From Morinoia aosen (taxonomy: Eukaryota > Arthropoda > Malacostraca > Amphipoda > Talitridae), in the NCBI GenBank assembly GCA_030386875.1, contig CM059568.1:26778120-26842119 (forward strand): a stretch of 64,000 bases of DNA, written 5' to 3'. Made by a program: the position numbers and the translations under genes. Within the stretch, counting starts at the first letter, position 1. Every line of letters starts with the position of its first letter. Below are positions 1 through 64,000 of the stretch, piece after piece. The notes under the pieces were generated by a model. The model saw only the letters and a program-made list of their open reading frames with translations, did no database searches and was not told where the DNA came from.

Positions 1-593
1 CGTCGTCCTGAATGGCGTCCTGACAAACTACGCAGGTCTTCAGGGTCCCGCAGCCCAGCATCTTCTCCACCGTAGAACAGGGCGTGATGGGGAGCTGAAG
101 GGGGCTGGTAGCAAAAGCCCCCTGCAGAATCAAAGGGAAGACCAAGCTGGCGACCAGATTCTGCATGTGGACGGCACTGTAGAAGGCGGTCTTGCCCTGA
201 GGAGCGTCACCCACGACGGAGCGCATCTCCTCATACACAGGGTTGAAGAGACACGTTGTACAGGAAACAAAAGCGGGCGAGGTCCCTCAGGTGAGCGATG
301 GCGTTGCCGTCATAGAGTTGCGGCGAGGTGATGCGCTCCAAGACGAGATTGATGCCTTCCACCACGTCCATAACGTACCACTTCATCGATGGCACGAGAG
401 GATAAGGAGCAGTCGGGGTGAAGCCATCATAAACACGACCAGCGCCCTTCAAAACAACGGTCAGCACGGACACCAGGGCTCCCACCTGACGCAGGGACGG
501 ACGCGAGAGGGCGGTGCCCAGGGCTCTCCGCAGCTCGCGGAAGCACATCGGCGGCACGAGGTGTTGGTGGCTCCGTTGGGCTGTGGCTACGTC
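1..593 (-). CDS. Exon of an unrecognised GC-rich gene, frame-shifted, runs off the left edge
   Basis: A minus-strand reading frame of about 120 codons (593 down to 231) continues, after a shift of one base near 250-265, in another frame that stays open to position 1. The joined reading is coherent, with a Leu/Val-rich hydrophobic stretch (VGALVSVLTVVLKG), then FNPVYEEMRSVVGD and a Cys-containing end (CGTLKTCVVCQ). One extra base in the genome would explain the shift, so this is a recent pseudogene, a sequencing error or an odd splice. A splice acceptor (TTTGTCCACAG) lies just upstream at 594-604, so it is probably an internal exon. The stretch is clearly GC-richer than the following 10 kb. 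I do not recognise the family; a host gene or an integrated foreign gene are both possible. Confidence 0.5.
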
Positions 594-2990
594 CTGTGGA
601 CAAATCAAATTGTTTAGTTAAATCGTTCACACCTTTAAGTTAGTTAAATTCTCCACATGAAGAAAATAAAATTAAAGAAAGGAATGGTAGGTACAAGCTG
701 AGTTCATTACAATTTCATTATAAATAACAACGTGTGAAAATTGGATCATAGAATACTGATAAATTGGTGGCATACATTTTGGAAATTATATGCACATTGA
801 GCACAGCTGCAAAAATTTAAAAATTGAAAGAGACATGATTTGAGACAAAATTTTTGAAAGAAAACTAGAAAAGTAGTTATTGCTACAGCATAATAAAAAC
901 ACTAAAGTATCAGCATTGAACGAAGTTAATTTCAGAATGAAGATATTTTGAAAACATTAACAATGCAAGTTAAACATTCAGAGTAACATCTCTAAATGAC
1001 AATCCACGTAGCAATGAAGTTCCTCTGAATATTCGCTAGGCATCCACCTGAACAACCCCGAATGTCCCTAGTGAATATTCGCCTGGCTTCCTAATTTACA
1101 ATATCACCGGGATCTTCATGTTGAATTTTCTAATATATCCCAATGGATACTTAACATCATATATCTTCACAAAAGTAACTTCAAGAATATACATCACCGA
1201 ATATTCTGAAATATAGGGATTTGAATATCCAAATTCGTACCTAAACGAATATTTCTGAGTGCTCATTGATGAGTATTCGTGTGTATCCGCTACAGATATT
1301 TAATATCGAGTTGGAAGTCCATGAATATTCATTCGCGAATATCAAACGACATTCCTTATAGAACGTCGTTAGAATTTCATACATAACTTTCATGAGTATT
1401 CACTACCTACACTTCACTACTACATACCTTGAATAATTAAATATGATACATATTTCGTAGACAAGACGTTGTTAAGCCTCGCATGCGCGTCCATATAACC
1501 ATATTTCTCAGATCGAGCGTTCTGGTTAGCACAGTTGAAACCCATCGCTTTACGTCATGAATGTTAGCTTTGATCGATGTTATCTCTCCTTCCAGCTCCA
1601 CTCCCAGGGTAAATGTCATTGAAAAGACTGTTTACCTAAAAAGCGGTGCTAAAAGTGTCATGTATTTTCATCCTCAACTGACCGCATCATCGGTGAGAGC
1701 ATGTATGCATGAAAACTCTTTGTTTGCTGAGTAGTAGCGTTACTTCCAGTCCCACTCCCTGATTAATTGTCACTGAGGAGACTTTTCATCGTGAGGGCTG
1801 AGCTCAAAGTAGGGCAATACCTTTACAAACGAGAACATTGTTGAATTCGTTAACATTATAGACTGCGAACACGAAAATATCAACTTACTTGAATATAAGC
1901 AATGCAGAAATTCGGCAAATGCAGTTAACGGCTTCCGAAATTGTAGTCTGATGGCCTTCCCCACTACATGCCTAAAAATTGTTGAAGGTCTTGACTTAAC
2001 ACGTACGAGTGTATAGTGACTTTGAAGTTCCTCGGTGTAGATTGCGAGTCACTATCTGCAACGTTCAATCACAAATTATTGTCATGATTCATCATTTACA
2101 ATTTATTATCAAAAATTCACTTTGCAAACATGCAAACGTGTCAAACACACGTTGTACTACTTGTGCTGTGGTGACACGGCGCTGCTGATTTCAATTGGTT
2201 TTCTAGAAAGAGAAGTTTATTTCAGAAGGCTTTCCAATGCACGATCAGGGCTCTCACTAACAACATCAAACAAAATGCTGCTATTCCATGAGGGCCTTGC
2301 GTCGTACCTTCTGCGGCAATCGTTGAGATTTTTTTAACGAGGTACTGTCGAAAAGTGCATTCATTAAATAATAAATTTAAGAAAAACTCAAGAATACAGT
2401 ACTAAATTCGGATGTATTTTATGAAAATGAAAATAATTTCAACTTCTGAACATAAATGAGTGCACTTCGTCCTATCATCCTCGTGAAGCAATTATTCCCC
2501 CTGGGAATAGATTATGAGTTAGTTTAAGCCTCCCTAACCACTTACAGTAGATGTGATCCCAAGAGAGGAAAGTGGAAGGCAGTATTTAGTATGGAATTAA
2601 GCTAACAGGGAATCTATGCACGATGTTTGTCCCCACACCTTGAGCATACAAACAGAAAGATCGAAAGAAGTTAATGAAACAAGATAAACGTTGAAGAATA
2701 AAGTAATAGGTGCTAAATAAATGACAGCCGTGAACCAAAAAAAAGGTTCGTAACAAAATACAGCCTATTTGATTTCAACTTAAGGGAGGCCTACCTAACC
2801 TTCAGGTCTGGCCCAGACATCTTCCACCCTGGGATGGCTAATTCTCATAGATACGATAGTAGTATCCTCCTGAGGGACCGGCATTAATAATTTAACATTT
2901 CAAATCAGCCAGTCATAAAGTTTTCATCTTCAAAATATTTTATTACTTTCCACATTACTCCTTATTACTTGGTACTTAATCGGAATTGTA
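594..2990. other. Non-coding stretch, probably intron or intergenic
   Basis: AT-rich with no convincing exon. It contains the GAATATTC-rich tract listed separately and a weak direct repeat about 150 bp apart: a segment with CTTCCAG, CCACTCCC and a GAGACTTTT-like end near 1588-1640 recurs near 1742-1790. The short open frames here have no recognisable motif. Confidence 0.5.
1020..1400. repeat. Tract rich in the palindrome GAATATTC
   Basis: GAATATTC or one-mismatch forms (GAGTATTC, GAATATTT, GAATATCC) occur about every 20-60 bp, many preceded by C or followed by G. The motif CGAATGTCCC also occurs here and again in the similar tract at 9830-10090, so the two are likely copies of one dispersed repeat. 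No terminal repeats are visible. Confidence 0.5.
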
Positions 2991-3376
2991 TTAAATTTCA
3001 TACTCCAATGGTTCCAAAGTTTCAAGCATAAATTTTTTGCTACGGGTTTTTGTCGTGCTAGGTGAAACAACTTCAGTGAAGGCAGGCGCAGAAGCAGTAT
3101 AAATGGAAGCAGGAATTGAGGTACCAAAGGCAGAGGGGGCATGTTTAGCAGGCAAAAGGATGGCAGATGGCACAGAGGTTGAAGTTACAACTTCCAACAT
3201 CGCTGTGTTGACACTACTTCGTTGTCTTTCATGATTACCACTGCCAGAAAGACTTCGAGCTTTTCGCTCATTCTCCGATGACACTCGATCTTTAGCATGA
3301 GCTAAATTACTACCAATTAAAGCTGAAATGGTTTTCGACTGCTCATCACGTCCGATGATGTCCTTCTTCGCGACTT
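2991..3376 (-). CDS. Terminal exon of the DUF4806 gene
   Basis: Open from the acceptor TATTCAG (exon starts at 3376) to a TAA stop at 2991-2993. The first two bases complete a codon begun by the last base of the 5510-6048 exon, giving Glu, so the two exons join in phase. The first 35 residues (KKDIIGRDEQSKTISALIGS, then NLAHAKDR) fit the end of a DUF4806 domain, where an acidic segment is followed by a helix ending in a basic motif. The rest is a low-complexity Ser/Thr/Ala/Pro-rich tail with no domain I know. It is the 3' end of the gene that starts beyond 7.0 kb. Confidence 0.6.
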
Positions 3377-5509
3377 CTGAATAGTGAATATCTTGATGAA
3401 GAAATTAATCATTACACTTTCGGAACCGACGATGCTGGTAGATAAATTTCAACTGAACTCATTTGATATTCCATACCATCTCTACAAAAAAAATAGATGT
3501 TCTAAGACGTCTTTCCAACACAGAGACAACACTATAAGCACTGTCTCCAGCTCGTCGATACATCCCACCCATGTCTACTCGGGGACTGACGCACTATCCG
3601 TTGTCTCTAATTGGGTTAAATGTGGAATCCAATACATATAGCTTCGTCCTATTAAGATAAATTCCTAGATACTAAATTTTACCCTACTTAGTCCCCAGAA
3701 ATATGTCTATCCGGGCGTGACAGACAGGTACACACACAACTTCACACTGAAAACAAATTTTTCATATTGACTAAGCCGGTTTAGGCAAATTCATATATTG
3801 TTAAATTGACTATTTCTTGAGTCCAATCAATCAAAACAGTCAAGTATACTAATATTTGTTCAACAAAAGCCACTCGATTTTAAAGTCAGTGTTGCTAATT
3901 TCCAAGTGGTATCTACTTCAATGGCAATGCAATATCATTGAAGGCCAAGAGATAAAAGTAGGCCAAGCACGGTTTACCTAACCTAACCTAATCATTAACC
4001 GCAGTTGCAAGGGTGATCATATCTCTTGGAAATTTTATATGAGCAAGGTACAACTATCCTCAATATGGAGGCAAGGTTGCGCTTTCCTTATTCAGACGTT
4101 AGAATAGATTTCAACTGTGACTCTTCATATTATATGAGTTAATTTACAACTGCAGTTGTTAGGTTACGTACACCGCGCTTGGCCTATTTCTGTTTTTGGC
4201 CTTCAATTATTGTGGCAAATAAAGAATTTAGCAAATTATACTAAAATATTGCATCAATTTGCTGGCCGTTTTGACTAAATTCATTCAACCAAGCCTGAAA
4301 GCTTACGCTGCAGTAACTAAATAAATAGTTTAAATAAATGATTTAGTTGAATCAAATAAACACATAACTGCATCAAACATACATTGCTACTCAATCATTT
4401 TGAAAATGCAGCTAAAAATATTGCCGGTCCTTGAGTGACGAAATTGTTTAGTCAAATTTCCTAAATTTATTAATTAAATATGACAAAATTGTTCTGTCTG
4501 TGTAAGCACGGTAAAAACAATGCATAATTTTTGCATTCCAAGCGGGCTGTAACTATTTGTTCTATGAATACTGGTGTCAGAAGAATTTAAAGAAATATAA
4601 AATAGTAGATAATAAAGTTGTTTCGACTATTTTTAATTCCCACGAAATGCGAGAATGTATTGTTTTCACCGTGTGTGTCTTGTTGTTTGCGTATCTGTCC
4701 ATCAGGCCCAAACACGCTTTTTATCAAGGGCTCAATAGTGTCATATATGGTAACAATAAGACAAAGCTATTGTTACCACTTTTGTTACCGCCACACATGA
4801 CAAACAGAGCGTCACGTCCACAATTCAGTCACGGGTTAGCTGTATGAATTGAAATGACATTGCCTCTAGTTCAACTTATTAGGTGCGGTATAAATTATCT
4901 AGTTCAACCTTCACGCATATATACCGCACTATAACACTAAAATTCTTTGTTCTGCAAGTATGCGCGGAATGTATTTGATGTTGACTATGCCATAACTGTT
5001 GAATCATTGTAAATCATTTAAATTGGGTAGAATATAGTTAGATGCCAAACGTATGACTATAATATGAACTACAATTCAGTGCAAATAATATAGAGTTCTA
5101 AATATATACTGTAACGCTGATGAAATTTTAAGTACCTGCGATGCAAAGTGAGAAGAAAATATCAGTAATGCTATTTATGATTTTGAGTACGATATATATA
5201 TATATTTAGAAACTTCTAAAAATAATCGTTCGCTATCAGCGTAAATGAATTTGCTCAATTGACCCATCTTCGCAGAAATAGAAAATGTTATTTTATTTAG
5301 CTGCAATCAAAATACATCAAATGTATTAGTTTGAAGGTTGTGAAATGGAAGCGCTACCCCTTGAACCATTTCATGGAAATTCCAGAGAACTACGAATATT
5401 CTCAGATAACATTTAATAGCTCCTTTCTTTCTCAAATGAAATTGTTATAGTAATTCATTACCATACCCTATTGAGTTCTTAGTTAATTCTACATCGTCGG
5501 TTCACCTAC
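3377..5509 (-). other. Intron of the DUF4806 gene
   Basis: Bounded by the donor GTAGGT at 5509 and the acceptor at 3377-3378 on the minus strand. It is AT-rich, carries a fold-back repeat at 3931-4211 and a short TA microsatellite near 5192-5206. The small open frames inside have no recognisable features. Confidence 0.55.
3931..4211. repeat. Small fold-back MITE in the intron
   Basis: The left end (ATTGAAGGCCAA, AGTAGGCCAAGC, ACCTAACCTAA) and the right end (TTAGGTTACG, GCTTGGCCTA, TTGGCCTTCAAT) are reverse complements over roughly 55 bp with a few mismatches. The whole unit is about 280 bp with no coding frame. No clear target duplication was found. Confidence 0.55.
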
Positions 5510-6048
5510 CAAGGATGCACATGCAGATTTTTGTAGTACAGAACCGCCGTTTCTTTCCAATACGGTCATGCAAGCTGAGTTGTAAAGCCATGTCTCTGCT
5601 GAGTACTCGGTTCATTATATTATTCATCAAGCTGCTCAGGTGGGTTCCTCCGAAGTTTGAAAGGATGTTCATGAATATTTTCCTCTCGGAATCCACCAGT
5701 AAAACTTCTTCAGTACGATCAAAATCAGTCATTGATTTAATCGGAAGTTTAGGAAGCATTTGGCTTACATATGATGATTCTTGTTCTTTTGGCATCTGAG
5801 ATTTCTTCAGAGCACGCAGCTCATCTCTCATATTTGTCACTTCCTTATGCAGTGCTGTCATTCCTGCAATTAGTAACTCTATTTTCGTTGATGTCTTCTG
5901 TCCGTGCTCAATAATGACTGATTTAATATTTTTAAGCTCAGTTGTTCTTTCTGATGCAAGGAGACTGGTGTTATCACCTTTCACGTTTATGCTTGAAATT
6001 TTAGCGGTCCGTCTCTTCGTAGCGTGAGCTGAATTAAGGAGATCATGG
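5510..6048 (-). CDS. Exon encoding a coiled coil and most of a DUF4806 domain
   Basis: This exon runs from the acceptor TACTGGTGCAG to the donor G|GTAGGT at 5509. It encodes about 179 residues. Exon residues 40-85 form heptads typical of a coiled coil (LHKEVTNMRDELRALKKSQ). From about residue 100 the sequence LPKLPIKSMTDFDRTEEVLL matches the start of DUF4806, followed by a short helix (ERKIFMNILSNFGG) and the usual N-I-M-x-R-V-L segment and KK/R-rich turn. DUF4806 is a domain of unknown function, mostly in arthropods and often on proteins tied to mobile or multicopy loci; no reaction is known. It joins in phase to 2991-3376. It does not join in phase to the exon at 7006-7476, so another exon lies between or the upstream exon belongs elsewhere. 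Confidence 0.75.
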
Positions 6049-7005
6049 CTGCACCAGTAAAAAGTCATGACATTTATTTAATTTTGCACAATTCGTTGCT
6101 TTGATTGCAGGTATTTTAATTCCAACAAAAATTTTACTGTTAATGTCAGCTTGTATCTGTTGATGAGAATAATTGTGCACACTGATCATATGTGAAAAGG
6201 CCTGAAACGCATAGCTTCTCACAGCAAGATGGTATGCAGCATTGTAGAGGAAATGCTTTATAGATATTTTACCATGAGTTTTATGAACTTTGGAGTCAAC
6301 ATATTTTATAGTTGAACCATTTTATCGCTAAAATTTACAAAGCATAAGAAATCAACTAAGATATCTAATTTTCACTCAATTGAAACATGCTGTTAACGTA
6401 TATGTTTCATTTTATGCAAATAATATATGTTCCATTGAATAGCCTACTTCATCTCTCACAGGATCATTTTAAAAATTAAGTATATTTCAAAAAGTAACTG
6501 AACAACTAATTTACTGAAGCAATATTAGAATGGTAACAAAACACAGCAGGAGGAAAAAAATGAATGAAACAGTTATACAGATACAGTATAGTTATTTATC
6601 AGTTCATTCGAAAGAAAATCTGATTGATTATCTGATCATGAAATTTCCTCATGGTGAAAAGTAATGTTCCAAGATCAACTACTGCAATTTATGGCAAAGA
6701 AAGATTTTAAAATTTTCCAAGCTGTTCAATGATTTGTAACCAATCCTTATCCAAAACCTACTTACGTCGTGTAGAAGTATTTAGAGGATTATAGCATGGT
6801 GGCCTTCATGGCATCCGTAATTGTCTGGTTCCTATTATATATGCAACAATTCAATTGATGAAGCAAGGAATTTGTGTCAAATGACATTATTTCTAAAAAA
6901 AACATAATTGCATTCCTAATCTCCCACAAAAACTCATTTATTTGTATTATTTGAAAACATAATGTTCAAGAAAGTAATTCAAAACTAATATATGTATGTA
7001 CTTAC
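6049..7005 (-). other. Probable intron, possibly hiding a small exon
   Basis: AT-rich. A donor-like GTAAGT occurs on the minus strand near 6764-6769, but the sequence before it carries stops in the phase that would be needed to bridge the flanking exons, so I could not place the missing exon. Confidence 0.35.
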
Positions 7006-7476
7006 GTGCATCAGTAGCCTTTTGTTTCTTCCCTAGGAGGCTCTGGAAAGGTCTCAAAATGCGTAGCAATTCTTTAAAGCAGCTCAGAGGGACAATATTT
7101 TTATTACACCAACCACACAATTTGTTTTGCAGTGCAGGATTCTGAGCTTCAAGCTCTTTTGATTCCTCAATGATGAAAATTTCTTCCTGGGTGATGGAAT
7201 TACTGTTATCTTCTTCATTGCCAATAGCAGGAGGCAAACGCTCTTCATTTTCGTTCTGAAAAAAATCATCAATACTTTCACCAGGAAAAGATTTTTTGAT
7301 GTTGCTAACAGCTTTCAATACAGTTGAATCACTGTCATCAATTACTGATTTGTCATCACCACTTTCAGCCATCTCTTGCCCATTCACTAAAGCTGCACTC
7401 TGAACGTCATTATTATTGCAACCGCTCACTTGTCCGTCAAAACATAGTTCTTCTGCATTGACTCCGGAGGTATTTT
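7006..7476 (-). CDS. Acidic upstream exon, probably of the DUF4806 gene
   Basis: Open reading of 156 codons ending at a strong donor (GCAC|GTAAGTA) at 7005. It is rich in Asp, Glu, Ser and Asn (SGDDKSVIDDSDSTVLKAVS), then has a hydrophobic/Cys segment (LCGWCNKNIVPLSCFKELL) and a basic end (GKKQKATDA). An acceptor-like TTTTAAG precedes the open region. Exon length is a multiple of three with phase 1 at both ends. The same strand and spacing suggest it belongs to the DUF4806 gene, but its end phase does not match the 6048 exon directly. Confidence 0.5.
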
Positions 7477-8356
7477 CTTAAAATTCACTACCTGGATTAT
7501 TGAATTCACAATCAGAGCAAGGCTCAACATATCTGATACTCTATTCAAACTTTGCATTCTCTTAATCAATCATATGATTATTTTTCTAATGAGCCATATT
7601 TGGTTATAAAACTGATAGTAATTAGACCACTGAGGAAAAAATAGATATATACTTCATGAACCATAATATCTACTATGAATCATATATATTTTAACGATTC
7701 CATTATAGACACAAGCTCTTTGAATATCTTAAAATATAATCATAATTCCGGTACCGGCTTTGTGGTCACACAAATTACCAAGGATTCATTCATATGAAGT
7801 TAATGGTTGAAATATATCCTTGAAGTTTCATCTACAAATCTAAATCTACAAAATTCATTTTGTTTCCTGTTCACATATGAACAAAATACTTTAAGAGGGT
7901 GGCACTTGTTTTATAAATATAGACAAAAGACAAGTAGGCCACACCTAAAGCTGGGTAGTATTGCTAGTGTAAAGCTGTCAACACAATTATTAAATTATTT
8001 TCTATTTTATTTTGTAGTAGAACAAAATAAAATGAGTAGAGTATTTAAAATAGGTTGCTAACATACCTTCCATTTATGAGTACTCAATACATTGTACACT
8101 TCAAACAGTTTACATGTATTTTTTGCTTAAGTAACTTACACAAAATTAGCATACATACTTCATCCCAAATCATATAAATGCACGTTTCATGCAACAGCCC
8201 CAGCTAGGGAGGTAACATATAGGCTAAATGCTTTACCCAAGTGTAGACAAGCGATAAATTACTACAGCTTAAAATTATACACTCAATATATCACTTTCCC
8301 GTTAATTTACCCTAGTTCAATAAAGTTCATCCGAATTGATAGCACATAAGAACGAG
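7477..8356. other. Non-coding stretch
   Basis: AT-rich, without splice-bounded open frames, tandem repeats or terminal repeats that I can see. It may hold the 5' part of the DUF4806 gene as intron. Confidence 0.4.
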
Positions 8357-9199
8357 CCTTACGGGAAGAGTACCCCTTTAAAAAAATTTTTTATTATTGA
8401 ACCTATAGTAATGAAATTGGTATACAGATAGGAAATGCAATTTAGAATCATTTTCCATTCGTGAAAAAATGCGATTTTCCCCATAGAAAACGAGATATTC
8501 ATAGAAAACAAGATTTTGTTTTTTTTTTCAAAATGTATCTCCTCTTACAGTTTTTAAGCTACAGTGAAGATTTTAGTGTCATTGTATGCAAAAATACTTT
8601 TAGATTTCAAAAACCAACCTGGCAATCTTCAAACTTCAGTTTGAAGTGTAAAAAATTGAAAAATTCAAAAAAAGGTATTTTTCCCTAAAATTTCATATTT
8701 TATGACTTCACAACTTTCGATCGAAATGAATTTTCGAATGGCTTTTTAGTTTTTAGAATGCCCACGTATTTCCGCATCCAATGACACCAAATTCATCACT
8801 GTAGCTCAAAAACTGTAGGAGGAGATACATTTTGACCGACCAAAACCTATTGTTTACAGGATAAGCAAAACAAAGAAACATAAACAATTGAAATTAAATT
8901 TTTTTTTTATTTTTGGTTCAGGTTAGACCCCTGAAATTTTTATTGAGTAATCCAGAGACATAGGAGATGACATAGCAACGTCAAGCCGTGAAGAAAGTGC
9001 CAAGGGGGAGGTGTAATATGATACAATATCACTTCCCCCTCTCCTCCCCCCCATACTTCAAACCCCCGTAGCGGGCGAACCAACGAACACAGGAACTTCA
9101 TTTTTTCACAGGATGTGAAAAAATCTTACCCTTCCTATGGCAGCTAAAATCCAACATCTCCAGGAAATTCGATATTTTGGGGGTACTCTTCCCTTAAGG
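8357..9199. mobile_element. TIR MITE, TTAA type, GGGAAGAGTACCCC family
   Basis: The left end CCTTACGGGAAGAGTACCCC and the right end GGGGTACTCTTCCCTTAAGG are reverse complements of each other apart from one base. The right TTAA (9194-9197) and left TTAC (8359-8362) suggest an original TTAA target duplication. No transposase frame is present. Inside are modules with TGAAATTGGTATACAGATAG and TTTAAGCTACAGTGA, the second also in inverted form (CACTGTAGCTCAAAAACTG near 8795-8815). The same modules recur at 38.8-39.6 kb. Confidence 0.75.
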
Positions 9200-10423
9200 A
9201 CACCCACGCCTCACGATGGCATCTAATTAACTGAGGCGGCTAGTAACGTCAAACCGTCGTATGATCGATTCAAAACTACGACCAAATGAGTACAGAAAAA
9301 AACGTACTCTTTACTCAAATGCTCGCCAATCTCAGTCAACAAAACATCGTGAATGAGCAATATTTGCGAATAACAAAACTAATATTGCATTCAAATTTTC
9401 TCCTCTCTCTATTTATATCTAATGTACAAATGAACCTTTGAGAAGTGCAGCGTGACACTGGCAATGACATAAGTTCTACCCTTCGTTTTTTTCTGGTTTC
9501 AGACGCGTTGCGTAACTTATATTCAGGGATTTCTTATTTCGTTTCATTTACCTCTCGTTCATTGATATGAAATGTTTTGTAAATGCCCAAAATAAGGTTG
9601 ATCTTTTTTTGAACTTCTTCAGTGAAACTTCTTGGATAAACTTCTTAATTAACTTCATGGATAAACTGTGAAAATCATTAAAAACGTACCAAAATTCGGC
9701 GCTTTAGAGTATTTGCATCAAATTTGTGCAAACGTAGCACATTCGACAGCAATGTATATTTGAATACTCATCTAATGATAATTTGATATTGATTAATACA
9801 TTTATTCTTTTATTTCACGCGCTGTGAATCGATTAAATGAGGATGTTTAGAACTTTCTGGAATATTCATAAAATATTCAGTGAGGAATAACCAAGGCATA
9901 TTCATCATTGAATATGCGAAAATATCGGTAATATCCAAAATTCGGAAACGAATGTCCCCGGATATACTAAAACGGGCGCATTGAAGCCTAATACCCTCGA
10001 ATATTCCAGAATATTCGATTTCGGAAACTAGATTTTCCGGCACTTGAGAGAGTAAAGTGAATATTCAGTAATATCCCGTGGAGCTTCATTTGCTAAAGGG
10101 AAAGTATTCTCAGAGAATGCTTTAAGAACACTTCTTTCTGACTTGAATTCATGCTGAACAGAAAATTTGATGGGAAATATAAAAAACTCGAGTTAAATTT
10201 CAAATGGGAATTCAAAAAATATATCGTGGAACTAGGGTTCCGCAGCCTATGATAAATAATCTCAAATGGCATAAGTTACTCTTCATTTCAAAAACAGCAG
10301 TGGTCAAAAGAATAATAAAGAGTTTTTGTAGGAAAGAAGTAGAAATTTGTATAAAATTAAAAACACCAATTCACAAAATTAAATTGCAGGTATTTGAAAC
10401 ATTGTGCAGTTTCCGGTGAGAAA
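9200..10423. other. Non-coding stretch with a second GAATATTC-rich tract
   Basis: Between about 9830 and 10090 there are many GAATATTC and AATATTC motifs plus CGAATGTCCC, as in 1020-1400. The remainder shows nothing recognisable. The large inverted repeat begins at about 10424. Confidence 0.45.
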
Positions 10424-11280
10424 TAGATGCCAGAAAATTAGAGAATAAGCCGCAAGCATGAAATACTGACTTATACAGCCGTTCATTTTTGACGTTTGAC
10501 ATCCAAAAAAATACTCCAATGCTGTCAAGCACAAAAGTTAATATCGTAGCGCTTAATTTACTAATTCTTTCAAACATTGTATTAAATGACGCGTAAATAA
10601 TTGAGAAGATCAATATAGTTAATTCACAAAGATCTACTCTTCCTAATTGTTGCACACAGAACCAATACAGTGCTTATACCAACACACACAACTGAATGAA
10701 ATAGAATGATCGGGAGCTATGAAAGTTCGAATAGATTTTAATAAACGAATTAACCAGTTAATTTGTCAATGATTTTGATGAGTCATCCGAAATAATATTA
10801 TATTTCCAATAAACAATAATTAATCACGGAATTTTTTTAAGAATCGCTCAATTGAGCATTTAATTAGTGTTATTAGAAAAGTGGACTCGTTTTTTGTTGA
10901 ATTTGGCATTGTGACAGAGGGGCCGTCAAGTGGAAGATTTATTAAAAACTTTCTAAGTTCTATCTTGAACATCGGCCACATCAGTAACAAAAACGCAATC
11001 AATTTTCAATAAATAATAACCACGTGGTAGCCACTTTTGCTATTACATTTCCTGGCACAAATATATAAAAAAAAATTCAATAAATAAAAATTTCACTTCT
11101 TTGGCAGGTTCTCTTTCCGATACTAGTATTACTACCTTTGCAGTTATTCTACTTCAAAGCACAATATCGCTGCGTATCATGAATACTGCTGTTAATTCAA
11201 ATTACATGTTGAAATGCTAAATGAGTAATTTTATCTTCTAAAATGAACAACAATCGTCAACAACTGATGGGTGCACTCAC

Positions 11281-11670
11281 CATACTCAGGTAGGCCTCCT
11301 CATCTTCACGCGATACAACATCCAATACGGAATGGTCCACTTCACGGATGAACTCCCAAATCTTCTGCCGGTTCACAGCAGACCAGCCGGCAGCGGAAGA
11401 AGCAGGCTGCTTCATCACTCTATGTGCGGCTGTTGGTCCTTTTACTCGCGGGGTTACTTGCAATAAGTTTGCACAGGTGATTCTCAACACTGGGTATGGG
11501 TTTCTAGTCACAAAACTTTCGAACCAGCAAAACTGTTCTTTTCTCACAAAGCGCTGATCACTGTAGAACACGTGTGTTTTGAAAGGCTGCTCAGTTGAGA
11601 CTGTCTTCATAGTCAGGAGATTGGAGGTACCAGGCCTACGATACCTTCCAGCAAACTGTTTTTTCGTCAT
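11281..11670 (-). CDS. First coding exon of an unrecognised gene, intact left-arm copy
   Basis: An ATG at 11668-11670 opens a 130-codon frame (starts MTKKQFAGRYRRPGTSNL) that runs to a good donor, ATG|GTGAGTG, at 11280. It has a basic N-terminus, a middle with FVRKEQFCWFESFVTRN and a charged end (FIREVDHSVLDVVSREDEEA). Base composition is richer in GC than its surroundings. No known domain is apparent. Its inverted counterpart at 61790-62181 has lost the ATG and gained frameshifts but keeps the GTGAGT donor, which supports the exon end. I saw no following exon. Confidence 0.5.
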
Positions 11671-11843
11671 GTAATCTGATACCTCCCATTCACCGATGGT
11701 TCTGCGCTAATGAAAAAGAGACGATTCGTCACGGTGCAATCGGCCGCTTGTTTGGCTGCGGGTTTTTTTGAGTCGTTTGAAATACCTTGCGGCAGACAAC
11801 CTTGGTTGCTTTCTTTTTTTAGTTAGAAATTATTTTCTGCTAT

Positions 11844-12005
11844 TATGCAGGCATACAGAGGTTAGAGATACGCTGGTTACGTGCGATGTTTACTGGTACG
11901 ATGCAGTACAGGTGGGGATGCGGACCAAATGCGCGGGCCCTAAAGAGCTCACCGCTTATAAGGCCTCTGAGGAGCTTAGGGTAGGGGGGCGTGCTCGCTC
12001 GCACA
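11844..12005 (-). repeat. 3' LTR of element 3
   Basis: On the minus strand it starts TGTGCGAGCGAGC and ends CCTGCATA. It contains CCTTATAAGC, a TATA-like box at the same place as CTTTATAAGC in the element 2 LTRs. Confidence 0.8.
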
Positions 12006-12020
12006 TACCTCCCCCCTTAA
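12006..12020 (-). other. Polypurine tract of element 3
   Basis: Minus strand AAGGGGGGAGGTA immediately before the 3' LTR. The same GGGGGGAGGTA precedes the 3' LTR of element 2. Confidence 0.7.
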
Positions 12021-14096
12021 ACCGAATAGGTATTCAATTATAAATCAAAAAAAATATTCGGGCGGATAAAAACAAAAAAATTTAAATTTCAACACAAAAT
12101 CCGCCTCACATGCGTGTAATACTCAAAGGTAATTAGTACCAGTACTTAGCTCAATAATTATCAACACAAGCCGCAACACAAGCTGGGAGTATAAGGGCGC
12201 TAAAGCGATAATATAATGCCTTTATCCTCAAAATTGAAAAGAAATAAAACACTAGCTGCTACAAAAAAACAACAGCACAACTATTGAACTTACAATGTCC
12301 TTACTTACGTCAACAAGACACAGCAAAGGGAAGTAAATGAAACGCCAGATAATCTCATTAATATAAACACAATTTCGATTCGCATCAACCCAAATAATTT
12401 CATTTCCTTCGCAATAAAAAGTTATTAGTCGTCGCAACAATTTGTAAATGACAAACAATTTCAACATCAGGTAATCACATGCATAACTGCAGAACCGTGA
12501 AAAAAAAATTCCTCAACTGAAATCATCACCAAATTAATTGACCATCGCCACTTGACGTTAATAAAGTCGCGCATAAACACAAATATTATTATTAAAAAAC
12601 AAAATAAACCTAGGGATTATAGGGGTTATAGATTAACTGCAACGTGAAACACGAGTTCCTCGGCAAGGCAATTTCGGAAAATTTCATAAGAATCAAAACT
12701 ATTACCTCGTAGGTAATGAAAACTGAGTGCAGTAATGGTAATGAATCTAAATGGTAATCAAATTAAAGAATCAATAAAGTTTTCACCAAAAAGAAAAAAT
12801 ACTGACGTTAGATTGTCGGATGCGTTTCCGTAGACTTCAGAATAGACGTTAATTAAAGTTATTCTTATTAATTTTTATAATGTTAAATCCAAACATCGCA
12901 CAAATTGCAACGGAACTTTTCCACTAATAGTAAAACAACCAATCAGAATAAAAAGAGTGCCGTAGACTCGTAAAACTTAATTCTATCGGTAACATAATGA
13001 TATAGAATGTGGAGTAAGATATAAGAAAACATGTAGTAAAATCAAACACACGCTAGTTTAATTAAAACATCAAGTATGAATATGGAAATTGGGTAAACCG
13101 TTTCAAATTATCGTAATCCAATTGTAACAAAATGTAAACAAAGCCATAATTTTGAACGACTCAGAATTTATAATTACCTACTTTCAAGTTTCTAAATATA
13201 CTTAAACCACGTTGGCAACACTGCGAACATGGTGAAGTAACATCGTATTTGTATTTAAAGTCAATGGTTCACCGTATCAATGGTTCACCAATGGTTCACT
13301 GTATCAATGGTTCACCGTTGTTCTCCTTCCCTTTCATGAAGGTGAATTCTCCCTAGTAGTATGGGTAAACTGCGCGCGGCCATGTACATGTACCATGTAC
13401 ATGTACCATGTTACCGTGTTACAAGATGTTGTGTTACCGCTCGCACCCGTGCGACCTGAAATTGGAAAAAATACGAGAAGATTAGCATGGTTGAAGCGCA
13501 AAGTTTAGTACATGAATGATTGAATAAAGTAAATTGAGAAACACCTTTAGTGTCAGAGTGATCCTTTACCGAATCTTACTATTTAGTTAATGACAAGATA
13601 ACATTCTTAAAACTTGGAGCCGATGATTTAAATGTCCAACAAGAACAAGTCTCTCATTATCATTTAAATTTTCTCAGAGAATGAATGCTGACTCAATAAA
13701 GATCAGCTGAATTCCGACTAGGCATTTAATTTGCTGAGAGATCGAAAACAATGTCTCCACATTAAAATCTCGGCATGAATAGCGACCGGATGTCGCTAGA
13801 ATTTTCCAATCTGTATTTAAAATGTGAATTCAGCATATTAATTGTCATCGAGACATGAGAGTGCGTTCTTGAACCTTTCCCAGACAATGCACGGCAAAAA
13901 AAGATTTAAATTTGTGCAAAGTCGTCAATTCTCGCAAAACGTGCAAACAAAAAAAATCAAAAATTCAAAAATTCTCAACAATCACGTGCGGCTTTAACAC
14001 AAGAACATTAGAAAATTATTATTCTGTGATTGTTAAACCTTTATACTGTAAACGGTTATTTTACATTTCACATATCGCGTGACGATAATGCCTTAA
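12021..14096. other. Non-coding interior of element 3, first part
   Basis: AT-rich, many stops in all frames, no retroelement motif found. Contains short tandem repeats at 13258-13412. Confidence 0.5.
13258..13412. repeat. Short tandem repeats
   Basis: TCAATGGTTCACC is repeated about four times between 13261 and 13318 with small spacers, and ATGTACATGTACC is repeated between 13381 and 13411. Confidence 0.7.
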
Positions 14097-15287
14097 GGGG
14101 ACCGTCTACGTAGAAATCAGGATATGTGTTGATTTTCTGTTTTTATATGCATCTTATAGAGGATTTTCTTGCGCTTTCATTGGTACTATCCGTTTACGTC
14201 TACTCCGAATAGTGCGCTCACCAGAGGGGGGGAAAGCGATGGGGGTGGAGTGACCTCGAACCCTCCCCCCCCCCCCTCATTATTTGGAGTCAATTGAGCG
14301 TTTCTCTGCGGGAATGGCATTATAGTCGTTCATGGGCTACTCAAAGTGGTTCCATTATTCAAACGAAACATTCTAAGGCTGAATAAATATTTTTTATGAA
14401 ATTTTGACAATTTCAGAATTTAGCTGTTCTGCCGTATCTATGATACCGCAGCTTTCACTCATAGCGCGATGACAGCTGCAGTATCATAGCTACAGCTATG
14501 GCGAGCACACCAATCCAAAGGGCTTGAAAAGAGCTATAAAACAAAGGAGTTGACTTGACAAAAAAAACTATTTTGGTCGAAAAAAATGAAAAATTAAAAA
14601 AATTAATTGTTTTCATGAATTACACCTATTCTCTTTTGTTGTATATTTTTTTCAGAGTTACAGAGCTACACCAATGTAAATTATATCAATCGAAAGGGCT
14701 TCAAAAGAGCTACAAACGCTCAAGAGTTCATTGCAGAAAACCCTGTAGTTCAAAAGATAAAAAGAAAAACAATTTTTTTTGTGAAAAAACTCGTTTTTAT
14801 GGAAACTTGATAATTGGTTTCTCAAATGCTACTTCTTCCACAATTTTAGAGCTACGAGAATGGTATATATACCATTCGATAGGGCTTAGCAAGGAGTATT
14901 CATATGCAATGACATTTATGGATTCATTTATTATTTTGAAAATTACACGACATGAAAAAAAAATGAAGATAAAGTAAATTTTTTTTTATTTTCAATTCCC
15001 AAAATCCACAAAAAGAAGTTAGTGAAATTCCCTATTGCATATGGATATATAGACATATGAGCAATCTAAAAACGAAGTACTGGTTCTGTAGCTTGAAAAT
15101 TGTAGAAGTAGTAGGATTTTTAAAAAACCCCTTTTTTATCATATTTTTCAAAAAAAAAATTAAAGTCCACCTACAAAAATTTCGTCGAAATAACAAATGA
15201 TCTATACATCATTTCACACCTACTGTGAAAATTTGAGAGAAATCCATCCATAAATAACGGACTTTTTTGTCTACGTAGACGGTGCCC
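14097..15287 (-). mobile_element. TTAA MITE, ACCGTCTACGTAG family, copy 1
   Basis: TTAA at 14093-14096 and 15288-15291 flank 1,191 bp whose ends, GGGGACCGTCTACGTAG and CTACGTAGACGGTGCCC, are inverted repeats with one mismatch. The TTAA target points to a piggyBac-like or Kolobok-like source. No transposase is present. The 14555-14977 open frame is low-complexity and follows internal modules that recur about every 180 bp (AGCCCTTTGGATTGG-like and TGTAGCTC), so I do not call it a gene. It lies in reverse relative to the copies at 49607 and 55158. Confidence 0.85.
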
Positions 15288-15291
15288 TTAA

Positions 15292-16618
15292 ACAAAAAGG
15301 TAAATACTAAAGCGTATGCGAGGTTAACATGAAGCATAAGCAAATACAACAAAAAGACACAATTGAATACATAAGTACATACTTTTTACAGTAAAAACAC
15401 GATTTGTTGTCAAGGTAAAAATCAATATTGACGTTAACCACTCTGAATTTAAATCGTTCAATCAGTTGTTAAATATCCCGTAGAAACTTTGGGAGACTTG
15501 AGGATAAATTTTACATTCTTTTAAAGGTCTAGTTAATTTCAAATGTATGAATTTATTTATTTTAATTACAAATTATATTGCATAAAACTTTACTGATTAT
15601 GAAATTCGAGTATGCTTGCAAAATGACTGCATGACGCTCTAGATCGTAAACGTACTCAAAAAACAATAAAAACAGCCACTCTCGTTTAAAAAATAGCTAA
15701 GAAATAAATCAATTTTTGTTATTAATTTTAATTAGTCTCCACTATTCAATTATTCGTCAATTGTCCAAAACACATCTTATTCGTGACTATTCACCAGTCA
15801 TATTCATGAATATTCACCTATTCATATTCATATTCATGATCACGCTGTCAACTGTTGCCAGCCAAAGCTACCGGAAATACGGCGCCTCACTGTCTGGCGT
15901 ATGTAGCGCCTTGATAGAGTTCAATGCTTGCATGGTACTTGCAGCCTTGAGCAACGCAACGAAAAAACTGCAAATACTACTCACTCGTACTGCACACACC
16001 GCAGCTCAACTGCACATGAAATTATGCGTGCTGCTCTGCACACTCTGCACTCTATTACTCGTTACTCTTAACTAATTACCAGACCACAACATGTGGTTAA
16101 TTAATGGGCATCTATGGCCTCTCATTATTACTCTCGGATAGTACTTCTGTTCGCCAGCACAATGACAACCGCAATCTGCAATGCTAAACTCTGACCGTCA
16201 TGGTATCAATGGTATTACTTCCACCACATGAAATTATGAACTAAAATCAGAGTCCCATCGAAAATCAACGGTAACAGCTTCTCTTAAAGCGTATTCACTT
16301 AATTGTCTGCGCAAATTAATGTAATACTATTTCTCAACAATATCACTCGACCTCGCTGGTAAATTTATCTGGTAACCTTAACCATTTACCATATATATCC
16401 ACAGATTTGTCGGTATCTTTTACCAAGCGCTGCAACGCTTTATTTATTCTCTCACGGACATTCACTCTGCCGCGGTATCTTCTCTTTTTGCTCTATTTTT
16501 CTCACATATTTCTCACATATTTCTTCTTTCGTACTCAAAATGCGAATACTATATCTTCTTCACTTCCCTAAAACCTCCTTATTTTCTGTTACACACGGAG
16601 TCGTAAATTTACCACCAA
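15292..16618. other. Non-coding interior of element 3, second part
   Basis: The plus-strand frame 15716-16075 has no recognisable domain and its strand is opposite to the element. A TTCATATTCATG-rich patch lies at 15798-15840. Nothing else recognised. Confidence 0.45.
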
Positions 16619-16629
16619 CTGTGCCACCA
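16619..16629 (-). other. Primer binding site of element 3
   Basis: Minus strand TGGTGGCACAG, one base after the 5' LTR. The leading TGG pairs with a tRNA CCA end, and the first seven bases equal the primer sites of elements 1 and 2. Confidence 0.7.
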
Positions 16630-16630
16630 A

Positions 16631-16792
16631 TATGCAGGCAGACAGAGGTTAGAGATACGCTGGTTACGTGCGATGTTTACTGGTACGATGCAGTACAGGT
16701 GGGGATGCGGACCAAATGCGCGGGCCCTGAAGAGCTCACCTCTTATAAGACCTCTGAGGTGCTTAGGGTAGGGGGGCGTGCTCGCTCGCACA
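16631..16792 (-). repeat. 5' LTR of element 3
   Basis: Minus strand, starts TGTGCGAGCGAGC, contains the TATA-like TCTTATAAG, ends CCTGCATA. It differs from the other LTR of the element at only a few positions. Confidence 0.8.
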
Positions 16793-18249
16793 CTATTTTA
16801 GACTCATGGTCCCATCTTGTATATTTAATTCGGTACAATGTTCATCGAAGTAAAATGCCTATGATTGAAGAATGAAATAAGTAGTCTGAAAATACAACAG
16901 ATGCTGATGTATAATTTTTATCAGCATGATTCATTATGAAATTCATTACACTTTGTTATTTTTTATTTCAAACAATGTTAAAAATAACGAAGGTAGGAAT
17001 TTTCAGTTTAAAAATTTGATGACATGCAAATATTATTACCCTCGTTTTGCGCAGATATTGGTAATCGCTCAGTTCGCATAACATGAATCCATGGTAATCG
17101 CTCAGTTTGCATAACATGAAAAACAATGAAAATAATTGGGCCTTTTTCATTTTTGCACTCCGATAGTAAAAATTTGAAATATTGATGAGAACCCAGTAAA
17201 ACTAATTGAAATTAGGCAGCACTTGAACCACAAAAAATGCAGCTTTTTATGAGTGTACATGTGTGAAAAAAATAATGGTAAGATTTTTTCCATGGTAGTG
17301 AACTGCATTAAAAATTATTTTTGTTTCATGGATGACCTACATGTCCTGCATCATTAGAAAATTAAAAATAACGCGTAAATAATGAAGCTAAATTTGAATG
17401 CCGGTGTTCACTCAAATTGAAGATCTTACAGAAAATTCAAAGAACTTCACTCCTTACTTCATAACTTCCATAGATCTTTTGTTACCTCAGATATTCACAC
17501 AGAAAAAGTTCTGTCTTTTCGCTTCCTCAACAACAAAAGGTCTAAATTTCCGCTCGTTGATTCAAGCACCAAAAATACAAGTCTTCATGTAAACTCATTG
17601 TTGATGTTAGACATGTAAACTTAATGAATGTATTTCAACAGCAGGGATTTTAGAAATGACCACGAAATGAAGGGAATCTAAAGATTCAAATGCAGTGTTG
17701 ACACTTTTTACACAGCTGAAAGCAGAAATGTATTTTTTCAACATGACCAGAAAATAAATTAAAATTGATCAATCAATGACGAATTTAGAGTGAGCTATAA
17801 ACTTTATAAATTAAACTGTCAACCTCATTTCTGACTGGCTTATCTGATATCTAGCGATAGGTGGAGACCTATTCGCCTGCTGGTTGTCTCCATTGGCCTG
17901 CTGGTAATGGTTAGAAGGTTGAGCTTTAATCAACTGTGTCTTTACTCAACTCGACTGTGGAAGAAATGGATAAAGTCATTTTATGTTTTACGCGTAGTTA
18001 ATAAATTACGGCCATGTAAGTGTGCTGAGCTTTGATGAAATGATACAGGATTGCTAACACTGTAAATTTCGCCCAACTGTTCATGTTGAACACTTTCTCA
18101 TATATTCTTCAGTAAAATTCCTAGCTTGTAACTTTGAAATGTTTTCCAACTCGTGCGCCAAAAAACTCAAAATGTTAACCACTGAATTAATACAGGCCAC
18201 AGAGTATCGCTTTGTCTTTAATTTCCTGTGTGGTGTCTAATACTTTTGC

Positions 18250-18272
18250 AACACTCTGAAGTGCAGAGTGTT
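18250..18272. repeat. Short hairpin conserved in both arms
   Basis: AACACTCTG and CAGAGTGTT are perfect 9-bp arms around a 5-base loop. The right-arm copy at 60157-60179 has the same stem with the loop in inverse. Confidence 0.6.
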
Positions 18273-18883
18273 ACAATAATTTTAAATATATTAAAGTAAA
18301 TACAATAAATGAAATCCATTGAATAATGCGCTCATCAATTTTCTCATTAAACTCATTAATAACTTGAATAATGCACTCATTATTTTCGAAGATTAGCACA
18401 ACTTTTTTTAACTGAAATTAGATATAAGCCAAAATTGAAGGGTAAAAGGCACAAGTAGGACAAGCGCGAGATTCCCGATTTTTTCGAAAACAGTCAACAA
18501 CCATGCTAAGCATCAGAACCTACTTTGAAGCGAAAGGCTTTGTTCTCAAATAGGCGTGAAGCGTAGTAGGATAAGCGCATCGTTTGCTATTTTCTATTCG
18601 CCGCTTCTTGAATAGAAAACGAGTTTTTTCTGGCATCCCCAATTAAATCATTTAGCTTGCATATGAGCTTAAATAGATCTGAGTACATAATGTGAAAAGT
18701 TTTCATTCGTGTTATTTCACTACTGCAGCTCACACTTGAAAATCAATGATTATGTATTGCTTAATTTTTGTAAATAAATTGATAATGTTGACGAGACTTC
18801 AATTTGTTGCTCGCATTATCACTCATTTGTGTTACATCAGGTAAAATTCGTGAATCAGTTTTCATAACTTACTGCTCCTGCGT

Positions 18884-19003
18884 CTAAAGTACACATTGAC
18901 GAACATATAGACACTCATTCTCCAAAAACTTGCTATTTGAACTAGCTTTATCAGCGCAACTTTCCCACACGACCGAAGTTCTCCGTCTTTTATTACGACG
19001 CAT
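18884..19003 (-). CDS. 39-codon frame shared by both arms, function unknown
   Basis: Starts MRRNKRRRTSVVWESC and stops with TAG. The right-arm copy at 45090-45209 has the same length with about 10 of 39 residues changed, so it is open in both but shows no strong protein constraint. The basic start followed by a SVVW motif faintly recalls a BED finger, but the Cys/His pattern does not follow. It could be a chance frame. Confidence 0.25.
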   Translation of the reverse strand: MRRNKRRRTSVVWESCADKASSNSKFLENECLYVRQCVL

Positions 19004-19440
19004 TTTCGTTTTAACAAAAAAAAAGTACAAAACATTTATTGAGACATTCGAAAAATAAACTTTTCATTTCCATTGCATAGTGTCATATTTTCTCAACAAC
19101 TTATAACCTATCGACAACAATATTATTCGCAATTAATTCTCAGCGCAATAATATTGCCATGATACTGCGCGCAGTAAACTACGTGTGACAAGTGGTGTGC
19201 GACATAATCACTGTTTTTGCACGAAGCGGTAAATGTGTTGAAGTCAATCGATGGCTTAACGTAGTTACAGAGACCTAATGGTTTGCTTGAGGCTTGCATA
19301 CAATTTTTTATTTGTTTTATGATGTTCAATTAAATAGTGAAGAGGTTGGAGCAATAAATTCAATATCTTTAATGATCTGAGTTTTAAAGCTTTCTATACA
19401 CGAAAAATACAATACATTAAATCGCACTGAATTTTCCTAC

Positions 19441-19952
19441 TTCTAGTAAAATATATTTGAGTGATAGAGATAAAATCATAGCTTAACATCAATGCGTAGT
19501 CAAGCTTCTCAAGCGATCTCTTTGCAGCGTGACGGTGTAGCACTGTACATCAGTACATCATCTAAACAGTTGGGTTCGGAACGTCGTGAATGAAGGATGT
19601 ATGTTCTAAATCTTCGCGGTGTTGCGAAGTACTAAAAAATTTTGAAAAAGCACTCTAAATGTAGACGTCGGTTGTTTGGAGATAAGTAATAAATTTGTTT
19701 TTGTTAAAAAACGCATTGTATCACTGTTTTTGTGCACATCGACGTCATCAAAACCAGAAATGTACGAACAAACGCGTCGCAGAAGTTTTGAAGTTTGTTA
19801 GCGTAGTAATTTTTTTTTACCTAAAAATACGATGATCTGTGGCAAATTTTGCCGTAATTTTATCATGTCATTTGAACAGTTACGCTTAGTTCAGTTTAAA
19901 TCATACATTATTTAGGTTAAAAATTCATAATCATTATTCAAACCGCGATGCA
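19441..19952. other. Left-arm-specific sequence, nothing recognised
   Basis: AT-rich sequence absent from the right arm. No exon, repeat or terminal signal seen. Confidence 0.4.
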
Positions 19953-20980
19953 CCCGAGCGCATACAGTCCAGTTTGGCGAATTTCTACACCGCCCACCCC
20001 TCTCCCACCACCTCCGAGCAGCTACAGCAATGTTAGGTTAGGGTAATTAAGGTAAGGTTAAGTTGACTCAAGTTGGATTAAGTAGGTTTGATTAAGTTAG
20101 GTTAGGTTGGGTAAGGTTAGGCCAAGTTCAGTTAGTTTAAGATTAAGTTAAAAAAGTTTGAAAATGCCTGTTCATGAGTGCCGAAATGGATGGTCGAATG
20201 GCCAAACACCAGCGGTCGTTGTCATAACATATTATAATGATTTAATGCAGGTTGACTTTGGTATTCCGCTGTACGATCCACTTATTAAGTACTTGTAGTG
20301 TTTATAACGAACAGATAGGTTAATAAACCTCACTAGTACTACATAGTTAAATAATTGGTGCGAATGGCAACTTTATGTAGCAACACGGAGGTGGAAGGAG
20401 AGGGGTGGGCGGTGTAGAAATTCGCGAGACTGGAGTCTGTACCGCCTGAGCGCACTGGGTCCAGTCTCGCGAATTTCTACACCACTCAACCCTCTCCCTC
20501 CACCTAGAGCAGCTACATAAAGTTGCCATTCGCGCCAATTATTGAACTATGTAGTACTACTGAGGTTTATTAACCTATCTGTTCGTTAAACATTTATTAT
20601 TAATCACTGCATCACAACCACTACAAGTACTTAGTATGTGAATAATTTAGCGGAATGCCAAAGTTAACCTGTTTTAAATCATTCTAATAAGTTTTGACAA
20701 CGACCGCTGGTGTTTGGCTATTCGACCCTCCATCTCGGCACGCAAAAACAGGCATTTTTAAAGTTTTTTAAGTTAACCTTAAACTAACTGAACTTGGCCT
20801 AACCCAACACAACCTAACCTAACTTAACCTAACCTCTTAACCTAACTTAACCTAACTTAAATTAATTTAACCTGACATTTTTGTACCTGTTTGGAGGTGG
20901 TGCTGTAGCTGCTTGGAGGCGGAGGGAGAGGGTTGGGCGGAGTAGGAATTCGCGAGATTGGACCCTGTGCCGCCCGAGCA
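19953..20980. mobile_element. Two MITEs joined head to head as a 1-kb palindrome
   Basis: Four copies of one terminal sequence (core GCGAATTTCTACACCGCC) lie near 19975, 20420 (inverted), 20470 and 20950 (inverted). This makes two units of about 500 bp, each with long inverted ends, that mirror each other around 20450. Interior sequence is mirrored too, for example GGTTAATAAACCTCA near 20320 and TGAGGTTTATTAACC near 20560. Each unit holds degenerate TTAGG/TTAAG arrays (20031-20130 and, inverted, 20770-20870). No coding frame is seen. Confidence 0.8.
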
Positions 20981-22170
20981 GCCAAAGAAGAATAAACGTA
21001 CGTATGTGTTAACACACATGACACAGCTGAAGCTGATAAGCTAGTTAGGCACTGCCAGCGGGAGTAAACTAGAGAGGAGTGCGACTGTACGCGGATTTTT
21101 AGCACGTATTCTTCTCGAAACGTTTCATGCGTCTTAACGTTTGAAATCAAGCAGAGTCACACTTGTGTGTGTGCTGTGTACGGCATTGCGCCAGCTAATT
21201 TTGTCTTTTTTGCTAGTGCTCTCTGTACTCTCGCTTAAACAAGTTAATTAAAGTAATCAAATTAGCTGATTCCTTCGGATTAAATCGCAAATGTATTTGC
21301 TACAATATTTTTTGCTTCTTTAACGACAGCAGTTCACAGCGATATTTTTCATTATTTACATTACAAATTGTCTTCATCGTACTAGAATGATGTAATACTA
21401 ATAGACTTCATAGCTTTGTGTACTATATGGTCTATTTTATTTTCACCTGTTGGACTTGAAACCCTAAACCGTTCATGTTGGGTCATGACGTTGGTGAACT
21501 ACAAGGAAGGCTAGGTATGATAAAAATGCGAAAATTAACTAGAGTTCATTCTTATGTCGGTTATGTAATGTGATCGTTTGATTGGTGAAGTAGGGGATTT
21601 ATATTTTAGGCTATCACTTTAATCCGTTCGTTCATTTGAGTGGGACTATCCTACAGATTTCATTTATTTACCTGCCTTCGTTATGCTGTGCGTGTCATTT
21701 TTCCTATATTTCCTTACATTATTGGGTATTATACTACTCAATTTTTGATAATTTGTTACGGACTGTTCCATATATGGGTGTATTTTTTAATCATTTCACT
21801 TTCGGTTTCCTGCTCCCTCCTTTATCGCTTAGATTTTTTCCAGATGTCTTTAATTATAGCTAATTTTTAAAATAACTTATTTAACTGAAATTTTTCACTA
21901 ATTATTGTATTGCGAGTTATTCTCATTTCCCGCTGATTGCATCGATTTCTGCACTTGACTTGCTATTTTTAACTTTTTAACAGCTTCGTTTTTCATCTAA
22001 TTTTGTTAGTAACCTGCTTCGTTATTTCGGATTCTCATTTTTTTTCCATCTACAGTCGAGTGCTGTTCTTCTCTAATGGGATATGTTTTATCGAATGTGC
22101 AGTTCTGTTGTCACATATTCTAATCTAACACAGTGTGAGCGAATGTTAATGTTGATATTACTGATGTACC
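20981..22170. other. Left-arm-specific sequence without a recognised gene
   Basis: AT-rich, becoming T-rich on the plus strand. The overlapping frames at 21636-21870 are hydrophobic by composition only. After about 22170 the match to the right arm resumes, including GGTATCGGTATCGG-like short repeats in reverse. Confidence 0.4.
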
Positions 22171-23544
22171 GATTCTATTTTTTGGCTGATATCGATAACC
22201 ATTTTTTGGCCGACACAGTTACCGATACTTGGGAATACCGATACTTTGACCGATACCGATGCTTTGGCAATTATAATAAAAATATATTTGCCCTGTATGG
22301 GTGTTATGATAAAATTATGCACTAATATATCCAATAATATAAAAATACTGGCAATAAAATTTTTGGTCGGGAATAATAAAACTGTTCTTGCTATGTTAAC
22401 TATGATCTTGAGAAAAAATAACAAAAAAATCCATTCGATAGAAAAGTGTTTCTAATCGTATTGCAACGTAATATAGACTAGCTATAATAGCAACTGGTTC
22501 CAAAAGTAGACCAAAACAATAATTTTTCCACAAAATTTTTATAATTTTCGTGTTTTTCCCACCAAAATACATACTTTGGTGAAAAGAAAACATCAAAATT
22601 ACATATGCCCCGAAAAGATCCGCAAACATTCGACCAACTATATGATTGCTCGTGAGTCTTTCAAACATCTTAAAATAGAAGAAAAATGCAAGATTCGTAA
22701 TGTACGGTGATTTATATGTTGAATTAAAGTAAAGTTATTAACTTCATAATAATTGACGATTTACAAGCTAAATTAAAATTGAATATTCAGCTACTTCTAC
22801 ACTAAATTTACAGAAAACTTTAAAATGCACCTTCAACTTTATTTAATTGGTTTGATTTTTGTTTGCCTGTCACATACTGTAAGAAATGGATATTGGGTCA
22901 ACTATATAGGTTTTAGTTGTAAAAGTTTAATAATTTTATGTCGCTACTGTGTTTAACTACTCATGCTAGATAGCTTTCACTTACTGATACGTGACTCATC
23001 GTGAATTCAAAGAATTCAATTCAAATAAATTCAGTTAGCGAGCCTGATTAAATCAATCGCTGAATCCAACATTAGCTAACTAATTTACTTGGTATGAATA
23101 GACTCTTTATTTGATTTATGATTTTTTCTTTCATGATTTATGACCTTCATTTTTATGATAAAATACGTATTATTGGAAAGTATCTGCCAGATTTTGCCGA
23201 CACCGATACCAGTAAAAATAAGCGATACTGCCGATACCGATACATCGGTACATCACTAGTTGATGTAATTTATTGCACGTCTCCTTTCATTGCTTTTACG
23301 TAATTACGACTTGTTTCGGTCTAGTGCTACTTAAATATAACTAGCCAAAGCAGAAAGGTTACATCTACCTGTCGATTCATTATTCTACTTCTTTTATCTC
23401 GGCCTCAACACCATGGCATTCCCTCATTGTTCATGTGATATCGAGACTGGGAATATGAGTACTTGTTTATTTGTAAGCGTGAGAGCAGCAATGAAGAGTT
23501 GACAACAGAGATGCGACAACCCAATGAAATGTCCTAAATAATAA

Positions 23545-25370
23545 ACAATGACAAGTACGATCATAAAATTCACTTCATTAGTTGTTTGGCGTAACTACAG
23601 AAGCACCTCGTTGGAAGAAGTTGTCACTTCAAACCCGAATTGCGGCACAATGTTAGCAGACTGTGTAGCCAATGACACATAGAATTATGGTAACTTTCTG
23701 GCCCATCAAATTATGTAATTATTATTTGTTTCGTTCTTTTAATTAATTTTAAATGTTCGATACAAAGAAAATATTACGCAATACACTGTGATACAGGGGC
23801 ATGTTCAAAACTCCTCTCAAAGTTTTTTCTTCGCCGATGCTCTGAAAGTCAGGTTGACATAAATCAAATATATTCATGCAGATTTAGAATGTAATGAGCA
23901 GCATACTGCCTACTTATTTGATGTAGCGTTTGGTTCTGCGGAAGAGTTTAGTCATTGAACAACCATCAATGAAAATATCTTAGTCCACTCGAATTTGATA
24001 AAATAATTTAATTTCTTTTAGGGGAAAACGCAGAGGAGGGGCAACTACCTCTCATCATGGAAAAGTGCAGTCTTGCTGTGGAAGAAAATTCAATATTTAT
24101 AAGTGCCTCAGCGTCCCCCCCACTCGCATTCCTTATTCCATCAAGAGTTCTCCATGAAATAGGTATGCCTTAATACGAATATTTTAGCATAGCAAGTGAA
24201 CGATTTGGTCACGTTCTTCATACTCTGCGAAAAAAAATTGAAGATGTTGTATGAAAAGATATTTTAGATCTTGTGTTCTGCAGCATTAAGAAGCTGATAT
24301 CGGAAATTTTGAACAGTGGTTTGTAAAAAACATGATATCATCTGACACATTGTAATTACCTGAAGTGAAACTGTGAATACCTTTGACTCTCAGAATGGCT
24401 TGAAATATACGTATAATAGAAGCACCCAAGTCGTGTAAAGTTCTCAAAGAGAGAAACATTCTTCTTTTGAAACAGTTGCATAAAGTTTTATCTACCAATG
24501 ACCACAGGGGCTCAATGATATATTCAGGCATGGTGACTGTGGAGACTAATGAAGATGTGACAGTCTTAGCACCGGCTTATCTGTCCGGAGCAATTTGAAT
24601 AGGTTCACTATGGTCTGAGTAATTTAAAATTGGTCATTAGCCACTCCGGAGAAAAGCCTACAGCATGAGATGATGACTCATTCCTTCGCAATGATGTTAA
24701 TGAATGTTGTTAACAGGTCAGGAAAAATACCAGGAAATGGCTGCCCCAGCCGTCATTTAACGACAGAAATTTGTCACTATTGTGTTGGCGATGTCATTGT
24801 AATCTGTATCAGAAACACGTGCTGGTGTTCTCCACACCGAAATGCGGCAGGGAGTAACAAATTTAATCCTCTGTCAAGTCATCCATGGCTCTAAAGTTGC
24901 TGCATTGCCGAACATTTTCTGCTCGCGGATCTCTAATCTGATTGTTTTTCCACTACCAGCGTTTGTCAGCTTGGTTTTTATTCCATGAGTGACTTTAGGC
25001 GCCTAGGGACCTCTTTGGCACAATCATACCCCATGTGTTTTTTTTCTCTTACGCAACACTCTCTTAGTTCACGTAAGTGGTTTCATGGCACTCGTAGGCA
25101 GTTTTAATCTGTGAGTACTATATTTTGATACCCCTAATATTTCCTCTTTTTCATCACTGAAGTTTCCATTGTACCACCGTCTCCTTTTTTCGCATCCATG
25201 GGCTAGAGAGTTAGCCTATTTCTTTGTGCCATTAGCTACAGGGTCTTCTAACATTCTGATCCAATTCGGGTTTGAAGTGACCACTTCTTTCAACGAAGTG
25301 CTTCTATAGTTTTAGCTATGCAACCAATGAGGTGAATTTTGTGTTTGAACTGGTTATTGTTCGTGATTCA
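23545..25370. repeat. Inverted repeat pair of about 170 bp, about 1.5 kb apart
   Basis: 23545-23710 matches the reverse complement of 25190-25370, including GTCACTTCAAACCCGAATT in both. The match includes an AGAAGCAC..TCGTTG segment and fades at both ends. It encloses the exon at 24022-24162. Confidence 0.55.
24022..24162 (+). CDS. Exon A of an unrecognised plus-strand gene
   Basis: Bounded by a good acceptor (TTTCTTTTAG) and donor (ATAG|GTATGC). The open phase reads ENAEEGQLPLIMEKCSLAVE, then a Ser/Ala/Pro-rich hydrophobic segment and ends HEI. It is 141 nt with phase 1 at both ends, and its last base joins exon B (28967-29113) to give an uninterrupted Asp codon. Function unknown; an intracellular tail or linker of a larger protein would fit. 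The start of the gene was not found. Confidence 0.5.
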
Positions 25371-25738
25371 CGGCATTGCATTGGGCTTCCATATTCTTTT
25401 TGTAAACTAATCTCTGCTTCTAAAGGTTAAGTAGGCTTCCTTTTTGTTAAAATAGAATAGGTTTATGTTTTGTTACGGACTATCTTTTTTCGGTTCAGTG
25501 CTGTCCTGTTTTTCAGCACCTACCACTTTCTTCTTCAACTTTATCTTGTTTCATGAACTTCTTTCTTAGCTTACTGTTATGTGCACCTTGTGCATAGATT
25601 CCGCGTTCCCTCAACACCATACTGAATGGTGCCTTCCTTCTTCCTCTCTTCGAACATCTTTGTCGTGGTAAAGGGAGGCTAAAACTTTCTTATAAAATAA
25701 TAATAATAATTCGATTCTCTTTGTGTTCGATCCGTTAA
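24163..25738. other. Probable intron with relics
   Basis: Contains a decayed C2H2 zinc-finger linker (SHSGEKP near 24639-24659, frame broken directly after), the right half of the inverted repeat pair, a minus-strand open stretch near 25070-25200 without known domain, and a segment at 25460-25720 that recurs at 28420-28660. Confidence 0.45.
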
Positions 25739-27687
25739 CTAAAGCTGAGTTTAGACGGAGGGTGCCTTCAACGGGGCAACACCCTCTCTCCCTCCCTGCC
25801 TCTTCAAAAAACCCCTAAACTCCCGTTCTATTGCATCCCACCCGTTCCCCAGGCGTGTTGACGTTGCCCCCGTTCATGCTGGGACTGCCTGCGAGCCACA
25901 GAGAGACTGTGCGCTACAGACAGTCTTGAGGGTAGGATGTATGTCTTAGCTGCTCTGTCGTCATGTTCTCATGCGTACTCTCAATCCAAGAAGTCTCTCC
26001 TGATCATGAAAAGTGGCTGAGGGCTTAAGTTGTCGCATTGATATGTATATTTAAAGCAAAGCGCCATTCTGATTGTATTTATTGCGGTTGTAAATATAAT
26101 TTATTAAGTACTATCGCTGAAATGATTTTCGATTTAATTCAAAAGTAATTACCATTAACAATAGTAACACAAATTGTTCGCTGTCATGCTATTATTAACA
26201 AAAGATGGCTCGTGATAGGACTTAGACTGATATAATTTGAGGTACTTATTTCTATTTTCCGTAATCAGAGTCAATCGTGCATATATCATTTATTTTTGTC
26301 TCTATGTACATCTGCTGGGCAAGCTATATTTTATTATTCCTTAGTTTGCGCATTATGATCATATAAGAAGCTATATCTGCGAGAAGTTTTATTGATTCGC
26401 CTCCATTTCTTATTAATCTAATTGACACATTCGCTTCTGACAGGGCACATGGCCTTCGTTTAAGAAGTAATTCTTGAATTCTTCACGAATACGTTGATCT
26501 TCTCATGTCGGCCTTCGTGAAATAGTTTGCAGATTAAAAATAGCGTCCTTTTTTCTGCACATACCTTGAATTACATTTCGACATCCTCAATCAATCACAG
26601 TTATAATCTCCAAAGCTGCCGAATTTTTTCTGATGATCGTACCAAAACCTCCATGAAAATGTATCAAAAATGTTAAAGCGTACCAAATCTATTTAACTAG
26701 CAATAAAACGTAAAATTTAAAAATTTTACATACTCTTACAGTTAGACTGAAGCTTCCTCCTCTCCTTCCTTTTTCTGCCAATTTTTTTTATTTAATTGTC
26801 GATTAAGCTACCGTGGTGCCTTCTAATTTGTGCACTCTACAATATGTTCTCTAACGTAGATTTTGATCGCATTCATACATTTAGTGTTACTCTTTTTTAC
26901 GAAATCCTGTGTTTTGTTTTTATGTAGTCAGGGTCGAATAAATTCTCTAGCTGCAGCAAAATAATGCGGTATTTACAAAAGCTGCATCATGAACTCGGGA
27001 AGCAGCGGGTAACAATACTGTGTACCAGAATTTTTCAGACACCGTTTCTGTCTTGAAAGGAGCATCTTGAACAAACAGTTCTCGCCAATTTATATTTATC
27101 TTTTCATGCTGCTCTGCTTTTACGAAGTTGGAGAAATGCATTGAATATGGTATTGTTAAATTACATTTACTAAGACCTTCCAATCCAAAATCTTCCAGTT
27201 TTTTGGGACATATTGTGTTGGCATTTCTCAGGAGAATGCTTTCTGCAGCTGCACCAAAATAAATCTCATTTAAATGAAATGTATTGATTTCTGGGAAATC
27301 TCACTTTTAGGATAAAAAGGAAAACCAACGTGGCTAAGAATATCATGATAAAAAACAAACGTTTCGGATTATGAAAAGTCCTCTGTCAATATAAATCTCA
27401 TTTATATTAACATAGTTTGAGGGGTTACTTACATTTATTTAGCAATTGTCATTCGAAATCAACAGATCCCTTTTTACGAAGTTTTCCATAGTAAAAATTC
27501 TCACTCCAGTGATATCAAAATACATTTTTGTAAGGGGAACTTGTACATTTGCTGAACGCACCAATTTCGGCAACCCTGGGCATCTCACCCACCGTCTAAA
27601 TGCAAGTGGGGAAGCTTGAGCGAGTGAGAGGGGTAGGGTGGGGGCGTCACCCTGGGGAAGAAACCCTCCGTCTAAAGCCACCTTTAG
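25739..27687. mobile_element. 1.9-kb element with TIRs, degenerate
   Basis: The left end CTAAAGCTGAGTTTAGACGG and the right end CCGTCTAAAGCCACCTTTAG are inverted repeats with three mismatches, and the match continues into GAGGGT and beyond. The interior is mostly non-coding; a minus-strand frame at 26947-27183 (ELFVQDAPFKTETVSEKFWY) has no domain I recognise. No target duplication is clear, so I cannot assign a superfamily. It lies in the intron between exons A and B. Confidence 0.65.
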
Positions 27688-28966
27688 CGTGTGTAACAGT
27701 TAACGTCTGTTGTCTTAATTAAGATAAATTGTCATTCTTCAAACATTTATTTAGTAAGTCACATTATTTCTGAATCATTTCACCTCGAAAATAAATGAAT
27801 GCATTGGTTAATCATTTTTCATGGTCCCCACTCTGGTGGGTGGCGACCGGTAAAAACTTCATGCATATAATTTTTTCCCCCATTTTACACACCTCATTAC
27901 ATAGCTTTTCGTCCTCACGCAACAGGATGTGCTTTTGTCACTAATGTTTCCACTGCATACATTATTTCATCATTAGTACTTGGGCTACAGATATCTAAGC
28001 GATTAGCTCCTGAAATTTTAAATTTGTTGTATTTTCTTCATTTCCTTCCAAAGTAAAGTCTTCGTTTCTAATCATTACTTGTAGAGTCAGCTATTAACGT
28101 TTCGACGCTCGTAAAAAAATGGAATATCGGTAAGCTTTGAGTGCGTTTTTAAATTGTTCATTTGAACAATCACATTACTATTAACTGCAAGTAAAATTTC
28201 ATCCATGCCACCATAGTAAATTGGAAAATCATAGTACATCCCTTCGCAAACCTTGCATCAAGCCTCTCTGTGTCTTTCCCGGCATTTTCTTCGTTTTTTC
28301 TCATCTTAAACCCTCAGAAAGATACAACTATTAAACCTATGACGCTTGGAAAAATGTACGGGCCTGAGCAGATGGTTAGAAAACCCGTTTTAGGTGAAAT
28401 AGTGCGTTTGCTCTCGACAAGAACTTTTTTCTGTTGACTTCTTTCCTTTTATTCAGCACCAACTAACTTCTTCTTTAACATGTATCTTTGAAGTTTCAAC
28501 CTGACATGTTTTATTTGCTGAGACTCGTGTGGGTTCACACTTGTGCATAGGTTCCCCGTGTTCGTAATCATACTCGATGATTATATCGTGATTACTCTCT
28601 TTTTTAGCTCTCTTGTTGTGGGTAAGGAGACTAACTAACTTTCATACCAAAAATATTTTTACCTTATAAATATTTCAAGGCCTTTGCGCTTTTATCACTG
28701 ATTGTAGAACAACGAAGTGGTGTTTCTATTCCTGATCTCCGGGCACATGTTTTTTCCTCGCTTTAAACGATCAGTCGGCATACAAAGGAAACTTATTTCC
28801 CTGTTCACGTACTGCGATCACAGTCGCTGATAAAACATTTGCCCCAAATGTACTTATATTTTTTTTATATTACTTTGTCGGAGTCTCTAATTTGTTACTT
28901 ATTTCTCGTCAACTGTACTCCTTAAAATTCAAATGTATTTTCAATAATATAAGTCCCTTTATCCAG
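27688..28966. other. Intron with a diverged direct repeat
   Basis: 28420-28660 resembles 25460-25720 (shared pieces: TTCAGCACC, CTTGTGCATAG, TTCC and the CTCTT..GGTAAGGAG segment). Nothing else recognised. Confidence 0.45.
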
Positions 28967-29113
28967 ATGATAACGATGCGGGCAAAGTACTGCCCAATAC
29001 GGCAGCACTTCCTACGGAGGAATATTTTGCCAGCGCTCCAACTACACCCAGCGCAGTACCTGTTGAGAGACGGGGCGTCTCCCCAACACCATCTGGAACG
29101 TTATGTGGAATCG
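28967..29113 (+). CDS. Exon B of an unrecognised plus-strand gene
   Basis: Bounded by acceptor CCCTTTATCCAG and donor TCG|GTATGA. In the phase set by exon A it reads DDNDAGKVLPNTAALPTEEY, then a Ser/Thr/Pro/Val segment (SAPTTPSAVPVERRGVSP) and ends TPSGTLCGI. It is 147 nt, phase 1 at both ends, and clearly GC-richer than its flanks. The other frames are also open, but only this one is consistent with both neighbours and both splice sites. The product looks like a disordered, phosphorylatable region; no domain recognised. Confidence 0.55.
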
Positions 29114-29571
29114 GTATGATCATATGGTAGATCTGTATCATGAAATTATTTAGAATTTGTAATAACTTTTTGAAATAGCTGCAAATTCAGTAAATTCTAC
29201 CGTTTAAAATATATTTGAAACCACAATAGAATACATTTTCAGCTGTTTCAACAATAAATTCTAATTTGGTTGCTGTTAGGTAGGTTTTGTACACTATTAT
29301 TTCTTATTGGTTCTTCGGATTATTTAAGTTATCTCTTTATAATTTTTTGCTTATTCTATGTTCACTCGATTAAGTCGTAGTGGTGAGCTTATTAGAAGTT
29401 TGATTCTTTGTGTTTACACATTTTTGATTCATGGTTGATTTCTGAAAGTGTTTCGCTTTTATTCTATAGTAGAGAAGACAACTTTCTGAATTTTTCGAAA
29501 GTTTTCCTATTTCGAGATCAATGCCTACAAATAGCAAAGATTTTCTGGGCGCGCATTAGTCGAATTTCAAG

Positions 29572-29675
29572 ATTCAACGTCTAATTCCCACGATGTTATG
29601 GAAAAGAAGAGCGGCTATACTCGAACCAGTAGCTTACCAGCATACTCGAATGAATGCATGTGCCAAAGATTATAA
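29572..29675 (+). CDS. Exon C, terminal exon of the same gene
   Basis: Acceptor CGAATTTCAAG; the first two bases complete Asp with the last base of exon B. It reads DSTSNSHDVMEKKSGYTRTS, then SLPAYSNECMCQRL and a TAA stop at 29673-29675. It is polar and Ser/Thr-rich, a plausible C-terminus. The three exons give a continuous tail of about 130 residues. Confidence 0.5.
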
Positions 29676-30460
29676 GTGCGTTTAGTCGGTTACCTACACT
29701 CTAAAAAACTTACAACTAATTTCTGTGATTGATAAAACATGGGGCCTTTTACCAGTACGCTTTCACAAACTTTTACAACCCGTGGCCTGTTGCAGCCGCT
29801 CGTTCTTTGAGCGGGAGGATGAGTCGATTATCTAATCTCTAAGTTGTAAAATTTTTATCGTTATTTAATTCTTCATTTAAAAAGGCGTGCATCTTTTTTA
29901 GTATCATTGGAAAGTAAGGTCTCCATTTTCACATTGAGTCTTGCTTTTGATTTGTCTCTGTAGTTTCATCCTTTTCGGTGTCACCCTTGTGCTAAACAAA
30001 TTGGTTTTCAGCGGTTAGTCGAGAAGATCAGATGCTCACTGTCATGGACAAAAAAAGTATTTGGAGAAATATTGAACCGTATGTTGTGAGCGCTGACTGA
30101 TCATCGCAATCGTACAAAAGGAACGATAATGAACTGCACTGATACTTTTGTATATTCATGATATTAGCAGTAAGTTTTGAGTTCTATTGATGCAACGTTT
30201 GCTAATGGAAGATGTGCGCAAATGCAGACAATAATCATGTTAAATTACTTTTTCGTTTTGATGCGTGCTGTTCTCGTTGTTTAGTAGGCAAATGGTGTGG
30301 GGTTATCTGTAAACTCTCGGAATGTGGTTATTAAATGGAATAATGAATTGACAAGCAAATGTACACTGCCAATTAAACGCACTGTTTGGCTACATTTACT
30401 CTCGCCTCAACAATAGGAAATTGTTCTGGGAATCAGCGAATGATTTATTACGACAAGTGA
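29676..30460. other. 3' flank of the exon C gene
   Basis: AT-rich, probably 3' UTR and intergenic. No repeat or exon recognised before the LTR of element 1. Confidence 0.4.
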
Positions 30461-30699
30461 TGTGTGGGCATGTATGTTCGTATGTGTGTTTCTCAGTACG
30501 CTGCCTGTCCTCAATTCCTGTTGTCCTCAATTCGGGTGTCCGCAATGCGCACGCTGAATCAGCAATGTTCTCTTATAAATACTGGTACGGACCTTTAATC
30601 GCCGCATTTTGTCTCTATTAACCCGCGTTGTCTGTACCAACCACGAAGTGACAGTAAACGACTCAGCTCCACCCTGGTTTATCTACCCTGGCACTTACA
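30461..30699 (+). repeat. 5' LTR of element 1
   Basis: The end (GCACTTACA, 30691-30699) is set by the primer site two bases later. The start (TGTGTGGGCATG) is inferred from resemblance to TGTGCATGCG of element 2. TCTTATAAATAC near 30571-30582 is the likely TATA box. There is no second LTR to confirm the start. Confidence 0.5.
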
Positions 30700-30701
30700 T
30701 C

Positions 30702-30712
30702 TGGTGGCCAGT
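30702..30712 (+). other. Primer binding site of element 1
   Basis: TGGTGGCCAGT, identical to that of element 2 (46207-46217). The primer tRNA would end ACTGGCCACCA; I cannot name it. Confidence 0.75.
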
Positions 30713-30850
30713 GAGTGTTCGAATTCGGCGGCACTTCGCGTCAGAAGAAGTTACGATTTTATGAAGAGAGTGAAATATTTTCGGAAGAAGATCAAGAGGA
30801 CCCGAAGAAGTTCCACGCTGTGTTTTGCTTGAGTGTCTCTAAAGAATATT

Positions 30851-31078
30851 ATGGATAAAGGAATAAACAGCGGCCGAGAAGTAAGAGAAGCAGAAGAATA
30901 TCCCAACATTTTTCGTTTCATCAATCGTCGAGTCTCCGAAGAACAGCTCCGGGAACCGTTCAACGTGGAATTGTATCTTCCTCTCCCTGAAGGCTACAAA
31001 GTGAAGTTTTCCGTGTGCAAAGAAGAGGATTTCTTTAACATCGTGGTCTGCCTGAATTTTCATCGGAAGCAGGAATAA
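30851..31078 (+). CDS. Leader ORF, 75 codons, unknown
   Basis: It starts at the ATG at 30851 (MDKGINSGREVREAEEYPNI), is rich in charged residues and ends FHRKQE. It lies between the primer site and gag, ahead of the splice donor at 31305. The leader of element 2 has a related but broken reading near 46390-46560: the pattern K-[FI]-x(6)-[ED]D-[FL]-x(3)-V-x-L appears in both. This may be a real small product or a Gag-leader relic; the resemblance is short. Confidence 0.4.
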   Translation: MDKGINSGREVREAEEYPNIFRFINRRVSEEQLREPFNVELYLPLPEGYKVKFSVCKEEDFFNIVVCLNFHRKQE

Positions 31079-31299
31079 GAGTTCTAGCAAGCATATTCTA
31101 TTGTGAAGTGCTAGTGCAATAACATTTTGGGACTGTGTGAATATTACTCTATTTTATTATTAACAAGGAACTTAATATATAAACAGTTTCAACATAAACA
31201 GTTTAAGTCCCAAGTGCTACAAACATCAGTTTGAAGTATCAGCACATCCAGCAAGCAACAACAGCAAAGCGCGCCGAGAGCCATCCCTGCAACTCAGAG

Positions 31300-31312
31300 A
31301 GTTGAGTAAGCA
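31300..31312 (+). other. Splice donor in the element 1 leader
   Basis: GTTGA|GTAAGCA, intron starting at 31306. Element 2 has TTTTAA|GTAAGT at 47045 in the same place, about 180-350 bases before the gag ATG. A transcript spliced from here to the acceptor at 37673 would bring the small membrane-protein gene near the 5' end. Confidence 0.5.
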
Positions 31313-31655
31313 TATTTTTGACGTTTTTGTACTATTGCAGTAGTGGTTTATTTCTTTTGCAGTGATATTGTTGATTTAGAACGGACGGTTATATATTCGG
31401 ATTACGGTGATTAATTGAAGAAATTGTTAACATTGTCAATTTGAACTTGGACTTGATTGTTGATTTCCATTGTTCGATTTAAAGAATTCATTTAATGAGA
31501 TTCGTTTGAGTTTAGCGTAAATTGTTTTGTTCACTGTTGTGGCGAAGAAGTTGTTGATTATACTTCGTATATTACTGTGAGACGTTTATTTTTATTGATT
31601 CTGACGCAGTACTATTTTTGGTGTTGTTCTCAATATTTTAGGTACTGTTTAATTG

Positions 31656-33028
31656 ATGTCCTCGTCGGATTCAGAGGAGGAAAAGATTCGTGTAGTAGCA
31701 ATTAGAACTAGTCGTGGCCGTGTGTCGGTTCCGCGTTTTAAAAATCAGAATAATACAATTTCAACGATGACAACGACCGCTGGTCCTAGCGTAATGACTA
31801 CGCAAACAGTAACGTTCACTTTCCCCAGTACGTCCACAGTGACGACTGCGAGCAACCCCGTACCAACAATGTTGGCGCGAGGAAGTACTATACTTTCTGG
31901 TGCCGAATTGCCCTTATTCCGCGGTCGTAAGAGAGGTCAAGATCCGAACTTTTGTGAGACGAAAACATTTCGGACTCATGTTTCCAACCTTCATGCATAC
32001 ATCAGCATGCTTCCAGATGCAAATTCTGATGGGGCTAAAAAAGAGTTGTTGGTACGTAGTGCTCATAAACAAGTCGGAGATTTCAATTCAGTGGTAACTA
32101 AGTTAGTAAATCAGGATTAATTTACTCATTTGAAGAGGTAGTGAATATACTGGACGATATTTATATATCGAAAGGCGAGAAGAGTATACATGCTCTTGCT
32201 TGCGATTTGAGTCACCTAAAATTATTGAGAAATGATAGTCTAGCAGCTCAGTTGGTAACAGCTCTTGCTAAGAAAAGAAAATTGAGTGAGCATATCCTTA
32301 CAAGCTCGGAGGTTGCTTTTCAAAGGCATCCCTTTGTCGCATCGAGTACAAATCCCAATGATTTAGCAAAATTTGCGGGAGACTTGATAGTATTTAGTTT
32401 AGCGATATCAACTTTGGCTCCGCTTTTGGATGAGAACTTTGCTAAAAAAAATTTCTTGCGACCATTCTTGAGCTCAGAAGAGCTGTTAGCTCGTTTAGTA
32501 GCTGCGGTCCGTAATCATCCGGAAAGCAGGCCAATAATGGCGGACACAAAGACCAGTGCGCAGTTCTCGCATGGAGAAACATACTTCGTGGACGCGGCAG
32601 GAAGCGACGCTTGCGAAGCGTCGGGCGAAGTTTTTTGTGCTTCTCCTTATAGTTATCAGCGTTTTCAGGGGCGCGGTCGGAGACAATTTTTCAGACCTGG
32701 AGCGAGATACTCGCGAGGTAGAGTGTGTGCCTATGTAGGCGATAGAAATCTAGGAACTCTTGAGTGTAATGAAGCTGGCGTAGAGAATTCCGGGAAACAT
32801 GTTGCGGGTCAAAATCCCTACTGTTCTCTCTGCAATAGTCCAGGTCACGTAGAAACTACCTGTCGTAGGCAAGGTGCTCAGGGCAAACCAGGTCTCTAGG
32901 GCAGAGCCTGCTACAGATGTAGACAGTACGAGCATTTTGCTCGTGAGTGTAAAATGCGCGGAAGCAGCAGGGGTAGAGGTGAGGGGCATCACGCTGAGGC
33001 CCGGGAGAGCAGTGATTTTTTAGAATAA
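31656..33028 (+). pseudogene. gag: gag of element 1, broken
   Basis: Starts at ATG 31656 (MSSSDSEEEKIRVV) and ends at TAA 33026-33028. It encodes a Gag of about 455 residues: an acidic start, a basic RGRVSVPRFK patch, a capsid-like helical region (ELLVRSAHKQVGD, EKSIHALACDL), an Arg/Gly-rich stretch, then two CCHC knuckles of form C-x2-C-x4-H-x4-C, CSLCNSPGHVETTC and CYRCRQYEHFAREC. Gag packages the element RNA in the cytoplasm. Defects: a one-base shift near 32110-32120 and a TAG at 32897-32899 between the knuckles. Confidence 0.85.
33016..33022 (+). promoter_or_regulatory. -1 frameshift slippery site at the gag end
   Basis: T TTT TTA in the gag frame (GAT TTT TTA GAA TAA), two codons before the stop. 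Slipping back one base enters the pol frame, which is open from this point. Element 2 has T TTT TTG at 48675-48681 in the same context. The same heptamer class serves -1 frameshifting in other retroelements. Confidence 0.7.
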
Positions 33029-35924
33029 CAACTGACGAAAGTGTGAGGGTTGAAGTTGAGGGGGAGTACAATAGGACAATGCCCGAGGGTCGGCCCGCAG
33101 CTCTCGTTAATCCTTATGTGGTGGTAGCAAAGCCAGATACTGTAACTAAGTCGACCGAGGTTGTTGATCCGCTTTTTGAGTGTAAGAACAAGTTTCAAAT
33201 TTTAAAAGAACAAGAACTTAGTGAGGGTGCAAGATCGGAACAACCAGCAGAGGTTTGTTTAGCAGCCACAATTATGTCAGCAGGACGGCTGAGATAGGAA
33301 GGCGGTGGATTCTTTTCCCTACGGAAATCCAAGAAGCCTACCAAAATTCTAAAAAGCAATAACAATTCTCTGAGTGCCTTAATCGATAGCGGCAGTGACA
33401 AATGCCTAATTAGTTACAATAATATAAAGAGCCTGAACGAGCAAGTTAAGCCTACAAATTTAAGTGTGTCGGGCATAAATTCTAAAAGCCAAGTCACAGG
33501 GGAAGTTGATTTATGTATCACTCTGCCTAATAATAAAAAATTAAATATTACCGCTTTGATTTTAAAAGATGGTCAATTTAATTATGATGTGATCCTAGGA
33601 AGAGACGTGCTGCAGGATTCAGTCTTGGATTTTAATGAAGGGTTCATTATTATGAACGGAGAAAAGTGCCTTTTCACGATGTGCATGGGATGCATGAGGA
33701 AAGTAAGAGAGAAGTATTCCTGAATACCATAAATAAGACAGATTGTCTTATGGCAGAAGTAGTTGCTCAGAGCATGCGAAAAAAGAAATATTGGCAGAAG
33801 CAAAGAGAAACTAGCAGCCTAGGAAATGGCGAGAGGAAAGAAGGCCCAGAGATAAAAAAATCTGTTGAGCAGCAGAGAGAGAGTCTGGGGAAGAAGGAAA
33901 AAAAGGGGTAAGCCGACGAATTGTTGTGCACTGCAGAGCAGTGGAAATAAAGTGTAACTCTCTACGAGTCGTAAATGGCTATGTGCGAAGGGCGAAACCC
34001 GGAAAATATCTGATGAAGAAAAAAGTGTTGAGCAATGGAATCTATGTGGCCGAATCATTGGTGAAAATAGACTCTGAAGGTTTTGTACCTGTTTTACTGT
34101 TGAATGTCTCTGAAGAAGAGGCCTATCTAAGTGAGAATATCCATGCTAAGTGATATAGAGGCAGTAGACGAACTTGACGTAGAGCAAGAGATATACATGA
34201 CTACTGTGCAAGAAGCTGTGAGGGAGTCAAATCTATGTGAGGTCAACGAGCTGGCAGATCCAACCAAGGTCGATAGGTGTTATGGTGGAAATTTCAATGC
34301 CATCACTGGGAATGAGCTTGCGTTGGGGGCTGATCAGACGAGGTATTGTTATCATTGTACTCAGGTTGACGAACTAGGAATTAATGTACGGAATAAAATT
34401 GTACAGAATGCATTTAGGGGCGAACGACGCCCATTAACGAGTAAGGACGTTGATTGCGATGAAAATGAAGAAAAACCATTATTAATCAAATTGCTAAATG
34501 AGTACCGTGACGTTATTACGTTGGAAGGCGAATCAATTGGTATTACTAATGTAATGAGACACAAAATAGTAGTAAAAGCAGATGCGCCGGTACAAAATCT
34601 GGTACCATACAGAATTCCGCATAAATATCGAGAAGATTTGGTGAAAGCGAATAAACAGATGCTGGATCAAGGTATCATTGAACCTTCTAGTTCCGAGTAT
34701 AACTTTCCTTTGATCATTGTAAAAAAGAAGTCGGGCGAGATTCGTCCAGTTATCGACTTCGAGCATTGAATAAAATTGTTATCAAAGAGAGCTATCCGAT
34801 ACCTAGGATAGACGAGATCCTTTACACCCTTTGGTGGAAGTAGCATTTTTTCAAGTCTTGACTTGCGTTCGGCCTTCCACCAGGTCGAATTGGAAGAAAG
34901 TAGCCGTAAATATACCGATTTCAGTATTGGTTATGATAAATTTCATTTTAAGAGGCTGCCTTTTGGTCTGTCCTCGAGTCCTTCCGTTTTTCAACGCATA
35001 ATTTCTTCTGTTCTTGCAAATATCATCGGCAAACTTTGTTTCGTGTTTCTCGATGATATATTAGTTTTTTCTAAATCCATGAACCAGCATCTGAAAGATT
35101 TAAAAAGTGTTTTTGAGAAATTACGCGAAGGCAATCTATCCCTGAAGCTTGAGAAATGCAAATTCCTTAAGAATTCTATAGAATATCTAGGTCATGTTGT
35201 ATCAGCAGACGGCATTCGTTGTAAGGAGTCACAAAAGCCTAAAAATTTCCCTGTTCCACGAAACGTGAAGGAATTGCAGAGTTTTCTGGGTGTAGCGAAC
35301 TATTTTCGAAGCCATATCCCTATGTTTGGTTCGATTTCGAATCCGCTCTATCAGTTATTACGAAAAAATGTTGAGTTTGTATGGGGGGCGAATTGTCAGG
35401 AAGCTTTTGAGAATATTTAATCTGTTTTAGCATCGGATACCTTTTTACGGCATCCGGATTTTACTAAGCCATTCCATGTTTTTACAGATGCTTCTAATTT
35501 TGGAATAGGAGCAGTGCTTTCACAGCACGGAAACGATGCGAACAAATCTATGCATCCAATAGCGTACTTCAGTAAGAGTTTAAACTCGACGCAAAAGCGC
35601 TACAGCACTACGAAGAAGGAATTCATGGCAATAGTTTGTGCTCCTAGAGCGTTTTGATATTTAATTTTAGGTTATCCAATATATGTATATACGGATCACA
35701 AACCGTTGTGTCCGTTATTCCAAAAAAGACTCCCTGACGATTCGACCATGGCGCGTTGGTGTCTAACAGTACATTCGTTTGAGCCAATTGTAAAGTATTA
35801 CCCCGGTAAACAAAATATTGTAGCAGATTGTTTGAGCAGATTACCTGAGCAATTGACTGCATCTGACCTAAATGATTGTGCTGAGCTCGGAGAGGCAGAG
35901 GTGTGTGCTGTGACTACAAGGTGA
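33020..35924 (+). pseudogene. pol: pol of element 1: protease, RT and RNase H, broken
   Basis: Protease: ALIDSGSDKCLIS with the catalytic Asp at 33385-33387 and flap-like ILGRD near 33593. RT: VKKKSGEIRPVIDF near 34720, LRSAFHQVEL near 34865, LPFGLSSSPSVFQ near 34955, catalytic FLDDIL with Asp pair at 35052-35057, then LGVANYFR. RNase H: FTDASNFGIGAVL near 35485, YSTTKKEF, YTDHKPL. The polyprotein would copy the element RNA. Defects include TAG 33295-33297, shifts near 33665, 33910-34130 and 34765-34840, and TAA 35418, TGA 35655, TGA 35922; from 34863 on the frame is otherwise single. Confidence 0.9.
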
Positions 35925-35966
35925 GGTGCAACGAACTCTGGCGATGCGCTGACGCAAGCAGACAGG

Positions 35967-37256
35967 GTGTTGCCAGGGTCGAACGTACCGAGGTTGACAG
36001 AATACATTCCTAAGCTGTCAGAAGTTTCTTGGGGACTTGATGAGTTTCGGGCTGAGCAAGAGAAGGATCTTTTTTGTTCCGAGGTCAGGGACGCTTTACT
36101 AAATTGTAATAAGTCTACGATTCCCGATTTACAAAGCTATTTAATTTTAAACAATGTGCTTTACAAACGGCGACAGATTGACTCGAGACCCAGTACTATT
36201 TTAACTGTAGTTATGCCGACGTCGCTGATGAATAGAGCAGTGCTCGGAATTCATTCTTTGTATCATACCGATTATGTACATACCTTATTCAAATTTAAGC
36301 TGCTATATTTTCATTTACTAGAAAAAACAATGATAAGGAAATTTGTTAGTATGTGTGAAGTATGTAAGATTCTGAAGGCAAATACTACTGTGCCCATTAA
36401 TATTTTAGACGCTCCTATAGCAAAAGAGCCATTTGAAATTGTGTCAATGGACTTTTTGGGACCACTTCCTTCGACGGATAAAGGGAATAAGTACATCTTA
36501 GTGATTATTGATTTGTTCACTAGATATTGTAAACTTTATGCGACCTCAGATCGGTTGGCAGATGCAGTTGTTTCATGTCTAAAAAGCTGCTTTAATACGT
36601 TCGGCTTTCCGAAAACTTTGTTGTCGGATCAAGCCCTTGAGTTCAAGTCCTTGGCAGTAAAAAATTTTGCTAAAATTCATGCAATTGCAAAGAAAGAAGT
36701 TCTCCCATGGAGTCCGCATGCTAACGCGATTGTGGAAAGAAACAATAGAAAAATCAATAACCTACTTAGGCTATACGTGAATTCCCTAGTACACACTGAA
36801 TGGGACCAGTGGTTAGAAACGGCTGAAATTGCCATAAATAATTCTTTAAATTCTACGTTGGGTGACACACCTAGTTTCATTCTTTTCAATAGGGACACTT
36901 GTCCGAACTTCCAGGCGGAGACTTTTGAAGCTATTTACAGTTACGATACCGACGTGGATCGGGTGAAATTTAGGGCTAAAGAAGCGGCTCGTGTCGTTGA
37001 AAATGTTAGGTCTGTGATTGTCAACAATACAGCTGAACGAACGATGTACCATAACATTCGACGTAAGGATAAAAATTTCACCGTAGGAGACAGAGTCCTA
37101 TTAAGGAACCATCTGAGAAAAAACAAGTTAGAATTGAATTGGCTAGGTCCTGCGAGGGTAACTAAAGTTAACAGAAACTATGTGGAATTGAAAATTGGAA
37201 ACAAAATGTATAAGAGTAACAAGAACCATGTTATTCCATTAAGTAAAATGACCTAA
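35967..37256 (+). CDS. pol: Integrase part of pol, element 1, open
   Basis: 429 open codons in the same frame as the RNase H part, separated from it only by TGA 35922-35924. An N-terminal zinc-binding segment ends MCEVCKILKA. The catalytic core has D in VSMDFLGPL, D in LLSDQALEF and E in AIVERNN, the DDE set of retroviral-type integrases. The C-terminus has a GPY/F-like module (WLGPARVTKV) and ends with a basic tail; there is no chromodomain. It inserts the element DNA into chromosomes, making 4-bp duplications as seen for element 2. Stop TAA 37254-37256. Confidence 0.9.
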   Translation: MLPGSNVPRLTEYIPKLSEVSWGLDEFRAEQEKDLFCSEVRDALLNCNKSTIPDLQSYLILNNVLYKRRQIDSRPSTILTVVMPTSLMNRAVLGIHSLYHTDYVHTLFKFKLLYFHLLEKTMIRKFVSMCEVCKILKANTTVPINILDAPIAKEPFEIVSMDFLGPLPSTDKGNKYILVIIDLFTRYCKLYATSDRLADAVVSCLKSCFNTFGFPKTLLSDQALEFKSLAVKNFAKIHAIAKKEVLPWSPHANAIVERNNRKINNLLRLYVNSLVHTEWDQWLETAEIAINNSLNSTLGDTPSFILFNRDTCPNFQAETFEAIYSYDTDVDRVKFRAKEAARVVENVRSVIVNNTAERTMYHNIRRKDKNFTVGDRVLLRNHLRKNKLELNWLGPARVTKVNRNYVELKIGNKMYKSNKNHVIPLSKMT

Positions 37257-37642
37257 AAGTTTCAAAAACAGGGTCTATAAATGTCTGCATCGTGATGCAA
37301 CTATTTATTTTTCCGCTTTATATGTGTTTAGTTTAATTTATTATTGTAATCAATGTTTGTGCATATATCTAACCTTTTCAATTTGTTTGTTTTGCACTCC
37401 AGTTTAAATTGTGTTAAGGTGATTGAAAGATGCGCTCAGTTTGCAAGGTTCATTGTACCCTCATCATTGATGCTCATTGATGCGGAGTCGGAATTTGCAA
37501 GCGGTACAGCAAGACTGCTGACTCCGGTATATTTACTGCTTACTCAGCGCTGACTCAGCGATATTTATTGTTTACGCTGTGTTTCATTAGCTGCTCGAAG
37601 CTAGGATTTTTTTGTTGCTGTATTTTTGTTTTTTTTGGGTAA

Positions 37643-37673
37643 TGCTAATCGGACTGTATCGTTCTCTTGGCAG
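37643..37673 (+). other. Splice acceptor before the small membrane-protein gene, element 1
   Basis: TGCTAATCG (branch-like), a pyrimidine-rich run and CTTGGCAG ending at 37673. Element 2 has TGCTAATCG and CCTTTTGCAG at 57546-57579. The branch motif is the same in both although the surrounding sequence has diverged. Confidence 0.55.
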
Positions 37674-37831
37674 AGCAAGGACGCGTGTGGTGCTGACGCA
37701 GCAGTTCGCGTGCCCGAGTTATCGAGTACGTCAGCTGGCCTTGACGAAGGTCACCGCAGTTGTCATTCACGGTCAAGTACTGCGTGTGCAGTCAGTGCTG
37801 ATTCATTTCCTACCGTGGTTTAACATCCATC

Positions 37832-38116
37832 ATGGGAAACCGCGTGACTACAGTTTCGGTGGACGCACTGACCAACGCTTTGGCGCAGCATCAGGGAAGA
37901 GTTTTGGAAGATTGGATCCGGGCGAATGCCCAGATCGACCTACTTCCGGATAGGGTCTCGGACCTTGCACTGATATTTCTAACCCTATTTACCTTGGGGT
38001 TGGGAGTGTCGGTGTACTACATGCGTAGAGAAGTGAGCGTGATGACTGAACGGTTACGCTCGGAGGATTTCATCCTCCGTCGCCAACAATTACGTTCACC
38101 GCATCTTGAACAATGA
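37832..38116 (+). CDS. Small myristoylated single-pass membrane protein, element 1
   Basis: 94 codons after integrase, in the position of an env gene. It starts MGNRVTTVSV, a good N-myristoylation signal (Gly2, small or polar residue at 6). Residues 11-43 are mainly helical and polar (LEDWIRANAQIDLLPDRVSD), 44-64 a single hydrophobic span ending VYYM, 65-88 basic (RREV, then RRQQLR). There is no signal peptide, glycan-rich ectodomain, Cys pairs or furin site, so it is not a usual envelope protein. Element 2 encodes a 98-residue homologue, about 38 of 90 positions identical without gaps. Probably expressed from a spliced RNA. Function unknown; a membrane anchor for assembly, a viroporin or a fusion-promoting small protein are possibilities. 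Confidence 0.75.
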   Translation: MGNRVTTVSVDALTNALAQHQGRVLEDWIRANAQIDLLPDRVSDLALIFLTLFTLGLGVSVYYMRREVSVMTERLRSEDFILRRQQLRSPHLEQ

Positions 38117-38254
38117 AGATGGGAGTGCCGTAGGAGTGAATTCTGCGGTGTTGCCCATACCCCTCAATTTGTCATTGTGGGAGGTGTTCGAGTTTTTGTG
38201 AATGGTCCTAAACGGTCGAAACCAGCTTTGAAAAGTCTGGCGACCGAAGTGTAG
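38117..38254 (+). CDS. Short basic frame ending LATEV, element 1
   Basis: Open from just after the TGA of the membrane-protein gene, in the same frame, to TAG 38252-38254, ending with VNGPKRSKPALKSLATEV. There is no ATG in frame, so it would need stop read-through or is a relic. Element 2 has a related 57-codon frame starting at an ATG that overlaps the stop and also ending LATEV. Confidence 0.4.
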   Translation, partial: RWECRRSEFCGVAHTPQFVIVGGVRVFVNGPKRSKPALKSLATEV

Positions 38255-38643
38255 GTCGGAAGTGCTTCTATATAATCATTATTTATTCTATAATCTTTAT
38301 TTAATCTTTTTCTCGCTATGTAATCACTGTTTAATCATGCTGATGTGTGTGTTTTACGTTCACTATGCGATCGATCGAGAGAGCGAGCGAGTGCGATCGA
38401 GCACAGGGTGGTAACATGGTGTGGATATGTGTGAAATTTATTTATTGAATTTGTTTTAATTACGTTTAATTATTAATTTGCGTTATTAATGTTTATTTGG
38501 AATCAGTTAAAATTTTATACACAGAGTTTTGTTAAGTTGGTGTGCGATATTTTTTTATGACTTATAATTATATTTTGCGTTTTTATTTGTTTATAAATGC
38601 GGTTATGATGTGTTTTTGTTTGGTTCTACGAGTCGTTCTTATG
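38255..38643 (+). other. Remnant 3' untranslated region of element 1
   Basis: T-rich, no frame or LTR. In element 2 the equivalent region is about 1.7 kb long before the 3' LTR, so most of it is missing here. Confidence 0.5.
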
Positions 38644-39600
38644 TTAAGGGAAGCATTTTGGGGCATCTGCAGTCCAAAAGTTGATTCTCCCGATTTTTTT
38701 TTATTGCTTTAAATGAGATAGAGACATGTCCCCGAATGTCTGTAAAAATATCAGGAACGTATCCCAGAGCTAACGTCCCCCCCGGGGGGGGGAGGGCATC
38801 CCTCTTACGGACCTTTTTTTTCATTTTTGAACCTAGAGCAGTTAAATTTGGTATACTGATAGGAAATGCAATTTTGAATCATTTATCATTAATGACAAAA
38901 TGCGATTTTCTTGAAAAGAAAATGGGAAATCATAGAAAACGACATTTTTGGGGGGGTTTTCTATATGCTTCTCCTCCTACAGTTTTTGAGCTACAGTAAT
39001 GACTTTGGTATCATTGAATGCAGAATAACGTGGACAAAAAAAAAATCTGAAATCTTCAATTTTTTTCCATTTCTTTTTTTATATATTTCATCATTCATAT
39101 TCCTCATCCCCATCCGAATATTTTTTTTATTATTGAATTTAGAGCAATGAAATTTGGTATACTGATAGGAAATACAATTTAGAATCATTTATCATTCATG
39201 ACAAAATGCGATTTTCTTGAAAAGAAAATGGGAAATCATAGAAAACGACATTTGGGAGGGGGGGGGTTTCTAAATGCTTTTTCTCTGATAGTTTTTGAGC
39301 TACAGTAATGATTTTGGTATCATTGGATGCAGAATAACGTGGACATTCCAAAAACTTGAATGCTTTTCCTCAAATTTCCAATATAAAAATTTAAAAAATT
39401 AAAAAGAAAAAAAATCAAAATATTCTCAAGAAAATTCAAATTTATGACGTCATAACTTTGAAACAAGAATGAATTTTGAAAAACTTCTCAATACATTTTA
39501 AAGCCCTTGTTTTTCTGCATCCAATGATACTAAAATCATCACTGTAGCTCAAAAAATGTAGGAGGAGAAGCATTTTGTTTCTTAAAAAAAGGTTTTATAA
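38644..39600. mobile_element. MITE of the 8357-9199 family with duplicated modules
   Basis: It begins TTAAGGGAAG, like the other family member, at the point where element 1 stops. A module of about 215 bp containing GGTATACTGATAGGAAATGC and TTTTTGAGCTACAGTAATGA occurs twice in direct order (about 38824 and 39129) and its second half once in inverted order (39500-39570, ATCACTGTAGCTCAAAAAAT). The right end is unclear. The palindrome CCCCCCCGGGGGGG sits near 38778. No coding. Confidence 0.6.
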
Positions 39601-39626
39601 AAAAAGAAACTTATCAAGACGTTTGT

Positions 39627-39922
39627 CATTACATCTTCGAAGTTTACAAAGCTAGAGCAATGCGGTTTGTTGCATTTGAAAGTGACATATGTGCTCTATC
39701 AATATTACGGGGGGATTTCCAAAATTGTTTCTGGAAAGATTTCCGTAGACTTTTTTACCCTAAAATTATAACTTTTGCATTGAGACTCTGACAAAAAAAT
39801 TCATATAAATTCGGAATGAAATAAATCAAAAATTCCCCCCGTATTATGGATAGAGCGCACGTTTGACTTTCAAATGCAACAAACTGCATTGCTCTAGCTT
39901 TGTAAATTTCGAAGATGTAATG
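39627..39922. repeat. Hairpin element with about 94-bp arms
   Basis: 39627-39720 and 39829-39922 are near-perfect reverse complements (ends CATTACATCTTCGAAG and CTTCGAAGATGTAATG-like, sharing GAGCAATG and TTGCATTTGAAAG) around a loop of about 108 bp. No coding frame. It lies 57 bp from the start of the right arm. Confidence 0.8.
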
Positions 39923-40841
39923 AATAATATATGTATATATATAATTTTTTTTTTTTCAAATAAAAACTACTGTGGTGAATGTAACTTTTCTGCTTTGACT
40001 AGTTATATTTAAGTAGCACTAGACCGAAACAAGTCGTAATTACGTAAATGCAATGAAAGGAGACGTGCAACAAATTATGTCAACTATTGATGTACCGATG
40101 AATCAGTATCGGCAGTATCGCTCATTTTTACTGGTATCGGTATCGGCAAAATCTGGCAGATACTTTACAATAATACGTATTTTATCATAAAAATGAAGGT
40201 CATAAATCATGAAAGAAAAAATCTTAATTGAATAAAAAGTCTATTCATACCTAGTAATTTAGTTAGCTAAATGTTGGATTCGGCGATTGAATCAGGCTCG
40301 CTAACTGAATTTATTTGAATTGAAGTCTTTGAATTCCCGATGAGTCACGTATCAGTTAGTGAAAGCTATGTAGCATGAATAGTTAAACACAGTAGCGACA
40401 TAAATTATTATACTTTCACAACTAAATCTAGTTTGACCCAATTTCTATTTCTTAAAAGTATGTGACAGGCAAACAAAAATCAAAGCAATTAAATAAAATT
40501 GAAAGTGCATTTTAAAGTTTTCTGTAAATTTAGTACAGAAGTAGCAGAATATTCTATTTTAATTTAGCTTGTAAATCTTCAAATATTATGAAACTGAAAA
40601 ATTATCTTTATTCAGCATGTAAATCACCGAACATTACGAATCCTGCATTTTTCTTCTATTTTAAGATATTTGAGAGATTCACGAGCAATCATATAGTTGG
40701 TTGAATGTTTGCGGACCTTTTCGGGGCATATGGAATTTAAATGTTTTCTTTGCGCCAAAGTATGCATTTTGTGGGAAAAACACGAAAATTATAGCCATTT
40801 TGTAGAGAAATTATTGTTTTGGTCCACTAAATACAGCATCA

Positions 40842-42443
40842 AACTACAGGCCCATCAGTCTTTTGCCTGTCATGTCCAAACTATTGGAGAAAGTGGTGAC
40901 AAATCAACTGTCATTTCACCTGGACGAGTCAAATCTACTCCGCCAAAATCAATATGCCTATAGAAGAAATACTAGCACCCAAGACGCTCTGCTCAATATA
41001 TCTGAAAAAATCTACAGTGACATCGATCAAAAGAATGTAACACTCTTGCTGCTACTTGATCTCTCTAAGGCGTTCGATAGCGTCGAACATGAAAGACTTC
41101 TACGTAAAATACTGAACTTGGGAATAGACACGCAATGGTTTGAAAGTTACTTGTCAAATCGATCTCATGCAGTCCGCATAGAAAACAAATTGTCCCCATT
41201 CATTCAAAACAATTTTGGTGTTCCCCAAGGATCCATTCTTGGTCCGCTACTCTTTTCTATTTTCATTAATGATTTCCCTCCAATGCCTTCTAACACACGG
41301 ATCTCAATGTATGCAGATGATGTTCAAATTGCAATAACAAGTTCAGTATCGGAAATACCACAGACGCAAATTAAAGCCGAAACTTTACTGACTAGCCTGA
41401 AATCATGGTACGACCGAAATGGTCTCAAATTAAATGCTAATAAAACACAATGCATTATTTTTGGATCCAAAGATGCAATTAAAAAAACTTCAGATCTTAC
41501 TCTTGCAGTTGGAAATGATAAAATTAATGCATCAGAAAAAGTTAAAAATCTAGGTATCTGGTTCGATAGAAATATGTCCTTCAAATCTCACGTTGAGACT
41601 ACTTGCAACAAAATCTACGTAACTTTAATGTTTTTTCATCGTATAAAAAGTATGCTAGACAAAAAATCCAGATTATTAGCTATTCAAATAAATAATGAAG
41701 GCATCTACGGATGCTTTATTTCTAATCAAGCCTGATACATATCACCTTGTACATTGGATTTTCAAATGCCTTATAACTAACGCGAGGACGCCATTACGCT
41801 TTCCCCCGGTCAAGACCGGTACCCATTTCAGACACCTGGGTGGAGTGGGGTATTGTGCTTAGAATTTTTCTCCTATACCCAACAGAGAAAATCGCCACTG
41901 CCAGCGCCGAGATTCGATCCCGGGTCTCCCGAACGGCGGCAGAACCCTCTAGCACATGGCTATGGCGGCACATTTTGGTTTCAATCCCTTGTGTTATCGC
42001 GCATTGACTACTGCAGCCTAGTATGGGGAGACTTACCTCAATACCTTCAAAGGGACTTACAAAAATGCATGAATTTTGCAGCCAAGGTGGTATGCAACGG
42101 TAATTTCATAAGAAGTGATCACGTAACCCCTCTCCTCAATAAACTCGGCTGGATTCCTATCCAAGAAAGGCTCCTCTTGCAGAAGGCCCAATACGTATTC
42201 TCCTCGTTATATCTTCCTCAGAGCAATGCTGAGATAGTGCGTTTCCATCCACCCACTGTAACCAATCAAAAACCGAACAGAAACAATAATGTCTTAGTCA
42301 ACTATCGTTCATCTCACTTAGGGCAGAAGGCTCTGTCCATATCAGGCGCCTTACTGTGGAACAAACTTCCCCTGAATATTAAAGTCCCTCAAAGACCTAG
42401 AGAATTTAAAGCCAAAATAACTCGTCATCTTGTGTCTCAATAA
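40842..42443 (+). pseudogene. LINE reverse transcriptase ORF, 5'-truncated and split by a SINE
   Basis: About 437 codons of the RT and C-terminal region in one frame on both sides of the SINE. Removing 41688-41979 and one TTCAA copy would restore continuity (LLAIQ joined to SLVLSRIDYC). The endonuclease and ORF1 are missing through 5' truncation, so the copy is dead on arrival. Confidence 0.8.
41688..41979 (-). mobile_element. tRNA-derived SINE, copy in the LINE
   Basis: 292 bp flanked by TTCAA at 41683-41687 and 41980-41984. Read on the minus strand, the head is tRNA-like with a B box GGGATCGAATCTC and an A-box region CCATGTGCTAGAGGG. The body shares ACCCAGGTGTC, GAAATGGGTACCGG and ATATGTATCAGGCTTGATT with the copy at 50357-50652. 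Confidence 0.85.
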
Positions 42444-44310
42444 TAATTTTTAGTTACAGAACATACTGAATGAGTACTGACGAATCTCATTTGCCTGGTA
42501 TCTCCATTGCTGAACAATCTCTCTCGCTCATTGTTTTATAATTCAAGACATCACACAACAGTTTGGAAGTATGCGTAGGTATTATGATTTGACCGCCTAT
42601 ACGTTGTCATTTGCAAACATGGTACCTATGTGTGTGTGTGTGTTTATCAATTGCAGACATTCTGCACCATATTACAAAGATAATGTGTTTTTTTTTCTAA
42701 TTTGAAATTGTAAAGCATCCATGTAAAAAAAATAAAAATAAATTCGTTGTGTGATCATCCATTTATACTGCAGTAATATGCTGATTCTGCTTATAGTTAT
42801 ATGCTTATAATAATGTGATACCTATGTTTGTTCATGAATTGCTGACAATTTGCGCCATATTTCAAAGATAATGTGATTTGTTTTCTAATATGAAACCTTT
42901 ATAGGACATTAATGTTTTCTTTCTTAACCACGTCCCACAATCGATTTCATGTTTCTGACTTAAGTAGACTGTCTTATGCCACTATTTTTAGTACTAAATT
43001 TTATAAAATTCATGCTATAATAAAAGATATTTTCTCTGCTCCCCTCGATTGGAATTCTGGTTTATAATGGCTAGTTTATGCTGATATTTGCGCACATGCT
43101 TACTTGTATATATGTGTACGTGTGCACGCTATGCGTATGACACTCTGTAGAATGCGTATGTATTGCCTCGATGCATAGAAATGCATTTGTGTATGCTTAG
43201 GAGTTTGGTGTAAGTATGTGCGTGGGTATGTTTGTGCATGCGTATGTGTATATATATACATGTATACGTGCACATATGTGTGTACTAAACTGACAACTAG
43301 CATTTTACTAGAGAAAATGGTCTTTTTTCTGTGCACTCTCAACTTGTAACATTACCTAACTCGTCACCTCTTTATTATTGTAAAGAATTCATGTACAAAC
43401 TATACATTTGTTCTGCGATCATCCATTATATTTAAATAAAATGCTTATTAACTAACGACCGTTATGTTAAAATTGTGGAATTAGAAATACAAAACTTATA
43501 ATCTTCTTGGTCCTCATGCTTATGCGTACATATATATATATATATCTGTATGTGTGTGTGTGTATGTAAGTATATATATATGTACGTATATATATGTATA
43601 TGGATTTGTATTTATATATTTTTTTCATGCTTCCTTAAAATGACACTTTTGAACATTTGCCGAAACAAGCGATTCATATATTATTTCCTGGCATCAATAA
43701 TTGCGAAGTTTTATGTCATGTACATGTAAACTGTCAAAAGTGTTTTCACCCCACAATGAAAATGCATCGTCCATGAATTTGCGTTATCTCTTATAATTAT
43801 CATTACATGTATTGTCAAATGTAGATTAAGCAAGATTAGGAGTACATTGCCCTCAATCATATCTTTTCGACTAGTGACACGAGTTTTTTCAATACTCGTG
43901 TGTGTGTGTATCATCTAAGTGTATTAATTTTAAGATATTTAAAAACCAATGATTGTAATATTGTACAATCTCTATTGGAAATAATTTTTTTTTTTTTTTT
44001 TTTATGGAACCAGTTGCTATTATAGCTAGTCTATTTTACGTTGCAATACGACTAGAAACACTTATCTATCGAATGGATATATTTTTGTTATTTTCTCTCA
44101 AGATCATAGTTAACATAGCAAGAACAGTTTTATTATTCCCGACCGACAATTTTATTCTCAATATTGTTATATTATTATATATATTAGTATATAATTTTAT
44201 CATAATACCCATACAGGGCTTGTATTTTTTTAATATATTTGCAAAAGCATCGGTATCGGTCAAAGTATCGGTATTCCCAAGTATCGGTAACGGTGTCGGT
44301 CAAAAAATGG

Positions 44311-44650
44311 GGGTCAATGTTAAGTTAGATGCAATCACGGAAAATAAGAATTCCGATTTTAGGAATCACAAAAGGAACCCATTTAAGAACGTTTTACATG
44401 AATGGCACTCTGCTCTCTGATGCGTTATTTTTGAATTATTGGACTTTGAAGTTGGCCTTCGCACGCCAAAGGAAGCGAACGCGCGAAACGGAATTTAATT
44501 AATAACGGAAGCTAACCCCCTATTACAAACGTAAAGAGGTTGGGTCGTGGGGGAAGGCACAGTTCTTCTAGTGAAAATTATAAATAAAGCTTCTAACCCA
44601 CTCATTAGGGTGACGACCGCAATCTTGTTTACATCGGCTCCAAGATGGCG
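44311..44650. other. Right-arm-specific sequence
   Basis: No match to the left arm and no gene recognised; the equivalent left-arm interval holds the 2.7-kb block with the MITE dimer. A weak plus-strand frame (44004-44420) is composition only. Confidence 0.4.
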
Positions 44651-45089
44651 AAGAAGAAAGAAAATTCAGTGCTATTTAATGTATTGTATTTTTCGTGTAT
44701 AGAAAGCTTCAAAACTCAGATCATTAAAGATATTGAATTTATTGCTCAACATCTTCACCAATTAATGAACATCATAAAACAAATAACAAATTGTTTTCAA
44801 GCCTCAAGCAAATCATTAGGTCTCTGTAACTACGTTAAGCCATTGATTGACTTCAACACATTGACCGCTTTGTGCATAAACAGTGATTATGTCGCACACC
44901 ACCTGTCACATGTACTTTACTGCGGGTAGTATCATGACAATATTATTGCGCTGAGAATTAATTGTGAATTATATTGTTGACGATAGTTTATAAGTTATTG
45001 AGAAAATATGACACTATGCAATGGAAATGCAAAGTTTATTTTTTGAATGGCTCAACAAATGTTTGGTACTTTTTATTGTAAGAAAAAAA

Positions 45090-45209
45090 ATGCGTCCTAA
45101 TAGAAGACGGAAAACTTCGGTCGTGTGGGAAAGTTGCGCTGGTAAAGCTAGATCGAATAGCAGGTTTTTGAAGTATGAGTGTTTATATCTTCGTCAACGT
45201 GTACTTTAG
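45090..45209 (+). CDS. 39-codon frame, right-arm copy
   Basis: Starts MRPNRRRKTSVVWESC; counterpart of 18884-19003 with the same length and about 10 substitutions. A GTAAGTTATG donor-like sequence follows in both copies. Unknown, possibly not translated. Confidence 0.25.
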   Translation: MRPNRRRKTSVVWESCAGKARSNSRFLKYECLYLRQRVL

Positions 45210-45659
45210 ACGCAGGAGCAGTAAGTTATGAATATGGATTTAAGAATTTTACCTAATGTAACACAAATGAGTGATAATGCAAGCAACAAAATGAAGTCTC
45301 GTCAACTTTATCTATTCATGTACAAAAATTATCCAATACATAATCATTGATTTTCATATGTGAGCTGCAGTAGTGAAATAACCTGAATGAAAACTTTTCA
45401 CATTACGTACTCAGATCTATTTGAGCTCATATGCAAGCTAAATGATTTAATTGAGTATGCCATAAAAATCGTTCTCTATTCAAGTATCGGCGAATCGAAA
45501 ATAGCAAAAGATGCGCTTATCCTACTACGCTTCACGCCTATTTGAGAACATAGCCTTTCGTTTCAAAGTAGGTTCTGATGCTTAGCATAGTTGTTGACTG
45601 TTTTCGAAAAAACCGGGAATCTTGCGCTTGTCCTACTTGTGCTTTTCACACTTCATTTG

Positions 45660-46031
45660 TCTCTTTCTACACACGACAAATTCACTTCAACAGCAGTGAT
45701 GTTATTTTCGGATTGCGCTTTAAGTCAAATTGGTTCAATTTCTGAATGCCCTTATCACAAGGAACCTGCTCTATGAGACCAGCTGTGCATGTAGCAGGGC
45801 ATGTGAGGACGCAAGCAGCATCACACGCTCAATGATTTCACATCCGTCGTCATGTAGCTCGAAAACCGCTGCAAAGAATTGAAACCTGAAGTTTTATATT
45901 GAAATCGACAAGAACATGTCAAGAATGGGATCAACTATTACGCAATCGAGGGTTTGATTTGTCACGACACTTCGTTACATTCTCATGATTCATTAATGAC
46001 GATCAGAATATAACGCGATTTGTACTATCTT
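45660..46031. other. Insertion flank 5' of element 2
   Basis: About 370 bp absent from the left arm, as are the roughly 50 bp 3' of element 2 (59944-59990). Element 2 therefore sits inside a small block that is itself missing from the left arm, either an older insertion or a left-arm deletion. No feature recognised. Confidence 0.4.
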
Positions 46032-46201
46032 TTTGCATGCGCACTAACTCTCGCCCCCTACCCTTAGCGCCTCAAAGGCTTTATAAGCGATAACATGTTT
46101 TCTCTGGGCTCAATCGATCGCGTACCTCGCCTGTACCACACCTGCTACGGACCAAAAAAGTGTACCCCCAAGAAGACCTCCTGCGTTTCACTGCCCGCAC
46201 A
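46032..46201 (+). repeat. 5' LTR of element 2
   Basis: 170 bp, from TTTGCATGCGC (TGTGC in the other LTR) to GCCCGCACA. GGCTTTATAAGCG near 46078-46090 is the likely TATA box. The poly(A) signal is mutated to CAAAAAAG. Confidence 0.85.
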
Positions 46202-46206
46202 TTAAG

Positions 46207-46217
46207 TGGTGGCCAGT
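46207..46217 (+). other. Primer binding site of element 2
   Basis: TGGTGGCCAGT, five bases after the LTR, identical to element 1. Confidence 0.75.
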
Positions 46218-47227
46218 ATAATACGAATTCACGACGTTGTGAGAATACGTTTTAAGATAAAGAAGGTAACAATAAGTACGGAAAGGTGTTGCAACTCCGA
46301 AGATTTGCCGTGCAATAGTAGAAGAATTCTGAAGAAGTTTAGAACGTATCTGGCAGATACACCCATCGGTTATTGTCCTCGGATTCGAGATTCCTTTCTC
46401 GGCGCTCTTGGAATCCTATGCGAAGTTGTCAGCTTGGATAGATACGAGCTCTCCCTTTCGCACAAAAATTCTCATTTTTGACGCCGGCGACGACCTAGAA
46501 GTCGTGTTGGAAATCAGCTTTGGAGGACCAGCCTCTACGACAAGTGACAAGTGCTAATTCAACGAACTAAAAGTGATAACTACAAACTTCAACTATTAAA
46601 GTGTTACCTACAACTACAAAAGTGATAACTACAACGTAAGCCCGGAATCTACGTCTGCGTCATCATTGGCGGTCTTACAGCGACGTCGAGCGCTTTCACA
46701 TCTTCCAGTTCGACGTTTTAAGTTAAGTAAAGATTAACAGAGTAAATATGATATGTGCTTTGCTCGAGGTGCAGTCGCTGTGGCAGTGCGTGCAGTCTGT
46801 GCAGAGCCAGTGGTTAGTTCTTTTTTGCATCTTTTTTTTGCAGTTCATTTTTTTGCGCACCAGCGTTGCAGCGTAGCGAGTGAGTAGTTTTTTGCAGCTT
46901 GTTTTTTGCATCGACCGAGACCGCACAGCTCTGTTTTGCTGCTGAGAGAGTAGAGACGTCAGTCTGAGCTTGGTTGCAGTGTGAGATAGCTGATTAACAG
47001 TTTATCGGACTACCAAATGTTTGCAGGCTGGGACGATATTTTAAGTAAGTGTAACATTAGCGTTGTCATTTTTATTAATGGTGGTCGTAAAAAAATATTG
47101 TGTTCTTGCTTAAAGCTAGAGGTGTGTAAAAATTTATAAAGTAGAGGTGAATTCTTAACTGATGTATATTGATGGTGATAAGATGTGTAAATTTGGATGT
47201 AAATTTCTTTGCTAAAGGAAAAACCAT
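46218..47227 (+). other. Leader of element 2
   Basis: Holds a broken counterpart of the element 1 leader ORF (readable at about 46390-46560 in two frames) and a splice donor TTTTAA|GTAAGT at 47045. The rest has T-rich and CAGT-rich patches and no other frame. Confidence 0.5.
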
Positions 47228-48693
47228 ATGTCTGAGTCTTTCGATTCTGAGGAGTAAATTCATTCTACTACGATTAAAACAAATCGCGGCCAAGTTAGTG
47301 TGCCTAGATTTAGAACTCAGGGTGTTTCAAAAATGACTGATTCTGCAACAGTTGGGGCCAGTGGGCCGAGTACTAGTGCTACAGATAGGACGCTTTTAGC
47401 ACGTGAAATTGCCGCGAGCATGCCTAGGGCAGGAACCATCCTTTCCAATGCAGAAATCCCAATATTTAGAGGCAGGAGAAAGAAGGAGGTTCTGGAATTC
47501 CTTGAAAATAAGAGTTGGCAAACTCATGTTGACAATTTTAAGGCACACATGTTCCTTTTACCAGACGTAACGTCAGATGATAGTAAAAAGGAACTCCTCG
47601 TTAGGTCAGCCAATAAGCAAGTAGGAGATTCTAATTTAATTGTAACAAAATTAGTGAATTCTGACCTGCCATATACTTTCGAGGAAGTGATAAAAATCTT
47701 GGATGATATCTATGTGTGTAGGGGCGAGAAATCGATCCACGCGCTGGCGTGCGATCTAAATCAGTTACAGTTAGTGCGTAATGATGCGTTGGCAGCCCAG
47801 TCGATAACTGATTTCGCTAAGATACGAAAATTGTCAGAGCATCTTTTGAACTCAGCCTCAGTAGCCTGGCAGCGCCACCCGTATTATCAGGCATGTGCAG
47901 ATCAACAACAGTTGAAACGGCTCGTTGGGGACAGTATTGTTTACAGTTTAGCTGTTACGGTGTTAACGCCATTATTAGACGAATCTTTTTCAAAAAAAAT
48001 CTTCGAGTGTCAGTTCAGTACTTCAGAAGAGTTGTTGGCCCCATTGGTAGCTACAGTTAGGAGTCAATTTTTACAGTTAGGAGTCAAAAGAAAATCTTAG
48101 CGGCTCAGTATCCGATGCGGTACGATAAAGAATGCTATTTAGAAGATGTGACTGAAGGTTCAGAGGAAAACGTTGAAGTGCCGGAATCCCTTCAGGAGAG
48201 TGAAGTCTTTTACGGAAATTACGGAAATTACCGTATGGGTCGTTTCACGGGGCGTAGGACTCCCCGTCCTTGGCTAAGAAATCCTCGTGGTAAAGTGAGG
48301 GAATTTAGTGGCTATGTTGGAGAAAGGGGAATAGGTTCCCGGGAGTGTAATGCTTTGCAGGCAGAGAGCAGTTCAAATCAGGCTCCAGTGCACTTTGCAG
48401 CTAGAAAGAGAGGGTCTCCTTTCTGCAGTTCATGCAACATGGTAGGGCACTTTGATTGTAGACCTCAAAGAGACCAGAGTAAATCGAGAGGATATGCTTG
48501 GTTGTGTTTCGCTTGTGGGGGTCATCACTTTATGAGGAATTGTAGAGCATCCGAAAATGAAGTGAAAAACTACAAAGCGTATTTAAGCAGTTACAACGCA
48601 AATAGGGGTGGTAGTAGTCAATCGCGTGGTAGGCATGAGGTGCATTTTCCAGATTCCCAGCCAGATTCTCGGAATTTTTTGTCGAACGAGTAG
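47228..48693 (+). pseudogene. gag: gag of element 2, broken
   Basis: ATG 47228 (MSESFDSEE) meets TAA at 47255, then the frame continues with NRGQVSVPRFRTQ, as in element 1. The capsid-like region has ELLVRSANKQVGDSN and EKSIHALACDLNQL. A 20-bp tandem duplication of ACAGTTAGGAGTCAATTTTT at 48053 shifts the frame; downstream the frame has two knuckle-like motifs, CSSCNMVGHFDC and CFACGGHHFMRNC, both with altered spacing. Stop TAG 48691-48693 follows the slippery site. Confidence 0.85.
48675..48681 (+). promoter_or_regulatory. -1 frameshift slippery site, element 2
   Basis: T TTT TTG in the gag frame (AAT TTT TTG). The -1 frame runs open through it into pol (VERVGCAVGGTSEKE). Confidence 0.7.
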
Positions 48694-49606
48694 GATGTGC
48701 AGTGGGAGGTACTAGTGAGAAAGAGATTGAGCCCGAGAGTCAGATCAGCACTCTCGTAAATCCTAAAGCTGTGGTCGAAAAAATTCCAGATACACCTGAG
48801 ACGAGTAAGTTTGAATCATTCATTGACCCGTTGTTTAAGTGTGGAAATAGGTATGAATTATTGCAAGATAAAGAGCTTGCGGATGAGAACCAACAAAATA
48901 AGGCAGTTGAAGCTTATTTCTCCACTATAGTTCTAACAAGAAATTTTGAGAAAGAAGGCGCTGGTATAATTGTTTTTCGTAAGGCTAGAAAACCTACTAT
49001 AATTTTGAGCAGGAATGATCAGTAATTGAGCGCGCTACTAGATAGCGGCTCTGAAAAGTGCCTCATTAGTTACAAGCCAATTAAGTGCCTGAATGAGAAA
49101 TTAAAGCCTAGTTGTCTGAGCGTCAAAGGAATTAACGGTAAAAGTAATGTTAGTGGAGAAGTAGATTTAACTATCTCAATTCCTGGTACTAACAAAGTCC
49201 TTTAAGACCAGTGCTTTATCGTTAAGGATGCTAAATTCAATTACGATCTAATTTTAGGTAGAGATGAGCTACGTAATGCCGTTATAAATTTCAAAGAAGG
49301 ATCTCTCGAGTGGGAGGGTTTAACAGTGCCTTTCAAAGAAATTGAAGTTGAGCCAGCGATAAGTAGAGAAGCAGTGGTTAGGAGAATTGTAAACAGTGAC
49401 TGTTTACTTTCTGATGTGATAGTTGCCGAGAAGAGCAACAAAGGCGGTCAACGCACGTTGAAAAATAGTATCTGCAGAGAAGAAAAAAAGTCATGCTTGA
49501 GCTAGCGGCAAGGCCAAAGATAAAAAAGGATATCTCCTCTAGTATTTCATTGCACTACGGTCGATGTGCCGGGTAATTCAACGCAATTAATTTATGGTTT
49601 TGTCAT
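48682..49606 (+). pseudogene. pol: pol of element 2, protease part, broken
   Basis: Continues from the slippery site in the -1 frame. TAA at 49023 stands directly before the protease start; the catalytic motif reads LLDSGSEKCLIS with Asp at 49041-49043, and ILGRDEL follows near 49252. A second TAA lies at 49203. The region ends at a MITE, with about 0.6 kb of pol missing compared with element 1. Confidence 0.85.
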
Positions 49607-51087
49607 GGACACCGTCTGAGTAGAAAAAAAGTCCGTTATTTACGGATGGATTTGTCTGAAATTATCACAGTAGGTGTGAAATGATGCAAAGATCATTTGT
49701 TACCTGGACAAAATTTTTGTATCTGCAGTGGATTTTTTTATTTCGAAAAATACGATAAAATAGGTTTTTTTTCAAAATCTTTTTTTTTACAATTTTGAAG
49801 TTACAGAACCAGTACTTCGTTTTTAGATTGCTTATATGTCTATATAACCATAAGGGCTAGGGAATTTTGATAACTTCTTTTTGTGGATTTTGGGAATTGA
49901 AAAAAAAATATTTTTATTTTTTTTATTTTTTCCATGTCGTGTAATTTTCAAAGTAATGGATGCATCGAACATTTGTAGCCCTTATGGATACACCTTGCTA
50001 AGCCCTATCGAATGGTATGTAAACCATTCTTGTAGCTCTAAAATTATGGAAGAAGATGCATTTGAGAAACCAATTATCAAGTTTCCATAAAAACGTGTTT
50101 TTCACACAAAAAATTGTTTTTCTTCTTATCTTTTGAACTACCGGGTTTTTTCAAATGAACTCTTGAGCTTTTGTAGCTCTTTTCAAGCCCTTTCGATTTA
50201 TATAATTTACATTGCTGTAGCTTTGGAACCCTGGAAAAAAATATACATCAAAAGACAATACGTGTAATTCTTCAAAACAATCACTTTTTTATTTTTTCAT
50301 TTTTTTCGACCAAAATACGTTTTTTTAAGTCAAATCCTCTGTTTTGTAGCTCTTTTGTGCTCCGTGGCACAGCGGTTAAGGGATCGGACTTGTATGCTGG
50401 AAGTCGCGGGTTCGTTCCCAGCGCTGGCGCGGAGATTTTCCCCGTTGGGTATAAGGGAAAGCTCAAGCACAATACCCCACTCAACCCAGGTGTCGGAAAT
50501 GGGTACCGGCTTTACGGGGGAACCGTCATGGTGTCCTATATATAGGGTTAGTTATAAGACATTTGAAAAAACCAATGCTAAGATCATATGTATCAGGCTT
50601 GATTGGAAATAAAGCATCCCAAAGATGCCGATGTTAACCTTTAACCTTTAACCTTTTCAAGCCCTTTGGATTGGTGTGCTCGCCATAGCCGTAGCTATGA
50701 TACTGCAGCTGTCATCGAGCTATGAATGAATGCTGCGGTATCATAGATACGGCAGAAGAGCTAAATTCTGAAATTGTCGAAAATTATAAAAAATATTTAC
50801 TCAGCATTAGAATGTTTCGTTTGAATAATGAAAGCACTTTGAGTAGCCCATGAACAAACTATATTGCCATTGCCGCAGAGAAACACGCTTAATTGACTCC
50901 CAATAATGAGAGGGGGCAGGGTTCAAGGTCAAGCACCCCCCCCCCCATCGCTTTCCCCTCTCTGGTGGGCGTAACATTCGGAGTAGACGTAAGCAGAAAA
51001 CACCAATGAAAGCGCAAAAAATCCTCTATTAGATGCATATAAAAACAAAAATCAACACTTATCACGATTTCTACCTAGACGGTGTCT
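49607..51087 (+). mobile_element. TTAA MITE, copy 2, carrying a SINE
   Basis: Ends GGACACCGTCTGAGTAG and CTACCTAGACGGTGTCT. TTAA is kept on the right (51088-51091) but lost on the left, in line with the deletion of neighbouring pol sequence. Interior as in copies 1 and 3, with a 296-bp SINE at 50357. Confidence 0.85.
50357..50652 (+). mobile_element. tRNA-derived SINE, copy in MITE 2
   Basis: Flanked by CTTTT at 50352-50356 and 50653-50657. Pol III promoter boxes: A-like TGGCACAGCGG at 50365-50375 and B-like GGGTTCGTTCCC at 50408-50419. The body is shared with 41688-41979 and the tail is TTAACCTTTAACCTTTAAC. MITE copy 3 shows the unoccupied site near 55910-55920. Confidence 0.9.
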
Positions 51088-51091
51088 TTAA

Positions 51092-51866
51092 AACCGGGTG
51101 CGCCAGTCCTTAATATTACCCCATATAGAATACCTCACAAATATCAAGAGAAATTAGCAAAAATTACCAATGACATGCATTCACACGGAATAATTGAAGG
51201 GCAATGTCTGACTATAACTTTCCCGTAATTGTTGTAAAGAAAAAAAGCGGTGAGCTTAGACCAGTAATTGACTTCAAGTCTCTTATTAAGATTGTGTTGA
51301 AAGAATCGTATCCTATACCCAGAATCGATGAAATACTGTCGACGTTGGGAGGTAACACACTCTTTTCAAACTTGGATTTGCGTTCCGCGTTCCATCAGGT
51401 CGAATTAGATCAAGAGAGTCGGAAATTCACAGCTTTTAGTATAGGGTGTCGGAAATTCTAGTTCCGGCGCATCCCGTTTGGGTTGAGTTTGAGCCCGAGC
51501 GTGTTCCAGAAGGTGATGACCTCTGTTCTTGCGCCTATTCTAGGACAAATGCGCTTCGTCTTTCTTGACGACATTTTGGTATATTCAATGACTAAAAACC
51601 AGCATTTTTCTGACATTGGGAGTGTCCTTACGATGCTTCAGTCTGGGAATTTGTCAATAAAACTTGAAAAATGTCACTTCTTTAAAAAAGAAATTGAATA
51701 TCTGGGACATATTATTGCTGCAGATGGTATTAGGTGTAAGAACTCGGAGAAACTGCAGAACTGTAGGGCTCCCGTATAGGTGAAGGAGTTGACGCAGTTC
51801 TTGGGACTAGCAAATTATTTTAGAAATTTTTTACCTAATTTCACTGAAATTCTTTTAAGGAAAGAT
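51092..51866 (+). pseudogene. pol: pol of element 2, RT part
   Basis: VVKKKSGELRPVIDFKSL, LRSAFHQVELDQES, catalytic FVFLDDILVYS with Asp pair at 51567-51572, KLEKCHFFKKEIEYLGHI. Defects: a shift near 51200, TAG 51459, a further shift near 51480 and TAG 51777. It ends at LLRKD where the 1.7-kb element is inserted. Confidence 0.88.
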
Positions 51867-53589
51867 CTCAGGTAGCAAGAAATTATTAGGCCAATATTGG
51901 GTTGATAATTATTTATTGACCTGATATTGGAATCCTGGATTACAATAATAGGCTAATAACAAGCCGATATCGAAAAAAGATATATATATTTATGATATCA
52001 ACTTGTTATTGGGACAATGTAGTAAATAGTTTTATTTCTAATCTTGAACTAACAGTGTATATATGTATGTACGATATTCATATAAGTGGAAACTATCTCA
52101 TAATAATTAATAATCTCGCAATTTAATAAAATTTGTTAAAATAAAAATTATTATTGCCCAAAAATTGGGCTGGTATTGTACGCCAATAATATGGAGTAAT
52201 TTGTTTAAAATGTACCAATAAAGTTAATGAATAGTTATTGCAGTCATTAATGAGTGCAGATATATTTGACAGTTATCAAGAAATGTGAATACGTTACAAT
52301 AATATGTATATTCAGAATTACTGTAATCACAGGTTCACAGTTCTTGTTTTTTCAGTCGTCCTATGAGTTTCGAAGGTCTAATTTTTTCAAAAATATGCTA
52401 AAATCGTTTGTCATATGTTACTATAGCAATAAATGTCTATATATTGAATTAAGATGATATAATGTCATTTATATAGATGCTATGAATGCCTTAATTTCGT
52501 AACGAAGGTATTGAGTAGGCCTATTCCTACCATATAACCCATTTTGCATGCATCATTTTTTGAGTTAAGCGCTTTCGTGCAATTTTTTAATCACGCATAT
52601 ATATGCTGCTTAGATGAACGTATATATGCTGCTTAGTACAGGTTGCCCGACCACTGGTACGTACGTGCAACACAAAATTTGGACTACGATGCCAAAGAGG
52701 TTTGTAATCATGGATTTTAGATAAATTTTGAATGCAGTTTAATTCATAGTCTTGTAGACGTGTAGGTATGTACATCGGATAACATAGATATCAGAATTAT
52801 ATATATTTCTCGTTTTTGAACCCTTCTGAATATTGATGCGATATTAGAAATTAATTATTGAGCCAAAGTGTTGTTTAAGAAAACACCTCAATATCAAGTC
52901 AATAGTAACACACGAATTAGCTGATACTGGGTTAAAAATAAATTATTATTGGGACAATATATTCCACAAATATCCACTTGATGTCAGAAAATAGGTATTG
53001 GGCCTGTAGTACCCTACTTTAGTTACCCCTCAAACTCAGTTCTAGTCCATTTGTGTTCAGTAATACTAATATGTGTGTATGTAAAATTATCCTAGAAAAA
53101 ACTGCTAACATTTCCATAGTGTATAACCGATACCAACTGCAGGAAAAGTAGGAGTATATACATTAAGTCGCTGCTTCACTCGCCGCAAGCGGAACTTAAT
53201 TGCTAAAGCGGCAACAACTACAGGCTTTACAGGCCAATATTTTTTTAAGGATCTCCTCAATATCAAGTCCATAGTGACACATTAATTAGCTAATATTGGA
53301 TTAGTGAAATTATCATTATCGGGGCCATATGCTTTACAAATATCAACCTATCAGGAATTGAGTATTAAGCCAATGTTATTGTAGGGAACACTTCATTATC
53401 AAGTCAATATTGGCACAATAATTAGTTGATATTAGGTTGATGATAATATTGTTAATGGGACAATATATTTTTCTAATATCAACCGAATTTTCCAAAATAA
53501 GGTATAGCCCCAATGTTCATTTTGAATATCCAGTTAATATTGAGACTGTATATTGGCTCAAAATTAGGTCGATAAATTTTGCTACGTGG
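51867..53589. mobile_element. 1.7-kb element with AATATTGG-like arrays
   Basis: The ends CTCAGGTAGCAA and, at the right, TTGCTACGTGG are inverted repeats with few mismatches; GAT (or AT) appears on both sides. The pol frame resumes exactly (LLRKD / VVFDW). No transposase. Both flanks hold related units of about 130-150 bp with CAATATTGGG, AATATCAAGTCAATA and GGGACAATAT, which read like subterminal repeats. The middle (52050-52800) is AT-rich with nothing recognised. I cannot assign a superfamily. Confidence 0.65.
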
Positions 53590-55157
53590 GATGTTGTTTT
53601 TGATTGGTGCGACGAATGCCAAAAGAGTTTTAAATATATTAAATCTGCTCTGACATCTGAGATGGTTTTAAGACATCCTGACTACACGAAAGACTTTCAC
53701 ATTTTCACACATCTAATTTTGGGATTGGAGCCGTTGTGATGGAGGCTGAGGATTCAAGCAATAAAATAATGCGTCCTGTAGCTTATTTTAGTAAAAGTTT
53801 AAATTCTAGCCAGAAACGCTACAGTACAACGAAGAAGGAATTTTTTGCACTGTATTCAGCTCTTAAAGCTTTCAAATATTTAATTATTGGATATCCTATC
53901 CGCGTTTATACGGATCATCGTCCCTTGGCTCCTCTTTTTGCAAGGAAACTCCCAGAAGATAAAGTCATGGCGAGGTGGTGTATTAATGTTCATTCATTCG
54001 ACCCTATTGTCAAATATCTACCTGGTTAACAGAATGTCGTAGCTGATTACTTAAGCAGATTACCTATAAACTATGATCAATTAACAATTAAAAAACTAGA
54101 GAGCTGTAAAGCTCTGTATTCAGAGTTTGAATCAGAAGCGTGCATCGCAGAGACTCGGTCTCAAATAAAAAAATGACTGTCTAGACAGCCGGGCGGTCTC
54201 AGCGGCTCGTTGCAGAGCGACAATACCGACGCTTGCTTGACACGCAAGGAAACGCAACCGAAACTGATTGATAACGTACCGACAGAGAAAGAAATTTCTT
54301 GGACTATAAAAAATTTATTGACGAGCAAAAACAAGATCCATTTTGTGTTGAGGTTAGAGAAGCGCTACTTCATGGAAATGCGTCCACAATACCTGACTTA
54401 GAGAGTTACGTAATTTTAAAAGACGTATTGTACCGACGGCGACGGATTAATACACGACCAAGTACCATATTAACTTCAGTGGTGCCAACTTCCCTAGTGG
54501 AAAAGGCAGTTTTAGCCATGCATTCAGTGTAACATACCGATGATTTGTACACTTTATATAAATTCAAACTCAAATATTATAACCATTTGGAGAAAACGAT
54601 TGTGAGGAAATTCGCACGAAATTGTGAGGTTTGTAAACTGCTTAAAGCACGACCTTCTGTGCCCATTAATATTTTGACGGCTCCTATAGCGAAAGAACCT
54701 TTTGAAGTTGTTTCAATGGACTATCTTGGTCCTCTCAAGACTACCGATAATGGTAATAAATATAGATTGGTTATCATTGCTCTTTTTTCCAGGTATTGCG
54801 AATTATATGCGATGTCTAACCGTCGAACATACACAGTTATAGCATGTCTAGGAAATTGCTTTAGCACTTTTGGATATCCGAAAACGTTAATGTCTGACAA
54901 CGCACTTGAATTTGGATCGCAAGCAGTGAAGCAATTTGCCAACATCCACGCAATTGCGGAAAGAGAGGTTCTAGCTTTCAGTCCTCATTCGAACGCTATT
55001 GTTGAAAGAAACTATAAAAAAATTACTAATATATTAAAATTAACGTTAACTCATTACCTCAAGCGGAGTGGGATCAGTGCTTGGAGGTCGTTGAAAATGC
55101 ATTGAACAATGCACTAAATTCTACTTTGGGGGATACTCCTAGTTACGTAGTATTTAA
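53590..55157 (+). pseudogene. pol: pol of element 2, RNase H and integrase part
   Basis: RNase H: the first catalytic motif, FTDAS in element 1, is disrupted by a small deletion (reads FTH) near 53703; later motifs RYSTTKKEFFALYSALKAF and YTDHRPL are present. Integrase: CEVCKLLKA, D in VSMDYLGPL, D in MSDNALEF, E in AIVERNY. Shifts occur near 53703 and 55050, stops at 54027, 54530 and others. Ends at TTAA of MITE copy 3. Confidence 0.88.
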
Positions 55158-56344
55158 GGACACCGTCTGGGTAGGAGAAAAGTCCGTTATTTATAGATGG
55201 ATTTCTCTGAAATTTTCACAGTATGTGTGAAATGATGAAAAGATGATCATTTGTTATTTCGACAAAATTTTTGTATCTGCACTGGATTTTTTTTTTTTGA
55301 AAAATATGATAAAATAGGGTTTTTTAAAATCTATCTTCTTTTACAATTTTGAAGTTACAGAACCAGAACTTCGTTTTTAGATTGCTTATATGTCTATATA
55401 ACCATAAGGGGCTACGAATTTTGACAACTTTTTTTGTGGATCTTGGGAGTATTTTTTTTAAAATATGTAACCTTTTTTCATTTTTTTCATGTCGTTTAAT
55501 TTTCCAAATAATTGATGTATCGAAAAATGAAACGCCCTTATTGATACACCTTGCTAAGCCCTATCGAATGGTATTTAAACCATTCTTGTAGCTCTAAAAT
55601 TGTGGAAGAAGTAGCATTTGAGAAACCAATTATCAAGTTTCCAGAAAAAGGTGTTTTTTCACAAAAAAAATTGTTTTTCTTTTTATCTTTTGAATTACAG
55701 GATTTTCTACAATAAACTCTCGAGCGTTTGTAGCTCTTTTCAAGCCCTTTCGATTGGTATAATTTATATTGCTGTAGCTCTGTAACTCTGAGAAAAAATA
55801 TACAACAAAAGACAATTCATGTAATTCTTCAAAATAACCCCTTTTTTATTTTTTCATTTTTTTTTCGACCAAAATAAGTTTTTTTCAAGTCAACTCCTCT
55901 GTTTTGTAGCTCTTTTCGAGCCCTTTGGATTGGTGTGCTCGCCATAGCTGTAGCTATGATACTGCAGCTGTCATCGAGCTATGAATGAAAGCTGCGGTAT
56001 CATAGATACGGCAGAACAGCTGAATTCTGAAATTGTCAAAATCTTCTAAAAAATATTTATTCAGCGTTAGAATGATTCGTTTGAATAATGAAAACACTTA
56101 GAGTAGCTCATGAACGAACTCTATTGCCATTGCCGCAGAGAAACACGCTCAATTGACTCCCAATAATGAGGGGGGGAGGGGTCAAGGTCACGCCACCCCC
56201 ATCGCTTTCCCCCCCTGTGGTGGGCGCACTATTCGGAGTAGACGTAAATGGAAAGTACCAATGGAAGCGCAAGAAAATCCTCTATAAGATGCATATAAAA
56301 ACAGAAAATCAACACTTATCTCGATTTCTACCCAGACGGTGTCC
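55158..56344 (+). mobile_element. TTAA MITE, copy 3
   Basis: TTAA at 55154-55157 and 56345-56348; ends GGACACCGTCTGGGTAG and CTACCCAGACGGTGTCC are perfect inverted repeats. 1,187 bp, no transposase. It interrupts integrase, and the host frame is exactly restored when the MITE and one TTAA are ignored (SYVVF followed by NRDTC). Confidence 0.92.
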
Positions 56345-56718
56345 TTAACAGGGACACGTGTCCTTACTTCCAAGGTGAAAGTTTCGACACCATAGCCTAC
56401 AGTTATGATGAAGAGATAGATTTGGTTAATTTTTGAGCAAAAGAGGCGGATCGTACTGTAGAAAATATTAGGAACCTGATATTGAATAATACCACGGAAC
56501 GGAATATTTGCAGAAATATCAAGCGTAGGGATAAGAACATCATAGTCGGTGACAGAGTCCTTTTAAGGAACCACGCATAGAAGGACAAGCTTGAGCTAAC
56601 TTGGCTAGGTCCTGGTGTAGTCTTGAAAGTCAAGCGTAATTGGGTAGAAATTAGTATTGGCAACAAGGTTCACAGAAGCAATTTGAACCATGTAATATCT
56701 TCAAGAAGGGTTAAATAA
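56345..56718 (+). pseudogene. pol: pol of element 2, integrase C-terminus
   Basis: NRDTCPYFQGESFDTIAYSY, then VGDRVLLRNHA and the GPY/F-like WLGPGVVLKV, ending with a basic tail and TAA 56716-56718. Two nonsense codons (56435 and 56578) interrupt it. Confidence 0.85.
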
Positions 56719-57545
56719 TGAATAAAATAACAAGTCCATTTTTACTGTACCTACCTACGACTTTCATTTTTGACGTCGCGACGACTCGACAGTATACGAT
56801 TTGCTGTAAAGGATAATTGTATTACTCAATTTAAGCGTTTTCCTTATAGTTTAAGAATTTTTCTGTGTTGTTAGCTTTACTAACGCATTATCTGTGTAAC
56901 TTGCTTTACCACATTCATTATAATCTGTATGTACTGTTTTCAGTTGTTGTACAGCTTGTTTGCTGCGCCTATTTTAATGAGTTAGGTTAAAAGGCATGTT
57001 TATGCATCTCTTAAATGTCTCTAGAGATGTTTCATATGAATTTTTTGCAATTCTTTGTTTTTTGATTTGTGTTGTGCTGTGAACATGCAACTCGAGGCGT
57101 GCATTCGCTTGGACGTTGTTGCTGAATTAACAAATTAAATGGTGAGCGAATTCCTCGGTTGCTAAATGCAATCGCTGACTTTGTAGCTCATCTCGTGAGA
57201 CGGTCGATCTTGACGCTACAGCGAAATTAAAATTTTTCTTTTCATTTTTGATTTGAATGTTTTTATCATCAGCACAAATTAATTAAATTTTTACAGCGAA
57301 TGGAAACTCCTCGAACGGAAGTCAAAATGCAGCTCTTTCATAAATAGCTAATCTTGCCGACGAGCAACACTTGTTAATATCTTGTATAATTTCCTTGGAT
57401 AAAAATTTCCTTATATTTTTATTAACTGTTCATCATCAAGCTGCAGTTCTCTTCGAGCAAGACTTTGTGCTTGTGTTTCCAATTAGTATATTATTTAGGT
57501 TTGTTGAAATTGTGTTTATTTTATTTTTAAATTTTTGTTTGGTCA
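56719..57545 (+). other. Spacer between integrase and the small gene
   Basis: T-rich sequence with no gene; the equivalent of 37257-37642 in element 1. It precedes the splice acceptor. Confidence 0.5.
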
Positions 57546-57579
57546 TGCTAATCGTCTCTGTGTTTTGTTCCTTTTGCAG
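57546..57579 (+). other. Splice acceptor before the small membrane-protein gene, element 2
   Basis: TGCTAATCG, a T-rich tract and CCTTTTGCAG ending at 57579, eight bases before the ATG. Confidence 0.6.
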
Positions 57580-57586
57580 GATCAAG

Positions 57587-57883
57587 ATGGGCAACGCTGT
57601 GTCAACCGTGGATGTGTACACGCTTGTGTCAGCGTTGTCAAAACACAAAAGCGAAATCAACCAGGACTGGTTGGAAGCAAACTCAAGGCTGGATTTACTA
57701 CCGGACCAGGTGTCGGATATTATCGTAATGATGGTAATCATGGCGATGATGGGGTTAATCGCCCAGATGTATTTCGTCAAAAAGAACGTGGAAGTTTTAG
57801 CCGAACGTAGCTGGGCAGGGGATTTTCAGCTCCGTCGGAGCACGCTGAGGCCGCCAAAGTACAACAACACCGGGGAAGTGTAA
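57587..57883 (+). CDS. Small myristoylated single-pass membrane protein, element 2
   Basis: 98 codons from the ATG just after the acceptor (upstream in-frame codons belong to the intron). Starts MGNAVSTVDV, a myristoylation signal with Ser6. The middle has DWLEANSRLDLLPDQVSD, nearly as in element 1. Residues 45-64 form one hydrophobic span rich in Met, then KKNVEV and a basic QLRRSTLRPPK tail. The frame is intact even though gag and pol of the same element are heavily broken, which may be chance given its short length. The stop TAA overlaps the ATG of the next short frame (TAATG). Confidence 0.75.
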   Translation: MGNAVSTVDVYTLVSALSKHKSEINQDWLEANSRLDLLPDQVSDIIVMMVIMAMMGLIAQMYFVKKNVEVLAERSWAGDFQLRRSTLRPPKYNNTGEV

Positions 57884-58053
57884 TGAACATAACAGTCGGC
57901 GGTGATGTAGGGGTTTATGTGCCTGGTTCAAGGCGGGCTAGGCGCTCGCAACGAACAGGACGCACTAGACGCCCATTTTCCCCAACAGATATGCAGCCGA
58001 TGCCTTTGAGTACTTGCTCCTGCGCCTTCAGCAATTTGGCTACGGAAGTGTAA
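57883..58053 (+). CDS. Short basic frame ending LATEV, element 2
   Basis: An ATG overlapping the previous stop opens about 56 codons in the -1 frame: MNITVGGDVGVYVPGSRRAR, then an Arg-rich RTGRTRRPFSP and an end CAFSNLATEV. TAATG junctions can support re-initiation. Element 1 has a frame with the same end. Arg-rich, possibly nucleic-acid binding or nuclear; no family recognised. Confidence 0.45.
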   Translation: MNITVGGDVGVYVPGSRRARRSQRTGRTRRPFSPTDMQPMPLSTCSCAFSNLATEV

Positions 58054-59745
58054 TTTTCCGTTTTGTTAATCCATTTTGTTAATCAAGTTAACGTAATCGT
58101 AGAAATTATAATCTGTGTTCTTGAGGGCAAGCCAAGTATAATCGATATGAGTACAACATGAGCCTACGGCATTTTTATTTCATTTTATTTACTCCGTCCT
58201 TGCTCGCTGGCAGTGTGAGAAAACCCTTCATATGTTTTTAGCTATAACGTAGTCTTGGGTTTTGGTTATATTATAGTCTACGGAGACGCAGGCGATGTTT
58301 TGCAATGATTCCCTACCATCATTGGTTTCTTTACCGTTCCGTAAAAATTTAAAGGATCTTTGATTTATATTTGCTCTGATGGCCGTTAGTTTCATTAAAA
58401 TTAAATATTTAACATCGCTCACCGTTCGTAGGCCACGAGATGATAATTTCGATTATTGTTGAATTTCCGTAATTGCTCTGTCGAGGAAATCGTGTTTTAC
58501 TTTGCAGTAAGTCTATCTAACCGTTACTATTATCCTGTAATCTTATGCTTTTCATTTATAATTTGGTGTTTATGCGCAATTTCACAAACGTCAAGCAACG
58601 ATGTGCAGACCGGAAAATTAGTCTCTGTAAGGATGTTCACTATGCCACGAATTCGATTTTAACCAAGAAATTGACAGGTGTTTCCTTTGTTTGTAATTCA
58701 AAAGAATTTTTGCGAGGAGTGAGTTGCCTTTTGCGATGGGGGGTGAAATTATTTTAGGAATTATTATTTTTTTTCCTATACCATTGGTGTTTATTGAAAG
58801 GAATATTTGGCGTTTCTTTTACCTACCTATATCGTTGTGCTGACTTTGTGGTAGTATGGTAAGTTTGATGCTAGTGCTAACCGGTGGTAGCAGCTAGTGC
58901 TTTATTTCTTTTGCTAGTGCTTTATTTCTTTTCAATTTGTTCGTTAATTTTTAGTAATGCCTAATAATCGTTTTTCTTTGCGCTTTTTGCGTAACCATGG
59001 TTGTAAGTTTGTAAAACCGGGAGAGTTAAAAACTTGAAATGAGTTTTTTTCGCCATCCACTGCGTATAATTGTGGTAATAACATTTTCCACGTTTCGCAA
59101 TATTTTGTGGTTTCTAAATTTTTCAATGCAATTTTTACTATGTTATTAAATCATTTGTGGATTTTTCGTCTACTAGCCGTCAAAAATTCAACGTAAAAAA
59201 AGTTATGGCGAATGCAGGTCGTCAATGTGTTGATGAAAATTTGCGTATTATTATTATTTTTGTTTTTTGAGTTTTAATTTCTATGGTTGTTCCTGATTGG
59301 CGTTTTATTTTTTTTAGCGTTAACTAATACTACTCTGTGTTGGTTTCCGGTTCAATCCGGGAGGTAAAATTATATATTAATCTCTTGGTGAGTTATTACT
59401 AACGTTTTTAAAACCATGTGTCTACTTGCGCTGTTTGTCTATTAGGAACCATGTATCGTGTAATGGTGTTTTACCGGGTAGTTTACCTTTCCATTTTGAA
59501 TAACAGGGCATTTTTGTTCGCTTCAGCCGCCCTCGTTCTTCTTGCTTGTGTTGCCGAGTATCACTGATAATTCTTGAGCAGGGTAACTTTACTAATTTTA
59601 TTCAAATTTGATTGATTTGAGTTTAACACGCATGAAGGCGGAGACGAATTTGTTTTTGGTAATTTGCTTGAGGTTAATATTATTTTTTCCTATCGCCCGA
59701 GTATTATTTTTTTAATTTGTTATTTGAGTACCTAAATTGTTGGTG
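58054..59745 (+). other. Long 3' region of element 2
   Basis: T-rich on the plus strand, with small frames of no recognisable content. CTAGTGCTTTATTTCTTTT is repeated in tandem near 58894-58930. Confidence 0.5.
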
Positions 59746-59756
59746 GGGGGAGGTAA
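59746..59756 (+). other. Polypurine tract of element 2
   Basis: GGGGGGAGGTAA directly before TGTGC of the 3' LTR; the same tract occurs in element 3. Confidence 0.7.
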
Positions 59757-59939
59757 TGTGCATGCGCGCTTCCTCTCGCCCCCTACCCTGAGCGCCTCAT
59801 AGGCTTTATAAGCGATAAGCATGTTTTGTCTGGGCTCAATCGATTGCGTACCTCGCAATCGTACCTCTGTACCGCACCTGCGGCGGACCAATAAAGTGAA
59901 CCCCCCCAAGAAGACCTCCTGCGTTTCACTGCCCGCACA
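59757..59939 (+). repeat. 3' LTR of element 2
   Basis: 183 bp, TGTGCATGCG to GCCCGCACA. It differs from the 5' LTR by a 13-bp insertion near 59855 and scattered changes. TATA-like GGCTTTATAAGCG and poly(A) signal AATAAA at 59890-59895. Confidence 0.88.
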
Positions 59940-59989
59940 TCTTCTTTAGGTGGAAACAATAACTGTGTTTCATGCTTTCCAATCACATG

Positions 59990-61789
59990 GAATAAATTTG
60001 GCTTATATCTAATTTCATTTAAAAAAGTCGTGCTACTCTTCGAAAATAATGAGTGCATTATTCAAATTATTAATAAGTTTACTGAGAAAATCAATGATCG
60101 CATTATTCAATGGATATCATTTATTGTATTTAATTTAATGTATTTAAAATTATTGTAACACTCTGCACTTCAGAGTGTTACAAAAGCATTAGACACCACA
60201 CAGGAAATTAAAGACAAAGCGATACTCTGTGGCCTGTATTTATTCAGTGGTTAACATTTTGATTTATTTGGCGCACGAGTTGGGAAACATTTCAAAGTTA
60301 CTAGCTAGGAATTTTACTGAAGAATATATGAGATAGTGTTCAACATGAACAGTTTGGCGAAATGTACAGCGTTAGCAATCCTGCATCATTTAATCAAAGG
60401 TCAGCACACTTACATGGCTGTCATTTATTAACTGCGCGCAAAAACATCATAAAATGACTTTACCCATTTCTTCCACAGTCGAGTTAAGTAAAGACACAGT
60501 TGATTAAAGCTCAACCTTTCAACCATTACCACCAGGCCAATGGAGATATTAAGCAGGCGAATTGGTCTCCACCTACCGCTATATATCAGATAAGCCGGCC
60601 AGAAATGAGGTTAACAGTTTAATTCATAAAGTTTATAGCTAATTCTAAATTCGTCATTGATTGATCAATTTTAATTTATTTTCTGGTCGTGTTGAGAAAA
60701 TATATTTCTGCATTCAGCGGTGTAAAAAGTGTCAACACTGCCTTTGGATCTTTAGATTCCCTTCTTTTCGAATTCATTTCTAAAATCCCTGCTGTTCAAA
60801 AACATACATTAACTTTACATGTCTAACATCAACAATGAGATCACATGAAGACTGGTATTTTTCGTGCTTAAATAAACGAGCGGAAATTCAGACCTTGTGT
60901 TGTTAAGGAAGCGAAAAGACAGAACTTTTTCTGTGGGAATATCTGAGGTAACAAAAGATCTGTGGAAGTTATGAAGTAAGGAGTGGAGTTCTTCGATTTC
61001 CTGATAGTTCTTAAAACTGAGTGAACATCGGCATTCAAATTTTGCTTCATTATTTACGCTTTATTTTTTACTTTCTAAAGATGCAGTAGTACATGTAGGT
61101 CATCCATGAAACAAATATAATTTTTAATGCAGTTCACTACTACGGAAAAAATCTTACAATAATTTTTTTTACAAATGTACATTCATAAAAAGCTGCATTT
61201 TTGTGATTCAAGTGCAGCCTAATTTAAATTACTTTTACTGGGTTCTCATCAAAATTTCAAATTTTTACTATCGGAGTGCAAAAATTGAAAAAAGCCAAAC
61301 TATTTTTAATGTAATTCATGTTATGCGAACTGAGCGATTACCATGAGGTATAATATCTGCACAAAGCAAGGGAAATAGTATTTTCATGTCAACTAATTTT
61401 TAAACTGAAAAATCCTACTTTCGTAATTTTTAACATTGTTTTAACTAAAAAAATAACAAATTGTAATGGATTTCATAATGAATCATGCTGATAAAAATTA
61501 TACATCAGCATCTGTTGTATTTTCAGACTACTTTTTTCATTCTTCAGTCATAGGCATTTTACTTCGATGAACATTGTACCGAATTAAAGATACAAGATGG
61601 GACCATGAGTCTAAAACAACAGAAAATAATTTCCAACTAAACAAAGGAAAGCGACCAAGGCTGTCTGACGCAAGGCATTTCCAAACGACTCAGATACGCC
61701 CGCAGCTAAACAAGCGACCGATGGCAGCCGTGACGAATCGTCCCTTTTTCATTAGCGCGGACCCATCGGTGAATGGGAGGTATCAGATC
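59990..61789. other. Right-arm sequence without a convincing gene
   Basis: Reverse match of the left arm at 16797-18440 and 11671-11843, including the hairpin at 60157-60179 and the empty site of element 3 near 61616-61620. No exon recognised. Confidence 0.5.
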
Positions 61790-62181
61790 ACACGCGAAAA
61801 AACAGTTCACTGGAAGGAATCGTAGGCCTGGTACCTCCAATCTCCTGGCTAAGAAGACAGTCTCAACTGAGCAGCCTTAAAAACACACGTGTTCTACAGA
61901 GATCAGCGCTTTGTGAGAAAAGAGCAGTTTTCGCTGGTTCGAAAGTTTTGTGACTAGAAACCCATACCCAGTGTTGAGAATCACCTGTGCAAACTTATTG
62001 CAAGTAACCCCCGCGAGTAAAAGGACCAACAGCCGTACATAGAGTGATGGAGCAGCCCGCTTCTTCCGCTGCCGGCTGGTCTGCTGTGAACCGGCGGAAG
62101 ATTTGGGAGTTCATCCGTGAAGAGGACCATTCCATATTTGATGTTGTATCGCGTAAAGATGAGGAGGCCTACCTGAGTATT
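61790..62181 (+). pseudogene. Decayed right-arm copy of the 11281-11670 exon
   Basis: Homologous along its length to the left-arm exon (shared readings include FVTRNPYPVLRITCANL and EDEEAYLSM-like). It has lost the ATG, has a nonsense change near 61878, and extra bases near 61928 and 62010 shift the frame. The GTGAGT donor is kept. Confidence 0.6.
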
Positions 62182-63310
62182 GTGAGTGCACCCATCAGTT
62201 GTTGACGATTGTTGTTCATTTCAGAAGATAAAATTACTCATTTAGCTTTTCAACAATTTGAATTAACAGCAGTGTTCAAGCTACGCAGCGATATTATGCT
62301 ATGCAGTAGAATAGCTGCAAAAGTAGTAATACTAGTATCGGAAAGAGAACCTGCCAAAGAAGTGAAATTTATATTTATTGAATTTTTTTATATTTTTGTG
62401 GAAGGGCTACTACGAAGTGGCTACTACGTGGTTGTTATTAATTGAAAATTGATTGCATTTGTGTTACTGATGTGTCGATGTTCAAAATAGAACTTAAAAA
62501 TTTTTTGATAAGTCTTCCACCTGACGGTATCCATGTCACAATGCCAAATTCTAAAAAAAAACGAGTCCATTTTTCTAATCACTTCAATTAAATGATCAAT
62601 TGAGCGATTCTTAAAACATTTCCGAGAATATTTTTTGTTTATGGGAAATATAATATTATTTCTGATGACTCATCAGATTCATTGACAAATTGACTGGTAA
62701 ATTCATTCATTAAAACCAATTCGAACTTTCATAGCTCCCGATCTTTCCATTTCATTCAGTTGTGTGTGTTGGTGTCTGGACTCTATAGGTTCTGTGTGCA
62801 ACAACGAGGAAGAGTAGATCTTTGTGAATTAACTATATTGATCTTTTCAATATTTTACGCGTCATTTAATACAAATGATGTTTCGAAGAATTAGTAAATT
62901 AGGCGCTACGATATTAACTTTTGTGCTTGACAGCATTGGAGTATATTTTTTTAGTTTAAACGTCAAAAATGAACGGCTGTAGAAGTCAGTATTTCATGCT
63001 TCCGGCCTATTCTCTAATTTTCTGACATCTATTTTGTGCTTGTTGAACTAAATGTAATTTTAAGTTGAACAAGAACAATCATTGTTAGAAGTTAATTTTA
63101 ACTGAACGCAATTCAACAAAAACAAAAAACGCAATGAGAGCGACGACGAGACATAGCAGGACGGCAGCAGCTCGCATAACCAAGGTAGTGCAGAGCCGGC
63201 AACTTGAGGTCTCTGAACAGGGTCACAGGAGTTCAGGTACGAGCCCGCTACTATCAGAGCAGAAAGGTCAACAGTAGAAACTGCATCAATGGCCGCAGCG
63301 GTAGAGACTG
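62182..63310. other. End of the right arm and its flank
   Basis: To about 63035 the sequence mirrors 10424-11280. Beyond that is unique sequence leading into the minisatellite. Nothing coding recognised. Confidence 0.45.
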
Positions 63311-63652
63311 TTGTAGTAGCAGTAGTACACGCGGCAGCAGTAGCAGTAGTACACGCGGCAGCAGTAGCAGTAGTACACGCGGCAGCAGTAGCAGTAGTAC
63401 ACGCGGCAGCAGTAGCAGTAGTACACGCGGCAGCAGTAGCAGTAGTACACGCGGCAGAAGTAGCAGTAGTACACGCGGCAGCAGTAGCAGTAGTACACGC
63501 GGCAGCAGTAGCAGTAGTACACGCGGCAGCAGTAGCAGTAGTACACGCGGCAGCAGTAGCAGTAGTACACGCGGCAGCAGTAGCAGTAGTACACGCGGCA
63601 GCAGTAGCAGTAGTACACGCGGCAGAAGTAGCAGTAGTACACGCGGCAGCAG
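63311..63652. repeat. 24-bp minisatellite, 14 units
   Basis: Unit AGCAGTAGCAGTAGTACACG plus CGGC, repeated 14 times. Because 24 is divisible by three, several frames stay open through it (Ser-rich STRGSSSS, Ala/Val-rich, and a Tyr/Cys frame on the minus strand). No start context or flanking domain supports translation. Units 7 and 14 share an AGAAG variant. Confidence 0.9.
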
Positions 63653-64000
63653 CTTGACCAGTGGAATGATGTAGGAGATACTGTTGAAGAGTTAATCCGT
63701 TAATTGGCGCCTAGGTAGCAAATCGTGGGTTAAATAGTGTGAAACGATTAGAGCAATATTTGAGCACGACTTCACAAAACTAGGGCACAACTCACCTAAG
63801 CTGATTGATTCAGCCCAGTGGGCCTAGGAACGCCACTTTTTGTGAAATTTGAAACCCTATCAAAGATGAGGGGATAGTGGTAGTCAGGCTCACCGTAAGG
63901 ACAGGAAGAACAGTTGAAGGTTCGTCTGCTTAGGAAAAAGTTAGAGAGAAAGAAACCTAATCCTCCACTCTAACCCTACTAGACCCCAAACAAACTATGC
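63653..64000. other. Unique sequence at the right edge
   Basis: No exon, repeat or signal recognised. Confidence 0.4.

Follow-up and report, generated by a model that had tools for sequence, protein, structure and literature searches.

Two Ty3/Gypsy-type elements of an amphipod carry a probable sORF2/FAST-like membrane protein gene behind pol

Drosophila retrotransposons of the MDG1 group encode sORF2, a small membrane protein that was found together with capsids in somatic protrusions entering the oocyte (Voichek et al. 2025, PMC11952523). The protein was likened to the FAST proteins of reoviruses, and a transfer of capsids from cell to cell was proposed. In the same study, a screen covering some 8,500 consensus sequences from arthropods yielded 105 hits in 29 organisms, the hits ranging over flies, mosquitoes, butterflies, moths and beetles, and in 7 of 22 Lepidoptera consensus sequences the ORF was located downstream of pol. 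Sequence matches are usually absent for proteins of this kind, and a sequence search cannot link the retrotransposon proteins to the reovirus FAST proteins. In the Drosophila transcripts, sORF2 precedes gag and evidence of splicing is absent. According to the limitations passage of the article, it has yet to be demonstrated in Drosophila that sORF2 fuses cultured cells or is genetically required. The term 'Crustacea' is absent from the main text of PMC11952523, and no crustacean case of a sORF2/FAST-like protein was found in the literature that we searched by title and abstract opening. A preliminary description of the amphipod locus presented below regarded its small membrane protein as undescribed. 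This was wrong for the protein kind, which has been described in the Drosophila MDG1 group and in other insects; the parallel that it drew with the FAST architecture fits the sequence and is already in print for insect retrotransposons (PMC11952523). What is new here is the amphipod case, the position of the ORFs behind pol with a shared acceptor-like motif, and a second small frame, ending in LATEV, in a GC-rich block. The motif and the second frame are also additions to the preliminary description.

The locus lies in a 64-kb stretch of DNA (hereafter the window), the plus strand of which contains two elements, A and B, that are related but distinct and both dead. Element B has a 5' LTR at 46032..46201 and a 3' LTR at 59757..59939 (ends set by eye; 86% identity within the pair), the latter directly preceded by a purine tract, and its broken gag-pol (47228..56697) is broken up by other repeats. 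Element A extends from before 30702 to beyond 38254, and its broken gag-pol (31653..37256) includes protease at 33298, reverse transcriptase at 34812, RNase H at 35658 and integrase at 35925. Both had been taken for LTR elements. For B this is borne out by the LTR pair; for A, LTRs were looked for and not found, and its assignment was made because it has pieces of gag, protease, reverse transcriptase, RNase H and integrase, and has in common with B a word resembling a primer site. This word, TGGTGGCCAG, is found at 46207-46216, just 3' of the 5' LTR, in B and at the corresponding position, 30702-30711, in A, and it is likely to be the tRNA primer site of both elements. The Pfam order in element A is RVP, RVT_1, RT_RNaseH (22.6 bits, under the cutoff of 24.8) and rve, and this order of protease, reverse transcriptase, RNase H and integrase is that of Ty3/Gypsy (Metaviridae) elements.

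The two elements are 68% identical over 170 amino acids of integrase and 60% identical over 136 amino acids of gag. Element A has five stops in the pol frame, two in the frame of the protease stretch and, by hand count, at least 4 frame changes; element B has 11 stops and 8 frame changes across 1413 aligned codons, a count that takes overlapping pieces twice and may also include the natural shift between gag and pol. A protein search with the integrase returned 8 proteins, one of them from a plant and the best 59% identical, and a search of viral contigs with the integrase returned 1 stretch that was not confirmed. No env was detected: between the ORF of element B and its 3' LTR, the only plus-strand frames of at least 75 codons are the one that holds LATEV and 58521-58754.

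Some further features of the window were recorded. Repeat copies at 49607-51021 and 55158-56276 are inserted in element B, their aligned pieces being 76-92% alike, and inverted relatives of this repeat lie near 14093-15268. The leader of element A has an ATG frame (30851-31075) that matches nothing in Pfam and lacks a clear counterpart in the leader of B; a conserved leader ORF like sORF1 was rejected upon tblastx between the two leaders (best E=0.15). A fragment of a LINE reverse transcriptase, which looks CR1-like by eye, is located at 40863-41732. Searched against 5.8 billion proteins, with scoring of the 7991 candidates that shared most words, it gave 1417 matches at E<=1e-30; among the best 120 of these, 52 (hand count) are from Trinorchestia longiramus, the sole species named, at 64-83% identity, and the top match from this species is 73% identical over 95% of the query. 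As this genus belongs to the amphipods (Malacostraca), the one LINE family points to an amphipod host. A minisatellite with a 24-bp unit (63200-63724) has several open frames, with Ser/Thr/Arg/Gly repeats on the plus strand. Rfam and tRNA scans of the whole window were empty.

Behind pol, element B has a small plus-strand ORF of 98 amino acids (57587..57883), and element A has a homologous one of 94 amino acids (37832..38116). The frames of 94-98 codons that had been reported after integrase are therefore present, and a recount confirmed 38 gapless identities within their first 90 positions. BLASTP aligned the two proteins without gaps (identity 38/91, positives 63/91, E = 5e-29), and their ungapped BLOSUM62 score of 208 compares with a mean of -74 (sd 19, maximum 2) for 20,000 shuffles. 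Over 91 codons, the first, second and third positions show 42, 66 and 27 identities, respectively. Third positions are thus at chance while second positions were kept, which is the pattern of a selected protein after silent saturation. Indeed, pN is 0.41 and pS 0.84, as compared with 0.73 and 0.75 for randomly paired codons: the silent sites of the pair are saturated and the protein-changing sites are not. Among the six frames, conservation is highest in the sense frame (38/91). The preference for this frame is evident without being extreme, since one antisense frame reaches 31/90. Third-position GC is 0.56 in ORF A and 0.66 in ORF B, and 0.34-0.43 in eight gag-pol pieces. The intact state of both ORFs in dead elements is no proof of anything, because the chance that both would stay intact at the local break rate is 0.16, a figure for which ten breaks, counted by hand, were used for element A. 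With this probability, domestication is superfluous as an explanation of two intact ORFs.

Both proteins begin with MGNxx(S/T), namely MGNAVS and MGNRVT, which matches the N-myristoylation motif MGxxxS/T, and both have a single hydrophobic span. The 19-residue Kyte-Doolittle maximum is at 45-63 (1.97 in A, 2.25 in B) and a second span is absent, so that the reported Met-Gly-Asn start and one span hold for both. There are no Cys residues, and residues 45-63 are the sole hydrophobic stretch; this agrees with the earlier remark that the ORFs occupy the position of env but have neither a signal peptide nor a Cys-rich ectodomain. Both proteins thus differ from an Env, which is a large glycoprotein with these two features. 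The predicted ectodomain before the span has about 43 residues in both. Tyr62 is at the span end in both proteins, with Tyr63 in addition in A, and a basic pair, KK or RR, stands next to this end of the span. The basic tail of the preliminary description turned out to be weaker than claimed: K/R exceed D/E, but at 7 versus 5 in A and 7 versus 4 in B, and the 15 residues past residue 63, where the published set has a polybasic region, include 4 K/R and 3 D/E in A, and 3 K/R and 2 D/E in B. As to the amphipathic motifs that flank the span in the published set, the uncalibrated 18-residue moments for A and B are 0.53 and 0.33 in the ectodomain and 0.29 and 0.32 in the endodomain. AlphaFold2 predicted one helix at 10-86 for ORF B from a two-row alignment (mean pLDDT 75.7, pTM 0.34), and helices at 10-33 and 39-88 for ORF A from the single sequence (mean pLDDT 77.7, pTM 0.49).

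We implemented the filter published for sORF2/FAST-like proteins by requiring a length of 63-107 amino acids, the motif MGxxx(S/T) and a hydrophobicity above 1.6 in some 19-residue window. On the two strands of the window, ORF A and ORF B passed it and no other ORF did, whereas 60 simulated first-order Markov windows had a mean of 0.033 passing ORFs and a maximum of 1. On this result and on the conservation between A and B, we reject a chance ORF. Searches for relatives gave no significant match. Pfam returned only matches below cutoff (E 0.11-0.16), and the PDB none, apart from FtsX in a profile search (E=0.91). A two-row profile run against 5.8 billion proteins gave 19 candidates, none at E<=0.01. 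Among viral contigs, 47 stretches fitted the pattern and none was confirmed, and a second viral-contig search returned 0.

Upstream of each ORF there is an acceptor-like site, consisting of the branch-point-like word ATGCTAATCG, a pyrimidine tract and CAG. It is located on the plus strand at 57545..57579 in element B, where the first exon base would be 57580, and at 37642..37673 in element A, where it would be 37674. The 10-base word occurs in the window at 37642 and 57545 only and is absent from the other strand. When the two sites are aligned at the AG, 20 of the last 40 bases agree, which was reached by 30 of 10,000 shuffles. With a scoring table for acceptor sites, the site of element B, 7 nt 5' of the ATG, has the top score of 3571 plus-strand AGs; that of element A has the top score between pol and the ORF and rank 54/3571 in the window. 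The latter is 158 nt 5' of the ORF ATG, and the GC-rich stretch that separates them (37674..37831) holds no ATG, with 2.3 expected. Elements A and B share little DNA between pol and the ORF. The best DNA match of the 3' regions (37621-37651 against 57522-57554, 82%, E 0.004) runs into the acceptor-like motif, but is partly a T-run, and a second pair of T-runs as well as an 18-nt pair (E=0.015) are also present. A shared splice donor was not assignable, each leader having several middling candidates. GC rises between pol and the ORF, from 0.37 to 0.54 in A and from 0.34 to 0.49 in B, and drops past the second frame to 0.32 and 0.34, respectively. Since both ORFs are located behind pol and have a common acceptor-like motif, they are likely to be expressed from a spliced RNA, as is the case for retroviral env.

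The second frame of element B (57883..58053, plus strand) encodes 56 Arg-rich residues ending in LATEV, and its ATG overlaps the stop of the first ORF. Its counterpart in element A (38117..38254, plus strand) has 45 open codons without an ATG and also ends in LATEV. A C-terminally anchored alignment of the two gave a score of 49.8; the 5000 shuffles averaged 16.9 (sd 7.1) and none of them reached it, but both the choice of the frame and the scoring were made after inspection. The plain local alignment is weaker, its score being reached by 50 of 5000 shuffles, and tblastx found the last 10 codons only (E 3.4). The second frame may be a separate protein or a tail extension.

On balance, we consider it probable that the ORF belongs to an env-less Ty3/Gypsy-type element and encodes a small membrane protein of the sORF2/FAST-like kind, which by analogy would act as proposed for sORF2. 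Judged by its sequence features, membership of this set is good except for the longer ectodomain and the unclear basic patch. Splicing would skip gag-pol, upon which the ATG of the ORF would become an early one. The protein would then reside in the plasma membrane with its N terminus outside and its C terminus inside, gather Gag particles there, and draw the membranes of touching cells together so that capsids could pass from somatic to germ cells. In this manner, it would serve in place of Env, with no envelope involved. This reading is favoured by the conservation, by the filter result (2 against 0.033), by the fit in length, motif, span and Tyr, by the downstream position that 7 of 22 Lepidoptera sequences share, by the helical models, by the absence of env from element B, and by the acceptor motif and the GC-rich block present in both elements. 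Against it count the restriction to two copies, both in dead elements, the ectodomain of about 43 rather than 30 residues, the small basic patch and the lack of a sequence match, as well as the antisense frame at 31/90, the rank of the A site, the unassignable donor and the state of the evidence on fusion and genetic need in Drosophila (PMC11952523).

The myristoyl motif, the span and the basic pair would also suit a matrix-like anchor, that is a myristoylated one-span protein that tethers Gag to the plasma membrane during assembly or budding without itself fusing membranes. By eye, the gag frames of A and B lack a Met-Gly start, and in Drosophila sORF2 was seen with capsids at membranes (PMC11952523), both of which speak for such an anchor. 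However, the likeness of the ORFs to the sORF2 set is not limited to membrane binding but covers several features. We regard the anchor as unlikely, and it is compatible with the sORF2/FAST-like reading rather than opposed to it.

Retroviruses have small one-span accessory proteins of the size of this ORF, and Vpu and Nef are the comparison for a different accessory role, as an ion channel or in down-regulating a surface protein of the host. The basic frame that follows the ORF does suggest an accessory region, but a specific motif was not found and the sORF2 comparison explains more features, so that we hold this role to be rather improbable. Least credible is a remnant, i.e. a captured exon of host or env origin that has fallen out of use and is intact by luck: although both elements are dead, the intactness probability is 0.16 and the GC of the ORFs differs from that of gag-pol, selection between two lineages and the common acceptor motif show that the ORFs were in use when the elements were still active.

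If the sORF2/FAST-like reading is true, Env-free cell-to-cell transfer by small FAST-like proteins is not confined to insects but extends to the Malacostraca, and splicing can serve for its expression from the position of env. The age of the route would then become testable. The acceptor motif, the MGN one-span ORF and the LATEV frame provide a search template for other crustaceans. More tentatively, amphipod Ty3/Gypsy elements might express an Env-free transmission protein in the manner of env, together with a second, Arg-rich protein, from a spliced GC-rich 3' exon. The second protein would be reached by the stop-start overlap and is possibly an RNA-export or RNA-binding partner, which is what an element with splicing would need. 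In that case, either the age of the FAST-like route or its transfer would account for its presence outside insects, and spliced expression of the retroviral type would have been added to it.

The env of errantiviruses such as gypsy is made from a spliced RNA, and the present ORFs share its position after pol. In contrast to retroviral and errantiviral Env proteins, they encode 94-98 residues without Cys and without an N-terminal hydrophobic stretch. The CERV protein of the C. elegans element Cer1 is likewise an extra protein of an LTR element that is made from a spliced mRNA, but it is a nuclear protein of 517 amino acids, and the word 'transmembrane' is absent from the text of that report (PMC10309623). 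With the reovirus FAST proteins, the ORFs have in common the ectodomain, the span, the basic residues and, for some of them, the N-myristoyl motif; reoviruses are unrelated, and the likeness is one of layout. As for the sORF2/FAST-like set (412, mdg1, Stalker), the host here is an amphipod, whereas insects are named in the published text; the ectodomain of about 43 residues exceeds the 30 or so there, which may be a filter rather than a requirement; the basic patch is small; and a second small frame lies behind the ORF. Unlike Drosophila sORF2, which precedes gag, the ORF follows pol, as in the 7 of 22 Lepidoptera sequences, and is preceded by an acceptor-like motif. The length range, MGxxxS/T, the one predicted span, the Tyr just past it, the same strand as gag-pol and a same-family element without env are all the same, and the predicted helices of the A and B ORFs are similar in kind to the one that has been reported for the sORF2 of element 412 (PMC11952523).
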